Below, piece by piece: positions 1-64,000 of a stretch of DNA of 64,000 bases. The stretch spans positions 1 to 64,000 of the forward strand of contig CAMATH010000006.1 of the NCBI GenBank assembly GCA_945860955.1, given 5' to 3'. How positions within the stretch are numbered: position 1 is the stretch's first letter; every line of letters begins with the position of its first letter. The notes below the pieces were generated by a model. That model had not been told where the DNA came from and searched no databases. It was given only the letters and a program-made list of their open reading frames with translations. This DNA is from Planctomicrobium piriforme (lineage in GTDB: Bacteria > Planctomycetota > Planctomycetia > Planctomycetales > Planctomycetaceae). Both the position numbers and the translations under genes were made by a program.

Positions 1-1
1 C

Positions 2-139
2 GAAGCCATCCTGCAGGTCCGTGCCGCAGCACTTTGTGATGATCGTCGGCTTGCGGCTCACCTTGAGACTCGACCCGGATGCCCCTTCACACGTCGACCC
101 AAACTATCCAATCTTCCAAACGCAAACTGCAAAAGCTGA
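2..139 (+). CDS. C-terminal fragment of a possible gene cut by the window edge (perhaps a transposase)
   Basis: An open frame enters from the left edge and stops at 137-139, giving about 45 residues that begin EAILQVRAAALCDDRRLAAH and continue with an Arg/Pro-rich tail. The composition and the LQVRAA pattern recall the C-terminal tails of some planctomycete transposases, but that is memory of a family style and not a match I can verify. No start lies inside the window. It may equally be non-coding sequence; low confidence. Confidence 0.25.
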   Translation, partial: EAILQVRAAALCDDRRLAAHLETRPGCPFTRRPKLSNLPNANCKS

Positions 140-171
140 CGTGCACCCCTGGGATTCAGCAGCTCAACAGC

Positions 172-783
172 TCACTTGGTCGTCACGCGCGGTCGACGTT
201 TTCCCGCTGCCTGTCCGGCCCGCAACCCAGCGGCGAACATTTCCCGGTTGGCTTCCGTGGAATCGTTGGTCCGCAGACCATCCAGGGCGGCAGTCCAAAA
301 TTCCTCCGCGATCTGCAACCGCGACGCCAGCACCCCCAGCATGTAAAAGTTCAGGCTGCGGGCCGACTCCGCTTGATGCGTCAATTCGGTTCCCGCGAAC
401 CATTGCAGTCGGCGATCGTTCGCCTGCGCGGGGGCGGTCTGATCGGCGGGACTCATCGCACCGGGCTTTCGCCACAGGCGATTGACCAGTGCCAACCCGG
501 TGGGCTTGAGAAACGGCAATTGCTTGAGCGCCTCATACCCCTCCAGCGCCAACAGCAGGTCCACACCGCCATGCCCCCGCAGCGGGGAATGCAGATCGCG
601 ACCAATCCGCACCTGGCACGACACACTGCCAAATCGGCGACTCAGACCGTGAATCTCGCTCTTTTTCACGTCGAAACCGGCATGCAGCGCGGCGGCGAGC
701 AACAAATCCCCGGCGAGAACCACCCCCTGTCCACCGAGGCCGGCGATCAGCACGGTCAAAGGGAGATCGGTTGGGGCAGGCAT
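172..783 (-). CDS. iorB: Indolepyruvate ferredoxin oxidoreductase, beta subunit
   Basis: This 203-aa protein is the small (gamma-type) subunit of the 2-oxoacid:ferredoxin oxidoreductase family that oxidatively decarboxylates aryl pyruvates, such as indolepyruvate from transamination of aromatic amino acids, to aryl-CoA using ferredoxin. The N-terminal nucleotide-binding-type loop GLGGQGVVLAGD (about residues 14-25) and the following SEIHGLSRRFGSVSCQVRIG segment are typical, and the length fits the family. Its start overlaps the 3' end of iorA by 28 nt, so the two are probably translationally coupled. The enzyme is cytoplasmic and oxygen-sensitive in characterised members. I found no better start; the chosen ATG leads straight into the conserved loop. 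Confidence 0.9.
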   Translation of the reverse strand: MPAPTDLPLTVLIAGLGGQGVVLAGDLLLAAALHAGFDVKKSEIHGLSRRFGSVSCQVRIGRDLHSPLRGHGGVDLLLALEGYEALKQLPFLKPTGLALVNRLWRKPGAMSPADQTAPAQANDRRLQWFAGTELTHQAESARSLNFYMLGVLASRLQIAEEFWTAALDGLRTNDSTEANREMFAAGLRAGQAAGKRRPRVTTK

Positions 784-2573
784 GTGTCAATCTCCACCAG
801 GTCGGGAACAATTTTCCGCGGGGCGAGAGCCCCTTCCGGACACGCCTGCACGCACAGAGTGCAGCCCACGCACAGATCATGATTGATCAACGGAGCGACA
901 AAATCATGAATGTTCTGCTTTTCGATCGCGACGCAGCCGACCTGGAAACACTCGCCGCACCCGGTACATGCCTCCTCCGACAGGTGCGCCTGCTGGACAG
1001 GCTTCTTTTGTTTGAGCAAGAGGCACGGGGCGCGGCTGATGACCACTGACGGTCCCGGATGGTCGAGCGCCTCGCGCAGAACCGACTCGCTTTCCGCCAG
1101 ATCATACGGATTGATGACCCGAATCCACTCGATGCCAATCGCTTCAATCAGCTTTTCGAGGTTCACTCCCGGACCCGCCTCACCCCCGGCAGTGCGACCG
1201 TTACCGGGATTCCCCTGCAAGCCGGTCATCGCGGTGGTGGAGTTGTCCATCACCAGAACGGTCGTCTGCCCCTGGTTGTAAACCAAGTCGAGCAATGGTC
1301 CCAGTCCCGAGTGGAGCAGCGTCGAATCGCCGATGATCGCCAGGAGTTTGCCGCGGACGCGATCTCCCAGCGCTTTCTCCATACCGATCGCCGTGCCGAT
1401 TCCCGCCCCCATGCAGACGACCGTATCAATGGCGTTCCAGGGTTCGAGCGCGCCGAGTGTGTAGCAGCCTATGTCACCCGCCACCCGGACGCCAATCCGC
1501 GTGATCGCGGTAAAGACCCCCAGATACTGACAGCCGGCACAAATTCTGGGAACGCGGCCGGCGATCGACGGATCTCCATTCTGAATCGGTTGTGGCGATT
1601 TCCGCTCCACACTGAGCTGAATCCGCTCGGGGGTCAGTTCCCCAACCCGGGGAATCCAACCTTCGCTCGCCACCCGAATTCCCAGCGCGCGAACCTGTTC
1701 CTCCAGAAACGGATCCAGTTCTTCGATCACCAGCAATTCATCGACGCGCTCGGCGAATTCGCGAATCGTCTCGGCGGGCAGTGGATACGTCTGCGTCAGT
1801 TTCAACACCGACGCCTCCGGGAACGCCTCGCGGACATATTCATACGCGACTCCCGAGGTGATAATCCCACGGGAACGATTCCGCCATTCGATCCGATTGC
1901 GACCCCAGCGGTCGGCGTGTTCCGCCAGCGCGACCAGCCGGTTTTCGATCGCGGTGTGTCGCAAAATCGCCTGCCGGGGCAACAGCACGTATTTGTCGAA
2001 ATCGCGAACAAATCCCGTAGCGGCGACGCGGTCGAGCTGCGGCTCTCCGACCGCCACCAGGGTCTTGGAGTGGCACAGCCGGGTCGTCAGCCGAAGCAGC
2101 ACCGGCGTGTCGAACCGCTCGCTGAGTTCAAACGCCTCGACCACCAGGTCTTTGGCCTCCTGGCTGTCGGAGGGTTCGAGCATGGGGAGTTTCGCGGCGC
2201 GGGCGTAATGCCGGCTGTCCTGCTCGTTTTGTGAACTGCCTGCCGACGGGTCGTCCCCCACCACCACCACCAGTCCTCCGTTGATCCCCGTATAGACCGA
2301 AGAGAACAGGGGATCGGCGGCGACATTGAGCCCCACGTGCTTCATGGCGACCAGAGCCCGTGCACCGGCGAACGCCGCCCCGAGAGCGACTTCGTAGGCG
2401 ACCTTTTCATTGGTCGACCACATCGCCTGGACTGTCTTGTAGCGGGACAACGACTCGAGGATTTCGGTGCAGGGGGTGCCGGGGTAACTGGTCGCGACGC
2501 TGACCCCGCTTTCGTACGCCCCGCGGGCGATCGCCTGGTTCCCCGACATCAGCAGTTTTTTCTGAGCGGTCAT
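756..2573 (-). CDS. iorA: Indolepyruvate ferredoxin oxidoreductase, alpha subunit
   Basis: This 605-aa large subunit holds the thiamine diphosphate site and two 4Fe-4S clusters. Near the N-terminus SYPGTPCTEILE is the pyrimidine-binding domain signature. In the second half AGDIGCYTLGALEPW and GDSTLLHSGLGPLLD are the pyrophosphate/Mg-binding region. The C-terminus has two ferredoxin-type cysteine runs, CTGCGECFQVGC and CVGCTLCVQACP. The second carries the full CxxCxxCxxxC pattern; in the first the last spacing also fits. It acts with IorB in CoA-dependent oxidation of aryl pyruvates. Its ATG overlaps the stop of the upstream FabD-like gene by 4 nt, which places all three in one operon. Confidence 0.95.
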   Translation of the reverse strand: MTAQKKLLMSGNQAIARGAYESGVSVATSYPGTPCTEILESLSRYKTVQAMWSTNEKVAYEVALGAAFAGARALVAMKHVGLNVAADPLFSSVYTGINGGLVVVVGDDPSAGSSQNEQDSRHYARAAKLPMLEPSDSQEAKDLVVEAFELSERFDTPVLLRLTTRLCHSKTLVAVGEPQLDRVAATGFVRDFDKYVLLPRQAILRHTAIENRLVALAEHADRWGRNRIEWRNRSRGIITSGVAYEYVREAFPEASVLKLTQTYPLPAETIREFAERVDELLVIEELDPFLEEQVRALGIRVASEGWIPRVGELTPERIQLSVERKSPQPIQNGDPSIAGRVPRICAGCQYLGVFTAITRIGVRVAGDIGCYTLGALEPWNAIDTVVCMGAGIGTAIGMEKALGDRVRGKLLAIIGDSTLLHSGLGPLLDLVYNQGQTTVLVMDNSTTAMTGLQGNPGNGRTAGGEAGPGVNLEKLIEAIGIEWIRVINPYDLAESESVLREALDHPGPSVVISRAPCLLLKQKKPVQQAHLSEEACTGCGECFQVGCVAIEKQNIHDFVAPLINHDLCVGCTLCVQACPEGALAPRKIVPDLVEIDTCLPQPISL

Positions 2574-3487
2574 GCAACAACCTGCTGATCGAGAAGCTCC
2601 GCGGCCGACTGAATCGGGGCCGCCGGATCGATGAAAGGTAACATACCGGCGAGCACACTGCCGGGGCCGACATCCAAAAATGACGTCTCGGGAGCGCGAA
2701 GCAGTTCTTCAATCGTCGCTTGCCATTCGACTGGTTGAACCAGCGCATCACACAAAAATTCACTCACTTCACCAGCCGTGCGCAAGTGTCGACCGTCGCG
2801 CGTGCTGACAAACGGCACTTTGGGCGGATGGAGCGCGGTTCGCTCGAACTCGGCACGCATCGCCTGGGCGACGGGTATCAGCAAAGGAGTGTGCATCGCG
2901 CGGGTCGTCGGCAGACGCCGGGCCTGTTTCACTCCCCGGTCACGAGCCGTCGCCAGGATCGCCTCGACCGCCGACTCGCTTCCCGCGATCACCTGCTGTT
3001 TGGGGGAGTTCCAGTTGGCGACCCACACGTCGGGCCGGGGACTCACCAAGGAACGCAACTCACTCGCTTCGAGGCCAATGATCACCCCCATCGCCTGCCC
3101 GGTCCCATCGGCGAATTGTTCCAGCAGACGTTCGACTTCGGTCAGCAGTGCCAGACCGGTCGCGACATCGTAGACTCCGCACGCGGCGGCCGCCGCCCAG
3201 CTCCCCAGGCTGTGACCAACGACACTCTCGGGAGTCCATCCGCGACCCTCCAGCACGGCGGCATACGCACAGGAAACGACGTAGATGACCTGAGATTCTT
3301 GCCGGGAGGGAACATGTTTTCTCCCCGAACCCTCCAGACAGACCTCCGCCACATTGTAACCCAGCCAATCTGACGCTTGCTCGACAATCGCGTCGGCGGC
3401 CGGTTCGCGGCCGATGATATCCCCCCCCATGCCAACGTAGCGGCACCCCAATCCGGGAAACAGCCAGATTTTACTGCGATGCGAAAT
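2570..3487 (-). CDS. FabD-like malonyl/acyl-CoA:ACP transacylase with non-canonical start
   Basis: The protein (about 293-305 aa) has the acyltransferase fold signatures: FPGLGCRYVGMGG at the N-terminus (FPGQGSQ motif in FabD), the nucleophile elbow GHSLGSWAAAAACG, a catalytic-type His in AMHTPLL, and EVGP-like FLDVGPGSVL near the C-terminus. It should transfer an acyl group from CoA to a carrier protein. The frame is open from a stop at 3509-3511, but the only codons able to include FPGLG are ATT (3487), ATC (3469), CTG (3463); TTG at 3451 already removes the FPG part. I therefore extended the gene to the ATT. The last codons overlap the iorA start by 4 nt, unusual company for a FabD, so it may serve a specialised CoA/ACP step and not bulk fatty acid synthesis. 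Confidence 0.8.
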   Translation of the reverse strand: MSHRSKIWLFPGLGCRYVGMGGDIIGREPAADAIVEQASDWLGYNVAEVCLEGSGRKHVPSRQESQVIYVVSCAYAAVLEGRGWTPESVVGHSLGSWAAAAACGVYDVATGLALLTEVERLLEQFADGTGQAMGVIIGLEASELRSLVSPRPDVWVANWNSPKQQVIAGSESAVEAILATARDRGVKQARRLPTTRAMHTPLLIPVAQAMRAEFERTALHPPKVPFVSTRDGRHLRTAGEVSEFLCDALVQPVEWQATIEELLRAPETSFLDVGPGSVLAGMLPFIDPAAPIQSAAELLDQQVVA

Positions 3488-3613
3488 GAGGGGACTCCCG
3501 CAATGGCTTCAAACCCAATTCGACTACGGCAGCCGAAGGGTTGATGGCGGTCGAGAACGTCGTGTTTCCGAACGCGCTTGATGGTAACGAACGGCGGTGT
3601 ATCCGTCGACTCG

Positions 3614-3637
3614 CCCCCGGTGTCCAGGCACCGGGGG
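3614..3637 (-). terminator. Possible terminator hairpin downstream of the metallo-hydrolase gene
   Basis: A perfect 9-bp stem CCCCCGGTG/CACCGGGGG with a 6-nt loop lies 45 nt beyond the stop of the minus-strand gene ending at 3682. No T-run follows on the minus strand, so it is at best a weak intrinsic terminator or an mRNA-stabilising hairpin. Confidence 0.35.
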
Positions 3638-3681
3638 GGAGCGAGAACAGAGACTTGGTGTCGTCCGTCGAACCGAGAGGA

Positions 3682-5376
3682 CTACTTGAGTGGCACTCCG
3701 TCAATCGCCTTGCCGTTCGTCGTCAGGATTTGAATCTCATGCACACGATGCTTACCCGTGTACTTCCAGACGATCTTCTTCTCGCGAGTCACTTCGAACG
3801 CCTTGATTTCGCCGTTGGTCCCGTAACTGGCAATGACGGTATTCCCGTTCGGCAGACGCTGGCCACCGCAGGGGTCGACGAACGGCTTGATGTCAGGGAA
3901 GTCTTCGTTGCTTATCTTCCAAACGACCTTCCCCTGGGGATCGAGTTCGACCGTTTTGTTGCCGTGGGTCAGGTTGACGAGTGTGTTGCCGTTCTTGAGT
4001 CGGATGGCGGTGAACGGCCAGTTCTCGGCCTTTCGCCCGCCGAGTTCCTCCATGTCCGTCGGAAATTCATTCACCACTTTCCCAGCCGGTGTGTACTCTT
4101 TGACCTTGAATGCCAGCAGGTGGGGTACCAGGTAGTTGCCGTTCGCGAGTTTGCGGGCCATGCGGGTTTGCATGTGGGCGTTGTCGGTTTCTGGAGCGAG
4201 CGGGCAATCGACAAGAGTCATTCCCTCGGCATCGACTTCCAGCAAACGGGGACGCGGTCCCAATTCGGTGATCAGGGTGCGACCGTTGGCAAGGCGTTCG
4301 ACGGTTCCAATCTCGCGATTGTCGGCGGAACGACGGTAGTGGAAGACCGTCTTGTGATCGCGAGTCAGCTCCTTGACCTCTTCGGACCACGCGATCAACA
4401 CGTTTCCATTGGGAAGAACATAACCATCGCGGGCCGCCGGCGCGCCACTGTCCCAGGATTCCTTCCCATCCTCATCGATGATCCCAGTAAAAGTCGGGCC
4501 GGCGATGAAAAACGAATGCCGAATCTCTTCTTCGGGAAGTGTTCCTCCCTGCTCGGCGAGATTCTTGCGAAACGCCTGCTCCTTCAGGGCGACATAATCG
4601 CGATACCCCTGCGGGTCGATGAAGGGATTCGGGCCGCCGGCGGTGAGTTTCTGATGCTTGGCGGGCAGTCCATAGTAGTCGCCGTGAGCCCCCAGGAAGA
4701 TATCGCACTTCAAACCCCGCAGGGTTCGAAACGTCTTGGCGAAGTCGGCGGCGATCTCGGGGTAGTCGATGTTCTCGACCAGCTTGTACCCGGGATTCAC
4801 GTTGGGGCTGCCGATCACCACAACGTGAAGATCCTTGTCTCCCTCACGCGTGGTCCAGGTCCAGGTGGTGCATCCCTTTGTGTGGCCGGGGGTTCGATGG
4901 GCGACCAGGGTGGCATCTCCCAGTTTGACTTCATCGCCATCTTTCAAAACGCGATCGACGGCACACGGTTTCCATCGGGAGTCGGTGTACAGGTATTGCC
5001 CTTCCCCTCCCTTCGCGATGACTCCCTCGTCCCCTTCCATCACACAAACCTGCGCGCCGGTCAGCTCTTTCAGCAACGCGTGCCCGGCGACATGGTCGGA
5101 ATGCGCGTGGCTCGCAAGGATGTACTTGATGTCAGTCATCTTCAAGCCCAGTTTTTCGACCGCGGCGCGAATCAGCGGCACCGTCTCCTCGAAACCACTG
5201 TTGATCACAATGTGACCTTCCGGCGTTTTGACGAGGTAGGTCGCGAGATCCTGGGAGCCGACGTAATACGTGTTTCCCGCGACACGATGTGGGGGAAACG
5301 GACCCTCTGCGAAAACCTGGCCGGCGAATTGGGCGACTAGCAACGTTAGCGACAGCGGCAGCACGAGGCGGTGCAT
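3682..5376 (-). CDS. Secreted subclass-B3-type metallo-beta-lactamase fold fused to a propeller-like C-terminal region
   Basis: The 564-aa protein starts at the ATG that begins a clear signal peptide (MHRLVLPLSLTLLVAQFAGQ, cleavage after VFA). Further upstream codons read as non-coding. Residues about 25-245 carry every zinc ligand of the B3 subclass: H90-x-H92-x-D94-H95 (SHAHSDHVAG), H165 (GHTKGCTTW) and H231 (GAHGDYYG). About 300 further residues contain repeated motifs of the form RLANGRTLI, KLANGNYLVP, RLKNGNTLVN and RLPNGNTVIA, each followed by an EVD or ELDPQGKVVWK strand; this is the pattern of PQQ-like or arylsulfotransferase-type propeller blades. The enzyme should be a periplasmic zinc hydrolase; its substrate is not indicated, and B3-fold proteins include non-lactamase hydrolases. 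It stands alone, divergent from the serine hydrolase at 5593. Confidence 0.85.
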   Translation of the reverse strand: MHRLVLPLSLTLLVAQFAGQVFAEGPFPPHRVAGNTYYVGSQDLATYLVKTPEGHIVINSGFEETVPLIRAAVEKLGLKMTDIKYILASHAHSDHVAGHALLKELTGAQVCVMEGDEGVIAKGGEGQYLYTDSRWKPCAVDRVLKDGDEVKLGDATLVAHRTPGHTKGCTTWTWTTREGDKDLHVVVIGSPNVNPGYKLVENIDYPEIAADFAKTFRTLRGLKCDIFLGAHGDYYGLPAKHQKLTAGGPNPFIDPQGYRDYVALKEQAFRKNLAEQGGTLPEEEIRHSFFIAGPTFTGIIDEDGKESWDSGAPAARDGYVLPNGNVLIAWSEEVKELTRDHKTVFHYRRSADNREIGTVERLANGRTLITELGPRPRLLEVDAEGMTLVDCPLAPETDNAHMQTRMARKLANGNYLVPHLLAFKVKEYTPAGKVVNEFPTDMEELGGRKAENWPFTAIRLKNGNTLVNLTHGNKTVELDPQGKVVWKISNEDFPDIKPFVDPCGGQRLPNGNTVIASYGTNGEIKAFEVTREKKIVWKYTGKHRVHEIQILTTNGKAIDGVPLK

Positions 5377-5592
5377 GGAGTTGGCTCGCGATGAGTTGGA
5401 ACGATTCGATTGCCCGTAGACTCTAACTGACTCGGTTCGGAGGGGCGAGTTACGACGAAACGACCGGGAGGGATCTGCGATCACGCGAAGAATTCACCAT
5501 GGAATCGCGATCTGCTTGACACAACCTCCGTTCGCTACGCAAACTCGGCTCCGATTGAATCGCGTCCGATTTCACCCGCTGGATTTCCCGCC

Positions 5593-6855
5593 ATGTGTTT
5601 TCGGTTTCCCATTGCGCTGGTTGCCCTCATGCTGCTGAGTCTGGTTCAGCAATCGACATACGCTGCGGACCTGCCGCTTGTTTCACCCGAGCAGGTGGGG
5701 CTTTCGGCCGATCGGCTCGCATTGGTGCGCCCCGCGATGCAAAAGGTCGTCGACGAAGGTCGCGTAACGGGTGCTGTAGTCATGGTTTCTCGGCGGGGCA
5801 AGGTTGCGCTTGTCGAGGCGGTCGGTTGGCGCGACATCGAGAACGAGAAACCGATGGAGCGGGACACGGTCTTTCGCATCTATTCGATGACGAAACCCGT
5901 CACCAGCGTCGCGGTCCTGATGTTGGCGGAACGGGGCCAGATCGATCTCGACGCCCCGGTGGAGCGGTACCTTCCCGAACTCGCCGACCGCAAAGTGCTG
6001 TCCGCTGGCACAGGTGAACTTGAGCCGGCGCGCCGTTCGATTACCACCCGCGACCTGCTGCGGCACACCTCGGGACTGACGTATGGTTTTTACGGAAAGT
6101 CGACGGTCGACCAGCAGTATCTGCGGACACGGGTGCTGAATCCCGAGCGTCCCTTGTCGGAAATGTTGACCAAGTTGCGCGACCTGCCGTTGGTTTCACA
6201 ACCGGGCGAGCGATTCCAGTACAGCGTCTCGGTGGATGTTCTGGGGCGACTGGTGGAAGTGGTCTCGGAGAAGCGATTTGACGAGTTTCTGGCGACAAAT
6301 CTGTTCGAACCTCTTGGAATGAAGGACACTGGATTTCATGTTTCCGAAGGGGCACTGTCGCGATTTGCCAATAACTACGCGGTCAGCGAGCAGGGGAAAC
6401 TCCGGATTCTTGATCGGGCCGACAAGAGTCACTATCGCCATCCCCCGGCTTTGCTGTCGGGAGGGGGCGGACTGGTTTCCACCGCCGACGACTACATGCG
6501 TTTCTGCCAGATGCTTCTGGCTCGGGGAGAATACGAGGGGAGACGGTATTTGCGTCCCGAAACGGTTTTGGTGATGACCTCGAATCAACTGGTGGGGGGC
6601 GCGTATCCCATTTCGGTCAGTGGTGACGTCCGGCATGGCGTCGGGTTTGGACTGGGTGTTTCGGTGATCTGCGAGAAGATTCCGGGAGCTGGTTATGTCC
6701 CGCTGGGGGAATACGGGTGGGGTGGGGCCGCCTCGACCCATTTCTGGATCTCCCCCAAGGACGACCTGGCGGTTGTGGCACTGACGCAGGTGATGCCGTT
6801 TTCCCTGCGACTGGAAGGGGTGGTGAAGCCACTGGTTTATGCGGCGATCGAGTGA
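5593..6855 (+). CDS. Secreted serine hydrolase, beta-lactamase class C/esterase family
   Basis: This 420-aa exported protein has a signal peptide (residues 1-24, cleavage near TYA-AD). The SxxK nucleophile motif is S98-M-T-K101 in FRIYSMTKPVTSV, and the YxN-equivalent is Y210-S-V in ERFQYSVSVDVLG. A C-terminal FGLGVSVI...EYGWGGAASTHFWISP segment provides the KTG-like position seen in EstB-type esterases and D-Ala-D-Ala peptidase relatives. It could act on cell-wall peptides or on esters; sequence alone does not separate these. The gene is monocistronic, divergent from the metallo-hydrolase with a 216-nt shared upstream region, and followed by tRNA-Leu. A second member of the family lies at 62055. 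Confidence 0.85.
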   Translation: MCFRFPIALVALMLLSLVQQSTYAADLPLVSPEQVGLSADRLALVRPAMQKVVDEGRVTGAVVMVSRRGKVALVEAVGWRDIENEKPMERDTVFRIYSMTKPVTSVAVLMLAERGQIDLDAPVERYLPELADRKVLSAGTGELEPARRSITTRDLLRHTSGLTYGFYGKSTVDQQYLRTRVLNPERPLSEMLTKLRDLPLVSQPGERFQYSVSVDVLGRLVEVVSEKRFDEFLATNLFEPLGMKDTGFHVSEGALSRFANNYAVSEQGKLRILDRADKSHYRHPPALLSGGGGLVSTADDYMRFCQMLLARGEYEGRRYLRPETVLVMTSNQLVGGAYPISVSGDVRHGVGFGLGVSVICEKIPGAGYVPLGEYGWGGAASTHFWISPKDDLAVVALTQVMPFSLRLEGVVKPLVYAAIE

Positions 6856-7049
6856 CAACTGAATTGGAACCGGCATCGAACCGCAGGGCCGGCTGCGTTG
6901 TAAACCCATCGGAACAATTTCGTCCGCGATTGGTGGATTTTCCATCGGGCACCTGATATCATTCCGCTCCTCGCGATTCCTATTCGCGTGCGAAACGAAG
7001 GCGCTGCCACCCGGTCCGTCCGGGAATTGCCTTCGTCGAATGCAACCCT

Positions 7050-7132
7050 GCCGGGGTGGCGGAATGGCAGACGCGCCGGATTCAAAATCCGGTATCCTCA
7101 CGGGTGTGTGGGTTCGACTCCCACCCTCGGCA
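7050..7132 (+). tRNA. tRNA-Leu, anticodon CAA
   Basis: An 83-nt class II tRNA: acceptor arms GCCGGGG and CCTCGGC pair over 7 bp with one G-T, and the discriminator is A. The anticodon stem CCGGA/TCCGG encloses the loop TTCAAAA, giving anticodon CAA (Leu, codon TTG). A long variable region precedes the T arm GTGGG-TTCGACT-CCCAC. The 3' CCA is not encoded. Confidence 0.95.
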
Positions 7133-7442
7133 CTTTGGGTTGATTTTGGCTGGTGGGCTGAGCCGGGCCGTTCTGGTTTTTTGTCGCTCCAACGGGACTC
7201 GTTGTTGGCTGGGCTCTCTGCGGTTCGCCTAAATGAACCGCAGGTGCAAGTCGGAAGCGTCTACGGACCGCAAATTCTTTCATACGTCGCGGAACGCGAC
7301 AACGAGTGTTCCTGGGGAACTCCGGGCCTTTGAATCCCTGGGAACGATTTTCGTCGGGCCGAATCGCAACGGCTCGGCAGGACGGTCTCGCACTCCCGGG
7401 GCGCGGTTTCTCGACTCCACATGGCGGACGTCTGCGAGTAGT
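7133..7442. other. Intergenic stretch without recognised feature
   Basis: About 310 nt between tRNA-Leu and the convergent end of the membrane-protein operon. I see no credible gene, no integrase remnant and no repeat of the tRNA 3' end. Confidence 0.6.
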
Positions 7443-8333
7443 TCACAGCAAATCGCTCCGCTTCCCCAGCGGATCGATAAGCCACAACCAGTCATCGAAC
7501 AAGAACTCCAGCCGCGATGCGAACAGCGCGATCCGCCCCATCACCGTGAACGCGAACGACGCCCCGAAGGTGATCATCAGGTACCACACCCCCACCCGGG
7601 CCACCACGCCGTACGCTCCCTTGTGGTCGAGCGAAAAATAGAAGTAGGCGAGCGACGACAGCACTCCCACAATCATCAGCACGTTCCGCACCGACCCCCA
7701 CAGGTCGAGTTGCCCCGCCTGGTTCATCACAACCAACGGCACAATCGTATTCCGGATCTGACTCACAAAGTCGGCATCAAGAAAACTGATCAGCCGAATG
7801 CCGGCGTATGTCCCCACGATGAACGCCAGCGGCCAGCGGGCGATCCAGCCCCCGCGGGGCAACAGCCGGGCGAGCAGCATCGCGCTCATCACCAGCGGAA
7901 CCAGTCCCCACCAGTCGGGTGACTGATTCTCCAGCGAGGGACTCGCCCAGCTCATCTGCGCCGGTGCCAGCCGACCGAGAAGTTTCGGGACAATTCCATC
8001 CCAAAAACCGGCCACCATCAAGTACGCGGCACTCACCCCCACCATCACCGCTTCGGCGAACCGGTAAAACGGGTTGTCTTTGTACAGAAACGAAAAGATC
8101 GACAGCGTCAGAAAGGCGGCGAACCAGATTCCCAGAGTCCGTGGCAGACTCAAGGCCGCCTGGGGATCGTCGGGCCGGGCGCGCACGTAACTGGGTGGAG
8201 CATCCGCAACGGCGGCGGCGGCCGGTTTCAGGTACACCTTTCCCATTCCGTCCCGCGTCAGCATGGCTCGGTACAGCAGAAAGCACCCCGCTAGAACAAA
8301 CAGGATCCCCCAGATTCGTTTTTCACGGTTCAT
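7443..8333 (-). CDS. Multi-pass membrane protein, fifth gene of the uncharacterised operon
   Basis: I do not recognise this 296-aa protein. It starts with a membrane segment (ILFVLAGCFLLYRAML), then a Pro/Asp-containing loop, and then several further hydrophobic helices (TLGIWFAAFLTLSIFSFLY, EAVMVGVSAAYLMVAGF, LVPLVMSAMLLARLLP, NVLMIVGVLSSLAYFYF, GVWYLMITFGASFAFTVMG), for about seven or eight in total. The last, near MGRIALFASRLEFLF, is amphipathic. The ATG overlaps the stop of the preceding gene by 4 nt, so it is the last cistron of the 12257-7443 operon. It probably forms the membrane base of a complex with the other products. No catalytic motif is visible. Confidence 0.8.
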   Translation of the reverse strand: MNREKRIWGILFVLAGCFLLYRAMLTRDGMGKVYLKPAAAAVADAPPSYVRARPDDPQAALSLPRTLGIWFAAFLTLSIFSFLYKDNPFYRFAEAVMVGVSAAYLMVAGFWDGIVPKLLGRLAPAQMSWASPSLENQSPDWWGLVPLVMSAMLLARLLPRGGWIARWPLAFIVGTYAGIRLISFLDADFVSQIRNTIVPLVVMNQAGQLDLWGSVRNVLMIVGVLSSLAYFYFSLDHKGAYGVVARVGVWYLMITFGASFAFTVMGRIALFASRLEFLFDDWLWLIDPLGKRSDLL

Positions 8334-9187
8334 GGGCGGGGCCTTTCAAAACGTTCGGAAAAGGCGGCGATGTTCCCCAGCACAATCAGGCCGATGATCA
8401 GCAGGTGGGCCCACAACTGCGGAGCCATGCGGCGGACACCGTCCTGCATCTTCGGCTCAGAGTATTTGGGATAAACCTCTCCCAACGCCACCTCATACTC
8501 GGCGGCCCCTTTGATCGCCGCCAGAATCCCCAGCAGTTGCCCCGGAATGTACGGGTACGCCTGCGGAGCCTGCACCGCCGTCGCCCCGACCGCCAACGGG
8601 ATCTTCAAGGGACTCGAGGCGTATTGCACCCATTCTTTCAGTCCGGGAAATCCCGCACTGATGGAAACCAACAGGTCCATGTCCGCCAGGCTGGTGAGGT
8701 CGGCCGTCAGGGGGAGATCGTCGAGTTTTCGATCGCCGTCGTCGGTCGGAAATTCGGTCCGGAAACTGTTGGCAATCGTCTTGATCACCACCTCTTTGCC
8801 CGGCTTGTAACCCAGGTTGACGTAGTCGACTCCGTACTTGAAGCCAAAGTCGGCGAACTCGTCGACAAGGACCTGATTGATCGCCCGCTCAACCAGCGGT
8901 TTTCCGTCGGGCCACAGGGTCATCAGCACCAATTTGTGTCGTTTCAGGCAGCAGTGCCGCATCAGTGCGGTCGCCATGGGAGCCAATTCCCCCTGGGCGC
9001 TGGGGCCGTAATCGAAGGAAATCAACACCAGCGAACCATCGGGCAGCGATTCGATTTTGTCGAACACAGCCATCACCAGCGGCGTTGGTTTTTCGGGAAC
9101 CCGCGCCTGCGTCAGTTGGGGGATGGCGACCGCCAACAGCATGCTCAAAAAGATCCACCGGCGATCGAGACGTCGCAACCAGCCCAT
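8330..9187 (-). CDS. Membrane-anchored extracytoplasmic protein, fourth gene of the uncharacterised operon
   Basis: This 285-aa protein has an N-terminal membrane anchor or uncleaved signal (RRWIFLSMLLAVAIPQL) and a C-terminal membrane helix (PQLWAHLLIIGLIVLGNIAAF). The roughly 220-residue middle domain looks alpha/beta: SLVLISFDYGPSAQGELAPM, KLVLMTLWPDGKP and MDLLVSISAGFPG could be strand-loop-helix units, followed by PLAVGATAVQAPQAYPYIPG. The layout strand, small-residue loop, GQLLGIL is echoed in the C-terminal domain of the second gene's product, but I cannot prove homology. The gene begins 3 nt after the stop of the preceding cistron and its stop overlaps the next start. Function unknown. 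Confidence 0.8.
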   Translation of the reverse strand: MGWLRRLDRRWIFLSMLLAVAIPQLTQARVPEKPTPLVMAVFDKIESLPDGSLVLISFDYGPSAQGELAPMATALMRHCCLKRHKLVLMTLWPDGKPLVERAINQVLVDEFADFGFKYGVDYVNLGYKPGKEVVIKTIANSFRTEFPTDDGDRKLDDLPLTADLTSLADMDLLVSISAGFPGLKEWVQYASSPLKIPLAVGATAVQAPQAYPYIPGQLLGILAAIKGAAEYEVALGEVYPKYSEPKMQDGVRRMAPQLWAHLLIIGLIVLGNIAAFSERFERPRP

Positions 9188-9190
9188 GTT

Positions 9191-9883
9191 TCACCCGTCT
9201 CCCGAACCGAGGTAGGAACGGTTGATTCCCAGCAGCACTTTTAGCGACGTGGCGGCGACCCCCAGGGCGATGCCGATCATGATCGCCCGTTGGCCTGCGG
9301 TGTTGAAGACTCCCATGATGATCGTCGTCAGACCAGGAATCGAAAACGCGGAGTACTCGTCGGGAACCTGCGCCGTCAGCACCGTCCCCGCGTAGGTTCT
9401 CCCCAGCAGCACAACGAACGCGGTCAGCAACAGCAACGTCGCTTCGGCGTTTTTCAATCGGAACGCCCGAAATGCCGCCGACGCGACGTAAAACGCGAGT
9501 AATGCGAACATCGTCGCCACCAGCGGATTGTAGGCGTATTCGAACAGCCACCACTCGGCACTCCCTTCGGCCTGGTAAGAACCCGCCCAGGGATGCTGGG
9601 GGTCTTCAACCGGCACCCCGATCTTCAGCAACCCGACTCCGAGCGTCACCACAAAACTGACGAGAGTGACGGCCGCGTATCCCCAACCCGCTTGGCGGGC
9701 GGAAATCTTTTGCAGGTTTTGCAGGCAGAGGTTGGCCCCTCCCAGAATGAACGCGACGGCGGCCAGCACTTCGAACCACTGCCCGATGGCATCCTGCCAC
9801 GATTGGGCCGCTGGTATGAAGTAGGCGGCGATCACCACACTTCCCGCGACGGCGGCGATGAGCCAGGGAATGGTACTTTTCAT
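9191..9883 (-). CDS. Integral membrane protein, third gene of the uncharacterised operon
   Basis: An unrecognised 230-aa protein that is mostly hydrophobic, with about six predicted helices: TIPWLIAAVAGSVVIAAYF, WFEVLAAVAFILGGANL, WGYAAVTLVSFVVTLGVGL, LVATMFALLAFYVASAAF, EATLLLLTAFVVLLG and RAIMIGIALGVAATSLKV. A soluble loop around residues 85-105 (PVEDPQHPWAGSYQAEG) precedes helix four. It follows the DUF6754-like gene by 6 nt and precedes the next cistron by 3 nt. There is no transport or redox motif that I can name; a structural role in a membrane complex is the simplest reading. Confidence 0.8.
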   Translation of the reverse strand: MKSTIPWLIAAVAGSVVIAAYFIPAAQSWQDAIGQWFEVLAAVAFILGGANLCLQNLQKISARQAGWGYAAVTLVSFVVTLGVGLLKIGVPVEDPQHPWAGSYQAEGSAEWWLFEYAYNPLVATMFALLAFYVASAAFRAFRLKNAEATLLLLTAFVVLLGRTYAGTVLTAQVPDEYSAFSIPGLTTIIMGVFNTAGQRAIMIGIALGVAATSLKVLLGINRSYLGSGDG

Positions 9884-9889
9884 GCGGTC

Positions 9890-11122
9890 TCAGTCCCCCC
9901 CCAGGCATGTGGACATCAGAAACTTCAACCACTCACCCGGGCCGGCCGAGTCGGGTCGCAAGACAACCGCCGTCTTCAGCAGGCACCCCACAACCAGCAC
10001 CGCCGCCGCCAGCACTTTTCCCGCGTCTTGTCCTTTGAGACTCCCGAGTTGTTGCGGCTCGCGCGTGAGATAGGCCGAAGCGGCGAACAGTTCCTCACCG
10101 ATCAGGGTGTAGTCGCAGCCTGCGACGAAAAAGGGCAGTTGCGTTGCTTCGGAGGTTCCCGCGATTTGAATCGCCCCCACCGAATTTCCCGTTTCGGCCA
10201 GAATCAAAGATTCGGCGTAGAATATCCCCGCGTAGAAGCAGGCGGCGGGGCGTTCGCGCACCATGTAACCGGTGATGTGGGCGACAAACGCGAACTGCTC
10301 ATCGGTGACGTAATAGATGTTGTTCGGGTTGTAGGCGTCGGACCGGTCGGCGGCGAGATACGCAGCCGCCACCGCCTCCTGAGCCGCCGTCATCACGAGC
10401 GACCGGGTCGTCGGCACGACAATCTCGGCATCGTAGTCGGCGGCCGTCTCGGCGACATGCGACAGAATCGCCACACCCGCGACAGTCGCGATCTCGTTCA
10501 TGTCTTCAATCCCGGTGATGAATAGGCAGGGACGCCCCATCTCCGTCGCCCGACCAACCGCTTCCCGCATGGCGGTCAAGGCGGCGATCTCGCGGACGTG
10601 CAACGATTTTCCCGCTTTCGTCCGCTCGGTGTAGAAAATCACCAGGCCGCATACGATCACCAGAATGACGGCGAAACTCGTACGACTGCTGTCAAACCAC
10701 TGGCGGATGGCTCGTGTTTCGCCAGAGGTCGCCACGGGAGGGCTGACGGAACCATCGACGGCGATCGCGACCGCCGAATAACGATAGGCGGCCGACGGCC
10801 GGCAGCGTCGGTCGGTGTATTGCGCGACGCCGTAGGGAACTTCGAACGATTCGAGAACGGCGTCATCAGACAGCGGTTCGTCGATCAGTGTTCGATCGAT
10901 GCGGTAAGCGCGAATCCGGCGGGGTTTGAAATCGGGGTGATCATCCCCGGATAAAGTCCACTTCAAATCGATCGCGTTACCGTTGTCACCCGGGTGATCA
11001 GCGGCGACCAGATCGTGCGGGGGGGCCGGCCCCACTCCAGCGGGCTGAGCGACCGCGCGTGCAGTAGTCCAGATCAGGCAGAAGCTGCCAGCGAGGATCC
11101 ACAGGGCGTAACGGCAGGTCAC
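9890..11122 (-). CDS. Signal-peptide protein with FN3-like region, membrane helix and DUF6754-like domain
   Basis: The GTG at 11122 gives a 410-aa protein opening with a good signal peptide (TCRYALWILAGSFCLIW, cleavage after AVA) and has GAAGAG 10 nt upstream. An ATG at 11152 is the alternative and would overlap the previous gene. Residues about 45-160 read like a fibronectin III-type domain (IDLKWTLSGDDHPDF, YRIDRTL, AYRYSAVAIAVDG). A membrane helix follows (SFAVILVIVCGLVIFY). The remaining 230 residues form an alpha/beta domain (GRPCLFITGIEDMNEIATVA, AEIVVPTTRSLVMTAA, FVAHITGYMVRERPAACFYA, GAIQIAGTSEATQLPFFVAG) that I associate with the uncharacterised family DUF6754. Function unknown. It is the second gene of the operon and its most distinctive member. 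Confidence 0.8.
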   Translation of the reverse strand: MTCRYALWILAGSFCLIWTTARAVAQPAGVGPAPPHDLVAADHPGDNGNAIDLKWTLSGDDHPDFKPRRIRAYRIDRTLIDEPLSDDAVLESFEVPYGVAQYTDRRCRPSAAYRYSAVAIAVDGSVSPPVATSGETRAIRQWFDSSRTSFAVILVIVCGLVIFYTERTKAGKSLHVREIAALTAMREAVGRATEMGRPCLFITGIEDMNEIATVAGVAILSHVAETAADYDAEIVVPTTRSLVMTAAQEAVAAAYLAADRSDAYNPNNIYYVTDEQFAFVAHITGYMVRERPAACFYAGIFYAESLILAETGNSVGAIQIAGTSEATQLPFFVAGCDYTLIGEELFAASAYLTREPQQLGSLKGQDAGKVLAAAVLVVGCLLKTAVVLRPDSAGPGEWLKFLMSTCLGGD

Positions 11123-11129
11123 GTGGCGA

Positions 11130-12257
11130 TTACTCTTCGATGAGTTCAACATTCGCCCGGGGAACCAGCACAAGGTCTCCCGCGGCCGTGCGCACTTCCA
11201 ACACCCGAGCCCGGGAACCCGACGCGAGAACGGTCGGTTCGGGGGGGAGTCGGGCGACGGTGCCGATCGTACCAAAGTACGGATCGCGAATGATACGGAC
11301 GAATGCTCCCAGCGACAGAGGCCGACCGACCGGGGGCTCCGACGCGACGTGGCTGGTTTCGCTGGCACTCCAGGGGATGACGATTTCGGGGCGGAGGACG
11401 CCCGCCCGAATCTGAGTCGCGCCGTTACAGGCGGCCTCCGCTCCCGCACGGGAGTTGAGCAGCGTCCAAGTTCGGTCCGCCATCGCGACGTCGCCAAAGC
11501 CTTCGGTAATGATCAGGGTGAGGCCGACCCGTTCGGAACCGGTCGTGGCGACTCCCAGGTCGTACCCCAGGAAATCGCGGAGATCTTGATCATCAATGCC
11601 ACCGGTGATGATTGCCGAGCATCCCAGCGCACGCGCCCGAGCCAGCGCCAGGGCCGTGACTCTCCCGCCACCAACGACAATCGCGCCCGCACAATCGGGG
11701 GACAATTTCGACTCGGTCAATTCTTCGCGCGGGGATGCGCAGACCGACTGAATCGGGCCGTACGCTTCGCCACCGATCCCAAAAATCCCCTGGATGAACG
11801 TCGCCTCGGCTTCCATGACCGCCCCTTCCTGGGGCAGGACTTCGACAACCGTGCCAGCGAGAAACGCGGCGACGCGGACCGGGCGGGAAGGGCCGCGCAG
11901 CATCACCTGGCCGGTCACCCGCGAAATCGCCTCGACCGTGCCGTTCACCGGTGAGAGGCAATGGCGTTTGAACCAACCGAAGATGCCGGCGGATTCCGCG
12001 AGCTTCTCGCCAATGTTGACCGACGTTCCGACCGGATGCCGGGCCATAACCCGGGCCACTTCGTCTCCCGAAATGCCGAGCAGATGCGCCACATTGACGG
12101 GAGTGATCACCCCGGGGAGATCGGTCTGGGCGACGGCGGACTGAGCCGCGACTGTGTCCCCCACCTGCACCAGGACCGTCCCGGCGATCGGGAGTGCCCG
12201 TCGGCAACGATGCCGGCAGCGGTGCAGAACCTTGAGTCCAGGGGCGTACGCGTTCAT
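11130..12257 (-). CDS. Barrel-sandwich/KOW-like soluble protein, first gene of the uncharacterised operon
   Basis: The ATG at 12257 (MNAYAPGLKVLHRCRHRCRR) gives 375 aa. An upstream in-frame start at 12317 adds a segment that does not look coding. The N-terminal part has the rhythm of a biotinyl/RnfC-type barrel-sandwich (LPIAGTVLVQVGDTVAAQ and LSPVNGTVEAISRVTGQVMLRG). A central alpha/beta part contains GAIVVGGGRVTALALARA, GCSAIITGGIDDQDL and TLIITEGFGD. The C-terminal 60 residues (FVRIIRDPYFGTIGTVARLP, LASGSRARVLEVRTAAGDLV) resemble a KOW/SH3-like barrel. There are no transmembrane helices, so it is probably cytoplasmic and may dock on the membrane proteins encoded downstream. Leading gene of the 12257-7443 operon. 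Function unknown. Confidence 0.75.
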   Translation of the reverse strand: MNAYAPGLKVLHRCRHRCRRALPIAGTVLVQVGDTVAAQSAVAQTDLPGVITPVNVAHLLGISGDEVARVMARHPVGTSVNIGEKLAESAGIFGWFKRHCLSPVNGTVEAISRVTGQVMLRGPSRPVRVAAFLAGTVVEVLPQEGAVMEAEATFIQGIFGIGGEAYGPIQSVCASPREELTESKLSPDCAGAIVVGGGRVTALALARARALGCSAIITGGIDDQDLRDFLGYDLGVATTGSERVGLTLIITEGFGDVAMADRTWTLLNSRAGAEAACNGATQIRAGVLRPEIVIPWSASETSHVASEPPVGRPLSLGAFVRIIRDPYFGTIGTVARLPPEPTVLASGSRARVLEVRTAAGDLVLVPRANVELIEE

Positions 12258-12392
12258 GGTGTCTATATACCCCCGGCGATTGATAGTGACAAACGACACC
12301 GGCGAGAGAATCCGCACTCGCTCTGAAATTCCCCGAACGGCCGACTGTCGCTGACCGTTGGGGCGCGGTAAAATGAAGAAAGTGCTTCACAG

Positions 12393-15146
12393 ATGTTCTC
12401 GCCTGTCGGACTTGGGGGATTCGTTCCCGAGTCGTCGCGAGTTCCCCGCCTCCGATCGGATTTCGGGACACGAGCCGTGCCAAGCCGCACATTCCCAACA
12501 GGTTTTGGGTGTTTTTCCGGGTCGGTCACTGATCGGCAGACGGTTTTTCCTGGGCAGGATCAACGGTGCCAATCCAGGGCACTGCATGGTGTTGCGGTGA
12601 TTCTGGCGGTCCTACTGGGAGCGATTCTGGGAGGCCCCGGAGTTCTCGCCGCCGCCGACCTGCGACCACTCGAAAAGCTGTTTAAAGCGGGGCGCTATGC
12701 CGAATGCGCGGAACAGACGGCGGCCGCGATAGCCGACAAGGAACCGAGTGAGCGCTGCCGGATTTTGCAGATTCGGACTGAGCTGGAATTAGGCCGGTAT
12801 GCCGAGGCGGCCAAGTCGCTGGCGGCGGCGCAGCAGGTGTTCCCACAGAGCATTGAACTCCGCTGGCTGGGACGGGATGTCTGGCGATTCAACAATCAAC
12901 CCGATCGGGTCGGCCAACTCGAAGATGAGATGGTGCTGCTCTTGCGTCAGGCCGCCTGGCGATACAGCGACCCGTCCAGTCGGATCGTGTTGGGAAAACT
13001 GCTGCTGACACAGGGATTGGAACCGAAGCGAATCCTGGAGGGGACGTACAACGTCGTCAAAAAACAGCAACCCGAATTCGCCGGTGCCTGGCTGGCGGCG
13101 GGGGATCTGGCGCTCGACAAGACCGACTACGCGCTGGCCGCCGAGAATTTTGACCGGGCGACAAAACTCGACACGACCGATCCGGACGCCCTTTACGGAC
13201 TGGCCCGGGCTTTCGCCCCCAGCGAATCTGAAAAAGCGGATGAGGCGCTGAAACAGGCGCTCGAACTCAATCCCAACCACGTTCCCAGCCTGTTGATGCT
13301 GGCCGAGAGCGAAATCGATTCGGAACATTACGTGGAAGCGGAGAAGCTGCTCGATCTTGTCGAGTCGGTCAACCCGCACCAGCCACGGTCGCTCGCCTAT
13401 CGCGCGGTGCTGGCTCATTTGCGAAATCAGCCCGAGCGAGAGAGTGCGTTCCGCGCGGCCGCTTTGCAATTCTGGAAATCGAACCCGGAAGTGGATTTTG
13501 TTCTGGGTAAGAAACTGTCGCAGAAATACCGATTCGCCGAGGGGGCGGCAGCACAACGCCGGGCTCTGGAGTTTGATTCCAAATACCTGCCCGCCCAAAC
13601 ACAACTTTCCCAGGATCTGTTGCGGTTGGGGCAGGAAGACGAAGGGTGGAAACTGGCCGACGCCGTTTACAAGGCCGACGGGTACAATATCTTCGCGCAC
13701 AATCTGGTGACGCTTCAGGAGACGATCGCGAAGTTTCGCACGTTGGAGGCGGACGGCATCACCTTGCGGATGGATGCCCGGGAAGCCGGAATTTACGGGT
13801 CACGGGTGCTTTCGCTGTTGAAGCGAGCCAAGGCGAAACTCGGAGCGAAATATCAGGTCCAACTCCCCGCTCCCATCGTGGTCGAGATGTTCCCCCGGCA
13901 ACAGGACTTTGCCATCCGCACGTTTGGAATGCCAGGAGGAGATGGTTTTCTGGGAGTCTGTTTCGGGACAGTCATCACCGCGAACAGCCCGGCGTCTCAA
14001 GCCGATCATCCCACCTGCTGGGAGGCGACGTTGTGGCATGAGTTCTGTCACGTCGTCACCTTGAACAAAACCCGCAACCGCATGCCGCGCTGGTTGAGCG
14101 AGGGGATTTCGGTCTACGAAGAGCGGCTGGCCAGTCCCGCTTGGGGACAGTCGATCAATCCCCGTTACCGAAAGATGCTCCTGGGAGACGACCTGACTCC
14201 TGTCTCGCGACTGAGTGGAGCGTTCCTGCGTCCAAAAACGCCGTTGCATTTGCAATTCGCATACTACGAAGCGTCGCTGGTCGTGGAGTACCTGGTGGCG
14301 ACGCATGGCTTCGACGCGCTGCTCAAGGTTCTCGATGATCTGGGGGCGGGGGTCGAGATTCACGAGGCACTGGGCCGGCAATCGGGATCGGCCGAGGAGC
14401 TCGATCACGCGTTCGCCGACTATGCACGGAAAGTCGCCGAATCGCTCGCTCCCGACGCCGACTGGACAGAACCCGAAGTGCCCCTGAAGGCGGAACTCTC
14501 ACTCCTATCCGACTGGGTGCGCGAACATCCACAGAATTACCTGGGACTGCTTCGACTGGCGAAACAGCTCGTCGCCGATAAGCAGTGGGAGCAGGCGAAA
14601 GAGCCGCTCGAAGCGATGCGGCGGCTCTATCCCGACGATCCCGGGGAAGAGAGTCTGTACGGACTCCTGGCGCGCGTCCATCGCGCGTTGAACGATCCGC
14701 AGGCTGAGCGGGCCGCATTGGCGAAACTGGTGGCATTGTCGCCCAATCAAGTGGCGGCACTGGACCGTCTTTCGGAACTGGCGACGACCGCCGAGGATTG
14801 GGGGGAGGTGCGGGTCCAGTTATTGCGGTGGCTGGCGGTCAATCCCTTGCAGCCCGCTCCGTATCGCCGGGCCATTCTGGCGGCGGAAAGGTTGGGCGAC
14901 GATGTGTTGGCGGCCGAGAGTCTCGAAGCGCTGCTGCAACTTGATCCACTCGATCCCTCGGATTTGCGCGTGCGGTTGGGGCGGGTTCGATTACGCTCCG
15001 GGGATTGGGAATCGGCCCGCCGCGAGGCACTTCTGGCGCTCGAACGGACTCCCCGGTTTCGAGCGGCTCACAAATTGCTGCTGGATGTGATGTCGGGGCG
15101 AGATCAACGACCCGACCCACCCCCCCTAGCCGAGGGATCGCCATGA
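12393..15146 (+). CDS. TPR protein with gluzincin-type (peptidase MA-like) metalloprotease domain
   Basis: The frame gives 917 aa from the ATG at 12393. The first ~65 residues are Arg/Ser-rich and precede a signal-like segment (VAVILAVLLGAILGG), so an internal start, for example GTG near 12596, is possible. After it come TPR-like helices (FKAGRYAECAEQ, LELGRYAEAAKSL, LDLVESVNPHQP). A zinc-protease domain follows: H549-E-F-C-H553 within LWHEFCHVVTLN, and the third ligand Glu at E570 in RWLSEGISVYEE, the gluzincin arrangement. A second TPR block fills the C-terminal 250 residues. It should be an extracytoplasmic protease or a scaffold derived from one. Its stop overlaps the DUF4159 start in ATGA, so the two are co-expressed. 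Confidence 0.85.
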   Translation: MFSPVGLGGFVPESSRVPRLRSDFGTRAVPSRTFPTGFGCFSGSVTDRQTVFPGQDQRCQSRALHGVAVILAVLLGAILGGPGVLAAADLRPLEKLFKAGRYAECAEQTAAAIADKEPSERCRILQIRTELELGRYAEAAKSLAAAQQVFPQSIELRWLGRDVWRFNNQPDRVGQLEDEMVLLLRQAAWRYSDPSSRIVLGKLLLTQGLEPKRILEGTYNVVKKQQPEFAGAWLAAGDLALDKTDYALAAENFDRATKLDTTDPDALYGLARAFAPSESEKADEALKQALELNPNHVPSLLMLAESEIDSEHYVEAEKLLDLVESVNPHQPRSLAYRAVLAHLRNQPERESAFRAAALQFWKSNPEVDFVLGKKLSQKYRFAEGAAAQRRALEFDSKYLPAQTQLSQDLLRLGQEDEGWKLADAVYKADGYNIFAHNLVTLQETIAKFRTLEADGITLRMDAREAGIYGSRVLSLLKRAKAKLGAKYQVQLPAPIVVEMFPRQQDFAIRTFGMPGGDGFLGVCFGTVITANSPASQADHPTCWEATLWHEFCHVVTLNKTRNRMPRWLSEGISVYEERLASPAWGQSINPRYRKMLLGDDLTPVSRLSGAFLRPKTPLHLQFAYYEASLVVEYLVATHGFDALLKVLDDLGAGVEIHEALGRQSGSAEELDHAFADYARKVAESLAPDADWTEPEVPLKAELSLLSDWVREHPQNYLGLLRLAKQLVADKQWEQAKEPLEAMRRLYPDDPGEESLYGLLARVHRALNDPQAERAALAKLVALSPNQVAALDRLSELATTAEDWGEVRVQLLRWLAVNPLQPAPYRRAILAAERLGDDVLAAESLEALLQLDPLDPSDLRVRLGRVRLRSGDWESARREALLALERTPRFRAAHKLLLDVMSGRDQRPDPPPLAEGSP

Positions 15147-15967
15147 ATCGAACCTGGATCGTTCGCGGGGTCATTCTCCTGGTCTTGCTGGGATGTGCCG
15201 GCGGCGCGATCGCCCAATGGGGACGGAGAGGTCGGCGCGATATCCGGCCGGAAACCGCCGACCGGAAAGGCCTCCCCGTTTGGGAGAACAACTCCCAATT
15301 CACCGCCGACCTGTTCACGTTCGTTCGTGTCCGGTATTCGTCGTATGGTGGACGGGGCTGGCAGAAATGGGCGACCGACTGGCCGGATAGCGATTTGAAC
15401 TTCTCCTTTCGCCTCCAGCAGCTCACCGCACTCAAAGTCGACCCGCAAGGCAAAATTCTCGAACTGACCGACGAGGCGATTTTCGATTTTCCGTTCCTTT
15501 ACCTGATTGAACCGGGACAACTGTTCTTCAGCGACGAAGAAGTTGTGGCGTTGCGCCGTTATCTGACGAACGGCGGCTTTCTCATGGTCGATGATTTCTG
15601 GGGGGAAGAGGAATGGGAAAACTTCCGCCGCGAGATCAAACGGGTTTTTCCCAACCAGGAACCGCAGGAACTCCCGCTGGAACACGAGATCTTTCACTGC
15701 GTTTACGACCTGAAGAGCAAGCCGATGATTCCCAGCATTCACGCCTGGGAAGCGGGACATGCCACGGAGAGATGGGACGCCCGCGAAGCGCATTTCAAAG
15801 CGCTGTTCGACGACAAACAGCGGATGGTGGTGCTGATCTGCCACAACACCGACATGGGAGATGGCTGGGAACAGGAAGGGGTGAATCCAAACTACTTCCG
15901 GGATTACTCCGAGAAGTGGGCCTATCCCTTGGGGATTAACATCGTGACCTACGCCATGACGCATTAA
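15143..15967 (+). CDS. DUF4159 domain protein with signal peptide
   Basis: The 274-aa protein begins at the ATG overlapping the previous stop by 4 nt. It opens with a signal peptide (NRTWIVRGVILLVLLGCAGG, cleavage after AIA). The rest matches my memory of DUF4159: FTFVRVRYSSYGG, then FLYLIEPGQLFFSDEEVVAL, the GGFLMVDDFWGEEEW core, RREIKRVFPNQEPQELPLEH, and a C-terminal HNTDMGDGWEQEG...SEKWAYPLGINIV. The fold is thought to be glutamine-amidotransferase-like but no biochemical role is established. In many planctomycetes this family lies directly before moxR; here two Uma2 sequences lie between them. Confidence 0.88.
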   Translation: MNRTWIVRGVILLVLLGCAGGAIAQWGRRGRRDIRPETADRKGLPVWENNSQFTADLFTFVRVRYSSYGGRGWQKWATDWPDSDLNFSFRLQQLTALKVDPQGKILELTDEAIFDFPFLYLIEPGQLFFSDEEVVALRRYLTNGGFLMVDDFWGEEEWENFRREIKRVFPNQEPQELPLEHEIFHCVYDLKSKPMIPSIHAWEAGHATERWDAREAHFKALFDDKQRMVVLICHNTDMGDGWEQEGVNPNYFRDYSEKWAYPLGINIVTYAMTH

Positions 15968-16032
15968 ACGAATCTCGAGTTTCAGCACTACCACGTTCCC
16001 CAGTTTCCCCTCCACTTCCACCTGTGACAATC

Positions 16033-16170
16033 ATGTTGCTGCCCAGAACCGCACAGAAGATCACGGTCGCGGAGTATCACGAGCTGATCGACCGGGGAGT
16101 TCTCACAGAGAATGACCGGTGTGAGCTGATTCGCGGGGAGCTGGTTGAAAAAAAGACGATTGGAGATTGA
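16033..16170 (+). pseudogene. Truncated Uma2-family N-terminal fragment
   Basis: A 45-codon frame (LLPRTAQKITVAEYHELIDR and then GVLTENDRCELIRGELVEKK) closely parallels residues 1-45 of the intact Uma2 gene starting 200 nt downstream, ending in TGA just after the KKTIG motif. The catalytic core of the Uma2 fold is absent, so this is a decayed duplicate. Confidence 0.75.
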
Positions 16171-16231
16171 AGTCTCCGAAATCTTCCCGATTCCCAACGT
16201 TAACGAAGACGACTGAATTGCGAATTGCCGC

Positions 16232-16804
16232 ATGCTGCTGCCGCGAACCAAACAAAAACTTTCGGTCGAAGAGTACGAAGCGCTGATTGACAGCGGCGTG
16301 CTGACGGAGAACGACCGGGTCGAGCTGATTGACGGGGAGATAGTCGACAAAATGACGATTGGCAAAGCGCACGCTTCGTGCGTCGCCAGACTCCATCGGA
16401 TTTTTGTCCAGAGACTTGGAGCGCAGAAACTGGTGTTTTCGCAAAGCCCCGTGGAGTTGTCAGGCAGCCTCCCCGAGCCGGATCTCCTCGTGTTGAGAAA
16501 CGACCCCGGCGAGTATGCGACCGCACGCCCGCAACCGGAAGACGTATTGCTGTTGATTGAGGTCGCCGACACGTCGCTGGAGTTTGATCGTGACGAGAAG
16601 TTGTCCTTGTACGCCGCCGATGGGATCCGCGAATACTGGATTGTGAACCTGCGAGACAACCAGCTTGAGGTCTTTTGGGATCCCGATCGAAAAGTCGGAC
16701 GCTACCGCAATTCCTGTGTGATGCGTCCGTGCGACCGGGTCGTGCCCACATGTCTACCCGAATTGGAATGGGATGTGGCGGAAATGTTTCTCGTTCGCAA
16801 CTAA
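16232..16804 (+). CDS. Uma2 family (DUF820) putative endonuclease
   Basis: This 190-aa protein has the standard Uma2 layout: YEALIDSGVLTENDRVELID, GEIVDKMTIGKAHASCVARL, SLPEPDLLVLR (Pro-Asp of the nuclease-like core), and VLLLIEVADTSLEFDRDEKL followed by YAADGIREYWIVNLRDNQLE, a restriction-endonuclease-like D/E-x-K pattern. Length is normal. These proteins are very numerous in cyanobacteria and planctomycetes and have no proven role. The gene lies inside what is otherwise a conserved block, between DUF4159 and moxR, beside a broken copy of itself, suggesting local duplication or recent insertion. Confidence 0.85.
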   Translation: MLLPRTKQKLSVEEYEALIDSGVLTENDRVELIDGEIVDKMTIGKAHASCVARLHRIFVQRLGAQKLVFSQSPVELSGSLPEPDLLVLRNDPGEYATARPQPEDVLLLIEVADTSLEFDRDEKLSLYAADGIREYWIVNLRDNQLEVFWDPDRKVGRYRNSCVMRPCDRVVPTCLPELEWDVAEMFLVRN

Positions 16805-16842
16805 GATACACCCGTCAAACGTCACCCCAGCCAGGAGTTCGC

Positions 16843-17859
16843 GTGGACCAGCAGCCAGACCCGTTTGTCCGGGAACAAGAAACCGTCGAGCAGATTCGTG
16901 GCGGTCGTCGGCGGATTGACGCCGAGCTTTCCAAGGTGATTGTCGGGCAGTCCGATGTGGTTGAGCAGATGCTCATCACCCTGTTCGCGGGGGGGCATTG
17001 TCTGGTGACGGGGGCTCCGGGGCTCGCGAAGACGCTGCTGGTCCGCTCGATCGCCCAGATTTTCGACCTGAAGTTTCAGCGGATTCAGTTCACTCCCGAT
17101 CTGATGCCCGCCGACATCACCGGGACCGAAATCCTCGATCAATCCTCCGACGGACACCGCCGACTCCAGTTCGTGAAGGGGCCGATCTTCGGGAACGTCA
17201 TTCTCGCCGACGAAATCAACCGCACTCCGCCCAAAACCCAGTCGGCTCTGCTCGAAGCGATGCAGGAACATCAGGTGACGGTCGCCGGCACGCGCTATCA
17301 GCTCGATGAACCGTTCTTCGTTCTGGCGACCCAAAACCCGATCGAGATGGAAGGGACCTATCCCCTTCCCGAAGCGCAGCTCGACCGGTTCATGTTCAAC
17401 GTGCTGATCGATTACCTCCCCGAAAACGACGAGGTCGCCGTCGTCACCCAGACAACCTCCCGCCGGCCCGAACCGATCCAGCCCCTCTTCACCGGGGACG
17501 ATGTCCGTCGGTTTCACGACGTGGTCCAGCGGGTGCCGATTGCCGAGGAAGTGGTGCGGTACGCCGTCCGACTGTCGGCGGCGACCCGTCCCGGGCGCGA
17601 GGGAACCCCCGCGTTCATCAACGACTGGGTCGCCTGGGGGGCCGGAACGCGGGCTGCGCAGCATCTGGTGTTGGGGGCGAAAGCCCGGGCGCTGCTCGCC
17701 GGTCGCACTCTGGCGGCCGCCGACGATATTCGGGCATTGGTCCATCCCGCCCTGCGACACCGGGTTTTGCTCGGCTACCGGGCCGAAGCCGAAGGAATCT
17801 CGGTCGAACAAGTCGTCGATCGCCTGCTGGCGACCGTTCCTCCGCCGGTCGCCAGGTAA
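16843..17859 (+). CDS. MoxR-family AAA+ ATPase
   Basis: The GTG at 16843, preceded by AGGAG at a spacing of 7 nt, gives 338 aa. Walker A is GAPGLAKTLL, Walker B is VILADEINRTPPK, sensor 1 is LATQNPIEMEGTYPLPEAQL and sensor 2/arginine regions follow in LDRFMFNVLIDYLP. The C-terminal lid contains RLSAATRPGREG and GAKARALLAGR. MoxR ATPases act as chaperone-like motors with vWA-domain partners; the genes immediately downstream encode a DUF58 and two vWA-like proteins, as expected. The stop is 2 nt before the next start. Confidence 0.95.
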   Translation: MDQQPDPFVREQETVEQIRGGRRRIDAELSKVIVGQSDVVEQMLITLFAGGHCLVTGAPGLAKTLLVRSIAQIFDLKFQRIQFTPDLMPADITGTEILDQSSDGHRRLQFVKGPIFGNVILADEINRTPPKTQSALLEAMQEHQVTVAGTRYQLDEPFFVLATQNPIEMEGTYPLPEAQLDRFMFNVLIDYLPENDEVAVVTQTTSRRPEPIQPLFTGDDVRRFHDVVQRVPIAEEVVRYAVRLSAATRPGREGTPAFINDWVAWGAGTRAAQHLVLGAKARALLAGRTLAAADDIRALVHPALRHRVLLGYRAEAEGISVEQVVDRLLATVPPPVAR

Positions 17860-17861
17860 GC

Positions 17862-18911
17862 ATGCCCGAATCGCAACCCGATCTCGCAGAGAGCCCTCCC
17901 CGCGGAACCGTGGGGCAGACGACCACCGGGTCGTTCATCGACCCGGCGGCGTTGATGCGCATCAAGAACCTGCAATTGCGGGCGAAGGTGGTGGTCCAGG
18001 GGTTTTTGAGCGGGTTGCACAAGAGTCCGTACCATGGCTTCTCGGTCGAGTTCACCGAATACCGCCAGTACACCCCGGGGGACGATCTGCGGTACCTCGA
18101 CTGGAAGCTGTTCGCCCGCTCTGACCGTTACTACCTAAAACGGTTTGAAGACGAAACGAATCTCCGCTGCTGGCTGTTGGTCGACCTGAGCCGCTCGATG
18201 GGATTTGGATCGGTTGGTTACACCAAAGCCGACTATGCCCGAACGACGGCGGCGACGATCGCGTATTTTCTCTCGATGCAGCGCGACGCGGTCGGGCTGA
18301 TCACGTTTGACCAGGCCGTTCGCGAGTTTCTACCCGCGCGGTTTCGCGCCGGCCATCTGCGCCGCCTGATGATGTTGTTGGAACATTCCCCCAGTGGGGC
18401 GGCGACCGATCTGGCGGCCCCGCTGGAACAAGTCGCGCGGCTCGCCCGTCGCCGGGGATTGGTGGTCTTGCTCTCGGACCTCCTCGCGCCGGTCGAAACC
18501 ATCGCCAGTCGACTCGGCTGGCTGAGGGCCCGAGGTCACGAGGTGCTGCTGATTCGCGTTCTCGACCCAGCCGAAGTGAGCTTCCAATTCAAAGAAGAGT
18601 CGCTGTTCTTCGACCTGGAATCGGGACGCGAACTGTATGTTGATCCCGAGGCGGCCCGCCGAGGATACTCCGAACGGTTCGCGGAACACCGTCAGGCGCT
18701 GGTCCGCGTCTGTACCGACCTGGGGATCGACCTGCACGAACTCACGACCGACGGTCCACTGGAACGGGCGCTGTTCGACCTGTTGAATTCGCGAGTTCGT
18801 CGCGGTCGTCAAGTCGCCCGACGACGCGGTCCCCAAGGAGGTGGTGGCGCGGGCGGTCGCGGTGCCGCTGGTGGTGGAACCGGTGCTGCGGGAACGGGGG
18901 GCCACCCATGA
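17862..18911 (+). CDS. DUF58 domain protein (vWA-like partner of MoxR)
   Basis: The 349-aa product contains the DUF58 signature, GFSVEFTEYRQYTPGDDLRY followed by LDWKLFARSDRYYLKRFEDE. A vWA-like region follows with LLVDLSRSMGFGS, a DxSxS metal-site pattern. Downstream strands include VGLITFDQAV and GLVVLLSDLLAP. The C-terminal 40 residues are Arg/Gly-rich and low complexity. No membrane segment is visible, so it is probably cytoplasmic. It starts 2 nt after moxR and overlaps the next gene by 4 nt. Family members are assumed to be MoxR clients. Confidence 0.93.
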   Translation: MPESQPDLAESPPRGTVGQTTTGSFIDPAALMRIKNLQLRAKVVVQGFLSGLHKSPYHGFSVEFTEYRQYTPGDDLRYLDWKLFARSDRYYLKRFEDETNLRCWLLVDLSRSMGFGSVGYTKADYARTTAATIAYFLSMQRDAVGLITFDQAVREFLPARFRAGHLRRLMMLLEHSPSGAATDLAAPLEQVARLARRRGLVVLLSDLLAPVETIASRLGWLRARGHEVLLIRVLDPAEVSFQFKEESLFFDLESGRELYVDPEAARRGYSERFAEHRQALVRVCTDLGIDLHELTTDGPLERALFDLLNSRVRRGRQVARRRGPQGGGGAGGRGAAGGGTGAAGTGGHP

Positions 18912-21034
18912 GTTTACTCTTTCCGCTGTTTCTCGCCGGGTTGGGCGCGCTCGGATTGCCGCTGCTGTTTCACCTGGTGCGTCGGACGCCGCGCGGCCGG
19001 CAGGAATTCAGTTCGCTGATGTTCCTCGCGCCGACGCCCCCCCGTCTGACCCGTCGCAGTCGGCTGGATCAGATTCTACTTCTGGTGCTGCGGTTGGCCG
19101 CCCTGGCGCTGTTGACGCTGGCGTTCGCGCGCCCGTTCCTGCGCGAGTCGGCTTCTCTGGCGCTGACCGATCTGCCAGGAAGGCGCGTGGCGATTCTGAT
19201 CGACACCAGCGCCAGCATGCACCGTGCCGGCCTCTGGCAACAGGCGGTTCAAGCCGCGGGGCGGGAACTCGACAGCCTGAATCCGCAGGACGATGTCGCC
19301 CTGTACACGTTCGACGATCGCCTGCGGACCGTTCTTGGTTTCGAGGAGAATGGTCCCGTCCCGGAGAAGCCAGACCTCATTCGACAACGTCTGAAGGAAC
19401 TCTCCCCCACGTGGGGCGGGACTGATCTGGGGGGTGCGCTGACGTCCGTCGCCGCCGACCTCGACGCGAGTGGTGATGTCCAGCAGACCCCGCTCGAACC
19501 GCAGATTGTTCTCATCGGCGATCTGCAAAAGGGGAGCCGACTCGAATCGCTCGAGAGTTTTGAGTGGCCCCAGCGCGTCAAAGTCGTGTTGCGTCAGCTC
19601 CAGCCGGCGGCAACCACCAACGCCTACGCGCACATTCTGGTCGACGAGACGGCGGCCCCCGCCGAGGCGGTCCGTGTGCGTGTGGTGAATTCCGCCAATG
19701 CGAAAACCGAACAGTTCACCATTGGCTGGACGCTGCCGGACAAATCGAAGGAAGCAGCGACCGCCGTCCCGGTCTATGTCCCCGCCGGTCAAAGCCGCGT
19801 TCTGCGTCTCCCCCGCACCCTGGAGCAGGCGTCCGCCGACCGGATTGAACTCCGTGGCGATGACGACGACTTCGACAATCTCTTTCATGTCGTCCCCCCC
19901 ACCCGACGCAAGGTCTCGGTCTTGTACTGGGGCGATGACTCGGAAGACGAGTCTCAGGGACTGCGCTACTACCTGAAGCTCGCGACCGCCAACGACATCC
20001 TGCGCGAGATCGACATCACAACGTTCGACCCCGAGCGACTGCAATCGAAGTCGGACGATTCCCCCGTTCCTTTGGTCTTACTTTCTCGTTCTCCCACCCC
20101 GGAACAACGGGCGACACTTCTGAAATTCGTGGAGAACGGCGGAGTCTTGCTGTTGGCACCTGTCGACGCTTCCGGGGCCAACGCGCTCCCCGATTTCTTG
20201 GACTCGGTCGATTCTGTCACCGCCGCCAAACAGGCCGACGGGGGCTACTTGCTGTTGGGGGAAATCGACTTCTCGCATCCGCTGTTCGCCCCCTTCGCCG
20301 TGCCTCCCTACAGCGACTTCACCAAGATTCACTTTTGGCGAAGCTGGAAACTCCAGTGGAAAGATCCTCTGCCAGGCGGTTCGGGAACCGATGGTGCCGG
20401 CTCGTCTGGTACAACAGTCATCGCGCGATTCGACAATGGCGATCCCGCGTTGGTGGAACGTCGCTTGGGATCGGGCCGGGTCTTCGCGCTGGCCAGCAGT
20501 TGGCGGCCGGTCGACAGCCAGTTCGCCTTGTCGAGCAAATTTGTCGCGTTTGTGGGTAGCCTGGTCGACTTGGCCGTGGGAGACGTGGAAGTCTCCCCGA
20601 CGCTCGCCGTCCATCAGCCGGCCCCTCTTCCCACAGTGTACTTGAATCAACCCGGGATCGTAAAAACTCCCGGCGGGACCGAGGTCGATGTCGCGGCCGG
20701 TTCGACCCTGTTTCTGGCGACCGACTCGCCCGGAATCTACGAATCACGAATCGCGGGGGAAACGTCCCGGTTCGCGGTCAATCTCGCCGGGAGTGAAAGC
20801 AACACCGCGCCGCTCGAAGTCGAGCAGTTGGAACAGCGTGGCGTTCGCCTGGGGACCGCGCTCACACGTGCCGAACGGATCGACCGGGTGCGCCAGCAGC
20901 GCGACACCGAACTCGAAGGCCGGCAGAAACTGTGGCGCTGGTTGCTGGTGGGCGTGTTGGGGCTGGTGATTGTGGAAACGCTGTGGGCCTCACGGGCCGA
21001 GCGGCTGGTTGAGCAGGCGAGGGTTTCCTCGTGA
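18908..21034 (+). CDS. BatA-like membrane protein with vWA domain
   Basis: This 708-aa protein has two N-terminal membrane helices typical of the BatA N-terminal domain (PLFLAGLGALGLPLLFHLVR and LLLVLRLAALALLTLAF), followed by a vWA domain with an intact MIDAS pattern, ILIDTSASMHRAG, and TWGGTDLGGAL. A large periplasmic middle region includes a possible glutamine-amidotransferase-like segment (LLKFVENGGVLLLAPVDASG). A C-terminal helix (LLVGVLGLVIVETLW) closes the protein. It is likely the membrane-bound partner of the MoxR/DUF58 pair. Its start overlaps the DUF58 stop by 4 nt. Confidence 0.92.
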   Translation: MSLLFPLFLAGLGALGLPLLFHLVRRTPRGRQEFSSLMFLAPTPPRLTRRSRLDQILLLVLRLAALALLTLAFARPFLRESASLALTDLPGRRVAILIDTSASMHRAGLWQQAVQAAGRELDSLNPQDDVALYTFDDRLRTVLGFEENGPVPEKPDLIRQRLKELSPTWGGTDLGGALTSVAADLDASGDVQQTPLEPQIVLIGDLQKGSRLESLESFEWPQRVKVVLRQLQPAATTNAYAHILVDETAAPAEAVRVRVVNSANAKTEQFTIGWTLPDKSKEAATAVPVYVPAGQSRVLRLPRTLEQASADRIELRGDDDDFDNLFHVVPPTRRKVSVLYWGDDSEDESQGLRYYLKLATANDILREIDITTFDPERLQSKSDDSPVPLVLLSRSPTPEQRATLLKFVENGGVLLLAPVDASGANALPDFLDSVDSVTAAKQADGGYLLLGEIDFSHPLFAPFAVPPYSDFTKIHFWRSWKLQWKDPLPGGSGTDGAGSSGTTVIARFDNGDPALVERRLGSGRVFALASSWRPVDSQFALSSKFVAFVGSLVDLAVGDVEVSPTLAVHQPAPLPTVYLNQPGIVKTPGGTEVDVAAGSTLFLATDSPGIYESRIAGETSRFAVNLAGSESNTAPLEVEQLEQRGVRLGTALTRAERIDRVRQQRDTELEGRQKLWRWLLVGVLGLVIVETLWASRAERLVEQARVSS

Positions 21035-21062
21035 CAGAATTCCCAGGTGGAGAACCGAGACC

Positions 21063-24000
21063 ATGACGGCATCCCAAGGCCCCCAGCTCCGTTCGGTCGC
21101 GCGCGTTCACGACGGAATGCGGATGCAACAGGTTCAGCGGACGTTGCGGACGGAACTGCACAAAGTCGCCAGCCGATTCCGCCAATTGCGGTTGTGGAAG
21201 GCGCTGGCAATCGCCTGGTTCCTGGCGGCGGTTGTTGGATTCTGCATCTGGGCGTCGGCGAACCCCGTGGGACGGCCGCAGGTGGTCGTCCCACTGCTGG
21301 GCGGATTGGCAGCGACTCTGGCGATGGCGGGAGTCTGGCTCTCCAAGTCGGGCGATCCCGATCCGGTGAAAGTCGCCCAGGAGATTGAGCGCACGTACCC
21401 GGAATTGAAGAGCTGTCTGTTGGCCGCCATCGAGCAACGTCCCGATCTGCCGGACGGACGGTTTGGCTTCCTGCAATCGTCGGTCATTCTGCAGGCGGTG
21501 AGTCATTCCGCATTGAACGACTGGCGCAAGGTTGTCCCCAGTCGCAAGCTGACCGCGGCGATCGTCGCCCAATTCGTCGCGCTGGCCCTGTTCGTCGGCA
21601 CGCTGGTGGGGGTCTCGCTGAAGCCGGGGCCCAGCGTGGCTGCTGCCGCCGCGAACCAGGCAGCGAGCGCTCTCGCGGTACAGGCGACGGGCGAGTTCAC
21701 GTTCACGGTCGAGCCGGGGGATTCCGAGATTGAAAAGGGGACGAGTCTCCTGGTCTTGGCTCGCGTGACCGGTCCGATTCCCGCCGACGCGTCCTTGTCG
21801 ATTCAGGAGAACACCGACTCCGACCACGCGCAGATCCCCATGGTTCGCAGTCTCAACGACCCGGTCTTTGGCGGCAGAATTCCCATCGTCACCACCCCGC
21901 TCGCGTACCATGTGGAAGTTGGCGGGCACGTCTCCCCCACGTATCGCGTCTCGGTCTTTGAGTATCCACGACTCGAACGGGCCGACGCGAAGTTGCAGTA
22001 CCCGGCGTATACCGGACTCGAAGAACGCGTGATTCAAGACGTGCGTTCGATGTCAGTCGTCGAGGGAACGACGGTCACGTTGCAGTGCTATCTCAACAAA
22101 CCGGTCACGTCGGCGACTTTGACGGAAACGGGACATGACCCGATCGCCCTTCATTCCGTCCCGGGGGATAAGCCGCTGTATGCAGCGTCGATTCTGTGCG
22201 ATCGCACCCGCAAGCTGACCGTCGCGCTGGTCGACGAGGCGGGACGTCAGAACGTCCAACCGGCGGAGATCAAGATCCAGGTCGTCCCGAATCTTCCGCC
22301 CACAGTGAAGCCGACGTTTCCCGCTCGCGATGTCGAAGTCTCGGCCATCGAGGAACTCGATGTGAAGGCGACGGTGTGGGATGATTTCGGTGTCCCGCGC
22401 GCGGGGGTCACTTACTCGCTCGCCGGTCGTGTTCCCACCGAGGCGATTCTGGGGGAACAGATCGCCGGGAAAGACCGCAAAGAGGTCAATCACTCCATTC
22501 GACTCGAGGATTTGAAAGCCGAGCCGGATGAACTGGTCGCGTACTACTTCTGGGCCGAGGATATCGGTCCGGACGGACTGGTTCGGCGGACGCTGGGCGA
22601 CATGTACTTCGCCGAGGTTCGACACTTCGAAGAGATCTTCCGTCAGGGGGAAGCCGAGACACGCAACCAGCAGCAGGCCCGGCAACGTCAACAGCAGCAG
22701 CAACAGCAGGGAGGAGGCAGTCCCAATGCCAACGCGGCGCAGCAGTTGGGCGAACTGCAGAAGCAGATTGTCGGCGCGTCCTGGAAGTTGATACGCCGGG
22801 AGATTGGGAGCCAGCTCACCGAATCGTTCCTGGAAGATGCGAAGCAAGTCGCGCAGTCGCAGAACGAAGCGCTGGAACAGGCCAAGCAGTTGGCCGACAA
22901 GGTGAATGACGCCAAGGCCCGCGAGCATGTCTCGCGGGTGGTGACCGCGATGGAACAGGCCGCCACGCTGCTGGACGAAGCACAAGCGACGCCTGCCCGC
23001 GAGCCGTTGCCACTCGCTTTGGTCGCGGAACAGGCCGCCTACCAGGCGCTGTTGAAACTGCGGGCGCGAGAACACGAGATCGTCCGCCAGCAGCAGCAAC
23101 AGCAACAGCAGCAGGGACAGCCGAACGCGCAGGGAAGGTCGGCTCAACAGCGCCAGCAGATGGAGCAGTTGGAACTCAAAGACGATGAGAACCGTTACGA
23201 GACCCAGCGACTGGCGCAATCGCAGAACGAATCGACCGAACAGCGCGAAAGTCGGCAGGTATTGAATCGCTTGCGGGAACTCGCCCGCCGACAGCACGAC
23301 CTCAACGATCAGCTCAAAGACCTGCAGTCGGCACTCGAAGAAGCCAAGTCGGCGGAAAAGAAGGAAGAGATCCGCCAGCAGCTCAAGCGGTTGCAGGAGG
23401 AGCAGGAGCAGATTCTGCGTGACACCGACGAACTGAAAACGCGGATGGAAAGTCCAGAGAACCAGGAACGGATGTCCGCCGAGCGGGAACAGTTGGAGCA
23501 GGCCCGCGACCAGGCGCAGCGCGCTTCCGAGGCGCTGGAGAAAGAGCAGGCGACCAAAGCGGCCGCCGCCGGGGCTCGCGCCGAGCGGGGATTCGACGAC
23601 CTGCGCGAGGAGTTCCGCCGTCAGACGTCGGGACAGTTCCGCGACGAAATGCGCGATCTGCTCGACCAGGCCCGTCAACTGGAGCGGGCCGAGCAGGAAT
23701 TGGGACGGAAGATCACCCAGGCGATCGAGCCGGACGCGGAAAACCGGTCGCTGCGAACCGAGACGGGGCGTGAGAAGATCGCCGAGGGATTGGAGCAGCA
23801 ACGCAAACAACTCTCAACGATCGTCGACAAGATGCAGCAGACGATTCAAGAGGCGGAACAGTCGGAACCGTTGCTGTCGGAGAAGCTCTACGACGCCGCC
23901 CGCGAAGTGCAGAGCAAGAACGTCTCGCGAGCGCTCGAAGCGGCCCGACAATCGGTCGCGCAGGGACTTCTCGAAGACGCCCGTCAACTGGAACAGGCGG

Positions 24001-25346
24001 CGGGCAAGGGAATTGAAGAGTTCCGCGAAAAGATCGAAAGCGCCGCCGAGTCGGTGCTGGGTGACGAATCGGAATCGTTACGACGGGCTCGCGAAGAATT
24101 GCGAAATCTGTCGCGCGAAGTCAACGACGAGATCGAACGCAAAGATCCGAGTGGAAATCGACCCCGAGATCCCAACGCGCGGGAAGAGCGAACCCGGGGC
24201 CAGGCGGATCGCAATGGGAATCCCGACGAGAACGAGGGGGCCGAAGGAGAAGATTCCCAAAGTCAAAATGGCACCGGTCGACGTCGCGGACAGCGCGGGT
24301 CCGCGACGGAATCGGAAGAGAATGCCACCGGGGAAACCCCCGAGGGAGAGACTGATCCCGCCGACCCGGACGGGCAAGCAGGTGGTCGGCAACAACGTCG
24401 CCGCCGACGGCCCGGCGAACAGGGAGAGAACGGCGAAGCTGGCGAGCCGGACGAAAACGGCGACCAATCACCTGGCGACCGAGCCAATTCCAACGGTCAG
24501 CGCCAGCGTCGACAGCAAGGCCGACCGGGTGACGCGAATCCTGAAGGGGACGCGGAACCGTCGGAGCAACCCGGCCAAGCGGGGGAACGCGGCCAACAGG
24601 GGGAACGAGGACGTTCCGGCCAGCCTAACCCACGCGGTCAACAAGCAGCCGGCGAACCCGGTAGCCCCAATGACGACGAGGCCACGAACCAGCCAGTAGA
24701 GGGGGATCCGATGGAAGAGAACGCCAACGAAGCGACAGATCCTCAGCAGCGTCCCGGTCAGTCCGGTCAGCAGAGACGCGATGGTCAACGAGGACGCGGC
24801 GCGCGGAATGGTTCGCCGAACGGGGAACGGACTGGCGAACCCAACGATGAGCCAGCCGATGGTCAACAGGCCGAAACACAACCGGGTCGGGAACGGAATC
24901 CGAACCAGCAAGCCAACCCGCGCGGCGCGGGGAGCGACGCGACCGGACAACGGGACAATGCGGCGGGTCCGTTCGACCCGACCCGCGCCACCGACCCCGG
25001 AGGATTCGCTCCCTTCACCGGTCGCGACTTCCGCGAATGGTCCGATCGGCTGCGCGATGTGGAGGAAATGGTGAATGAGCCGGACCTCCGCGCCGAGGCG
25101 GCCCGAATTCGCGACCGCGCCCGAAACATTCGAGCCGAGGCGCGACGCCACTCGGCTGAACCGAACTGGGACATGGTGCGAATGCAGATCGCCGAGCCGT
25201 TGGCCGAGTTGACCAATCGGGTCAACGAAGAACTCCTGCGGCGGAATTCCCGACAGAATGTGGTTCCGCTCGATCGCGATCCGGTTCCTCCAAAGTATTC
25301 CGAGAAGACCCGCCGGTACTACGAACAATTGGGGAGCGGCCAGTGA
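21063..25346 (+). CDS. Giant membrane-anchored coiled-coil protein with low-complexity tail (DUF4175-like)
   Basis: The ATG at 21063 gives 1427 aa. Two membrane helices lie near the N-terminus (ALAIAWFLAAVVGFCIWAS and VVVPLLGGLAATLAMAGV), and a third near residue 170. An extracytoplasmic region with beta-rich, Ig-like segments follows. From about residue 500 the sequence is Gln/Glu/Arg-rich coiled coil with poly-Gln runs (22690-22715 and 23085-23115). From about residue 1020 to 1310 it becomes a Gly/Asn/Pro/Glu/Arg-rich disordered stretch, and a short ordered C-terminus contains FREWSDRLRDVEEMVNEP. The overall plan resembles DUF4175-type proteins found in such operons. It probably spans the periplasm as a tether. 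Its stop overlaps the next GTG by 4 nt. Confidence 0.85.
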   Translation: MTASQGPQLRSVARVHDGMRMQQVQRTLRTELHKVASRFRQLRLWKALAIAWFLAAVVGFCIWASANPVGRPQVVVPLLGGLAATLAMAGVWLSKSGDPDPVKVAQEIERTYPELKSCLLAAIEQRPDLPDGRFGFLQSSVILQAVSHSALNDWRKVVPSRKLTAAIVAQFVALALFVGTLVGVSLKPGPSVAAAAANQAASALAVQATGEFTFTVEPGDSEIEKGTSLLVLARVTGPIPADASLSIQENTDSDHAQIPMVRSLNDPVFGGRIPIVTTPLAYHVEVGGHVSPTYRVSVFEYPRLERADAKLQYPAYTGLEERVIQDVRSMSVVEGTTVTLQCYLNKPVTSATLTETGHDPIALHSVPGDKPLYAASILCDRTRKLTVALVDEAGRQNVQPAEIKIQVVPNLPPTVKPTFPARDVEVSAIEELDVKATVWDDFGVPRAGVTYSLAGRVPTEAILGEQIAGKDRKEVNHSIRLEDLKAEPDELVAYYFWAEDIGPDGLVRRTLGDMYFAEVRHFEEIFRQGEAETRNQQQARQRQQQQQQQGGGSPNANAAQQLGELQKQIVGASWKLIRREIGSQLTESFLEDAKQVAQSQNEALEQAKQLADKVNDAKAREHVSRVVTAMEQAATLLDEAQATPAREPLPLALVAEQAAYQALLKLRAREHEIVRQQQQQQQQQGQPNAQGRSAQQRQQMEQLELKDDENRYETQRLAQSQNESTEQRESRQVLNRLRELARRQHDLNDQLKDLQSALEEAKSAEKKEEIRQQLKRLQEEQEQILRDTDELKTRMESPENQERMSAEREQLEQARDQAQRASEALEKEQATKAAAAGARAERGFDDLREEFRRQTSGQFRDEMRDLLDQARQLERAEQELGRKITQAIEPDAENRSLRTETGREKIAEGLEQQRKQLSTIVDKMQQTIQEAEQSEPLLSEKLYDAAREVQSKNVSRALEAARQSVAQGLLEDARQLEQAAGKGIEEFREKIESAAESVLGDESESLRRAREELRNLSREVNDEIERKDPSGNRPRDPNAREERTRGQADRNGNPDENEGAEGEDSQSQNGTGRRRGQRGSATESEENATGETPEGETDPADPDGQAGGRQQRRRRRPGEQGENGEAGEPDENGDQSPGDRANSNGQRQRRQQGRPGDANPEGDAEPSEQPGQAGERGQQGERGRSGQPNPRGQQAAGEPGSPNDDEATNQPVEGDPMEENANEATDPQQRPGQSGQQRRDGQRGRGARNGSPNGERTGEPNDEPADGQQAETQPGRERNPNQQANPRGAGSDATGQRDNAAGPFDPTRATDPGGFAPFTGRDFREWSDRLRDVEEMVNEPDLRAEAARIRDRARNIRAEARRHSAEPNWDMVRMQIAEPLAELTNRVNEELLRRNSRQNVVPLDRDPVPPKYSEKTRRYYEQLGSGQ

Positions 25347-27697
25347 TTCTCGCCGAGATCACACTGGGTGCGCGACAATTCGTCTGGCCCGCCGTCGCGC
25401 TCGCCAGCATCGCTCTGGCGGCACTCACCTGGTCGTATGGCCGGTCGCGACACCGTTCCTCCGTCTCTGTGCTGGCGGCGCTATTGAAAGCCCTGGGGGT
25501 GGCGGCGCTGGCGGTCTGCCTTGTCGAACCGCTGTTCACGGGAACCCGGCCGCGTCCCGGCAGCAACCTGTTCCTCGTCGTCGCCGACAACAGCCGCAGT
25601 CTGCAGATCGCCGACGCGGGTTCAACCCAAACTCGCGGCCAGATTCTCAGAGAACAACTGGGTGATGACGCCCCCTGGCTCACCCGACTGGGTCAAGATT
25701 TTGACCTGCGACGCTATGTGATTGACGAGAGTCTGCATCCCGTCAAATCGTTCAACGAATTGACCCAAGAGGGGGACTCGTCGTCACTGGCGGCGGGATT
25801 GCAGGGATTGGCCGCGCGGTATCGCGACCGACCCGTGGCGGGGATTCTGCTGCTGACCGATGGCAATGCCACGGATGCCGAGAGCTGGAGAGTGGGGGAC
25901 GAATCAGGGCCACCCATCTTCCCAGTCGCCGTGGGGGCCGACGCCGGCCTTGTCGATCTGTCGGTCGCTCGGGTTGAAGTCAGCCAGACGAACTTTGAGG
26001 CGGCTCCGGTCACGCTGACCGCCACCCTGGTCGGCCGCGGACTCGCCCGGCGGGAAGTCGCCGTGCGTGTGCTGGATGAATCGGGGCAGGAGATCGAACG
26101 GCGAAAGGTCGGCGTGATTTCCGACACCGAACCGCGCGTTGAGCGATTCCTGTTGCGCCCCGAAAAGACCGGCATCAGTTTTTACACGGTTCACGCGTTT
26201 CTCAAGGACGAAGAGACGCTCGTTGGGAAGCCCGGCCCGAGCGTGGAGGCGACTCGCGAGAACAACCAGCGGTCGGCGACGGTCGACCGGGGCGGGGGAC
26301 CGTATCGCGTTTTGTACGTGGGGGGCCGGCCAAGCTGGGAATTCAAATTCCTGAGACGCGCGATTGACGAAGACGACGAAGTCCATCTGGTGGGACTGGT
26401 GCGGATCGCTCGCAAAGAGCCGAAATTCGCGTTCCTGGGGCATGGTGGAGAGCGCACCAATCCGTTGTTTCGCGGATTCGGTAATCAGGAGGACGAACAG
26501 GCCGAGCAGTACGATCAGCCAGTGCTGGTCCGGTTGGGCACCATCGACGACGTCGAATTGCGCGGCGGATTCCCCAAGGGGACCGAGGAACTGTTCCCCT
26601 ATCATGCGGTGATCTTCGACGACGTCGAGTCGGCCTTTTTCACGCAGGACCAACTGTCGCTGGTGCAGCAGTTCGTCAGCAAACGCGGGGGCGGTTTTTT
26701 GATGCTCGGAGGTGTCGAATCGTTTGTGGAAGGGGGCTACCAGCGGGGACCGATCGCCGAGATGCTGCCGGTGTATCTCGACAAACCGAAAGACGGAGCC
26801 AGCCCCTCCGGATTCCGCCTGCAATTGACGCGCGAAGGGTGGCTGCAACCGTGGGTCCGTTTACGCACGACCGAGCCGGATGAAGAGTCGCGATTGGAAG
26901 GGATGCCCGAGTTCCTGACCCTCAACCGAATCGACTCGGTCAAGCCCGGGGCCTCGGTTCTGGCGCAGGTGAAGTCGGCGGATGACAAAGTTCGCCCGGC
27001 TCTGGTCGTCCAGCAATTCGGGAGAGGTCGGACGGCGGCTCTGATGGTGGGGGATCTCTGGCGCTGGAACATGCGGCGGACTGACCCGACCAAGAGTGAT
27101 CTCGACAAAGCGTGGCGGCAAATGCTGCGGTGGCTGGTTTCCGATGTCCCCGCGCGGGTCGATGTGGAAACCGTGCGCGATGTCTCCAGCGGTCCCATGG
27201 GGCGACAGATTCGTGTGCGGGCGCGGGACCCGCAGTTTGAACCACTGGACAACGCAACGGTGCTGGTCCGTGTGGAGACTCCCGACAAGAAACAGATCGA
27301 ATTGGCGGTCGAAGCGAGCGGCCGCACGCCAGGCCAATACGAAACAACGTTTATTCCCAAGGCACCCGGCAATTACCGGGTGCTCGCGACGGTCACCGGG
27401 GCCGACGGTAGCGAGGTCGGACGTCGCGAGGCGGGCTGGGTCGTAGAACCGCAAACCGAGGAGTTTCGCTCTCTGACCGTGAATCGGGAGTTTTTGGATC
27501 GACTGGCCCGAGACACCCAGGGGGAGATTGTCGCGATCTCGAAGCTCGACGACTTCGTGGCGAGTCTGCCCAATCGAAAGGTGCCGATTGTGGAGACCTG
27601 GACCTATCCCCTCTGGGATCGCTGGCCGGTGTTTGCACTGGCGGTCTGTTGCCTGGTGGGGGAATGGGGACTGCGTCGCTGGAAGGGATTGCCATGA
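25343..27697 (+). CDS. Membrane protein with divergent vWA and amidotransferase-like domains
   Basis: A 784-aa protein starting at the GTG that overlaps the previous stop. Two N-terminal helices (FVWPAVALASIALAALTW and LLKALGVAALAVCLVE) precede a vWA-like domain with LFLVVADNSRSLQIAD (a DxSxS-like pattern) and GILLLTDGNATDAESW. Next is an Ig-like strand region (VTLTATLVGRGLARREVAVR), then YRVLYVGGRPSWEFKFLRRA and HAVIFDDVESAFFTQDQLSL followed by FVSKRGGGFLMLGGVESF, a glutamine-amidotransferase-like fold common in BatB/BatC-type companions. The C-terminal helix (WPVFALAVCCLVGEWGLR) anchors it. Probably a second membrane partner of MoxR. The stop overlaps the next ATG by 4 nt. Confidence 0.88.
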   Translation: MILAEITLGARQFVWPAVALASIALAALTWSYGRSRHRSSVSVLAALLKALGVAALAVCLVEPLFTGTRPRPGSNLFLVVADNSRSLQIADAGSTQTRGQILREQLGDDAPWLTRLGQDFDLRRYVIDESLHPVKSFNELTQEGDSSSLAAGLQGLAARYRDRPVAGILLLTDGNATDAESWRVGDESGPPIFPVAVGADAGLVDLSVARVEVSQTNFEAAPVTLTATLVGRGLARREVAVRVLDESGQEIERRKVGVISDTEPRVERFLLRPEKTGISFYTVHAFLKDEETLVGKPGPSVEATRENNQRSATVDRGGGPYRVLYVGGRPSWEFKFLRRAIDEDDEVHLVGLVRIARKEPKFAFLGHGGERTNPLFRGFGNQEDEQAEQYDQPVLVRLGTIDDVELRGGFPKGTEELFPYHAVIFDDVESAFFTQDQLSLVQQFVSKRGGGFLMLGGVESFVEGGYQRGPIAEMLPVYLDKPKDGASPSGFRLQLTREGWLQPWVRLRTTEPDEESRLEGMPEFLTLNRIDSVKPGASVLAQVKSADDKVRPALVVQQFGRGRTAALMVGDLWRWNMRRTDPTKSDLDKAWRQMLRWLVSDVPARVDVETVRDVSSGPMGRQIRVRARDPQFEPLDNATVLVRVETPDKKQIELAVEASGRTPGQYETTFIPKAPGNYRVLATVTGADGSEVGRREAGWVVEPQTEEFRSLTVNREFLDRLARDTQGEIVAISKLDDFVASLPNRKVPIVETWTYPLWDRWPVFALAVCCLVGEWGLRRWKGLP

Positions 27698-28662
27698 ACA
27701 TCGTCTCGTTCACACTCGGCCTCAGCTTGTTGTTCGCTCCCGAGCCACCGGCGCACGTGGTGGTTGTCGTGGGGGCGGCGGGGGCGACGGAATACAGTGT
27801 GCCATTCGCGCAATGGGCCGACCGCTGGCGTCAGGCTGCCGAGCGGGGCCAGGCGCAGTTCACCGCGATCGGGCTGGAGGGGAAGGGAGAGGGAGCCGCC
27901 GACCGGGAGGCGCTGCGCGCGAAACTAACCGAACTCGCCGGCGAGGGGACCGCGCCCCTGTGGCTGGTGCTGATTGGCCACGGCACGTTCGACAGCAAAA
28001 CCCCCCGGTTCAACCTGCGGGGTGAGGATGTGAGCGCGAACGACGTGGCAAATTGGCTCAGGCCTCTCGATCGGCCGGTCGCGGTCGTCAACTGCGCCAG
28101 TTGCAGCGGGCCTTTCGTGAATGCGCTGTCGGGACCAAACCGGATTGTCGTGACGGCGACCCGCAGTGGCAGTGAACACAACTACGCCCGGTTTGGTGAC
28201 TACGTTTCCGCCGCGCTGCTCGATACTCAGGCCGACCTGGACAAAGACGAACAGACTTCGCTCCTGGAAGCGTTTCTGTTCGCCGCCGCCCGGGTTCGCG
28301 AGTTCTATGAGGGGGAAGGTCGCTTGACGACCGAACACGCATTGCTCGACGACAACGGCGACAGGCTTGGAACCCCCCCGGACTGGTTTGAGGGAGTGGT
28401 CGCGGTCAAGACGGCGAAAAACGGGGTGACTCCCGACGGGCTGTGGGCCAATCAGTGGCACCTGATTCGCAGTGCGTCGGAACAGCAACTGCCGGCCGAG
28501 CGGCGCGCGCGACGGGATCAGCTCGAACGACAACTCGCAAAACTCCGCAGCCGTAAAGACAAATTGGAGGAGTCCGACTATCTGAATCAGATCGAGCCGT
28601 TGTTGCTGGAACTGGCGAGACTGTATGACGGCGAGTCAGCGGAAGGACAACCGGCGGAATGA
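27694..28662 (+). CDS. Caspase-like (C13/legumain-type) cysteine peptidase domain protein
   Basis: The 322-aa product starts at the ATG overlapping the upstream stop and has a short signal-like N-terminus (NIVSFTLGLSLLF). A strand HVVVVVGAAGATEY is followed by LWLVLIGHGTFDS with candidate catalytic H96, then RPVAVVNCASCSGPFV with candidate nucleophile C137 (C134 is the alternative), and VVTATRSGSEHNYARFGDYV, which matches the post-cysteine strand of caspase-fold C13 peptidases. The C-terminal 70 residues are charged and helical (RRARRDQLERQLAKLRSRKD). If active it would be an extracytoplasmic protease. Its position inside the MoxR/Bat train implies it works on or with that complex. No experimental precedent is known to me. 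Confidence 0.8.
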   Translation: MNIVSFTLGLSLLFAPEPPAHVVVVVGAAGATEYSVPFAQWADRWRQAAERGQAQFTAIGLEGKGEGAADREALRAKLTELAGEGTAPLWLVLIGHGTFDSKTPRFNLRGEDVSANDVANWLRPLDRPVAVVNCASCSGPFVNALSGPNRIVVTATRSGSEHNYARFGDYVSAALLDTQADLDKDEQTSLLEAFLFAAARVREFYEGEGRLTTEHALLDDNGDRLGTPPDWFEGVVAVKTAKNGVTPDGLWANQWHLIRSASEQQLPAERRARRDQLERQLAKLRSRKDKLEESDYLNQIEPLLLELARLYDGESAEGQPAE

Positions 28663-29999
28663 GTGAGGCGAACGACGAGCAGGAGGTCGTGCTGGTCAAG
28701 CTGACGTGCGCGATCTGCCATGAGTTGATGGAACTGGAGGCGCACGACACACCTCGGCAGGTCGCCTGCCCGTATTGCGAGCGAAGCGTGACCGTTCCAT
28801 CGCGAACGCAGGTTCAAGTTCTCGCACCGCGTGTGCGACACCGTTCCCCCGACGAGATTGGCGACTACGGTGTCTCGGCCCCGCCGGAACCGCCCCCGGT
28901 CCCCCGGCCGACGGTTGCCCCACCCGTCGGAGAACGACTCCCCGCCCGGTTTGCGACGAAAATCCCGTGTCCGCAGTGCAAGAAACCGGTCGGTACCCGG
29001 TTGGAAGAGCGTCCCAAGCGAATCAATTGTCCGGAGTGTGGCGCGTTCGTCCAGGTGCCCGCACGGGATGCGGCCGATCCTCCCGTAACCCGGGTCGACA
29101 CCAAACCGCGTCGCCCGTCACAGTCGTCGCCGGAGTCGGCACCAAAACCGACGCCACGTCCCCCCGCTCCGGTTGAGGACGAACCGCGCAGTCGGGCGAC
29201 CGTGTTCGATCAGTTGAGCGCGGTTCGGGTCGAAGCGGTCCCCCTGCCGCCTCGGTACACGTTTCTCACCGGCGTGTTTGAATTCCCCTGGCGGCGGAAT
29301 TCGGTGGTGCGGTGGCTGTACCAGAGTTTCGGCTGGCTCGTGCTGCTTTGCGTTCTGGCGACCATGCAGACGGTCGCCAGCCAATATGCGCAGTCGATGT
29401 TCGGCCTGGTGCTGGCGTTTTTCGCGCTCCCCCTCATCTGGATCGGTTTCTGGAGCTGTTCGTACGCCGCTTCCAATTTTCTGTGCGTGGTCGAAGCGAC
29501 GGCGGCGGGGCAAGACAAGATCGTTGAATGGCCCGACCCGAACTGGCGGGAGTGGATGGTCCAACTGATCTACCTGCTGTGGATCGGAGCGATTCCCGCA
29601 GTTCTGGGATTCTGCCTGGTGGAGTTGCTTCCCGAGATGAACGTTCCGAAATTCCTCGTCGGTCTGGGGATCACGTGCGCCGTCTACCCGATTTGTCTGA
29701 TGTCGGCGCTGGAGACAAACTCCCCCTGGACACCGTTCTCGGGAGTCATCTTCCTCAGCCTGTTGCGGAATTTCAGGACCTGGATCGGGTTCTATGTCGC
29801 GACAGGACTCACGTGGCTTCCACTGGTCGGGGTGTCGTTTCTGGTCGATCGATGGAACCCCTACCTGGTCTCCGCGCTGGCGGCTCCCCTCGCCGCCGCG
29901 ATCGTCCTCATTCTGGGCCGGCTGTTCGGCCGTCTGGCGTGGAAGATCTCGGGGATCGAAAGAAAGTGGGCCAAAGTCCGCCGGCAGATAGATGTGTGA
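28659..29999 (+). CDS. Zinc-ribbon membrane protein, last gene of the MoxR train
   Basis: This 446-aa protein begins 4 nt before the previous stop. It has two zinc-ribbon modules: CAICHELMEL...ACPYC (residues ~14-40) and CPQCKKPVGTR...NCPECG (~105-130). A Pro-rich linker follows, then about five membrane helices (LVLLCVLATMQTVASQYA, FGLVLAFFALPLIWIGF, LIYLLWIGAIPAVLGFCLV, FLVGLGITCAVYPICLM and LVSALAAPLAAAIVLILG). The ribbons should lie in the cytoplasm. The function is unknown; it may link the membrane part of the complex to a cytoplasmic partner. Confidence 0.85.
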   Translation: MSEANDEQEVVLVKLTCAICHELMELEAHDTPRQVACPYCERSVTVPSRTQVQVLAPRVRHRSPDEIGDYGVSAPPEPPPVPRPTVAPPVGERLPARFATKIPCPQCKKPVGTRLEERPKRINCPECGAFVQVPARDAADPPVTRVDTKPRRPSQSSPESAPKPTPRPPAPVEDEPRSRATVFDQLSAVRVEAVPLPPRYTFLTGVFEFPWRRNSVVRWLYQSFGWLVLLCVLATMQTVASQYAQSMFGLVLAFFALPLIWIGFWSCSYAASNFLCVVEATAAGQDKIVEWPDPNWREWMVQLIYLLWIGAIPAVLGFCLVELLPEMNVPKFLVGLGITCAVYPICLMSALETNSPWTPFSGVIFLSLLRNFRTWIGFYVATGLTWLPLVGVSFLVDRWNPYLVSALAAPLAAAIVLILGRLFGRLAWKISGIERKWAKVRRQIDV

Positions 30000-31225
30000 C
30001 GAGAGGCTTCACGCTCGAGACCCCTGCCTCCTTGAGGGGCAGGTGAATGAAACTGGAGGCTATACTCCGCGCGGTTTGCGCTGAGACATTGGCCCAGGGG
30101 CGCGTTTTTTCGCATCGGGCGCACATCGGGGCAGGCACTCAGAAAGTGCCGCCTACGTAGCCCGCATTTTCTAAATGCGCGGCCCGCTGTGCGTGCGGCG
30201 GTCGAGAGACGTACTGGGGGCGGCCAACGACGTTGACCGAACTGTTTGACGAGTCGCCGACGTTAAACGTGTTGCCGAAGCGGCAGCGCCCGGGGTCGTT
30301 CGCATGGCCCAGGGGCGCGTTTTTTCGCATCGGGCGCACATCGGGGCAGGCACTCAGAGTGTGCCGCCTACGTAGCCCGCATTTTCTAAATGCGCGGCCC
30401 GCTGTGCGCGCGGCGGTCGAGAGACGTACTGGGGGCGGCCCACGACGTTGACCGAAACGTTGGGCGAGTGGCCGACGTTATACTCCGCACAGTGTCAAAT
30501 CAAACGTTTCGTGGCCCCAGACCCCATCCGGCTCGCCCGGATGGTGAATGAGATCGGCAGCTAGAAAAGAGTCCCCCCCCATCCTTGATCAAGACCCCAT
30601 CCACCTCGTGTGGATTGGTGAATGAGATCCTCGCTCTGTCTGACAGAATCGGCATCAAACGAAACCCGTCCGTATCGCGAAGCGATTGGTGGCCAATCGT
30701 CGCAGGGAACGCCGGACGCATTCATGTCTCGCAAAATAGCACGACATCGCCAGTGGCACCCGTTGCTTTGGTTACCGACGTCGTGCGTGGCAGACAGAGC
30801 GAAGATCTGATTCACCATCCACACGAGGTGGATGGGGTCTGGACCGCGCAATGTGGTTTTGGACTAGCCATCGATCTTTCTCCCCATCCGCTCAAGGCGG
30901 ATGGGGCCGTCGCCTATACCTGCCGCCAACCGGCTCTCGCATGACCCCATCCGGCTCAATTGCAATGTCGCGTTTTCGGACGCGTGGAGTATAATCGTGT
31001 TGCCGAAGCGGCAGCGCCTGGGGTCGTTCGCATGGCCCAGGGACGCGTTTTTTCGCATCGGGCGCACATCGGGGCAGGCACTCAGAGAGTGCCGCCTACG
31101 TTGCCCGCATTTTCTCAATGCGCGGCCCGCTGTGCGTGCGGCGGTCGAGTGACGTACTGGGGGCGGCGCACGACGTTGTCCGAACTGTTTGGCGAGTCGC
31201 CGAGGTTATCCCGCTCGTGGAATAT
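30000..31225. repeat. 1.2 kb non-coding repeat field
   Basis: No gene is supported here. It contains three ~175-nt direct repeat copies (30091-30265, 30306-30480, 31034-31208), each starting at GGCCCAGGG(G/A)CGCG and containing CGGGGCAGGCACTCAGA and GTACTGGGGGCGGC. Copies two and three share a further 37-nt upstream extension (from about 30269 and 30997). Between copies two and three lie an inverted repeat (30592-30642 with 30791-30840) and sequence shared with 47895-48052. Short open frames in the repeats encode only the repeat itself. Confidence 0.8.
30592..30840. repeat. Inverted repeat pair, arms about 50 nt
   Basis: The left arm 30592-30642 and right arm 30791-30840 are near-perfect reverse complements; both contain the CACCTCGTGTGG / CCACACGAGGTG core and the CAGACAGAGCGA motif. 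The spacing is about 150 nt. The right arm continues into a segment nearly identical to 47895-48052, so this looks like a small non-autonomous element or fold-back repeat. Confidence 0.65.
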
Positions 31226-32515
31226 TCAAATTAACTTCCACCCAGAACGAGGTTCACGCGACAAATGCTGGTCGGCATCGGCGTCATTGATGAACAATTC
31301 CCGGGCCGGATTCCACTGCAGCGTACGCCGCAGGTGATAGCCAATGTTCGCGAGATGACAGATCGTCGCCGACCGATGACCAACCTCGGCGGAACAGATC
31401 GGGACCAGCCCGCCCCGAATCGCTTCGAGCCAGTTCTGGTGGTGACTCGTGGAAGGAATGACCCGGCGGTCATTTTCCGCCAGAGGCTTGGTGAGGATCG
31501 TATCGGGTCGGCTGCTGATGCCGCCCCGACTGACCAGGATCATCCCTTCCGTCCCTTCGAAAACGCAATCGGCCTGGATGTCCCCTTCGAATTCATTGTG
31601 GATCATTTCGACCCCATTCGCGTACAGGAACCGCAGACCCGACTCCTGTTTCGGATCTTCCGGAGGCGTGATCTGCACCGGGCCGCTGCCATCCATTCCC
31701 AGCGCCCATTGCGCGATGTCGAAATGGTGGGCTCCCATGTCGGCGATCGCCCCGCCCGCGTATTCCTGATAATTCCGCCACGCCGGATAGTGCCCGTGGA
31801 CCCCCTTGGGACACAGCACTTCGTTGTACGCCCGCGCGGGAGCGGGGCCGAGCCAGCGATCCCAGTCGGTCCCCGCCGGTGCTTCCTGAGCCGGGAGATC
31901 GCACGGCTTCGAGGGGCCACCCACACCAATCCGCACACGTTTCACGTTTCCAATCCGTCCGTTCCAGACGTACTCGACCGCTTTTCGAAAGTGTCCGCCG
32001 AATTCACTTCGTTGCTGGCTGCCGGTTTGGAACGCGATCTTCGCCTTCGCGACCTCCGTTACCAACTGTCGCCCCTCCGCCACATTGTGCGTCAGCGGCT
32101 TTTCGCAATAGACGTGCTTCCCCGCACGGGCGGCGAGAATCGCGGGCATCACATGCCAGTGGTCGGGAGTCGCGATGACGACGGCGTCGAGTTCCGTAAT
32201 CGCCAGCAGCTCGCGAAAATCGACGAACGACTTCACACCGCGGAACTCGCCACTCTTTTTCCGGTCGGCGTATTTCCCTTCGACCATCTCCACCGCGCTC
32301 TGCGTTCTCTCGTTCACCACATCGCAGATGCCGATCACCTCCACGTCATTTCGGCCAAGCAGCGCGCTCAAGTGATAACGCCCCATGGTTCCCACACCGA
32401 TAAAGCCCAGTATCAACCGCTCATTCGCCGACACGGCACGGGCCGAACGGGTGAAGAGCGCGGGAATCGCGGTGACGGCCGCGGCCGATTGCAGGAACGA
32501 GCGACGGGTCGACAT
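31226..32515 (-). CDS. Tat-exported Gfo/Idh/MocA family oxidoreductase
   Basis: The ATG at 32515 gives 429 aa beginning with a Tat leader (STRRSFLQSAAAVTAIPALF, twin Arg at residues 4-5, cleavage after ARA). The NAD(P)-binding motif is LGFIGVGTMGRYHLSALL. The family signature EKPLTHNVAEGRQLV follows HVYC, and the catalytic-domain segment YAGGAIADMGAHHFDIAQWA is typical of planctomycete members. It should be a periplasmic sugar or cyclitol dehydrogenase; the substrate is not indicated. Many paralogues normally occur per genome. A detached copy of its leader region lies at 34247-34345. Confidence 0.92.
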   Translation of the reverse strand: MSTRRSFLQSAAAVTAIPALFTRSARAVSANERLILGFIGVGTMGRYHLSALLGRNDVEVIGICDVVNERTQSAVEMVEGKYADRKKSGEFRGVKSFVDFRELLAITELDAVVIATPDHWHVMPAILAARAGKHVYCEKPLTHNVAEGRQLVTEVAKAKIAFQTGSQQRSEFGGHFRKAVEYVWNGRIGNVKRVRIGVGGPSKPCDLPAQEAPAGTDWDRWLGPAPARAYNEVLCPKGVHGHYPAWRNYQEYAGGAIADMGAHHFDIAQWALGMDGSGPVQITPPEDPKQESGLRFLYANGVEMIHNEFEGDIQADCVFEGTEGMILVSRGGISSRPDTILTKPLAENDRRVIPSTSHHQNWLEAIRGGLVPICSAEVGHRSATICHLANIGYHLRRTLQWNPARELFINDADADQHLSREPRSGWKLI

Positions 32516-32848
32516 GGGCGAGCCTTGGGAAGAAATCGGGGGTGAAGGATCCGGGTGGAATTCCTGGGGACTTTCTTGCGGACAGAAAGGGTCACCGAGC
32601 GGAATGACTGGGTATCGCGTGCGATCGGGGAAAAGTGCGGCAGCCGTAACGATCCAGCTCAGCAGCCGGCGGGGCACACTGAGCCGTGAACTCGCAGAAA
32701 CCGATCATACCCCGCCGTCTTCTGCAGCGCAAGGTTCGGCGTCATGGCCGCCGGACGAAGTGAATAAGCGGCTGGGGCCATCCGCAAAACCTCACGTGGT
32801 GCGAAACCGAGATGGCGGCCCCAATCAAGTGCAAGGGTTGGTTCGCGG
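32516..32848. other. Intergenic stretch with repeat-like remnants
   Basis: About 330 nt with no credible gene. On the minus strand, translations such as NQPLHLIGAAISVS (around 32780-32860) and NLALQKTA (around 32720-32745) resemble short peptide patterns I remember from dispersed repeats in planctomycete genomes; this is recollection, not a verified match. Confidence 0.4.
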
Positions 32849-33301
32849 CTACTCCAATTCCCAAAACGAATCGTCGTCGGCCCATTCCAGAAGCAACGCC
32901 GCTCGCGATTCGAGCAAAGGGCCCAGTTCCTTGTGAACACTCGGATCGCCGATTCGCGTGTTCTCGATTTCGCGACCGTCCTTCCATGCCTGGACCACTT
33001 CAAGCCAGTTTCTGGCAAAGACGTGCATCGCCTTTCTTGGATGCTGGGGCGGTTCCACATCGGCTGCCGAAATGTAATCTGTTGGCAAATCGCCGCAGAT
33101 CACCCACCAACCGATCCATTCGGGGTGAGCGACGCTTTCGATAGCCCAGATCGACGCAAAAGGGGCTACATGCCATGCCGGCCATTCGCCAATTCGACCG
33201 TGCTCAACCTTTTGAGAACGAAGGTAGCTGGCAACAATCTTGCGTTGCTCGTCGCACCACCGTTCCTCGACGTCAGGATTATCGTAATCAGGTTTGGGCA
33301 T
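32849..33301 (-). CDS. DUF4826-like protein
   Basis: The ATG at 33301 (MPKPDYDNPDVEERWCDEQR) gives 150 aa; the longer frame to 33379 adds a segment that looks non-coding. The protein is rich in Trp: WPAWHVAPFASIWAIES, then HPEWIGWWVICGDLPTDYIS, which I associate with DUF4826, and RPLL-like GPLLESRAALLLEWADDDSF at the end. It is likely cytoplasmic and of unknown function; proteins of this kind are often immunity-like or stand-alone accessory genes. GC content is visibly lower than in the neighbouring operons, in common with the next gene. Confidence 0.7.
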   Translation of the reverse strand: MPKPDYDNPDVEERWCDEQRKIVASYLRSQKVEHGRIGEWPAWHVAPFASIWAIESVAHPEWIGWWVICGDLPTDYISAADVEPPQHPRKAMHVFARNWLEVVQAWKDGREIENTRIGDPSVHKELGPLLESRAALLLEWADDDSFWELE

Positions 33302-33445
33302 CGCACGTAGGATTCTTGAGGACCGGTGAAGTATCAGTTGGCAAGCGGCGAACGACCAAAGTACCCGGACGGCGCTCACCGGCGTGGACTACAGAAAACG
33401 CGCCAACCGCCGCTCTGGTTGACCGCCTTGGTGGGCGACCGAGTT

Positions 33446-34171
33446 TCAGGACGGCTTGAATTTAAGGGACGGTATGTATTGCTTTTGAAGTGCTTCGAAT
33501 TCTTGACTTGTGTAGGACAACGGAGTGACCTTCAATTCCTTGGCAACCAGTTGCATTACTTTCTTTTTGGACTCATCGACACCAAATCCTACGCTGTAAT
33601 GTGCCTGCTCAGTCGGCTGCCATTCCGCCGATGAATACGCCTTTATTGTCAGGTCTCGCTGGTAGACCAACTGCTCCATTGCGAAATAGCCCCGAAGCAG
33701 ACCGAACCGGAGAAAACTGATGAGTGAGCTGCCAACAATTGCGTTGGCGTCTCGTGGCTCACCGAAGTTTGCCGGGACAGTCATGACGACCGGAGATTCT
33801 TCCGTGACCGCACCGTTGATTGGGACCAGACTGAAGTGTACGCCGTCTCCACCCGTGCCGCCGAACGACAATGAGTTTTCTGGCGAACACCAATAGCCGC
33901 CATTTCTTAGCTTCCGAGACAAAAGTAACCCGAGCTGTCCCATGCCACGGTCGTACTCTGCCGGATACTTGGACTCGATAAGATCGCCGATTTCATGAAG
34001 GCGGCGAAGCAAAGCTATCGGCAAGTCGATCGGCTCTGGCATTTCAGCGATTTCATCGGATGAGTTCGAAGATTCTGGCAGCGTCCGATCGCAGCCGAAT
34101 ATCGGGGCGAGCGACGCAACCGCGATCGCCTTCATCGCAACTCGACGTGTGTTGACCGGGTGCTGCTTCAT
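33446..34171 (-). CDS. Hypothetical exported protein with Tat/lipoprotein-like leader
   Basis: An unrecognised 241-aa protein. The N-terminus NTRRVAMKAIAVASLAPIFG followed by Cys combines a twin-arginine pair with a lipobox-like APIFGC, so export and lipidation are plausible. The mature part has no repeats or membrane spans; segments include LHEIGDLIESKYPAEYDRGM and SSLISFLRFGLLRGYFAMEQ. Codon use is less GC-rich than the surrounding genes, in common with the DUF4826-like gene next to it, which suggests the two may have arrived together. No function is proposed. Confidence 0.65.
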   Translation of the reverse strand: MKQHPVNTRRVAMKAIAVASLAPIFGCDRTLPESSNSSDEIAEMPEPIDLPIALLRRLHEIGDLIESKYPAEYDRGMGQLGLLLSRKLRNGGYWCSPENSLSFGGTGGDGVHFSLVPINGAVTEESPVVMTVPANFGEPRDANAIVGSSLISFLRFGLLRGYFAMEQLVYQRDLTIKAYSSAEWQPTEQAHYSVGFGVDESKKKVMQLVAKELKVTPLSYTSQEFEALQKQYIPSLKFKPS

Positions 34172-34246
34172 TGTGTCGCCGAACAGGTATCCGACTGCGA
34201 AGTGCGGTAGATTCTTGCCACACTTCGGCGGAGTAGTGTGGGCAAG

Positions 34247-34345
34247 TCAGTGCCGATACGTCAAGCCCCGAAATTGGTTGCGACGGAAAGCAGGAATCGC
34301 GGTGACCGCCACGGCCGATTTCAGAAACGCGCGACGGGTCAACAT
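34247..34345 (-). pseudogene. Detached Tat-leader fragment of a Gfo/Idh/MocA oxidoreductase gene
   Basis: A 32-codon frame opens LTRRAFLKSAVAVTAIPAF and then runs into unrelated residues and a stop. It and about 25 nt upstream (34343-34370) closely match the leader and 5' region of the oxidoreductase gene at 32456-32540. Only the first ~20 codons survive, so it is a broken copy, not a gene. Confidence 0.7.
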
Positions 34346-34797
34346 GGGCGAGTCTTGGGAAGAAATCGGGGCCCCAGGGCCCGAGGGAAACTCGAGAGTA
34401 CGTATCGCCGGAGTCAATACTCCACGCAGCCTGAATTCATATGTTCGAGACTGGCCGCCGTAGTGCGGGTCTCTGACCGGTCCGCAGAGGGTGGTATTCG
34501 AATTCGCTGAAATATGCGGATTGGCTTGCAGTTAGCGCGGGACGGACGGAAAGAATTTGACAGGATGAAGAGGATGAAAGGGATGAACAGGATGAAGTCA
34601 CTCGCAACACGAAGCGTTCCGGATGCCCCGGGGAGTTCTCACGCCCGTTTCTACTTCCCCTGTTGATGACCAAACAACCGTCCCGTTTTCAGCCGCGTCG
34701 GTTTTATCGTCTCCCCCGGTTGACCGCACGCCGCGACGTGCGGAAAATGCCAGCGTGACCGACTCGGGGCGAGACCTCTTGTGAAACGTTGTGAAGC
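34346..34797. other. Intergenic stretch upstream of the beta-helix gene
   Basis: About 450 nt without a gene. It holds the 5' homology of the leader fragment at its left end and the dispersed repeat at 34541-34605; I see nothing else. Confidence 0.55.
34541..34605. repeat. Dispersed repeat, copy A (GACAGGATGAA type)
   Basis: The segment GACGGACGGAAAGAATTTGA is followed by short GAnGATGAA units (CAGGATGAAGAGGATGAA, AGGGATGAACAGGATGAA) and CTCGC. It matches 36853-36908 in the same orientation, apart from one extra 9-nt unit in this copy. The pair brackets the beta-helix gene. Confidence 0.75.
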
Positions 34798-36741
34798 ATG
34801 CTGATTCAACCTGCGCTCGGTTTGTTTCTGGCGGTCCTGGCGGCCGAGCCCGTCAATGGAACAACTGTCGGAAAGTTCGTGGTCGAACACCCCACATTGC
34901 ACCATCTCGGCTTCGAGTGGCGCATTGAAGGGGACGCCAACCGCAATGCGACCGTCACCACCCGCTTTCGCAAAGTGGGCAACTCCCACTGGCGCCCCGC
35001 GTTGCCTCTCGCGCGAATCGGTGGCGAAAACATCTACCGGCGTCGGGAAAATCTCGACTACACCGTACCCCAGGGTTTCGCCGGTAGCATTCTCAACCTC
35101 GAGCCGGGAACCGAATACGAATGCTCCTTTCAGTTGGTCGATCCCGACGGGACGACCGGAGCGACGGAGCAGGTGGTGACGGTGAAGACCCGGGTGGAAC
35201 CGAAGGCGTTTCCCGGTGGTCGCAAACTGCATGTTTATCCGGTCGATCATCAGGGACCGAAAGAAGAACCGAGTTTCACCAGCCTGATGCAGGCTTATTA
35301 CGGTGCCGGGCTGGGAGACTGGAACGTCGTCTGGGAACGGCGGGTTCAACCGGGCGATACGATTCTGATGCACGCGGGCCTCTACAAATCCGAACGGCTC
35401 AACTACGTCGATCCCCAGATGACCCCGTTCGACGGCGCGATGTCGCTGACCGGCAAAGGGACTCTCGAAAAGCCAATCACCATCCAGTCGGCTGGTGACG
35501 GAGAGGTGGTGTTTGACGGAGCGGGAGGCCACCGCCTGTTTGACGTGATGGCGACGAAACACCACATCTTTGACGGAATCACCATTCGCAATACCGACGT
35601 CGCGATCTTCGCCGGCCAGAAGGAGGTGCTGGGGGCCGTCGCGCTCACGGTCAAGAATTGCCGGTTTGAGAACGTCGGCTTCGGCGTCTGGACCGAATAC
35701 GCCGGCTCCAGTGACTTCTACATCGCCGACAATCTCTTTCTGGGACGGGACGACCGCTTTCGACTCATCGGATGGACCGGGCCGTTGTGGGCGAGCGCGG
35801 GGCCGTACGGTTCGCATCTGCTCACCAGCTATTACGCCGTCAAGGTGTATGGTCCCGGGCATGTCATCGCCCACAACGCCATCGCGTACTTTCACGACGG
35901 AATCGGAATCTCCACCTATGGCACCCCTCCCGAAGACCCCGACCAGCGCGCCTCGTCGATCGACATCTACAACAACGATCTCCATCTGTTCAACGACGAC
36001 TTCATCGAAACGGACGGCGGAGTTCACAACATACGCGTGATGAACAATCGGGGCGTCAACGCCGCCCACGGCGGCTACACCGCGCAGCCGATTTTTGGCG
36101 GGCCGGCCTATTTCATCGGGAATCTGCTGTACCACGTTCCCAGCGGGGTCGCGTTCAAATTCTCGGCGAAGCCCGCCGGGCTGTACGTCTACCATAACAC
36201 CATCATCGGCGAGCAGGTGATCCGCGATCCGTCGTCGAACATGCACTTCCGCAACAACCTGTTTCTGGGACGGGACACCCCTGATCGCGGCATCATGACC
36301 TGGGCGAACGCGACGGAGGCGTACAGTTCCGACTACAACGGATTCCGTCCCAACAAGAACGTCGCCGACCAGTTTTCGTGGCTGGCCCCTCAGCCAGGAA
36401 AGACGACCTATGAACCGACCGCCGACGACTGGAGACACTTCGCGACACTGGCCGACTTCCGCGCGCAAACGAAACTGGAGACGCATGGAATTCAGGTCGA
36501 TTTCGACGATTTTGAATCGCTGGTGCCACCCAACCCGACCCAGCGTCACGCCGTCTACCACGCGATGGATCTGAACTTTCGGCTGAAACCGACGAGCAAA
36601 GCGGTCGACGCGGGAGAGATCATTCCGACTGTCAACGACGGCTTCGTCGGTAAAGCCCCCGACCTCGGGGCGCTCGAAGTCGGCAAGCCGGAACCGAAGT
36701 ACGGACCCAGGTGGCTGAAGTGGGAGCCGTTCTATCGCTAG
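34798..36741 (+). CDS. Secreted parallel beta-helix (pectate-lyase-like) protein
   Basis: A 647-aa protein with a short signal segment (LIQPALGLFLAVLAAEP). Residues 20-125 look FN3-like (LGFEWRIEGDANRNATVTTR, LEPGTEYECSFQLVDPDG). From about 180 onward there are right-handed beta-helix coils with repeated strand motifs: HHIFDGITIRNTDVAIF, VALTVKNCRFENVGFGVW, SDFYIADNLFLGR, VYHNTIIGEQVIRD and MHFRNNLFLGRD. Such proteins bind or cleave polysaccharides, but no catalytic residues can be assigned. It stands alone between two copies of the GACAGGATGAA repeat, and a second, partial beta-helix gene lies at the right end of the window. Confidence 0.85.
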   Translation: MLIQPALGLFLAVLAAEPVNGTTVGKFVVEHPTLHHLGFEWRIEGDANRNATVTTRFRKVGNSHWRPALPLARIGGENIYRRRENLDYTVPQGFAGSILNLEPGTEYECSFQLVDPDGTTGATEQVVTVKTRVEPKAFPGGRKLHVYPVDHQGPKEEPSFTSLMQAYYGAGLGDWNVVWERRVQPGDTILMHAGLYKSERLNYVDPQMTPFDGAMSLTGKGTLEKPITIQSAGDGEVVFDGAGGHRLFDVMATKHHIFDGITIRNTDVAIFAGQKEVLGAVALTVKNCRFENVGFGVWTEYAGSSDFYIADNLFLGRDDRFRLIGWTGPLWASAGPYGSHLLTSYYAVKVYGPGHVIAHNAIAYFHDGIGISTYGTPPEDPDQRASSIDIYNNDLHLFNDDFIETDGGVHNIRVMNNRGVNAAHGGYTAQPIFGGPAYFIGNLLYHVPSGVAFKFSAKPAGLYVYHNTIIGEQVIRDPSSNMHFRNNLFLGRDTPDRGIMTWANATEAYSSDYNGFRPNKNVADQFSWLAPQPGKTTYEPTADDWRHFATLADFRAQTKLETHGIQVDFDDFESLVPPNPTQRHAVYHAMDLNFRLKPTSKAVDAGEIIPTVNDGFVGKAPDLGALEVGKPEPKYGPRWLKWEPFYR

Positions 36742-36786
36742 AGTTCGCTTTCCGCGCCGTGAAGACGAACAGTACGCCACCTTTCA

Positions 36787-37124
36787 AGTACCTGTCCAAA
36801 ATCAATTTCGTGGTTTGAGAAAATGTGGTTGTGCAGCGATGGGAGTGCGTACGACGGACGGAAAGAATTAGACAGGATGAAAGGGATGAACAGGATGGAG
36901 TTGCTCGCCATTCCTGCTCTCTGGTGAAGTGGCTGAAGTCGAAAAACTCCGGGTAAAACGCCATCGATTCGCTGCGGGACGTTACGGCGACGGCCGCAAC
37001 AATTCGGGAAATTCCGTGATCGCAATCGGACGCGTTTGGAGTGTGGGAGCTTGTTCCGGCCGTTATTTCATCCTCCCTCGACGTGCGGCGGACTGTCATG
37101 AACTTTTGATTTTGGACAGGTACT
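36787..37124. mobile_element. Candidate MITE: 338 nt bounded by 19-bp perfect inverted repeats
   Basis: The left end reads AGTACCTGTCCAAAATCAA and the right end TTGATTTTGGACAGGTACT; they are exact reverse complements. The interior has no credible transposase frame. This matches a miniature inverted-repeat element or an IS remnant. No target-site duplication is evident by eye, so mobility is not shown. Confidence 0.5.
36853..36908. repeat. Dispersed repeat, copy B (GACAGGATGAA type)
   Basis: Same sequence family as 34541-34605: GACGGACGGAAAGAATTAGA, CAGGATGAAAGGGATGAA, CAGGATGGAG and then CTCGC. Direct orientation relative to copy A, with one 9-nt unit fewer. Confidence 0.75.
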
Positions 37125-37220
37125 CAGCGATCAACGACCTCCGCTTCCCGACGGGCGCGGCTCTGCTCCAACACTTCTTTTTCGACCAAGCGGAGCAAGG
37201 CCACCGTAGAGCGCGATCCG

Positions 37221-37655
37221 CTACCGTTTCAAGCTCAACACCAAAACCCCGGCTCCGACGAGCGCGATTCCCGACCACTCGCGCAGGCTGGGACGTTCTC
37301 CCAGAAACACCACCGCGAACCATGCCACCAGCAGCAGGCTGAGCTTATCGACCGGCGCGACCTGCGACGCCTCGCCCAGTTTGAGGGCGCGAAAGTAGCA
37401 GACCCACGAGGCACCGGTGGCCAGTCCCGAGAGCAACAGGAACAGCAGAGTTTTGGGATTCAGTGAAAGTGGATTCGTCCATTTCCCCATCCACACCACA
37501 AACCCGGACAGCACAACCAGGATCACAACGGTGCGGAGCAGCGTCGCGAGATCGGAGTCGACCCTTTCGAGCCCGATTTTCGCGAAGATCGCCGTCAGGG
37601 CGGCGAAGATCGCGGAGAGAAGAGCCCAGTAGAACCAGGGAGCGGGTGGAGACAT
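37221..37655 (-). CDS. EamA/DMT-family half-size transporter
   Basis: This 144-aa protein has five hydrophobic helices and the EamA pattern: FYWALLSAIFAALTAIFAKI, GLERVDSDLATLLRTVVILV, LLFLLLSGLATGASWVCYF, RALKLGEASQVAPVDKLSLL and FLGERPSLREWSGIALVGAG. It corresponds to a single EamA repeat, and the ~140-aa stand-alone form is a recognised subgroup, so it is not evidently truncated. It probably dimerises in the inner membrane to export a small metabolite; the substrate is unknown. Confidence 0.88.
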   Translation of the reverse strand: MSPPAPWFYWALLSAIFAALTAIFAKIGLERVDSDLATLLRTVVILVVLSGFVVWMGKWTNPLSLNPKTLLFLLLSGLATGASWVCYFRALKLGEASQVAPVDKLSLLLVAWFAVVFLGERPSLREWSGIALVGAGVLVLSLKR

Positions 37656-37780
37656 GCGTGTTGCTGCGAATCAGGAAAGAGGGCGCCGGCTACAAATAGT
37701 TCCATCCAATGACGACGAAGGCGATCGCGACCAGCCTGCCTCCCGCCTTCGCTACCATGCGGCATTCACCGCCACTTGGA

Positions 37781-39196
37781 TCATTCCGTATCGCCGCCGC
37801 TGGAATTCCGTGCCGTTGCCAACCAAACCTGAAAAACCGTTCCCTGCCCCAACCGGCTCGAAACCGTGACCTCTCCACCCAACGACTGCGTGAGATGTTT
37901 GACGATCGAAAGGCCCAATCCGGTCCCCCCCACCTCCCGCGATCGCGCCTTATCCACCCGGTAAAACCGTTCAAAAATCCGCGTCAAATGATGTTGCGGT
38001 ATGCCGATCCCTGTGTCTTCCACCTCCAAAACACACTGTTCACGTTCCTCCCGCCAGCGAATCGTGACGGTCCCGCCCGCATTGGTGTATTTGATCGCGT
38101 TGTCGATCAGGTTTTCCAGAATATGCTCGAGCGCCTCATCCTCCGCCAGCGGTGAAACCTCGACGGCGGGGGGTTCGACAAGCAGCCGCATCGACTTGCG
38201 CTCGGCGTTTTGCCGTTGTCGGGCGACGCACTGTGTGACCACAGTCGCCAGTCTCACCGGGACAAGTTCCGATTTCCGTCCCTCCGATTCGATGCGTGTC
38301 AGTGACAGCAGGTCGCGGACAAGATTGTCGAGTCGCTCGGCCTGCTCACCCACCATGGTCAGAAACCGGTCCCGCACTTCCAGATCGTCGATGGCTCCAC
38401 CGTCGATCAGTGTCTCGACGCATGCCTTGATCGATGCCAACGGCGTCTTCAATTCGTGGGATGCGTTGGCGACGAATTCCTGGCGAACCCGTTCCAACTT
38501 TCGCAACTGCGATACGTCGGTGGCGACAATCATCGCCTCTCCTCCCGTACTGCCGGCGGGCAAGCCCTGCACTCGGACATTGAGCGTCTTTTGCACTGGC
38601 GACAGGATCTCCAGCTCCCCCGCACAGGTCTCGCGTTTCGCCAATGTCCTCCCGACCCAGTGCTGCAACTGCGGATTCCGCACCAGCTCGAACAAGAGTC
38701 GCTTCTCAGCCCCCCGCGGCAGGCGGAACAGTCGATACGCCGACTCGTTCAGCAAGACCACCCGTTGTTGGGAATCGACGACGATCACCCCCTCCACCAT
38801 CGTATTGAGAACCGTACTCAACTGGTCGCGGTGCGATCGCAGTTCGGCATAGTGGTTCTTGAGGAATTCCTGCAATCGATCGACGGCGGAGGCAATCGAT
38901 TCGATGTAACTTCTCTGGCTGAAAGGAATTCTGTCGGCCACCTGGCCCTTCGAAATCAGGTCGAGCACACTCTCGATCGATCCCAGATTTTCCGCGTACT
39001 GCCGAGTGATGGAATAGTTGGCCCACCAGGCGGCGGCCATTCCAATCAATGCCAGTGCGAAAAACCCCATTGCCACCCACCAACTGCGGATTTCAAGGTA
39101 CCAACCCGCCCACAACCCGGTCGCGAAGATCGCCGGCAGAAAGACCGTCGAAAACGCCAGGAGAAACGACCAGGTCGTGTTGGGCTTCATGCGCAT
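37781..39196 (-). CDS. PAS-domain sensor histidine kinase (PhoR-like), without adjacent regulator
   Basis: This 471-aa protein has two N-terminal membrane helices (SFLLAFSTVFLPAIFATGLW and WVAMGFFALALIGMAAAWW), a HAMP-like linker, and a PAS domain (LNTMVEGVIVVDSQQRVVLL). The HisKA domain has the phospho-acceptor H247 in NASHELKTPLASIKA. The HATPase domain shows the N box ENLIDNAIKYT, G1 box EDTGIGIP, F box RIFERFYR and G2 box GGTGLGLSIVKH. The closest named relative in layout is PhoR. No response regulator gene occurs nearby, so the partner must be encoded elsewhere or lie in another operon. Confidence 0.93.
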   Translation of the reverse strand: MRMKPNTTWSFLLAFSTVFLPAIFATGLWAGWYLEIRSWWVAMGFFALALIGMAAAWWANYSITRQYAENLGSIESVLDLISKGQVADRIPFSQRSYIESIASAVDRLQEFLKNHYAELRSHRDQLSTVLNTMVEGVIVVDSQQRVVLLNESAYRLFRLPRGAEKRLLFELVRNPQLQHWVGRTLAKRETCAGELEILSPVQKTLNVRVQGLPAGSTGGEAMIVATDVSQLRKLERVRQEFVANASHELKTPLASIKACVETLIDGGAIDDLEVRDRFLTMVGEQAERLDNLVRDLLSLTRIESEGRKSELVPVRLATVVTQCVARQRQNAERKSMRLLVEPPAVEVSPLAEDEALEHILENLIDNAIKYTNAGGTVTIRWREEREQCVLEVEDTGIGIPQHHLTRIFERFYRVDKARSREVGGTGLGLSIVKHLTQSLGGEVTVSSRLGQGTVFQVWLATARNSSGGDTE

Positions 39197-39515
39197 GGGG
39201 GGAACCTTGAATCCTTCGTCGCGATGAGATTACGTCCACCGTTGTGCCGAAAGCAACCTCGCTGGCATTGTTCGCGTTCGGTTTTGGCAACAACCCCCGA
39301 CATCGGGATCCCCGCGTGGTCCGCAAAATCGGCACAGCGCTGGCGACCAACCGCCTGGGATTCGGAAATCGCGGTTGCATGCGGTGAGGCGGGAGAACTA
39401 GCTTGGAACCTGTCGCGATGGAGGTTCCCGAGGTGGGTGTCGTGGCGACGTGAGAACTCGCAGGAGTAGTTGTAGGCAACGGATCGCCATGTCTTGAATC
39501 GATGGCGATCCCCAC
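39197..39515. other. Intergenic stretch upstream of the TIR gene
   Basis: About 320 nt between divergent genes (sensor kinase and TIR operon). It must hold the promoters of both; no obvious operator palindrome or gene is visible. Confidence 0.5.
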
Positions 39516-40805
39516 ATGGCGCGCAGTGAACAGGCCAAACGTCTCGGCACGGTGAAAACGCCGGTGGCGATTTACATCGTCCACCATCCGGAGTGCAAAG
39601 AGGCGGAAGAACTTTCGGCAACCTTGTATGACTGGTTTCGCCTGGGTTACTTGTCTGGTGATTCGAGCGGTGCCGGGTTGCCGGTCTATTTTCGCCGACA
39701 AATCTGCGATGGCCGAACTCCGGAAGAACGGGGTGCCGGCGCGACTCCCCAATGGGCCGAGTTTCCCACGATTCAGGCAGACAAAGCCGAGTTGACGGTG
39801 ATCATCGTTCTGGTGGATCATCGAATGGTGGTCGATCCGACCTGGCGGGCGGCGATTGTCGCTCTCTCGCAACGGGTGGCGGCGGGCCAACTCCGGCACG
39901 ACGACCGCACAGCCTCGGTCGAGTTGTTGCCCGCCGCCTTGCATGACAGTTTCTACCGCACCGGACCGCTCTACGGTTGTTTCAATCCGGTTCGGCTGAT
40001 GGGCCTCTCGAAACCGGCCCAGGTGGCGACACTGAGGCGGGCCGCCACAGAGATGACCGCGAGGCTGCTGCGGAATTCGTCGGGAAACAGTTTTCGGCCG
40101 CTCGATGTCTTCCTGAGTCACGCAAAAAAAGACGGGACCGCGATCGCCGAATTCCTGCGCGACGGCATCCGCCGATTCGGGCAATTGCAGGCCTGGTACG
40201 ACACCAACGACCTGCCGTTCGGAAAGGCTTGGGAAAAGCGGATGCGAGCGTCGGCGACCGAGGTGACTGCGTCGATGGTCTCGGTTGTGACGGATGCGTA
40301 TCCGACCCGTCCCTGGTGCCGTCAGGAGACGAGATTGGCGCGAACGCCAAGGCGACTCAAGGCCCCGAAAAACACCCGCGTTTGGCGGTTGCAGCCGATG
40401 GTCGCGGTTCATCACCCGCAATTGAGCTGGGTGCGGGCGATTCCGATGCTGGAAGGGGTTCCGCGGATCGGGTGGGATCCGTACAACCCGATCGACCACA
40501 CCGAACTTGTGGTCGATCGCCTGGTGCTGGAAATGATGCTCAGCTACGTTCACCAACGCGTGGCGAAAGATCTCGACCGGCGGGACGGACGGGACGAGGA
40601 AACCTGCTTCATCACCTGGGTTCCCGATTCCTGGACACTGGCGAAGTTGCGGCATTTGCTCGAGGAGGAAGGGGACGCCCGCAAAGTGAAGACAATTGTC
40701 TATCCCGGATACGGACTGACACCCGCAGAAATCGACGATCTCGAACCGGCGATCAAAGGGTTCACGCCAGAAACCGAACTCAAGAGTTTTGAGGACTATC
40801 TCTAG
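39516..40805 (+). CDS. TIR-domain protein with a second TIR-like N-terminal region
   Basis: The 429-aa product contains a clear TIR domain at about residues 196-320: strand A LDVFLSHAKKDG, BB-loop region QAWYDTNDLPFGKAWEKRM, and the NADase-type motif RPWCRQE with candidate catalytic E271 preceded by ASMVSVVTDAY. Residues about 14-125 repeat the same order in degenerate form (VAIYIVHHPECKEAEELSAT, then VYFRRQ and LTVIIVLVDHRMVVDPTW) and lack the WCxxE motif, so a non-catalytic TIR-like domain is plausible. The C-terminal 110 residues (DHTELVVDRLVLEMMLSYVH, ITWVPDSWTLAKLRHLLEEE) are unassigned. Bacterial TIR proteins consume NAD+ or make cyclic ADP-ribose signals. It is followed after 14 nt by a SLOG-like gene. 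Confidence 0.85.
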   Translation: MARSEQAKRLGTVKTPVAIYIVHHPECKEAEELSATLYDWFRLGYLSGDSSGAGLPVYFRRQICDGRTPEERGAGATPQWAEFPTIQADKAELTVIIVLVDHRMVVDPTWRAAIVALSQRVAAGQLRHDDRTASVELLPAALHDSFYRTGPLYGCFNPVRLMGLSKPAQVATLRRAATEMTARLLRNSSGNSFRPLDVFLSHAKKDGTAIAEFLRDGIRRFGQLQAWYDTNDLPFGKAWEKRMRASATEVTASMVSVVTDAYPTRPWCRQETRLARTPRRLKAPKNTRVWRLQPMVAVHHPQLSWVRAIPMLEGVPRIGWDPYNPIDHTELVVDRLVLEMMLSYVHQRVAKDLDRRDGRDEETCFITWVPDSWTLAKLRHLLEEEGDARKVKTIVYPGYGLTPAEIDDLEPAIKGFTPETELKSFEDYL

Positions 40806-40819
40806 CCAGGAGGAAGACC

Positions 40820-41872
40820 ATGCCACCGAAACAACGTCCATTGCTGATCGGCCTGTCGGCGGGAGGAGATAAAATTGAGCTGGCGGAACAAGGACTGGGA
40901 CTGGAACACATCGAAGAGCTGATGGTTCGGCTGGCGATGCGGTTGCTGCAACTGGAGTTTCGTCTGGCATTTGGAGGGAATCTCGTGGACGAGGAAGCCC
41001 CCTTGACCGAACATCTAATCAATGCCGCTCTGAACTGGCAGTCCAGCCGACCGATCCCATCCAAGCAAGACTCGCGGGGTGAGACTGTGGAAGTCAACAA
41101 CCCCTCCACCTGGCCCCTGCTCAACTATTCGGCGTGGCCCCACAGTTTGAAGACCGATCCCCAGCGTCAGGCCCGGCTGGTGGGAGTCTGTGAGTTTCAA
41201 GCGGTCCGCCCCAAGGATACTTCAGAAGCCGAACTGGCGCGTTTCTCGACGGATTTGGACAATGACCCGGCGGCGCGGCGGCGGAATGCCGACGCGTTGA
41301 CGGAAATGCGGGTCCAGTCGACCGAGGCGTGTGATCTGAGAATTGTCTGGGGAGGTCGGATTCGCAAGTCAAAAGGATGGCTGCCGGGCATTCTTGAGGA
41401 AGTCTACCTGACACTGCAAAAGAAGAAGCCGGTGTTGATTCTGGGAGGATTTGGCGGATGTGCGGGGAAACTGGCCAAATACCTACGAACCCCTCCCTGC
41501 GACAAACCAAACGACAAACCGAACGAGAAGCCGGTCGACGACTGGCCGAACGAGTTGTCGTTGGATGCGAGCGCCGACAACTTGCGGGACTCGCTGCTGA
41601 CCGAGGCGGAACGTGCGTACCTGCACTCCCGATTTGATGCGTGCAAGACGGCGATCCGGGAGTACCGGGCAAATTTGCACCGCGCGAACCCGACCACGCT
41701 CGACCGCAAACCATCCGGACGGGCGAAGTTGGTGGAGGACTCAAAAGACCCCGTGACGCGCCACCGACGCATCCACGGACTTAGGGTTTCGACGATCCTC
41801 GACGCATTGTTGATCGAGAATCCGCGGGACGCGATTCGCAAAGCGGTGGAGGCGGCGGTGGACTTGAGATGA
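40820..41872 (+). CDS. SLOG-like nucleotide-binding protein paired with the TIR gene
   Basis: The ATG at 40820 lies 6 nt after a strong AGGAGG, so this 350-aa gene is translated in the TIR operon. The N-terminus RPLLIGLSAGGDKIELAEQG, then a helix EELMVRLAMRLLQLEFRLAF ending in GGNLVDEEAPLTEHLINAAL, and later KKPVLILGGFGGCAGKLAKY, are the strand-GG-helix elements expected of a SLOG (TIR-associated, LSDAT/STALD-related) ligand-binding Rossmannoid fold. A DKPNDKPNEKP run (about 41506-41540) separates a helical C-terminal portion. There is no SIR2, nuclease or transmembrane effector. The assignment is by motif memory; I would call it SLOG-like, moderately sure. Confidence 0.7.
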   Translation: MPPKQRPLLIGLSAGGDKIELAEQGLGLEHIEELMVRLAMRLLQLEFRLAFGGNLVDEEAPLTEHLINAALNWQSSRPIPSKQDSRGETVEVNNPSTWPLLNYSAWPHSLKTDPQRQARLVGVCEFQAVRPKDTSEAELARFSTDLDNDPAARRRNADALTEMRVQSTEACDLRIVWGGRIRKSKGWLPGILEEVYLTLQKKKPVLILGGFGGCAGKLAKYLRTPPCDKPNDKPNEKPVDDWPNELSLDASADNLRDSLLTEAERAYLHSRFDACKTAIREYRANLHRANPTTLDRKPSGRAKLVEDSKDPVTRHRRIHGLRVSTILDALLIENPRDAIRKAVEAAVDLR

Positions 41873-42383
41873 CCGTCAGTAAATGTGGACATTGGCGAGA
41901 AACGCGGCCGTCGAGTGTGTTGGCGACAAGACTGCCATCGAGCTTGGAGAACGCTGCGAGGCGACCAGTCGATGCCGAATTCGTGAATTGGCGGGCGGTC
42001 CTGGCACTGTAACACACTGAGGGAAAGCATGTTACGTCAGGTATCGAACATCCGCCGCAGTTCTCGGCTCAGTTGCGAACTGACCTTGACTCGACTAAAC
42101 TACGCATTCGGAAATGCTTGACTTGTCCTCAAACTCGACGCAGGCCTCCCAGGCCGACTTTTCCAAAAATCCGTTGCCTGTCACGTCCACTCGGGGGTGA
42201 CTCAACTGCGAACGGGTGGATTGTCGGCGGTGACTTGAACGGGCGCGACGATAACTCTCGATGTCAACATCCTCCGGTCCACGCTGAAGTTGCAGGCACA
42301 AGCGGGACGGGGCGGAGGTTGAACTGATGGATTGCGGTGCACCCCCGAAGCGCCCGCGAACTGCACCCCAGGAGTGGTCTCTC
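41873..42383. other. Intergenic stretch without recognised feature
   Basis: About 510 nt after the TIR/SLOG pair. No credible gene, tRNA or inverted repeat is apparent. The ~300 nt directly before 42384 probably hold the promoter of the next gene. Confidence 0.5.
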
Positions 42384-44567
42384 ATGTACGCTGGACGTTC
42401 GATGCTCTCTATGCCGCACTCCCTCTCCCGCTTGGGATGGGTCGGGTTACTGTCGTTGGTGTTTGTGGGAGGTGCCTGGATGGCCCGCGCCGCAGACGAA
42501 GCGGCGGCCCCCAAAGGTCTGACGGGAATCCTCCCCGCCGCCGCGCCCGCGGATCTCGAAGCGACTCTCGCCTCTCTGCCAGAAAACTGGCAACCTTGGG
42601 GGGCGGCGGTCACCGCCGAACTGGGCAAGTTGTACGCCGAGCCGACGGCGGAAATTGCCGACCAGAAAGCGGTTCTCGCGCAACTGCGGAAACGCGAAGC
42701 GACCGCGGCCCAATACCTGGCGAATCCCGCCTACCGCAACATCGCCAGCCAACTCTCTTCGTTGCGGGGCAGCCTGAAGCGCCGTCTCGATGTCGCCGAG
42801 GCGATTCTGACCACGCTCGAAATCGGCCCCGAAGTGGTCGCCCAGCGCAAGGCGCAAGCGGCCCGCGAATTGAACGCGGCCGCGGTGAATCTGTCGAACA
42901 ACCTGAACGCGATTTCGAGCGGTGCGGGCTGGCGGAAATACCTGAAGACCGCCGAGATCCAGGAAGCGGTCAAGACCAACAACCCGGAACAGATACTGGC
43001 GATTGCCGGCACCGTCAAGGCGCAATTCGAAAAGGCCCCGACTGACGATGTCACCCAACAGTTTTTGAAGCGAGCGGACATTGTCGCTTTGCGAACTGCC
43101 ACTGGAACTGCTCTGGCCGCAGGTCAGGCCGTTCTGCCTGGAGCCGAACTGCGACAGGCCTGCACCGAGTTGGTCGCCGCGATTGAACTGTCGGAATCGG
43201 AAGCCACCAGCGCGGCCGCCAAGGGGGTTCGCGACGCCTACACCAAAATCGCGGCGGTTTCTCCCGATGGCGGAGTGCGAATCACCACCGCGTTGCGGAC
43301 GAATTACTTCAACCACAACGTGCGGCTGTACGCTCCCGAAAAATTCATCAATCGGTTTGTCAGCGAATCGCGTCGCGACAACTCGGGAATCAACGAATTC
43401 GTTTCGGAAGCGCAGGTGACCGGTTCGCAGTCGACGCTCTCCAACGTCGGCATCGACGTGCAGCCCAGCAACAACGGAGCGCTGTTGTATCTGGTCATCA
43501 ACGGCACCGTGAATACCAGCACTCTCGCGTCGACGAGTGAAGCGAACGTTTCGATCTTCGGCAATGCGAATTTCAACGCCTACAAACCGCTGGTCTTCGA
43601 TGGCGAGAAGTTCAAGATCGGCCAGACGGCGGTCGGGGCGCAGGCGAGCAGTTCGCTGGGAAATATCGACACCAAGTACGACGGCATGCCGCTGATCGGG
43701 CGAATCGCCCAGGGTCAGGCGCAGTCGATCGCGTCGAGCCGGCTGGGTGAGGGGGAAGCGATGATGGCGAACCGCATCCGCGGCACCGTCGCATCGCAAC
43801 TCGACACCGAAATCAACCGGGAGTTTGGCCCCAATGGGGAACTTCCCAAGAAGTTGAATGAGCGGGTCGCCGCCCTCAAGAACCTGAAGCTGTTCCCGGC
43901 CCCTTTGAGTTGGTCCTCGACTCACGATGAAGTCCGGATGGCGGGACGGATTATGGAAGCGGGCGAACTCGGGGGAAGCGCTCCCGACGCCACCCAGATG
44001 AATCCCCGCGGCATCACGATTCTGTTGCACCAGTCGGCGCTCAACAACGGCATCGACCGGCTCGGATTCGCCGGCCAGACAATGTCTGATGATGAGTTGC
44101 GTGACAAACTTCAGAAGCACATGGAAGACCTGCTTGGCCAGAAGGTCGACATGGGAACGAAGACCAAACCCGCCAGCGAAGAAAGCGCCGCCCGTCTGCT
44201 GTCGTTCGACGCCAACGACCCGATCCGTTTCGAAGCGCTCGACGACACGCTGGTTCTGAATATCCGCGCCGGACTGAAGCAGGAAGGGAAGGAAGAGATT
44301 CCCGTCCACCTGATTCGCGTCCCGATGTCGATCAAGGCGGTGACCGAGGGGATTCAGATCACCCCCGGCAAAGTCTCGGTCGAGACGATTGACAAGAGCG
44401 AAAGCCAGGCGGTCCGCGCCGGCGTCATCAAGAAGAAAATCGAAGAAGCGATCACCGAACAACTGGTCAAGCGATCGGCCTCGGTGAAACGCGGCAACCG
44501 GCAGTTCACACTGGCGGTCACCCGCATCCGCACGAACGACGGCTGGCTCAACATTTGGGTTGAGTAG
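42384..44567 (+). CDS. Large exported protein of unknown function
   Basis: The ATG at 42384 is preceded by AGGAG at 9 nt and starts a 727-aa protein with a signal peptide (LGWVGLLSLVFVGGAWMARA). An ATG at 42411 is an alternative. The mature part is soluble. It has an alpha-helical N-terminal half (LAQLRKREATAAQYLANPAY, QEAVKTNNPEQILAIAG) and a beta-rich middle (SNNGALLYLVINGTVNTSTL, NVSIFGNANFNAYKPLVFDG). I do not recognise a family; it has the look of a lineage-specific planctomycete envelope protein. A strong terminator follows at 44613. Confidence 0.75.
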   Translation: MYAGRSMLSMPHSLSRLGWVGLLSLVFVGGAWMARAADEAAAPKGLTGILPAAAPADLEATLASLPENWQPWGAAVTAELGKLYAEPTAEIADQKAVLAQLRKREATAAQYLANPAYRNIASQLSSLRGSLKRRLDVAEAILTTLEIGPEVVAQRKAQAARELNAAAVNLSNNLNAISSGAGWRKYLKTAEIQEAVKTNNPEQILAIAGTVKAQFEKAPTDDVTQQFLKRADIVALRTATGTALAAGQAVLPGAELRQACTELVAAIELSESEATSAAAKGVRDAYTKIAAVSPDGGVRITTALRTNYFNHNVRLYAPEKFINRFVSESRRDNSGINEFVSEAQVTGSQSTLSNVGIDVQPSNNGALLYLVINGTVNTSTLASTSEANVSIFGNANFNAYKPLVFDGEKFKIGQTAVGAQASSSLGNIDTKYDGMPLIGRIAQGQAQSIASSRLGEGEAMMANRIRGTVASQLDTEINREFGPNGELPKKLNERVAALKNLKLFPAPLSWSSTHDEVRMAGRIMEAGELGGSAPDATQMNPRGITILLHQSALNNGIDRLGFAGQTMSDDELRDKLQKHMEDLLGQKVDMGTKTKPASEESAARLLSFDANDPIRFEALDDTLVLNIRAGLKQEGKEEIPVHLIRVPMSIKAVTEGIQITPGKVSVETIDKSESQAVRAGVIKKKIEEAITEQLVKRSASVKRGNRQFTLAVTRIRTNDGWLNIWVE

Positions 44568-44612
44568 TCAAGGCATCGCCGGCTGAGATCGTCGGCGTCG
44601 CCCCATGCTCCT

Positions 44613-44652
44613 GAAACCCCCTTGGTCGAATCCGGTTGACCAAGGGGGTTTC
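44613..44652 (+). terminator. Strong intrinsic terminator
   Basis: A perfect 15-bp stem GAAACCCCCTTGGTC / GACCAAGGGGGTTTC with a 10-nt loop, followed by GCTTTTGT. It lies 46 nt after the stop of the large exported protein gene. Confidence 0.85.
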
Positions 44653-44753
44653 GCTTTTGTAACGAAGCGGATCAGCTCGATTTTCCTTGCAAAAACTGGG
44701 GCTGACCTACCCCCGGGTCATGGTCTAGAATCGGGCGTCCTGCGTGTCATCAG

Positions 44754-44759
44754 AAGGAG
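44754..44759 (+). promoter_or_regulatory. Shine-Dalgarno sequence fixing the start of the TlpA-like gene
   Basis: AAGGAG sits 9 nt before the ATG at 44769. This favours that ATG over the in-frame TTG at 44760. Confidence 0.75.
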
Positions 44760-44768
44760 TTGATTGCC

Positions 44769-46721
44769 ATGCGCCCTGTCGCGTTGAATGTCCGTTTCGT
44801 CGCCGCTTTGCTGTTCGTCGTGTTCAGTCTGCCAGTCTCCCCGGCGCAGGCGCAGAAACGCGAGGTCACGGTCGATTACATCCTGTCGACCTTCAAGCCG
44901 CAGCACGCCGATGTCGACATCGACACGCCCGAGAAGAAGGAATGGGCGAAGTGCAAGGTCGAGATTTTGGATGACAACCGGGGCTATCTCGTCCTGGGGC
45001 CTGCCGGTCAACCATTGCGGAAATTCCTTGACACCACGGGGAAGGGAAAGACCGACCAGTGGGGGTATTACAATGGCGGGCTAGAGGTCTATCGCGAGAT
45101 CGACACCAATGGCAACAACAAGATCGACCAGATTCGCTGGCTGAACTTGGGGGGGACTCGCTGGGGCATTGACGCCGACGAAGACGGCAAGATTGAAGAA
45201 TGGAAGATGATCTCGGCCGAGGAGGTGAGCCGGATGGCGGTGCGGGCGCTGGTGGCTCAGGACGCCGACCTGCTGACTCCCCTGTTAATCAATGCCGACG
45301 ATCTGAAAGTGCTGGGACTCAAGGGGAGCCTTGGGGAGCGGTTGCTGGCATCCGTGGAAAACGCGGCGACGAAGCTGAAGAAGCAGCCTCGGGCTTCAAA
45401 AGTCATCACCCCCAAAACCGTCTGGCGGAGATTTGATTCGTCGGGACCGGGAGTGATCCCTGCCGAAACGCACAAAACCAAGGCCGATCTGTTCGTCACG
45501 GAAAACGCCATGGCGTTTGTCGATTACGGAGACGCGCAAAAGCAGGGAATCGTGGTGCTGGGGGAAATGCTGCGGGTGGGGAATGTCTGGAAACTGACAT
45601 TAATTCCCTCGGCAAGCGACCCGGAAGGAAACGTGGAACTTCCCAGCGGCATCGTGATGTTTGAATCGGCCCGGGGCGCGGTCGGACCGACCGCCGCCGC
45701 GACGGCGGGGGATGACATTCCCGCCGAGACCAAAGCGCTGTTTGAGCAACTCACCAAGTTGCAGAACAGTCCTCCGGCCCCCAACGCGGCCAAGGCCGAG
45801 TGGGAGAAGTACTATAAAGACCTCGACTTTGTGCTGGTGAAACTCTTCAACGCCGCGACGACCGACGCCGATCACGAACAATGGTTGCGTCAACTGCTCG
45901 ACTCGATCAACGCCGGGGTTCAGGCGGGGCACTATTCCAAGGGGATGGACCGTCTGCGGCAACTCGAAAAGGAGATCAAGAAAGAGTATCCAAGGCTGGC
46001 GGCGTTCGTGGAATATCGGCGAACGTGGGCAGAATACACCCTGGCGATGCGAGCGAGCGAAGACGACGACGCGCGGGGGAAAATCCACTCGCAGTGGCTT
46101 AAGGATCTCGAAGTGTTCCTGGAAAAGTATCCCAAGTCCGATGATTCCGCCGAGGCGGCGCTGCAGTTGGGATTTGAATACGAATATGCCATCAAGGTCG
46201 AAAAGGCCCGGGGCTGGTACCAGAAGGTCACCACGCAGTTTCCCAAAACCGAAGCGGCGAGCCGCGCCGGTGGAGCGTTGTTGCGGCTGGGGATGAACGG
46301 AAAGTTATTGGCGCTTTCCGGAGCGAGTCTGGCGGGCGGGACGCTGGACACCAAGCAGTTCAAAGGGAATACATTGCTGGTGGTGTTCTGGGACACGCGG
46401 AGCAAGCCGGCGGCCGAAGACTTGCCAGCACTCAAGGAACTCTACGATCAACACCGCTCCAAAGGGTTTGAAATCCTTGGGGTGAACCTCGATCCAGAGG
46501 CGGACGTGGTAACCAGCTTTATCAAACAACGGGGGATTTCCTGGCCGCAGATTCACGAAGAGGGGGGACTGGAAAGCGCCCCTGCGCGGAAATTCGGGAT
46601 CATCACGCTGCCGACGATGTTTCTGGTGGATCCCGATGGCAAAGTGATCAGCCGGAGCGCGTCCGTGGAGGATGTGCGCAGCCAATTGAACGGTGAGAAG
46701 CCTGTCGAGAAGGGGAAGTAG
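44769..46721 (+). CDS. Exported protein with TPR-like region and TlpA/thioredoxin-like domain lacking the redox cysteines
   Basis: The ATG at 44769 gives 650 aa with a signal peptide (LLFVVFSLPVSPAQAQ). Early residues contain two EF-hand-like loops (DTNGNNKIDQ and DADEDGKIEE). A helical TPR-like region follows (WLKDLEVFLEKYPKSDDSAE, ALQLGFEYEYAIKVEKARGW). The C-terminal ~140 residues have the TlpA/AhpC-TSA plan: LLVVFWDTRSKPAAEDLPAL, GFEILGVNLDPEADVV and the cis-Pro segment ITLPTMFLVDPDG. The CxxC of the family is replaced by S and A (WDTRSKPA), so it cannot do thiol-disulfide exchange at that site. Probably a periplasmic binding or structural protein. Confidence 0.85.
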   Translation: MRPVALNVRFVAALLFVVFSLPVSPAQAQKREVTVDYILSTFKPQHADVDIDTPEKKEWAKCKVEILDDNRGYLVLGPAGQPLRKFLDTTGKGKTDQWGYYNGGLEVYREIDTNGNNKIDQIRWLNLGGTRWGIDADEDGKIEEWKMISAEEVSRMAVRALVAQDADLLTPLLINADDLKVLGLKGSLGERLLASVENAATKLKKQPRASKVITPKTVWRRFDSSGPGVIPAETHKTKADLFVTENAMAFVDYGDAQKQGIVVLGEMLRVGNVWKLTLIPSASDPEGNVELPSGIVMFESARGAVGPTAAATAGDDIPAETKALFEQLTKLQNSPPAPNAAKAEWEKYYKDLDFVLVKLFNAATTDADHEQWLRQLLDSINAGVQAGHYSKGMDRLRQLEKEIKKEYPRLAAFVEYRRTWAEYTLAMRASEDDDARGKIHSQWLKDLEVFLEKYPKSDDSAEAALQLGFEYEYAIKVEKARGWYQKVTTQFPKTEAASRAGGALLRLGMNGKLLALSGASLAGGTLDTKQFKGNTLLVVFWDTRSKPAAEDLPALKELYDQHRSKGFEILGVNLDPEADVVTSFIKQRGISWPQIHEEGGLESAPARKFGIITLPTMFLVDPDGKVISRSASVEDVRSQLNGEKPVEKGK

Positions 46722-47111
46722 TGGATCGTCCCTGTCGCGACGACGCTCCTGATGTCGCGGCGACGCTCCTGCGGCGTCGCGCCCGACGGCGCAGCCGGCG
46801 GCCAGGTCGGTAAACGTCACCCGTTGTTTGACTCCACAGTCGAGCGAGCAGTTGTTTCCGATACGGCGTTTCAATCTGTCTCCACTCCACTCTGCCGAAG
46901 ATGTCCAGACCGCGGCGTCGTAGGAACGCCGTCCGCCACATGTCGCGACGACGCTCCTTCGGCGTCGCGCCCGACGGCGCAGCCGGCGGTTGGGTCGGCA
47001 AGCGTCACCCGGTGTTTGACTTCAACCCCGCGCGACCAGCGTTTCCGATGCGAGATTTTACTGGGCTCGCCCCGGATCTGCTTGATTTCCACATTCGACA
47101 GGATTCATGGC

Positions 47112-47846
47112 ATGGACCAATGGAAGTCAATCTGGGAAGAATCGCACACATTGAGAACCCCATTCGAGCGGCGTTGGTCGCTGAACCGGTTGCTCAAGGC
47201 ACCATGGCCCGAGGTGCTTCGGCTGGCGAGAAAGGGGCGGAAACGGATGTCGCGCTCCGCGCGGCTGCCGGATCGTGAATGTTCCAAACGATTCTACTAC
47301 GCTGGCTCGTGGCGGAAGAACGTGATGACTGACGTCGTCAGTCTGTATGTCACCCAAACGAGACGCAGGCTCCGGATCGACCAAATTCTGATCTGCCCAA
47401 CCGTGCGGGTTGGATTGGTGCCCAATTATTATCTGATTCGCGAGGAGGTGCGGGCGGCGGCGGGAACGATTGGGGGAGGGAAAGTCGTCCATTTCGACGA
47501 GTTTCTTTGTGGACGCACCCTGGATGAACTGTTGTTTGTCGACGAATTCGAAGCGGGACTTCCGCAGTTCAAAGAGTTCCGGTATCGCGGCACACTCGTG
47601 AAGTGCCACTGGACGTCGCGCGGTTTGAGTTTGAAGTCTTGGCAAAGACGGTTGCGAGTCCAAACTGTCGAGGATCTACGCGAGGCATTGCGTGGCCTGA
47701 GTGACCAACTGTCTTTCGTTCGATTGACGGAGGAGGTGCGGGAGGAGGTCCGAAACGCGTTTCGGGATCGCTGGACCGAACTCAGCGAACACTCCGATGA
47801 AATCGTCCGGCTAATGGCTGTGCGATTGTGCAATATGTACCGGTAA
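47112..47846 (+). CDS. Hypothetical protein embedded in the repeat array
   Basis: An unrecognised 244-aa protein. The ATG at 47112 (MDQWKSIWEESHTLRTPFER) is the first start after the repeat; a longer frame reading back to 46752 translates the repeat and is not credible. The product is soluble and rich in Arg and Glu (about 15% Arg by eye), with segments KRFYYAGSWRKNVMTDVVSL and RYRGTLVKCHWTSRGLSLKS and an Arg-rich, helical end (LTEEVREEVRNAFRDRWTEL). Base composition is lower in GC than the flanking repeats. It may be an insertion carried with a mobile segment. No function is proposed. Confidence 0.55.
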   Translation: MDQWKSIWEESHTLRTPFERRWSLNRLLKAPWPEVLRLARKGRKRMSRSARLPDRECSKRFYYAGSWRKNVMTDVVSLYVTQTRRRLRIDQILICPTVRVGLVPNYYLIREEVRAAAGTIGGGKVVHFDEFLCGRTLDELLFVDEFEAGLPQFKEFRYRGTLVKCHWTSRGLSLKSWQRRLRVQTVEDLREALRGLSDQLSFVRLTEEVREEVRNAFRDRWTELSEHSDEIVRLMAVRLCNMYR

Positions 47847-47894
47847 TTCTTAGACTTTGGCGACCGTTCCCAGTTTCCTTCGTGACCTGGTTAT

Positions 47895-48052
47895 CGATGT
47901 CGTGCGGGCAGACAGAGCGAAGATCTGATTCACCAATCCACACAAGGTGGATGGGGTCTGGACCGCGTAGTGTGGCTTGGGGCTAGCCATCGATCTTTCT
48001 CCCCATCCGCTCAAGGCGGATGGGGCCGTCGCCAACACCCGCCGCCATCCAG
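47895..48052. repeat. Second copy of the 30791-30935 repeat
   Basis: This segment matches 30791-30935 along its length, including CAGACAGAGCGAAGATCTGA, AGGTGGATGGGGTCTGGACC and CTAGCCATCGATCTTTCTCC, with a few substitutions. It lies directly after the hypothetical gene at 47112. Confidence 0.75.
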
Positions 48053-48680
48053 CTTGCCCAAGACTGCATCCACCCGCAGCAGACGCCATCCCGCTCGGGT
48101 TCAATGTCGCGATATCGGCCGCGCTGGGCATAGGTCGGTAAACGTCACTCGTCGTTTGCCTTCACCGTCGAGCGAGCAGTCGTTTCCGATACGGGGATTC
48201 AATCTGTCTCCACTCAACTCTGCCGAAGATGTCCAGACCGCGGCGTCGTAGGAACGCCGTCCGCCACATGTCGCGACGACGCTCCGCGGCGTCGCGCCCG
48301 ACGGCGCAGCCGGCGGCCAGGTCGGTAAACGTCACCTATCGTTTGACTGCATCGTCGAGCGAGCAGTCGTTTCCGATACGGCGATTCAATCTGTCTCCAC
48401 TCAACTCTGCCGAAGATGTCCAGACCGCGGCGTCGTAGGAACGCCGTCCGCCACATCTCGCGACGACGCGCCTGCGGCGTCGCGCCCGACGCCGCAGGCG
48501 GCGGTTGGGTCGGTAAACGTGACCCGTTGTTTGGTTTCACCGTCGAGCGAGCAGTCGTTTCCGATGCGGCGTTTCAATCTGTCTCCACTTGACTCTGCCG
48601 AAGATGTCGAGACCGCGGCGTCGTAGGAACGCCGTCCGCCACATGTCACGACGACGATCCTGCGGGGTTCCGCTCGACGC

Positions 48681-49020
48681 CCACAGGCCAATGCCACTTA
48701 TTTTGGTACCGAGTACGGAAGCTCGCTGTCGTTTTTCTTCTTAGGAGTTCTCAGAGATTTTGTCGACTTCTGTCTCTGGGGATGCGCCATTCTCTGGTAC
48801 CCGCGGGGTTGTCCCGCGGGGAGTGTGTCTTCTTGGCGGATGGGCCGGGGGCTTCGTCATGGTATGTCAAACATGCCGCGAGACTGCGCGGCGGCTTCAG
48901 GAGCAGCACGCATTTCAGCGTCGTCGACAGAACTTTGACTTTCAAGCAACGCAGCTTGACTCCCGAGGCAGGCGTTTGCGAGCCTGGAAATTGGCTCCGG
49001 AATTCTCCGCTCGTGCCACG
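48681..49020. other. Intergenic stretch without gene
   Basis: About 340 nt between the repeat array and the PQQ propeller gene (opposite strand). It contains a compact GC hairpin (CCCGCGGG-GTTGT-CCCGCGGG around 48800-48820) and the motif GGGAGTGTGTCT, which recurs before rtcB. No gene is supported. Confidence 0.5.
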
Positions 49021-50292
49021 CTACTCGACATCAGCCCAGCGATAGACCGTCATCGCTTTTCGTTCCCGGATGAAAACCTCGTCGCCGCAGATGGCCAGAT
49101 GGGCCCACGTGTCCTGCTCGCTGATCTGCCGGGTGTCGAGCTGTTCGAATTTTTCGGGATTCGCCCGGAACAGGACCAGGATTCCGCGTTCATCGAGCGC
49201 CAGGATCTTGTCGCCATTTGCCACCAGGCTCATGTATTTGCCGAACGGCGTGGTGGTCCAAGTCGACTTGCCTGTAGTCATGTCAATGCAGGTCAAACGC
49301 TGGTTCCGCAGGTGCAGATAGACGTGGTTCCCGACCACCACGGGGGATGACATGTAGCCCTCGACTTTGTTCGTCCAAGTGGTCTCAACCTTCGGCTTGG
49401 CACCGACGGTTGTGGGGGTGTATAGGAAACTCTTGCCACCATAAGTGCTGGTGAAGACTGAGTCTCGGAACACCGTAGGCGTCAGAATATTCATGCCACG
49501 GAATGCCGGAACCTCTTGTTCCCATCGAACCGAGCCAGTCTCGGGGTCGACTCCCGCCAGCTTCGTTCGGGTCTGAACCAGCAGTTGTTCAGCACCACCG
49601 AGCTGGGCGAGATAGGGTGAGGAGAAAGCGCTCCCATTCATTCCCCCTTCGTCGGTCAATGTCCTCCAAATCGACTCGCCAGTCCGTTTGTCGAGTTTGA
49701 AGAGCGAACTGCCGGCTTGAACGTAGAGTGCATCTCCCACCGCCAGTGGAGAACAGACAAATCCAAACGCGGGGAGCGAACTCTTATACCGACTGGGAAA
49801 GTCCACTCGCCACCGCTCGGCCCCGGTCTTGGCATCCAGGCAGACCAGGAGGTCGCGGATGCCGGCGACATAAAGCGATTCTCCGTCATATGCCGGGGTG
49901 GAGCGAATCCAGTCGCCATTCGACTTGGCGAAGAACGGCATGCTCATCGCACCGGGCCAGGAGACCTCCCAGATGACGTTCCCGGTTCGTCTGTCCAGCG
50001 CCTTAACGACCTCTTCCTTAGCATTTCGAGTCTCGGTGACGAAGACGCGGTCGACGGCCACGATCGGCCCCGAATAACTCGGTCCCAGCGGAAGCCGCCA
50101 GAGCGTCTGGAGGTTATTTCCCGCGAGTTTCGCCGGCCAGATCGTGCCGACAGGAATCTGGCCGTCTCGGGTTGGGCCGCGCCATTGAGGCCAGGTCGCC
50201 ACCGGTGTCCCCTGGCCCTCGGCACGAACGGTGGACTCGACCACGGAAAACACCATTCCCAGCAGCACCGCGACCCGCAGGACATTTCGCAT
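49021..50292 (-). CDS. Exported PQQ-like beta-propeller repeat protein
   Basis: The ATG at 50292, with GGAGAG 7-10 nt upstream, gives 423 aa with a signal peptide (RNVLRVAVLLGMVFSVVEST). The mature protein has the WPQWRGPTRDG opening common in planctomycete PQQ propellers and repeated blade motifs: VKALDRRTGNVIWEVSWPGA, VCLDAKTGAERWRVDFP, FKLDKRTGESIWRTLTDEGG, AGVDPETGSVRWEQEVPA and CIDMTTGKSTWTTTPFG. Blade count is consistent with seven or eight. It probably binds no cofactor and acts as a structural or interaction propeller in the periplasm. It stands alone, divergent from rtcB. Confidence 0.92.
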   Translation of the reverse strand: MRNVLRVAVLLGMVFSVVESTVRAEGQGTPVATWPQWRGPTRDGQIPVGTIWPAKLAGNNLQTLWRLPLGPSYSGPIVAVDRVFVTETRNAKEEVVKALDRRTGNVIWEVSWPGAMSMPFFAKSNGDWIRSTPAYDGESLYVAGIRDLLVCLDAKTGAERWRVDFPSRYKSSLPAFGFVCSPLAVGDALYVQAGSSLFKLDKRTGESIWRTLTDEGGMNGSAFSSPYLAQLGGAEQLLVQTRTKLAGVDPETGSVRWEQEVPAFRGMNILTPTVFRDSVFTSTYGGKSFLYTPTTVGAKPKVETTWTNKVEGYMSSPVVVGNHVYLHLRNQRLTCIDMTTGKSTWTTTPFGKYMSLVANGDKILALDERGILVLFRANPEKFEQLDTRQISEQDTWAHLAICGDEVFIRERKAMTVYRWADVE

Positions 50293-50402
50293 CGAGAGAC
50301 TCTCCAATTCCAGGCGAACGATTCACTGTTTTATAGTAATCCGGTCAAGTCTCGATTTCCTGTCACGATTCGCTACATTGCGAGTCGAGCGCTGGTGAAC
50401 CG

Positions 50403-50436
50403 CGCGGCGAGGGAGTGTGTCTGCATACTCCCTCGC
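50403..50436 (+). promoter_or_regulatory. Perfect 12-bp hairpin upstream of rtcB
   Basis: CGGCGAGGGAGT / ACTCCCTCGCCG with a 10-nt loop, about 60 nt before the rtcB ATG. There is no T-run, so it is not an intrinsic terminator of the rtcB strand and could be a 5'UTR structure. Function not shown. Confidence 0.5.
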
Positions 50437-50494
50437 CGAGTTTGTGCCCGGCGGGTCGACCACACAGAATTTGCGTCTCCCTACAAAGTCTGCC

Positions 50495-51883
50495 ATGAAT
50501 ACCTCTCAACTCCGCAAGCTGGGCGTCCCCGACGCCTGTCTAACCAGCGCCATCCAGGGAATTCAATCCGCGGCGCAAACGGGGGAATTTCGAGGCTCGG
50601 AAGTGAAGCGGCTGATTGTGTCGGTCATCGAGGCTCCTGCCGACCACGTTGCACATCCGCATTTCGCGGGATTCGCCAAGGCGTTGATCGCCGAGTCGGC
50701 GTTCATTCCGCACAAACGGGCACCGTACAAGACCTGGGGAACCGATATCGACCCGGCGGCGCATGCCCAGATGGAGCAGTCGTGCGACGTGCCGGTTTCC
50801 CGGCGGGGGGCGTTGATGCCCGATGCGCATGTGGGATATGGCCTGCCGATCGGTGGAGTTCTGGCGTGCGAGAACGCGGTGATCCCCTACGCGGTGGGTG
50901 TGGACATCGCCTGCCGGATGAAGCTGTCGGTGTTCGACCTCCCTCCGTCCGATCTGGACGACCGTTTGAGTCACTTCCAGACCGCGCTGGAAAAGGGAAC
51001 GTTGTTCGGCGTGGGAGGAGTCCACGAGCGTCGACAGGATCACGCGGTGATGGACCAGGACTGGTCTGTGACGCGGATCACGCGGGAGCAAAAGGACAAG
51101 GCGTGGAGACAACTGGGAACGTCGGGGTCAGGGAACCACTTCGTCGAGTTTGGCGCGCTGACCCTGACCGAGCCGGCGGACGACCTGGGGCTGCCCGCGG
51201 GTGAATACATCGCGCTTTTGAGCCACTCGGGAAGCCGGGGGGCCGGGACTTCGGTATGCAGCACCTATTCCTCCATCGCCCAGTCCCGACTGCCCAAGCG
51301 GTACACTGATCTTGGCCGACTGGCCTGGCTCGACCTCGACACCGAGGCGGGTCAGGAGTACTGGGCGGCCATGAACCTGATGGGAGACTACGCGGCGGCG
51401 AACCACGACGTGATCCATCGACTGGTCTCGAAATTGGTGGGTGCCCCCATTCGCACCGGCGTGGAAAACCATCACAACTTCGCCTGGAAGGAAGTCCATG
51501 ACGGCCAGGAATTGATCGTTCACCGCAAGGGGGCGACACCGGCGGGCAAGGGGGTTCTGGGAGTGATCCCCGGCTCCATGGCCGACCCGGCGTTCATCGT
51601 CCGCGGAAAAGGGAACGCCGAGAGTCTGAATTCGGCCTCCCACGGTGCGGGGCGTTGCATGTCGCGCACCAAAGCCAACGACATGTACACCTGGCGGGCG
51701 GTACAGAACGACCTGAAAAAGAAGGGAATCACAGTGATCTCCGCCGGTGCCGACGAAGTCCCGTACGCCTATAAGCGCATCTTAGAGGTGATGGCCCAGC
51801 AGCAGGATCTGGTGGAAACCGTCGCGCGGTTTGATCCGAAGATCGTGAAGATGTGCGGAGACGGTAGCAAGGCCGAGGATTGA
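50495..51883 (+). CDS. rtcB: RtcB family RNA-splicing ligase
   Basis: The ATG at 50495 (MNTSQLRKLGVPDACLTSAI) gives 462 aa. RtcB joins 2',3'-cyclic phosphate and 5'-OH RNA ends using GTP and Mn2+, via a guanylylated His. All signature motifs are present in order: MPDAHVGYGLPIGGVLA, AVGVDIACRMK, TSGSGNHFVEFGAL, LSHSGSRGAG, ENHHNFAWKEV, HRKGATPAGKG and SASHGAGRCMSR, where H383 is the guanylylation residue. The CRM in GVDIACRM replaces the more common CGM, as in other shorter RtcB homologues. Length is normal for the branch. It is monocistronic with a hairpin in the leader. Confidence 0.95.
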   Translation: MNTSQLRKLGVPDACLTSAIQGIQSAAQTGEFRGSEVKRLIVSVIEAPADHVAHPHFAGFAKALIAESAFIPHKRAPYKTWGTDIDPAAHAQMEQSCDVPVSRRGALMPDAHVGYGLPIGGVLACENAVIPYAVGVDIACRMKLSVFDLPPSDLDDRLSHFQTALEKGTLFGVGGVHERRQDHAVMDQDWSVTRITREQKDKAWRQLGTSGSGNHFVEFGALTLTEPADDLGLPAGEYIALLSHSGSRGAGTSVCSTYSSIAQSRLPKRYTDLGRLAWLDLDTEAGQEYWAAMNLMGDYAAANHDVIHRLVSKLVGAPIRTGVENHHNFAWKEVHDGQELIVHRKGATPAGKGVLGVIPGSMADPAFIVRGKGNAESLNSASHGAGRCMSRTKANDMYTWRAVQNDLKKKGITVISAGADEVPYAYKRILEVMAQQQDLVETVARFDPKIVKMCGDGSKAED

Positions 51884-51935
51884 CAATGTCGGTGTGACTC
51901 GGCGAGAGGATTCGCCGGGTCACATCGAGCCTTCC

Positions 51936-53738
51936 TCACATGTCGTCGCTGACGTCCAGCACCGACAGGAACGCCTTCTGGGGGATTTCGACCTCGCCAA
52001 ACTGCTTGAGGCGTTTCTTACCCTCGCGCTGCTTGGCCCACAGCTTTCGTTTGCGGGTGATGTCCCCCCCGTAGCACTTCGCGGTGACGTTTTTCCGCAG
52101 GGCGGCGATTGTCTCACGGGCGATGATGCGGGTGCCGATCGCCGCCTGGATGGGAATCTCGAACTGATGTTTCGAGATTTCCTCTTTGAGCCGCTTGCAC
52201 AGACCGCGTCCGCGGCGTTCCGCGTTGTCGCGGTGCATGATCGACGCCAGCGCGTCGACCCGCACCCCTTTCACCAGGATGTCGACCTTGACCAGATCGG
52301 CGGGACGGAAGCCGATGATCTCGTAATCGAATGTGCCATACCCGCGCGTAATGCTCTTCAGCCGGTCGTGCATGTCGTAAATCACCTCGGCCAGTGGCAA
52401 TTCATAGACGAGTTGCGCACGGGTTGTCCCGAGATACTCGGTGCTCTTGTAGATCCCACGGCGGTCGGCGCACAACTGCATGATCGGGCCGATCCCGTCG
52501 ACCGGAAGAATGAAATTCACCTTCACGATTGGTTCGCGGAATTCTTTGATCCCCCCGGTGTTGGGGACGTCTTGCGGATTGTCGATCTTTTGGATTTCGC
52601 CATCCATCATCAGCAGTTCGTACGTCACGTTGGGCGCGGTCTGGATGAGGTCGATGTTCGCCTCTTTTTCCAGCCGTTGCTGAATGATCTCCATATGCAG
52701 CATCCCCAGGAAGCCGCAGCGGAATCCAAAGCCCAACGCGTCGCTCGTTTCGGGAACGAACGTGAAACTGGCGTCGTTGAGACTCATTTTCGAGAGTTCG
52801 TCGCGCAGTTTTTCGAAATCGGTCTTTTCAATCGGGTACATCCCGCAGAACACCATCTGCTGCGGCTGCTTATACCCGGGGAAAGGATCGGACGCGGGGC
52901 GGTTCGCTTCTGTGACGGTGTCACCCACGTGGACCCCCCCCAGTTCCTTGATGCCGGCGATAAAGTAACCGACCTGACCCGGGCCAAGTTCATCACAAGG
53001 AGCCATGTTCGGACGGAACTGCCCGACTTCCAGAACTTCGTGCGACGTTCCCTTGCGCATCAAGGCGATTTTCATCCCCTTGCGCAAGCGTCCCTCACGC
53101 ATTCTCACGTAGGTGACAACGCCGCGGTAGTTGTCGTATTTGCCGTCGAAGATCATCGCCTTGAGCGGAGCGGTGGAGTCGCCGCTGGGGGCGGGAATCC
53201 GTTCGACGATGGCGCGGAACACGTCGGTAATTCCAATTCCCGACTTTCCACTGACCATCAGCACCTCTTCGGGGCGAATCCCCAGTACCGAATTCATTTC
53301 GTCCAGCACCTCCGCGGTGCGGACGACGGGCAGGTCGATTTTGTTGATGCAGGGAATGATCACCAGGTCCGATTCGATCGCCGCGTAGGCGTTCGCCACG
53401 GTTTGAGCCTGCACACCCTGGAAGGCGTCGACCAGCAGCAGCGCTCCTTCACAGGCGGCCAGGCTGCGCGAGACCTCGTAGTGGAAGTCGACGTGCCCCG
53501 GCGTATCAACGAGGTTCAGTTCGTAGACCTGTCCATCCTGCTCATAATTGATCGCGACCGCCCGGGCCTTGACGGTGATCCCCCGTTCGCGTTCAACGTC
53601 GAGATCGTCGAGGATCTGATCGCGAAATTCCCGCTGCGTGATGGTGCCGGTTTGCAGCAGCAACTGGTCGGCCAACGTGCTTTTGCCGTGGTCGATGTGA
53701 GCGACGATCGAGAAATTCCGAATGAAGCGGGGGTCCAT
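51936..53738 (-). CDS. lepA: Elongation factor 4 (LepA), back-translocating ribosomal GTPase
   Basis: The ATG at 53738 (MDPRFIRNFSIVAHIDHGKS) gives 600 aa, the family's usual size. The G1 motif is AHIDHGKST, G2 RERGITVKARAVAI, G3 DTPGHVDFHYEVSRSL, and G4 is INKIDLP. The C-terminal domain specific to LepA includes GYGTFDYEIIGFRPADLVKV and KMGYGG-like KCYGGDITRKRKLWAKQREG. LepA binds the ribosome and influences initiation and elongation under stress. The in-frame TTG at 53744 is unlikely as the start. Confidence 0.97.
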   Translation of the reverse strand: MDPRFIRNFSIVAHIDHGKSTLADQLLLQTGTITQREFRDQILDDLDVERERGITVKARAVAINYEQDGQVYELNLVDTPGHVDFHYEVSRSLAACEGALLLVDAFQGVQAQTVANAYAAIESDLVIIPCINKIDLPVVRTAEVLDEMNSVLGIRPEEVLMVSGKSGIGITDVFRAIVERIPAPSGDSTAPLKAMIFDGKYDNYRGVVTYVRMREGRLRKGMKIALMRKGTSHEVLEVGQFRPNMAPCDELGPGQVGYFIAGIKELGGVHVGDTVTEANRPASDPFPGYKQPQQMVFCGMYPIEKTDFEKLRDELSKMSLNDASFTFVPETSDALGFGFRCGFLGMLHMEIIQQRLEKEANIDLIQTAPNVTYELLMMDGEIQKIDNPQDVPNTGGIKEFREPIVKVNFILPVDGIGPIMQLCADRRGIYKSTEYLGTTRAQLVYELPLAEVIYDMHDRLKSITRGYGTFDYEIIGFRPADLVKVDILVKGVRVDALASIMHRDNAERRGRGLCKRLKEEISKHQFEIPIQAAIGTRIIARETIAALRKNVTAKCYGGDITRKRKLWAKQREGKKRLKQFGEVEIPQKAFLSVLDVSDDM

Positions 53739-53864
53739 CGACAACTACCAACAGAGAACCGCCTGCCATCCTGTCGGGCGGCGGGGAGACTGAATCGAAC
53801 CGAACTTGCTATTCTAGCGAAAATCGCCCGCAGGGGGAGACCATGTACGGAAGTCGACGAAAAA

Positions 53865-54176
53865 TCAGGGTGGATCAGGCGTTTTGGCGGTTGAATTCAG
53901 CCGGCGCGTGATCCGTTCTCGCACCCAAGCGAGCAGCCGTTTCGCCCAAAAAAACTCGGTCGCCAGAATCGCGATCCCCGCCGGTATCACCACAATCGCT
54001 GGCCCGGGAGTGACAATCATCACCACCCCCACGGCGACCACGGAACATCCCAGAATCAGCACCACCAGTTTCCGCAGCCACACCGCCAGCCAGATCGCCC
54101 GCGGCAGCGAATGCACCCAGACCCGGGGAGGTGGTTGCTGCGATTCAGGCGATGACGAATGGTCGGTGGGATTCAT
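53865..54176 (-). CDS. PGPGW-type small transmembrane protein
   Basis: The ATG at 54176 (MNPTDHSSSP) gives 103 aa; the longer frame to 54260 adds a segment that looks non-coding. Two membrane helices, RKLVVLILGCSVVAVGVVM and AIVVIPAGIAILATEFFWA, flank the motif TPGPA at their junction, the hallmark of the PGPGW family of putative transmembrane proteins. Function unknown; the C-terminus is Arg-rich (RRLNSTAKTPDPP). Confidence 0.8.
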   Translation of the reverse strand: MNPTDHSSSPESQQPPPRVWVHSLPRAIWLAVWLRKLVVLILGCSVVAVGVVMIVTPGPAIVVIPAGIAILATEFFWAKRLLAWVRERITRRLNSTAKTPDPP

Positions 54177-54297
54177 GACAATCGACGCACGGCCAATGCC
54201 GACTAGGACACGTCGCGGTGTACTCCGCAAGTCTCGGGATGTGTCCCCATGATACCACATCTTCCGCCGATTTCGTGGCGGGGGAGCTTGTCCGGCG

Positions 54298-57200
54298 TCA
54301 GGGGGACTTGGTCATCCGTCCGGTTTCGCTCTTCAAGATCTGATATTCCATCCACTCGGTTGGTGCGATGTTCCCCGACATCACTTCGTCGCGACTGACC
54401 TGGGTCCACGCGGAGTCGGCGCGGGCGATTAGGTCGAGCGCGGTTTCGTAATCCCCTTCCAGTTGAGAAATCAGAGCCAATCCGTACTGGTTGATCGAAT
54501 TCCCCCAGGAACTCCAGCCCATTGCCAGAGACCCCTCCAAAGTCGCCCGCGCCGCGACCAGATCGCCGCTGCGGAATTGAGCCATTCCCAGAGTGTGAAT
54601 GGTCCAGGGGTATGCGGAGTCCTCCACTCCGGCACGAGCCCATTCGACCACCTGGTCCGGCTTGACCACGTCGTTGGGGACCGAACTGAATGTCCGTGCC
54701 AGAAAGAACCCGTATTGACGCGCGTCGAATTTGGAGGCTCGACTCTCGAGAACCCGCAAAATCCGGTCACGGTCCCCCGTCCGGCCCGCAACGTTCAAAA
54801 CCACGACACATTCAAACCACTCTTCGGAAACGGGACAGTCTTCGATCACATCCAAAAACGCGTCGGCCGCTCTGTCCCATTCGCCCCGCTGCGCCAGGGA
54901 CCGGGCCAGACCGGTCCGAAGCAACGTGTCCTGAGGCCGTTGTCGCTTCAATTCGTCCAGAAACGGGGAGGCCTGCCAACCCCAGTAGCGGATCCAGTCA
55001 CTCCGCTGACTCGACCATAGTCTTTCGTCCGGAAGACTGTCGAGAATCGCCCCCGCCGACTCCGCCGCCGCCGACAAATTTCCAATCGCCGACGCACAGA
55101 GCATGCGTCCGAAGTGTGACGCGAACAAATCTTCCGGCCGGTCGGGGTTTTCGATCGCCTGCAACAACCGGCCGCTGGCGATTGAGTAAGCGGTGGCCGC
55201 CTCGACCGGAGGTTCGTCGCAACAGACGACGCGAAATGTCGCCGGCATGTCACAGGGGATGGTGAAACCCGAAGTCGCTGGCAGAAAGAGGTTTCCCAGG
55301 TTCATCAGACCGGCGCGAATCGCGGTCACTTGTCCGACGTCACCCACCGGGTCGATCCACACGCCATCTAAAGGCAAAGGGGGGGCGTCCCAACTCATCT
55401 GAGGCGACGATCCGGCGGTATCGAACAAGCCCCACGGATTCGGCAGATAGCTCCGCCCCACCACGATCCGATCGGAGAACATGTTGCCATAGCCCGCCAG
55501 AGTCTCGGCATTACCGCCCGTGAAAAACCGCGTTCGGGTGCCACACCGATAAAAGTGTTCCTGTTCAGCGGATGTCGCCAGCCGGTAGCCGTTTTTCGAG
55601 AGGTCGAGGGTCACGTCGCGCCCGCCCGGCTGACTCGATTTGTAACACGGCTCGCGACCATCCCGTTCGCTCAGCCAGTTACAGAACTCGACTGCGGACC
55701 TCCAGCGAACTCCCGCCAACGGCAGAAGTCCACGGTCCAGTGGATCGGGGAGCCAGCCCTTTCCCCGGTTTTCCAACTCATATTTTAACTGGAACTCGGT
55801 ATACAACTTGGCCGTGACCACCTGGTCCTGTACGAAGAGCTTTCGCGGGATAATCACCATCCGCTTCAATTGTGGGGTCCGGCCGGTGACAGGCTCATAG
55901 TCCCCGGGAAAGTAATAACCGGCGGGAACCTCAACCAGCGTCATTCCTAAACTGTTGACAAACCATTTCTTTCCGCTGGTCGCCCGGGATGGCTGGGGGA
56001 GTTTGGAAACCTTGGTGCCACGAAATGCCAGCGCCTGGAATGGTTGGAGGAGTTTGGGAACCTCGGTGCCACGAAACGCCAGCGCCCGGAAGGCGGCGCT
56101 GTGCGAGCCGCTGTCCGGCGCGATCGCGTAGACCCTGGCCAGCGCGGCGTCAATGCGACGATTCATTACCGGGCTGATGGTCGTTTTGGGAATCAGCGCC
56201 AGCGCCAGACAGACTCCCGATCGCAAGTCGTCATTCGTGGTATTTTCCAGTAACCCGGGAACGAATTCCAGATCCGCATGCCAGTCGAACAGGGTTCGAA
56301 TCATCATGTTGCGGAGGGACAGATCGGTCCCCAGCGCCAGCATCCGACCCGCAGGTCCAAATTCCCCCAGTTCCAACAAAGCGCTCGCGATGTGCGCGCG
56401 CCGCTCGTCATCGGGTTCGGTTTCGAACTGCCGCAGCAGTTGCGGCACGACTGTCGCCTGATCGATGCGTAGTACCGGAAGGACAATTTGCGCTTCGGAG
56501 TGCGGCAGGGACGGTGTCAGTTGGCAGAGTTCTTGCGCGTGAGACGTCCCCAGCGCGGTGAGCGCCGCGAGCAACCGCAATTTCTGCGCCGGATCAGAAA
56601 TGCTTGCGAGTCGTTCGACGAGAATCTCTTGAACATCGACCTTCGCCCGCTTAAGGGATGAGATCAACTCGGGGACCGTCGCGGGACTGGCGACCATCAG
56701 CCGCTCAACCTGTTCGCTGTAACCTTTCCGTTCGGCGAGGTCGGCACGTTTACGCTCGGCGATCAACTGTGCCGTCCGCGTCGCCAGCCGATAGTTCATC
56801 ACCGACGTCACCACTGAAAACGTCAACAGCAACACGGCGACCGTCGCCACCGCCAGCGCCACAGTCCGGTGTCGTTTCGCCCAGCGCCAGAGCAGTTCGA
56901 CGGGCGCGATCCGTCGGGCGAGTATCGGTTCGTCATTGAGAAACCGTTGCAGATCTTCCCCGAGCTCGCCTGCGGTCTGGTATCGCCGCGAAGGCTCGGC
57001 GTCGACCGCTTTTTGCACAATCGTCGCCAGATCGCGGGGAATCGCCGGGTTGATCCGTTCGATACGCGGGACGGTGACCGAAGTCGACTCGCTGTAGTTT
57101 CCGCGTCGCTCGCGGGCGGGGAATGCGGGTTTCAGCACCAGCATTTCAAACAGCGTCAACCCCAGTGAATAGACGTCGCTTTTGGCGTCGGAACGTCCCG

Positions 57201-58293
57201 CCAGAGCTTCGGGAGCCATATAGCGGTACGTCCCCAAGACGTCCCCCGCCACGGTCAAATCCCCCTGGTCGGTCGCCTTAGCCAAACCGAAATCGGTGAT
57301 CCAGATGTTTCCATCGGAATCAACCATCAGGTTCGCGGGCTTGATGTCGCGGTGCAAAACGTTGTGCGAGTGCGCGTAATGCAATGCCGACGCGAGCTGC
57401 ACGCCAATGCGTGCCACCCCGGGGAAATACACGGCCGGCATTCCTCCCGCCAACGACGGAATCCGCCATGCCGCCACGTCGTTGGGATCACTATCCGCGA
57501 GGGTGGGGGGCGGTTCGGGATACGTTGGTTCATCCGTCGCCCCCGCCCCGATCATGGTCTGTGCCGCCGCGACTTCCGTCGGCAAACTTCGGCGAAACTC
57601 GACCGGTGGATTTTTGGGGGGCTGTCGTCCGGCTTCCGCGGGTGGCTGTTTCAACGGTGCCGGCCCGGTGACTTCCGTCCGGGGCTTCCCGGCACCCGCG
57701 GGTTTCGCACGGGGCTGGCCTGGTACGCAGATCGTCGGTGCCGACGGTTTCACGGGCGAAGTTTCCACCCTTCCCGCAGGCGGGCCGCAGGCGGGTACTC
57801 CACTGGCAAGCCGACCTTCGGCGAGGGCAAGTGCCAAGGCGGCGACCTGCCAGCCCGATTCTCCAGCCAACGGCGGGGTCGCAGCTCCGGGCGACTCGCC
57901 GACCGGCTTTTCGAGTTGCCTGCGGAGTTCGTGCAGCAACTGATCGAGTCCCACCCCGGTGATGAACTGCATCGCGTAGTACAGCACCCCCTGGTGTTCC
58001 CCGACACTAAAGATGGGAACGATGTTCGAATGATGCAGCTTCCCCGCGATCCGCGCCTCGCGCTCGAAGCGTTTGCGGAGTGGATCATTCGCCTGTACGG
58101 CCCCCGGCAGCACCTTGAGCGCGACGTGTCGCCCTAACGAAATCTGTTCGGCCTCGTAGACCACTCCCATCCCGCCATGGCCGACCTCACGCAGAATCCG
58201 GAAATCCCCGACTTGAGTGGGAAACCAACCCCGCGGTGCCCCAGTGCCTGGACCATCTGCGGACGCCCCCTCGTTGATTTTCGAATCCGCCAT
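54298..58293 (-). CDS. Giant Ser/Thr protein kinase with FGE-sulfatase-like domain and TPR-like tail
   Basis: The ATG at 58293 (MADSKINEGASADGPGTGAP) gives 1331 aa. The kinase N-lobe has the glycine loop G38-HGGMG43, the ATP Lys K60, and RLHHPNIV-like KLHHSNIVPIFSVGEH. Between about residues 130 and 285 lies a Pro/Ala-rich insertion before helix E. HRDIKPANLM (H314, D316), DFG near 334 and MAPEALAG complete the kinase; all catalytic residues are intact. A membrane helix follows (ALAVATVAVLLLTFSVVTSV), then a HEAT-like region with a tandem duplication, an FGE-sulfatase-type domain (FVNSLGMTLVEVPAGYYFPG, FCNWLSERDG, YRLATSAEQEHFYRCGTRT), and a TPR-like tail. Typical of planctomycete receptor kinases. 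Confidence 0.93.
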   Translation of the reverse strand: MADSKINEGASADGPGTGAPRGWFPTQVGDFRILREVGHGGMGVVYEAEQISLGRHVALKVLPGAVQANDPLRKRFEREARIAGKLHHSNIVPIFSVGEHQGVLYYAMQFITGVGLDQLLHELRRQLEKPVGESPGAATPPLAGESGWQVAALALALAEGRLASGVPACGPPAGRVETSPVKPSAPTICVPGQPRAKPAGAGKPRTEVTGPAPLKQPPAEAGRQPPKNPPVEFRRSLPTEVAAAQTMIGAGATDEPTYPEPPPTLADSDPNDVAAWRIPSLAGGMPAVYFPGVARIGVQLASALHYAHSHNVLHRDIKPANLMVDSDGNIWITDFGLAKATDQGDLTVAGDVLGTYRYMAPEALAGRSDAKSDVYSLGLTLFEMLVLKPAFPARERRGNYSESTSVTVPRIERINPAIPRDLATIVQKAVDAEPSRRYQTAGELGEDLQRFLNDEPILARRIAPVELLWRWAKRHRTVALAVATVAVLLLTFSVVTSVMNYRLATRTAQLIAERKRADLAERKGYSEQVERLMVASPATVPELISSLKRAKVDVQEILVERLASISDPAQKLRLLAALTALGTSHAQELCQLTPSLPHSEAQIVLPVLRIDQATVVPQLLRQFETEPDDERRAHIASALLELGEFGPAGRMLALGTDLSLRNMMIRTLFDWHADLEFVPGLLENTTNDDLRSGVCLALALIPKTTISPVMNRRIDAALARVYAIAPDSGSHSAAFRALAFRGTEVPKLLQPFQALAFRGTKVSKLPQPSRATSGKKWFVNSLGMTLVEVPAGYYFPGDYEPVTGRTPQLKRMVIIPRKLFVQDQVVTAKLYTEFQLKYELENRGKGWLPDPLDRGLLPLAGVRWRSAVEFCNWLSERDGREPCYKSSQPGGRDVTLDLSKNGYRLATSAEQEHFYRCGTRTRFFTGGNAETLAGYGNMFSDRIVVGRSYLPNPWGLFDTAGSSPQMSWDAPPLPLDGVWIDPVGDVGQVTAIRAGLMNLGNLFLPATSGFTIPCDMPATFRVVCCDEPPVEAATAYSIASGRLLQAIENPDRPEDLFASHFGRMLCASAIGNLSAAAESAGAILDSLPDERLWSSQRSDWIRYWGWQASPFLDELKRQRPQDTLLRTGLARSLAQRGEWDRAADAFLDVIEDCPVSEEWFECVVVLNVAGRTGDRDRILRVLESRASKFDARQYGFFLARTFSSVPNDVVKPDQVVEWARAGVEDSAYPWTIHTLGMAQFRSGDLVAARATLEGSLAMGWSSWGNSINQYGLALISQLEGDYETALDLIARADSAWTQVSRDEVMSGNIAPTEWMEYQILKSETGRMTKSP
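55991..56092. repeat. Tandem 51-nt duplication inside the kinase gene
   Basis: 55991-56041 and 56042-56092 are near-identical 51-nt units, read on the minus strand as ALAFRGTEVPKLLQPFQ and ALAFRGTKVSKLPQPSR. In-frame, so the reading frame is kept. Confidence 0.8.
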
Positions 58294-58544
58294 GACCCCG
58301 GCCACTGATTGACTAATGTGCGCTCGTGTTTACAGCCTCGCCTGTCCAGTATCCCGACTGAGCGATCGCAACGCAAGGTGTGACGCCCAACGATGGAGAA
58401 TCCCAGTGTCGGCTGCTATTCTGACCGGAAATCGGATGAATTCATCCGCTGATTGAACCGCGAGGGGCTGCCGCGCTCGCCCCCGGTTGTTTCGTTAACC
58501 CGAATCGATCGACACTCTCCTCACGTCCAGCCCGCCATTCCTGA

Positions 58545-61500
58545 ATGCAGACTTTTCGGAAGTTGCTCGTCGCCAATCGCGGCGAGATCGCCATCCGCGT
58601 GTTTCGAACCGCCCACGAACTGGGAATTCGCACCGTAGCGATTTACTCGAACGAAGATCGCTACGCCCTGCACCGTTTCAAGGCGGATGAAGCGTACCTC
58701 GTCGGCAAAGCGGGAGAACCGCTGCGGTCGTATCTGGATCCCGAGGCAATCGTCACGCTGGCGAAGAAGTACGGTGTCGACGCGATTCATCCCGGGTACG
58801 GATTTCTGTCGGAAAACCCGGCGCTGGCCCGCGCCTGCGCCGCGGCAGGGATCGCGTTTGTTGGCCCCTCGGCCGAAGTTCTCGAGCAACTCGGCGACAA
58901 AACCGCCGCCCGCGACCTGGCCAAACTGGCCAATGTGCAAATCCTCGCGGGAACCGCGCGTTCCGTAAAACACCTCGACGACGCCCGCAAAGCGATCGAA
59001 AAGCTGGGCTATCCGATCATCCTGAAAGCGGCCAAGGGAGGAGGGGGACGCGGGATGCGCGTCGTCACCGAGCCGGCCGCCCTTGCCGGCGCGCTCGAAC
59101 AGGCGCAGCGCGAATCGCTGACCGCGTTCGGTTCCAACGAAGTGTTCGTGGAAAAGTACATACAACGCGCCCGCCACATCGAAGTGCAGTTGCTGGGCGA
59201 CAAGCATGGCAACCTCGTTCACCTGTATGAACGCGACTGCTCGCTTCAACGGCGGCATCAAAAGGTTGTCGAGATCGCCCCCTCCCCCAGTCTTCCCTCT
59301 GAGCTGCGCGACAAGATCTGCTCGGCGGCGATTCAAATCGGCAGAGCGGCGAATTACGAAAACGCCGGCACGGTCGAATTCCTGGTCGACGCCGACTCCG
59401 GTGAGTTCTACTTCATCGAAGTCAATCCCCGCATCCAGGTCGAACATACCGTGACCGAAGAGGTCACCGGATACGACATCGTCAAGTGCCAGATCCTCAT
59501 TGCCCAGGGGGCGAAACTCACGGACGACGAGATCGGCCTGGTTCAGGAAAACATTGAGACACGCGGCTACGCGATTCAGTGTCGCGTCACCACGGAAGAC
59601 CCCGCCAACAACTTCATGCCCGATTACGGGCGGATCACGCACTACCGCTCGGCGAGCGGAATGGGAATCCGACTCGATGCGGGGACCGCGTTTTCCGGCG
59701 CGGTCGTCACCCCGTTCTACGATTCGCTGATGGTCAAGGTGATTTCCAAAGGAATTCGCTTCCCGGACGCCGCCCGGCGGATGGAGCGCTGTCTCCAGGA
59801 ATTCCGGGTTCGCGGGGTGAAGACGAACATCCCGTTCCTGGTCAATCTGGTCACGCACCAAACCTTTCTCGAAGGGGGATGCACAACCCGCTTCCTGGAC
59901 GAAACCCCCGCCCTCTTCCAGTTCCCCGCGCGAAAAGACCGGGCCACCAAGCTGCTCACCTTCATGAGCGAAGTGATTGTCAACGGCAATCCCCTGGTGA
60001 AAGTGAAGCCGGCGACAATTCGCACAAAGCCCGCGCCGTTGCCAGAGTACGACCCCACTCAGGCACCCCCTCCCGGCGTGCGCGACAAGTTGCTGGAACT
60101 TGGTCCGCAGAAATTCTCGAAGTGGATCCGTGAACAGAAACGCCTGTTGCTGACCGATACCACATTTCGTGACGCGCATCAGTCGTTGCTGGCGACCCGC
60201 ATGCGGACCTACGACATGGTCCGTGTCGCCGACGCCTACGCCCGGCTTTGCCCGCAGTTGTTCTCGCTCGAAATGTGGGGTGGTGCGACTTTCGACACCT
60301 CCATGCGTTTCCTGAAAGAGTGCCCATGGCAACGACTGGTCGACATGCGGACCAAGGTGCCCAACATTCTGTTTCAGATGTTGCTGCGCGCGTCGAACGC
60401 CGTCGGGTACACCAATTATCCCGACAATGTCGTGAAGGCGTTCGTTCACGAGGCAGCTCAGGCCGGGATTGATGTCTTTCGCATCTTCGATTCGCTCAAC
60501 TGGGTTCCCAACATGCGGGTCGCGATGGACGCGGTCCAGAACTCCGGAGGACTGTGCGAGGCGGCGATCTGCTACACCGGCGATCTGCTTGATCCGGCGC
60601 GCGACAAGTACACTCTCGACTACTACGTCAATCTGGCGAAAGAACTGGAGAAAATGGGGGCGCACATTCTGGCCATCAAGGATATGGCCGGCCTGTGTAA
60701 ACCGTATGCCGCCGAGAAACTGATCAAGACGCTGAAAGGCGAAATCGGCATCCCGATCCACTTCCACACCCACGACGTCAGCGGTATGCAGGCCGCGTCG
60801 ATCCTCAAGGGGGCCGAAGTCGGACTCGATATCGCCGACGGGGCGATTGCCACAATGGCCGGGGGAACCTCCCAGCCCAACCTCAATTCTCTCGTGGAAG
60901 GGTTGCGCTTCCAGCCTCGCGAAACCGGACTCGATCCCGAGATTCTTCGGCGGATGGCTTACTATTGGGAAGCGGTCCGCGAGTTCTACACCCCGTTCGA
61001 AACCGGCATGAAGTCGGGCGACCCCGATATCTACCTGCACGAAATGCCCGGGGGACAATCGACCAACCTGTTCCAGCAAGCCAAAGCGTTGGGACTTTCT
61101 GATCGCTGGAACGACGTCTGCCACACTTATGCCGCCGTCAATCGGCTATTCGGCGACATTGTCAAAGTGACTCCCTCGTCCAAGTCGGTTGGCGACATGG
61201 CGCTGTTCCTGCTAGCCAATAACATGACGGCGGAGGATGTTCTCGACCCAGCGAAAGAAGTTGTCTACCCCGAGTCGGTGATCGACCTCATTGCGGGACG
61301 CATGGGACAACCCCCCGGCGGCTTCCCCGCGAAGGTGAAAAAACGGATTCTGCGCGACGTCAAGCCGTTCAAGGGACGTCCCGGTGCCAGTCTGCCCCCC
61401 GCCGACTTCGCCGCTGCCGAAAAGAAAACCGAGAAGATCCTCGGTCGCAAGCCGTTGCCACGCGAAGTGGTTTCGTACCTGCTCTATTCGCGGGTTTACG

Positions 61501-62006
61501 AAGAGTTCGCCGCTCATGAACGGACCTATTCCGATGTCAGTGTTCTGCCGACGAATACGTTTCTGTACGGTCACATTTCCGGCGACGAAGTGGCGGTCGA
61601 CATTGAGGCCGGGAAGACGCTGATCATCAAGTTCCTGACCGTTTCGGAACCGCATCCCGACGGGCAGCGGACGGTGTTCTATGAACTCAACGGCCAGCCT
61701 CGGGATGTGAACGTCCTCGACCGCTCGCTGGAGCCTCAGGAAGCGGCCCGCACGAAAGCCGATCCTGCCGATCCGTTGCAAGTCGCCGCTCCCATGCCCG
61801 GTCTTGTCGTCAATGTGGCGATTCAGGCGGGGGACCGTGTCGCCCGTGGGCAAAAGCTGCTCACGATGGAAGCGATGAAGATGGAGACGACACTGTACGC
61901 CGAACTCGATGGACGTGTGGCGGAACTGTTCGTGAAGCCCGGGACGCAGGTGCAAACGGGTGAACTTGTGCTGCGATTGGAGTTGTTGCCCGAAACACCA
62001 GCGTAA
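58545..62006 (+). CDS. pyc: Pyruvate carboxylase (single-chain)
   Basis: The 1153-aa protein has the length and order of the single-chain enzyme that makes oxaloacetate from pyruvate, ATP and bicarbonate (anaplerosis). The biotin carboxylase domain (residues ~1-455) has FRKLLVANRGEIAIRVFRTA, AAKGGGGRGMRVV and VEVNPRIQVEHTVTEEVTG-like FIEVNPRIQVEHTVTEEV. The carboxyltransferase domain (~530-1030) has LLLTDTTFRDAHQSLLATRM and GLCKPYAAEKLIKTLKGEIG. The C-terminal biotinyl domain contains LTMEAMKMETTLYAE with biotinyl Lys K1112. The ATG at 58545 is the first sensible start. Monocistronic. Confidence 0.97.
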   Translation: MQTFRKLLVANRGEIAIRVFRTAHELGIRTVAIYSNEDRYALHRFKADEAYLVGKAGEPLRSYLDPEAIVTLAKKYGVDAIHPGYGFLSENPALARACAAAGIAFVGPSAEVLEQLGDKTAARDLAKLANVQILAGTARSVKHLDDARKAIEKLGYPIILKAAKGGGGRGMRVVTEPAALAGALEQAQRESLTAFGSNEVFVEKYIQRARHIEVQLLGDKHGNLVHLYERDCSLQRRHQKVVEIAPSPSLPSELRDKICSAAIQIGRAANYENAGTVEFLVDADSGEFYFIEVNPRIQVEHTVTEEVTGYDIVKCQILIAQGAKLTDDEIGLVQENIETRGYAIQCRVTTEDPANNFMPDYGRITHYRSASGMGIRLDAGTAFSGAVVTPFYDSLMVKVISKGIRFPDAARRMERCLQEFRVRGVKTNIPFLVNLVTHQTFLEGGCTTRFLDETPALFQFPARKDRATKLLTFMSEVIVNGNPLVKVKPATIRTKPAPLPEYDPTQAPPPGVRDKLLELGPQKFSKWIREQKRLLLTDTTFRDAHQSLLATRMRTYDMVRVADAYARLCPQLFSLEMWGGATFDTSMRFLKECPWQRLVDMRTKVPNILFQMLLRASNAVGYTNYPDNVVKAFVHEAAQAGIDVFRIFDSLNWVPNMRVAMDAVQNSGGLCEAAICYTGDLLDPARDKYTLDYYVNLAKELEKMGAHILAIKDMAGLCKPYAAEKLIKTLKGEIGIPIHFHTHDVSGMQAASILKGAEVGLDIADGAIATMAGGTSQPNLNSLVEGLRFQPRETGLDPEILRRMAYYWEAVREFYTPFETGMKSGDPDIYLHEMPGGQSTNLFQQAKALGLSDRWNDVCHTYAAVNRLFGDIVKVTPSSKSVGDMALFLLANNMTAEDVLDPAKEVVYPESVIDLIAGRMGQPPGGFPAKVKKRILRDVKPFKGRPGASLPPADFAAAEKKTEKILGRKPLPREVVSYLLYSRVYEEFAAHERTYSDVSVLPTNTFLYGHISGDEVAVDIEAGKTLIIKFLTVSEPHPDGQRTVFYELNGQPRDVNVLDRSLEPQEAARTKADPADPLQVAAPMPGLVVNVAIQAGDRVARGQKLLTMEAMKMETTLYAELDGRVAELFVKPGTQVQTGELVLRLELLPETPA

Positions 62007-62054
62007 GGTCAGCGGTCACCTGCGGGGATCGCGCCGGACGCGGAGCTTGCGCCG

Positions 62055-63227
62055 ATGCATCCGTACGTCTTCAGGTTTCTTGCGGTCGGTTTCGCGTTCG
62101 CGATTGTCTCAACGACGCACGGGGCCGAACGCCCGTTGCCACGGGTTGACCCGGGTGATGTCGGCATGCGGGCCGAGGTGCTGGCGGAAATCGGTTCCAA
62201 GGTTGCTGCGGCGATCGAGCACCAACAGCTTCCCGGTTGTGTCGTCTTGATCGGGAGACACGGTCAGATCGCGTATTGGGAGTCATTCGGCGACCGTCAG
62301 ATCGAACCGCATCGGATACCGATGGACCGGGACGCCGTGTTCGATCTCGCGTCGCTCACGAAGCCAATCGCCACCGCGACGAGCGTGATGATCCTCGCGG
62401 ACCGCGGTGTGTTAAACGTCGATGAGCCGGTGGCGCGCTACTGGCCCGAGTTCGCCGCCAGCGAAAAACAGGAGATCACCGTTCGGCACCTTCTGATCCA
62501 CACCAGCGGCCTGATTCCCGACAACGCGCTGGATGACTACCAGCATGGTATCGAGGAGGCGTGGCGACGGATTGCCAACCTCGCGCCTCGGGTACCGCTG
62601 GGTGAGAAATTCCAATACAGCGATGTCGGGTTTTTGGTTCTGGGGAAAGTTGTCGAACGGGTCTCGGGCAAGTCACTGGATGAATTCACGCGGGACGAGA
62701 TCTTTCGGACACTGGGGATGAACGAAACCGGCTATCTGCCCGGACCGACACTGCGTGAACGAGCCGCTCCAGCGACGCAACGCGATGGTGCCTGGATCCA
62801 GGGAGAGGTCCACGATCCCCGCGCCCATCTTTTGGGAGGAGTCGCCGGTCACGCCGGGCTGTTTTCAACCGCTCAGGATCTGGCGGTTTACGCCTCGGCA
62901 CTCACCGGCCGGGGCAAGTCCGGGAGTGACGCGTTGTTTTCGGCCAAGACCTGGGCGCTCATGACGGAATCGAACACGGTCCCCAACGGAATCCGGGCAC
63001 TGGGCTGGGATCGCGCCACCGGCTACTCGATCAATCGCGGGTCAAAAATGTCTGCGCAAGCGTTCGGACACGGAGGGTTCACGGGAACGTCCCTCTGGCT
63101 TGATCCCGACCACGATCTGTTTGTCCTCTTCCTGAGCAATCGACTGCATCCCCACGGAAAGGGATCAGTCAATCGGCTCGCGGGAGAGATTGGCGACCTG
63201 GCCGTCGAGAGTCTGCGCGACCAGTGA
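62055..63227 (+). CDS. Secreted serine hydrolase, beta-lactamase class C/esterase family
   Basis: This 390-aa exported protein has a signal segment (FRFLAVGFAFAIVSTTHG). The SxxK motif is S100-L-T-K103 in FDLASLTKPIATATSV, and the YxN-like site is Y188-S-D in EKFQYSDVGFLVLGKV. The C-terminal motif FGHGGFTGTSLWLDPDHD provides the HGG-type third element of the PBP4*-type/esterase branch. It resembles the first member at 5593, but the two are not near-duplicates. It could act on peptidoglycan peptides or esters. It begins 48 nt after the pyc stop, so readthrough is possible. Confidence 0.87.
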   Translation: MHPYVFRFLAVGFAFAIVSTTHGAERPLPRVDPGDVGMRAEVLAEIGSKVAAAIEHQQLPGCVVLIGRHGQIAYWESFGDRQIEPHRIPMDRDAVFDLASLTKPIATATSVMILADRGVLNVDEPVARYWPEFAASEKQEITVRHLLIHTSGLIPDNALDDYQHGIEEAWRRIANLAPRVPLGEKFQYSDVGFLVLGKVVERVSGKSLDEFTRDEIFRTLGMNETGYLPGPTLRERAAPATQRDGAWIQGEVHDPRAHLLGGVAGHAGLFSTAQDLAVYASALTGRGKSGSDALFSAKTWALMTESNTVPNGIRALGWDRATGYSINRGSKMSAQAFGHGGFTGTSLWLDPDHDLFVLFLSNRLHPHGKGSVNRLAGEIGDLAVESLRDQ

Positions 63228-63272
63228 CCCCTGAGTTTCTTTCATCGACGACTTGGTTTCGAGGATTCGCAC

Positions 63273-64000
63273 ATGGCTGACGTTCGCAGTTTCGGAGCCG
63301 CCGGCGACGGCATGCAGGATGACACCGATGCCCTCCTGCATGCCGTCCGAGATGGCGATGGTATTCTCGAACTGGCACCACAGGGAGTCTACCGGATCTC
63401 GCGTCCCCTTGTGATTCCGCTGGAGAAATCGGGGCGGTTCGCGCTCCGCGGCGCGGGGGGGACGGCCAAGTTGATCATGGCGGGCCCCGGGCCGGCGATT
63501 CACTTGGTGGGAACCCACGCGAAGACCGCCGACCCGGCCGACTTTCAGCCGATCGTCTGGAGCCAAGAACGGATGCCGACGATCGCCGACGTGGAAATCG
63601 AAGGGGCGCATCCCGAAGCCGACGGTGTCAGAATCGAAGCGGTGATGCAGGCGACGCTTTCGGGCGTGCTGATTCGCAAGGTGCGGACCGCGGTCCATGT
63701 CACGGGTCGGGCCCGCAATCTGCTCATCGGGCAGTGCCACTTCTACAACAACACCGGCGTCGGCGTGCATTTCGATCGCGTCAATCTGCACCAGGCGATC
63801 ATCACCGGGTCGCATATCAGCTACTGTCGACTCGGGGGAGTGCGGATTGAAGACAGCGAAGTGCGTAATCTGCAGATCACCGGCAACGACATTGAATACA
63901 ACAATAACAAGGCGCACAAAGTCCCTGGTGCCGACGCCGAACCAACCGCCGAAATCTTCATCGACTGCCGGGCTGGCTCAATTCGCGAAGGAACGATCGC
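63273..64000 (+). CDS. Parallel beta-helix protein (pectate-lyase/GH28-like), truncated by the window edge
   Basis: The ATG at 63273 starts a frame with no stop before the window end (242 codons seen). The opening MADVRSFGAAGDGMQDDTDA is the classic start of the pectate lyase 3 / GH28-like superfamily, followed by ALLHAVRDGDGILELAPQG and VYRISRPLVIPLEKSGRFAL. Beta-helix coils follow (IADVEIEGAHPEADGVRIEA, NLLIGQCHFYNNTGVGVHFD, NLQITGNDIEYNNNKAHKVP). There is no signal peptide in the usual place, so it may be cytoplasmic or exported otherwise. It follows the serine hydrolase by 45 nt, probably the same operon. Confidence 0.85.
   Translation, partial: MADVRSFGAAGDGMQDDTDALLHAVRDGDGILELAPQGVYRISRPLVIPLEKSGRFALRGAGGTAKLIMAGPGPAIHLVGTHAKTADPADFQPIVWSQERMPTIADVEIEGAHPEADGVRIEAVMQATLSGVLIRKVRTAVHVTGRARNLLIGQCHFYNNTGVGVHFDRVNLHQAIITGSHISYCRLGGVRIEDSEVRNLQITGNDIEYNNNKAHKVPGADAEPTAEIFIDCRAGSIREGTI

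Follow-up and report, generated by a model that had tools for sequence, protein, structure and literature searches.

Five adjacent genes, here called A to E, in the window (the whole 64,000-nucleotide stretch of Planctomicrobium piriforme DNA that was analysed) appear to encode most of an obligate ATPase-coupled inner-membrane machine, which they would form together with an ATPase, M; we put the probability of this reading at roughly 0.55. The gene set and its order recur across bacterial lineages, its members co-occur and are retained together, M and A are naturally fused in some genomes, and M keeps intact ATP-site motifs. The recurring set probably builds a membrane machine that is so far undescribed, of which we infer the physical complex, its topology and its coupling to ATP. 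Of the five proteins, three fall outside every Pfam family and one more bears a domain of unknown function; naming the partner ATPase makes the function testable.

In the open-access PMC literature, no paper was found on DUF6754 (PF20539), the domain carried by B, and a description outside open access is possible. Titles and the opening parts of abstracts in the open-access literature yielded nothing on this gene set, and titles and abstracts nothing relevant on PF13941, 'glutamate mutase L' or related names.

The five-gene locus

Genes A to E occupy positions 12257-7443 of the window on the minus strand, with gaps in gene order of +7, +6, +3 and -4 nt (Table 1), in agreement with the five co-directional genes spaced by -4 to +7 nt of the preliminary description. 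The latter had also listed three membrane proteins and no nameable enzymatic motif. Both statements hold: by hydropathy, C and E look polytopic and D consists of a large domain with a hydrophobic helix at each end, and A to E match no enzyme family at E≤1, chance-level matches aside. Profile searches assigned no Pfam family to C, D or E, and profile comparison found no homology between C and E or between A and B. Furthermore, neither A to E nor one M matched the anti-phage profiles of PADLOC-DB at E≤0.1, for which reason a reading of A to E plus M as a defence system was dropped.

Table 1. Positions and predicted features of genes A to E in the window
Gene	Protein	Position	Strand	Length	Features
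A	Soluble adaptor-like protein	11130..12257	-	375 aa	Barrel sandwich, putative swivelling beta/beta/alpha-like domain, C-terminal KOW
B	DUF6754 protein	9890..11122	-	410 aa	GTG start; PF20539 E 2.6e-114; helix at the N-terminus, then FN3 (predicted outside), a second helix, DUF6754 (Rossmann-like, predicted cytoplasmic) and a third helix
C	Polytopic membrane protein (hydropathy)	9191..9883	-	230 aa	No Pfam family
D	Protein with an alpha/beta domain predicted to lie outside the membrane	8330..9187	-	285 aa	N- and C-terminal helices; no Pfam family
E	Polytopic membrane protein (hydropathy)	7443..8333	-	296 aa	4-nt overlap with D; no Pfam family

Conservation across genomes

Of 80 loci from eleven named lineages, 71 have B, C, D and E as consecutive genes; these loci are the 80 best among at least 559 and are biased towards the query. 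The same arrangement occurs in 32 of 40 hand-chosen, non-random regions from the phylum. Consecutive here means in order and on one strand among the profile matches; the exceptions amount to 9 of the 80 and 8 of the 40 loci, of which three and four, respectively, are cut by contig ends. Lineages were grouped by the names in database records, six of which say only 'bacterium', and a locus labelled Puniceispirillum (L150), which may be mis-binned, was excluded from the eleven. That the gene order might recur across phyla had been raised by the preliminary description, and the B-C-D-E order is indeed conserved across lineages far above chance. Median gaps between the four genes are 9, 1 and -4 nt, and 3 of 400 junctions exceed 300 nt. 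By eye, plsX/fabH/fabD-like genes follow E in eight loci, and the Fermentibacteria loci are flanked by glycine-cleavage-like, TonB-receptor-like and ExbB-like genes; since these neighbors are confined to one or few lineages, they were not counted as parts.

Among 294 genomes of the phylum, A occurs in 71 (in one of them, G053, as a fragment of 28 residues where the contig ends), M in 80, DUF6754 in 76 and all three in 67, co-occurrences for which the Fisher p-values ignore the relatedness of the genomes. M and A are linked in 58 of 70 genomes, A and DUF6754 in 50 of 68. Six of the 76 DUF6754 genomes, all drafts of 76-95% completeness, have no M over the cut-off and eight have no A; A occurs without DUF6754 in three genomes, including one (G153) that is 99% complete and contains M.

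Retention after break-up of the operon was followed in 13 genomes, chosen by hand and not at random. All six with a split operon keep D and E elsewhere (the search covered D and E), and all three without DUF6754 lack both; one stop codon lies inside the matched span in 2 of 10 D matches (G024 and G217). Homologues scattered without their partners, which the preliminary description had set against its own proposal, were not seen: the genes are dispersed in some genomes, yet in all genomes tested D and E occur only where B is present, and B only where D and E are. The claim of an uncharacterised multi-gene unit is thus strengthened by the recurrence of gene order and by this retention. Recurring in Planctomycetota, Zixibacteria, Cloacimonadota, Fermentibacteria and others, and kept even where its genes have become dispersed over the chromosome, the set probably serves something that these cells depend on.

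The proteins, which the preliminary description had assigned to one stoichiometric complex, might instead be merely co-regulated members of one pathway that form no single complex, as the broken operon in several genomes and the still putative interfaces between the proteins would allow. Retention after dispersal, the cassette-wise coevolution and M-A fusions described below, and the absence of any enzyme family consistent across the homologues of A, C, D or E nevertheless make this quite unlikely.

A MutL-family ATPase as probable partner

The five-gene unit proposed earlier stands as the core of the set but is incomplete, since M and a small protein S, sometimes with a PH-like membrane protein P, are found upstream. 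(One S protein has a weak match in PADLOC-DB, at 0.045.) M is an ASKHA ATPase of the MutL family (PF13941 MutL, 3.7e-126), which precedes A or is fused to it in 40 of the 51 A-holding loci among the best 80 of at least 559; in all three Neomarinimicrobiota loci (L074, L080 and L083) M and A form one open frame. The ORF upstream of A in the window is divergent and, judged by eye, TPR-like; as it is not M, M was looked for and found elsewhere in the genome, where it is encoded away from A to E. M is likewise present in 12 of 12 genomes chosen by hand, not at random, among the other loci.

The motifs TDxGSTTTK and DxGGATTD occur in 15 of 15 M proteins and SGGVL[SA]H in 14 of 15, with all three in the copy of the window's own genome; we take them to be the phosphate-1, phosphate-2 and adenosine motifs of ASKHA ATPases. 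M proteins are about 600 aa long, against 450 positions in the family model, and the M profile matched no PDB sequence.

The family to which M belongs is named after MutL of glutamate mutase, which suggests a device that reactivates or chaperones some B12-dependent mutase. GlmE (PF06368), however, exceeds the cut-off in only 5 of the 294 genomes, all with M and without DUF6754 or A, and in none of the 76 DUF6754 genomes, the window's own included. A role of M as a part of glutamate mutase was rejected on this ground, and the wider mutase reading, tested here for glutamate mutase among the B12 mutases, is highly unlikely. The same counts point to an annotation trap: 75 of the 80 M-bearing genomes of the phylum have no GlmE over the cut-off, and there the name 'glutamate mutase MutL' misleads.

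Domains and membrane topology

A had been described as a barrel-sandwich/KOW-like soluble protein, which is borne out by its homologues and by its model. In Pfam (E≤0.1), Biotin_lipoyl matches 22 of 31 homologues (best 4.4e-6), RnfC_N 18 (best 1.4e-6) and NQRA_N six (best 0.0076), and nine carry a C-terminal KOW; the A of the window scores below the KOW (PF00467) cut-off (14.0 versus 22.3 bits). The model of A matches KOW domains of Spt5/DSIF (5ohq, Z 8.3, rmsd 1.5; 4ytl, Z 8.0, rmsd 1.1), while the A profile hit weak KOW and unrelated chains only among PDB sequences, and the N-terminal barrel sandwich was barely covered by the fold search. Residues 153-296, a putative swivelling beta/beta/alpha domain, match rifampin phosphotransferase, UPF0107, RraA and pyruvate kinase at Z 9.4 to 8.2, barely more than the Z of 7-8 that models lacking relatives typically reach at best, and gave no Foldseek match at E≤0.001. 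No lysine is conserved at ≥95% in the 31 homologues that could be the target residue of a lipoyl or biotinyl carrier. Altogether, A consists of adaptor-like modules with no nameable catalytic site.

The RnfC_N and NQRA_N matches, together with several membrane partners, would also suit an electron-transfer or ion-pumping complex akin to Rnf/Nqr with A in the place of RnfC/NqrA. Biotin_lipoyl matches more of the A homologues, though, no Rnf/Nqr subunit family is among the listed matches of the C, D and E homologues, and cysteines conserved at ≥95% number none in A, C, D and E and one in B (C338). Lacking a conserved cysteine pattern, the redox complex was rejected, and we regard it as scarcely credible.

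B, previously called DUF6754-like, is a full member of that family, its 381 bits lying far above the gathering cut-off of 27. Its FN3 domain is recognized at the level of the family: among 30 homologues, 7 reach Pfam fn3 with E≤0.1, the best of them at 3.1e-5, and profile columns 29-131 match FN3 chains in the PDB, while the B of the window taken alone has no fn3 match in Pfam. Within DUF6754, R179, R193, E196, Q278, E306, E312, Q321, D339, E345 and E346 are conserved at ≥95% in the 30 homologues. Among the structures that best match the DUF6754 model are the KefC domain and the RCK domains of MthK and GsuK, with Z 9.0 to 8.0 and rmsd 3.2-3.5 over about 115 residues.

Both these matches and the many conserved polar residues would fit a gated transporter or ion channel, with C and E as the pore, DUF6754 as an RCK-like nucleotide- or ion-binding cytoplasmic gate and M-A setting its state. 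Yet Z scores of 8-9 are close to the level of models without true relatives, the model scores alike against a universal stress protein (Z 8.9) and dehydrogenases, with many others near 8, and there is no Foldseek match at E≤0.001. As the homologues of C and E also show no consistent channel or transporter family, we consider such a channel unlikely.

A two-partner assembly of B and D, proposed earlier from a shared alpha/beta domain, finds no support. Hydropathy and charges predict opposite sides of the membrane for the two domains, the inside for DUF6754 and the outside for that of D, and homology between B and D was rejected, the profile comparison giving a probability of 9% and aligning a membrane helix only. 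Both domain models are alternating alpha/beta, the D domain being barely tested by a fold search whose list DUF6754 filled, and the D profile matched no PDB sequence. Judging from the models, the resemblance is generic Rossmann-like only.

Multiple BCDE cassettes

Ten of the loci contain three or more copies of B. In eight three-B loci, to which the trees were confined (L037 and L140 being left out), copies 1, 2 and 3 are separate types and the trees of B, C, D and E agree. The four membrane genes therefore evolve as one cassette, which further bears out the unit. Copies 2 and 3 of L140 are nearest relatives of each other, and the same is true of the pair in L061; some duplications are thus recent. 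A single M match was found in each of two three-module genomes searched. One M thus appears to serve three BCDE modules, which diverged anciently and keep a fixed order, in Zixibacteria and some other bins. With somewhat less than even confidence, we propose that the eleven named lineages share an undescribed class of ATPase-coupled envelope machine, its BCDE module being driven by a MutL-type ASKHA ATPase together with an adaptor; in the full machine, different BCDE modules may combine into a hetero-oligomer.

Proposed mechanism and relation to known systems

In the ATPase-coupled machine that we favor, C and E would make up the membrane core, B would cross the membrane with FN3 outside and DUF6754 inside, and D would keep its alpha/beta domain outside. 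The soluble adaptor A would join this core to M, whose ATP cycle may drive or gate the machine. PilM, FtsA and MreB are actin-like ATPases that act on envelope complexes, and M might act in a like manner. Many genomes have M-A and BCDE at unlinked sites; the contact proposed between the two is therefore based on their co-occurrence and on the adjacency of A and B.

Parts of the set resemble known systems. Like the RCK domains of MthK, GsuK and KefC, the DUF6754 of B is Rossmann-like, predicted cytoplasmic and beside membrane helices, but the likeness is generic only (Z 8-9), without a sequence match. A shares the barrel-sandwich domain (RnfC_N, NQRA_N) of Rnf and Na+-NQR, but is devoid of conserved cysteines, and no other Rnf/Nqr family is listed for the homologues of C, D and E. 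MutL/GlmL belongs to clostridial glutamate mutase; M has the same family and the ASKHA motifs but differs in adjoining or being fused to A, in its length of about 600 aa and in the absence of GlmE from the 76 DUF6754 genomes. As for DUF6754 itself, B is a full member of a family whose very name assigns no function, and the partners A, C, D, E and M come from the loci analysed here, not from the Pfam entry. Finally, although Pfam matches to subunits of PilM-PilNOP, FtsA and MreB-MreCD are absent from A to E and three M-containing proteins (E≤1), the outline of these systems is alike: a soluble actin-fold ATPase, an adaptor, and bitopic or polytopic membrane proteins.

Arrangement of the operon

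The five genes A to E lie exactly where the preliminary description placed them, all on the minus strand, and the spacing of -4 to +7 nt that it gave is borne out by gaps of +7, +6, +3 and -4 nt from A to E, with a GTG at 11122 as the best start of gene B. What had been called a DUF6754-like protein is B, which matches DUF6754 (PF20539) in a Pfam search (E 2.6e-114). In such searches protein A alone gave weak matches only, and C, D and E of the window, as single sequences, gave none; A and B as single queries against PDB sequences returned nothing convincing, and no mention of DUF6754 or PF20539 was found in the open-access literature searched. The closest named relative locus, from Planctomycetaceae (L072), shows 81% identity.

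Features of the window, with coordinates in two further loci
Feature	Position	Strand	Remark
2-oxoacid (indolepyruvate-type) oxidoreductase-like two-subunit frames	172-783 and 756-2573	-	downstream of E; by eye
Acyltransferase-like frame	2570-3451	-	downstream of E; overlapped by the oxidoreductase-like frames; by eye
Genes A to E	7443-12257	-	
1458-aa frame with a long Q/R/G/N/E-rich low-complexity part	start of 20970-27697	+	AT skew 0.25-0.28 at 22001-26000
784-aa frame, vWA/glutamine-amidotransferase-type membrane protein-like	end of 20970-27697	+	4-nt overlap with the 1458-aa frame; by eye
215-base tandem duplication	30090-30480		1.8 copies, 94% matches
Tandem array, period 188	48132-48681		2.9 copies, 90% matches
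MutL-family gene of the same genome (L153)	G000:C56:13028-14446		preceded by a methyltransferase-like and followed by a sigma-factor-like frame; by eye
Neomarinimicrobiota locus L080	5371-12194 of that locus		almost 7 kb between B and C

Distribution and conservation of gene order

In 294 genomes of the phylum, our own included, DUF6754 is present in 76. Of 16 further members of the same family 15 have it, and it is absent from the four same-class genomes outside the family and from 14 control genomes. At least 559 relatives were found when the GTDB genomes were scanned. The best 80 of these, which were analysed, are titled Planctomycetota (35), Zixibacteria (13), Fermentibacteria/Aegiribacteria (7), Cloacimonadota (5), Neomarinimicrobiota, Stahlbacteria and Gemmatimonadota (3 each), and Latescibacterota, Riflebacteria, Coatesbacteria and Acidobacteria (1 each), together with six named only "bacterium" and one Puniceispirillum that is perhaps mis-binned.

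Profile searches of open frames found B-C-D-E consecutive in 71 of these 80 loci and in 32 of 40 phylum loci, taken from DUF6754 genomes picked for spread; contig ends account for three of the nine and four of the eight misses, respectively. The order recurs across lineages, a point that the preliminary description had proposed to check for phyla: every one of the eleven named lineages has at least one consecutive locus. In 47/80 and 28/40 loci, A immediately precedes B. With mechanically set gene starts, the median gaps are 9 nt (B-C), 1 nt (C-D) and -4 nt (D-E); gaps longer than 300 nt occur at 3 of 400 junctions. Some B proteins (L032, L036, L045, L062) have no FN3 part, and in L045 and L062 S, a small partner protein, lies near the cassette and A was not found within the retrieved stretch.

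Inspection by eye placed plsX-, fabH- and fabD-like genes after E in eight Planctomycetota loci (L078, L087, L089, L092, L093, L094, L118, L125) and short-chain-dehydrogenase-like frames less than 100 nt after E in L082, L095 and L104; a link to lipids is possible.

More than one cassette occurs in 12/80 cross-lineage and 5/40 phylum loci, and ten loci hold three or more B copies. Cassette trees covered eight of the ten (six Zixibacteria and two unnamed bins; six with three full cassettes), leaving out L037 and L140. In the separate B, C, D and E trees, positions 1, 2 and 3 are each monophyletic, the nearest relative always has the same position (24/24 for B, 22/22 each for C, D and E), and distances correlate between trees at 0.84 to 0.93. 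Thus, in these eight loci the four genes evolve as a single unit, and three distinct units are maintained in a constant order. In L140, copies 2 and 3 stem from a recent duplication. A single M match was found in the three-cassette genome of L106, and likewise in that of L131.

A larger unit with a MutL-family protein

Clustering of neighbouring frames revealed three more conserved genes, mostly upstream of A. By profile, M was found in 42/80 cross-lineage and 25/40 phylum loci, S (about 125 aa) in 33/80 and 28/40, and P in 19/80 and 9/40. P is a small membrane protein; of two that were scanned, one matched bacterial PH weakly. M is a MutL-family ASKHA protein (PF13941, E 3.7e-126); the ATP-site motifs TDxGSTTTK and DxGGATTD occur in 15/15 M proteins and SGGVL[SA]H in 14/15, the copy of our own genome having all three. 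M adjoins or is fused to A in 40 of the 51 loci (of 80) that hold A, and in all three Neomarinimicrobiota loci the two form a single open frame of 874 (cut) to 1006 aa. One such fusion (L083, 999 aa) matches MutL at 12-484 and the A profile at 3.4e-166, with a weak RnfC_N match at 691-735. In our own genome M and S lie on two other contigs, G000:C56 and G000:C13 respectively.

Of the 294 genomes, 80 carry M above the cut-off and 71 have an A match; this pair coincides in 70, A and DUF6754 in 68, M and DUF6754 in 70 and all three in 67 (Fisher p-values <1e-48, relatedness ignored). The distance from M to A is at most 8 kb in 58/70 genomes, and that from A to DUF6754 at most 12 kb in 50/68. Exceptions are six DUF6754 genomes without M over the cut-off (completeness 76-95%), eight without A, three with A and without DUF6754 (G053, G067 and the 99% complete G153) and ten with M and without DUF6754. 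M was also found in 12/12 genomes picked from the 80 loci, including one Cloacimonadota and one Stahlbacteria genome with M outside the retrieved locus.

Could this MutL be part of glutamate mutase? Glutamate mutase E (PF06368) exceeds the cut-off in 5/294 genomes, all among the ten with M and without DUF6754, and none of the five carries A or DUF6754. Therefore the phylum holds at least two kinds of "MutL", and the DUF6754-linked one is ruled out as a glutamate mutase part. Separately, weak A matches beside extra MutL copies (G169:C30 and C34, G124:C37, G011:C95, G039:C308) suggest a second, diverged M-A type; in G169 both share one 839-aa open frame. In G197, three strong MutL copies (about 470 aa) occur without A or DUF6754.

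In some genomes of the family to which the window belongs, the clustered part is A-B or A-B-C only, and D and E were sought in 13 chosen genomes. Both are present elsewhere in all six split-operon genomes (G024, G087, G105, G137, G194, G283), and both were found in four with operon or cassette (G266, G291, G217, G122); the search found neither in three that have no DUF6754 (G152, G121, G167). The single contig of G024 carries A-B at about 0.29 Mb, M at about 0.79 Mb, E at about 2.30 Mb and D at about 3.53 Mb. Two of ten D matches (G024, G217) have one stop codon inside the matched span. Such co-retention without linkage is the strongest evidence that the genes function jointly, because it is independent of operon order.

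Protein anatomy and a proposed mechanism

The barrel-sandwich and KOW-like parts ascribed to A are both recovered. The former is N-terminal (Biotin_lipoyl in 22/31 and RnfC_N in 18/31 homologues, E<=0.1) and has no lysine at 95% conservation; the latter is C-terminal in the structure model (pLDDT 86.5; 5ohq, Z 8.3, rmsd 1.5; 4ytl, Z 8.0, rmsd 1.1). The middle domain resembles swivelling beta/beta/alpha domains (rifampin phosphotransferase, Z 9.4; UPF0107, 8.9; RraA, 8.8) barely above the usual level for relative-less models, and Foldseek gave no match to the A model at E<=0.001. B has the expected FN3, membrane helix and DUF6754 in the layout helix, FN3, helix, DUF6754, helix; hydropathy and positive charges suggest that FN3 lies outside and DUF6754 inside, and hydropathy and charges that the D domain is outside with both ends inside. 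No cysteine reaches 95% conservation in A, C, D or E. Homologues of C (25), D (40) and E (30) have no consistent Pfam family, with a weak DUF7521 match in 8/25 for C.

We propose that A-E and M form a machine that spans the inner membrane. M would bind ATP, as its motifs suggest, and contact A, to which it can be fused; A would contact its neighbour B, and the cassette B + C + D + E would be the membrane module, these contacts being read from gene fusion and order. Through a change on the DUF6754 side, ATP turnover by M may act on the outside FN3 and D domains, whereby something in the envelope would be built or moved. The main rival is a transport or channel version, with DUF6754 as an RCK-like gate. 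When DUF6754, C and D were modelled as an artificial read-through chain (pLDDT 80.4), the best matches of DUF6754 were RCK domains (Z 9.0), with unrelated Rossmann folds close behind, and Foldseek gave no match reaching 0.001. Of the alpha/beta pattern earlier said to be shared by B and D, the alternation is seen in both in this model, but their profiles share one helix only.

We know of no described system with the gene set of the proposed envelope machine, and none was found in the open-access literature searched. Its domains are of known kinds; the assembly itself, a machine predicted from the genes, is not of a kind known to us.
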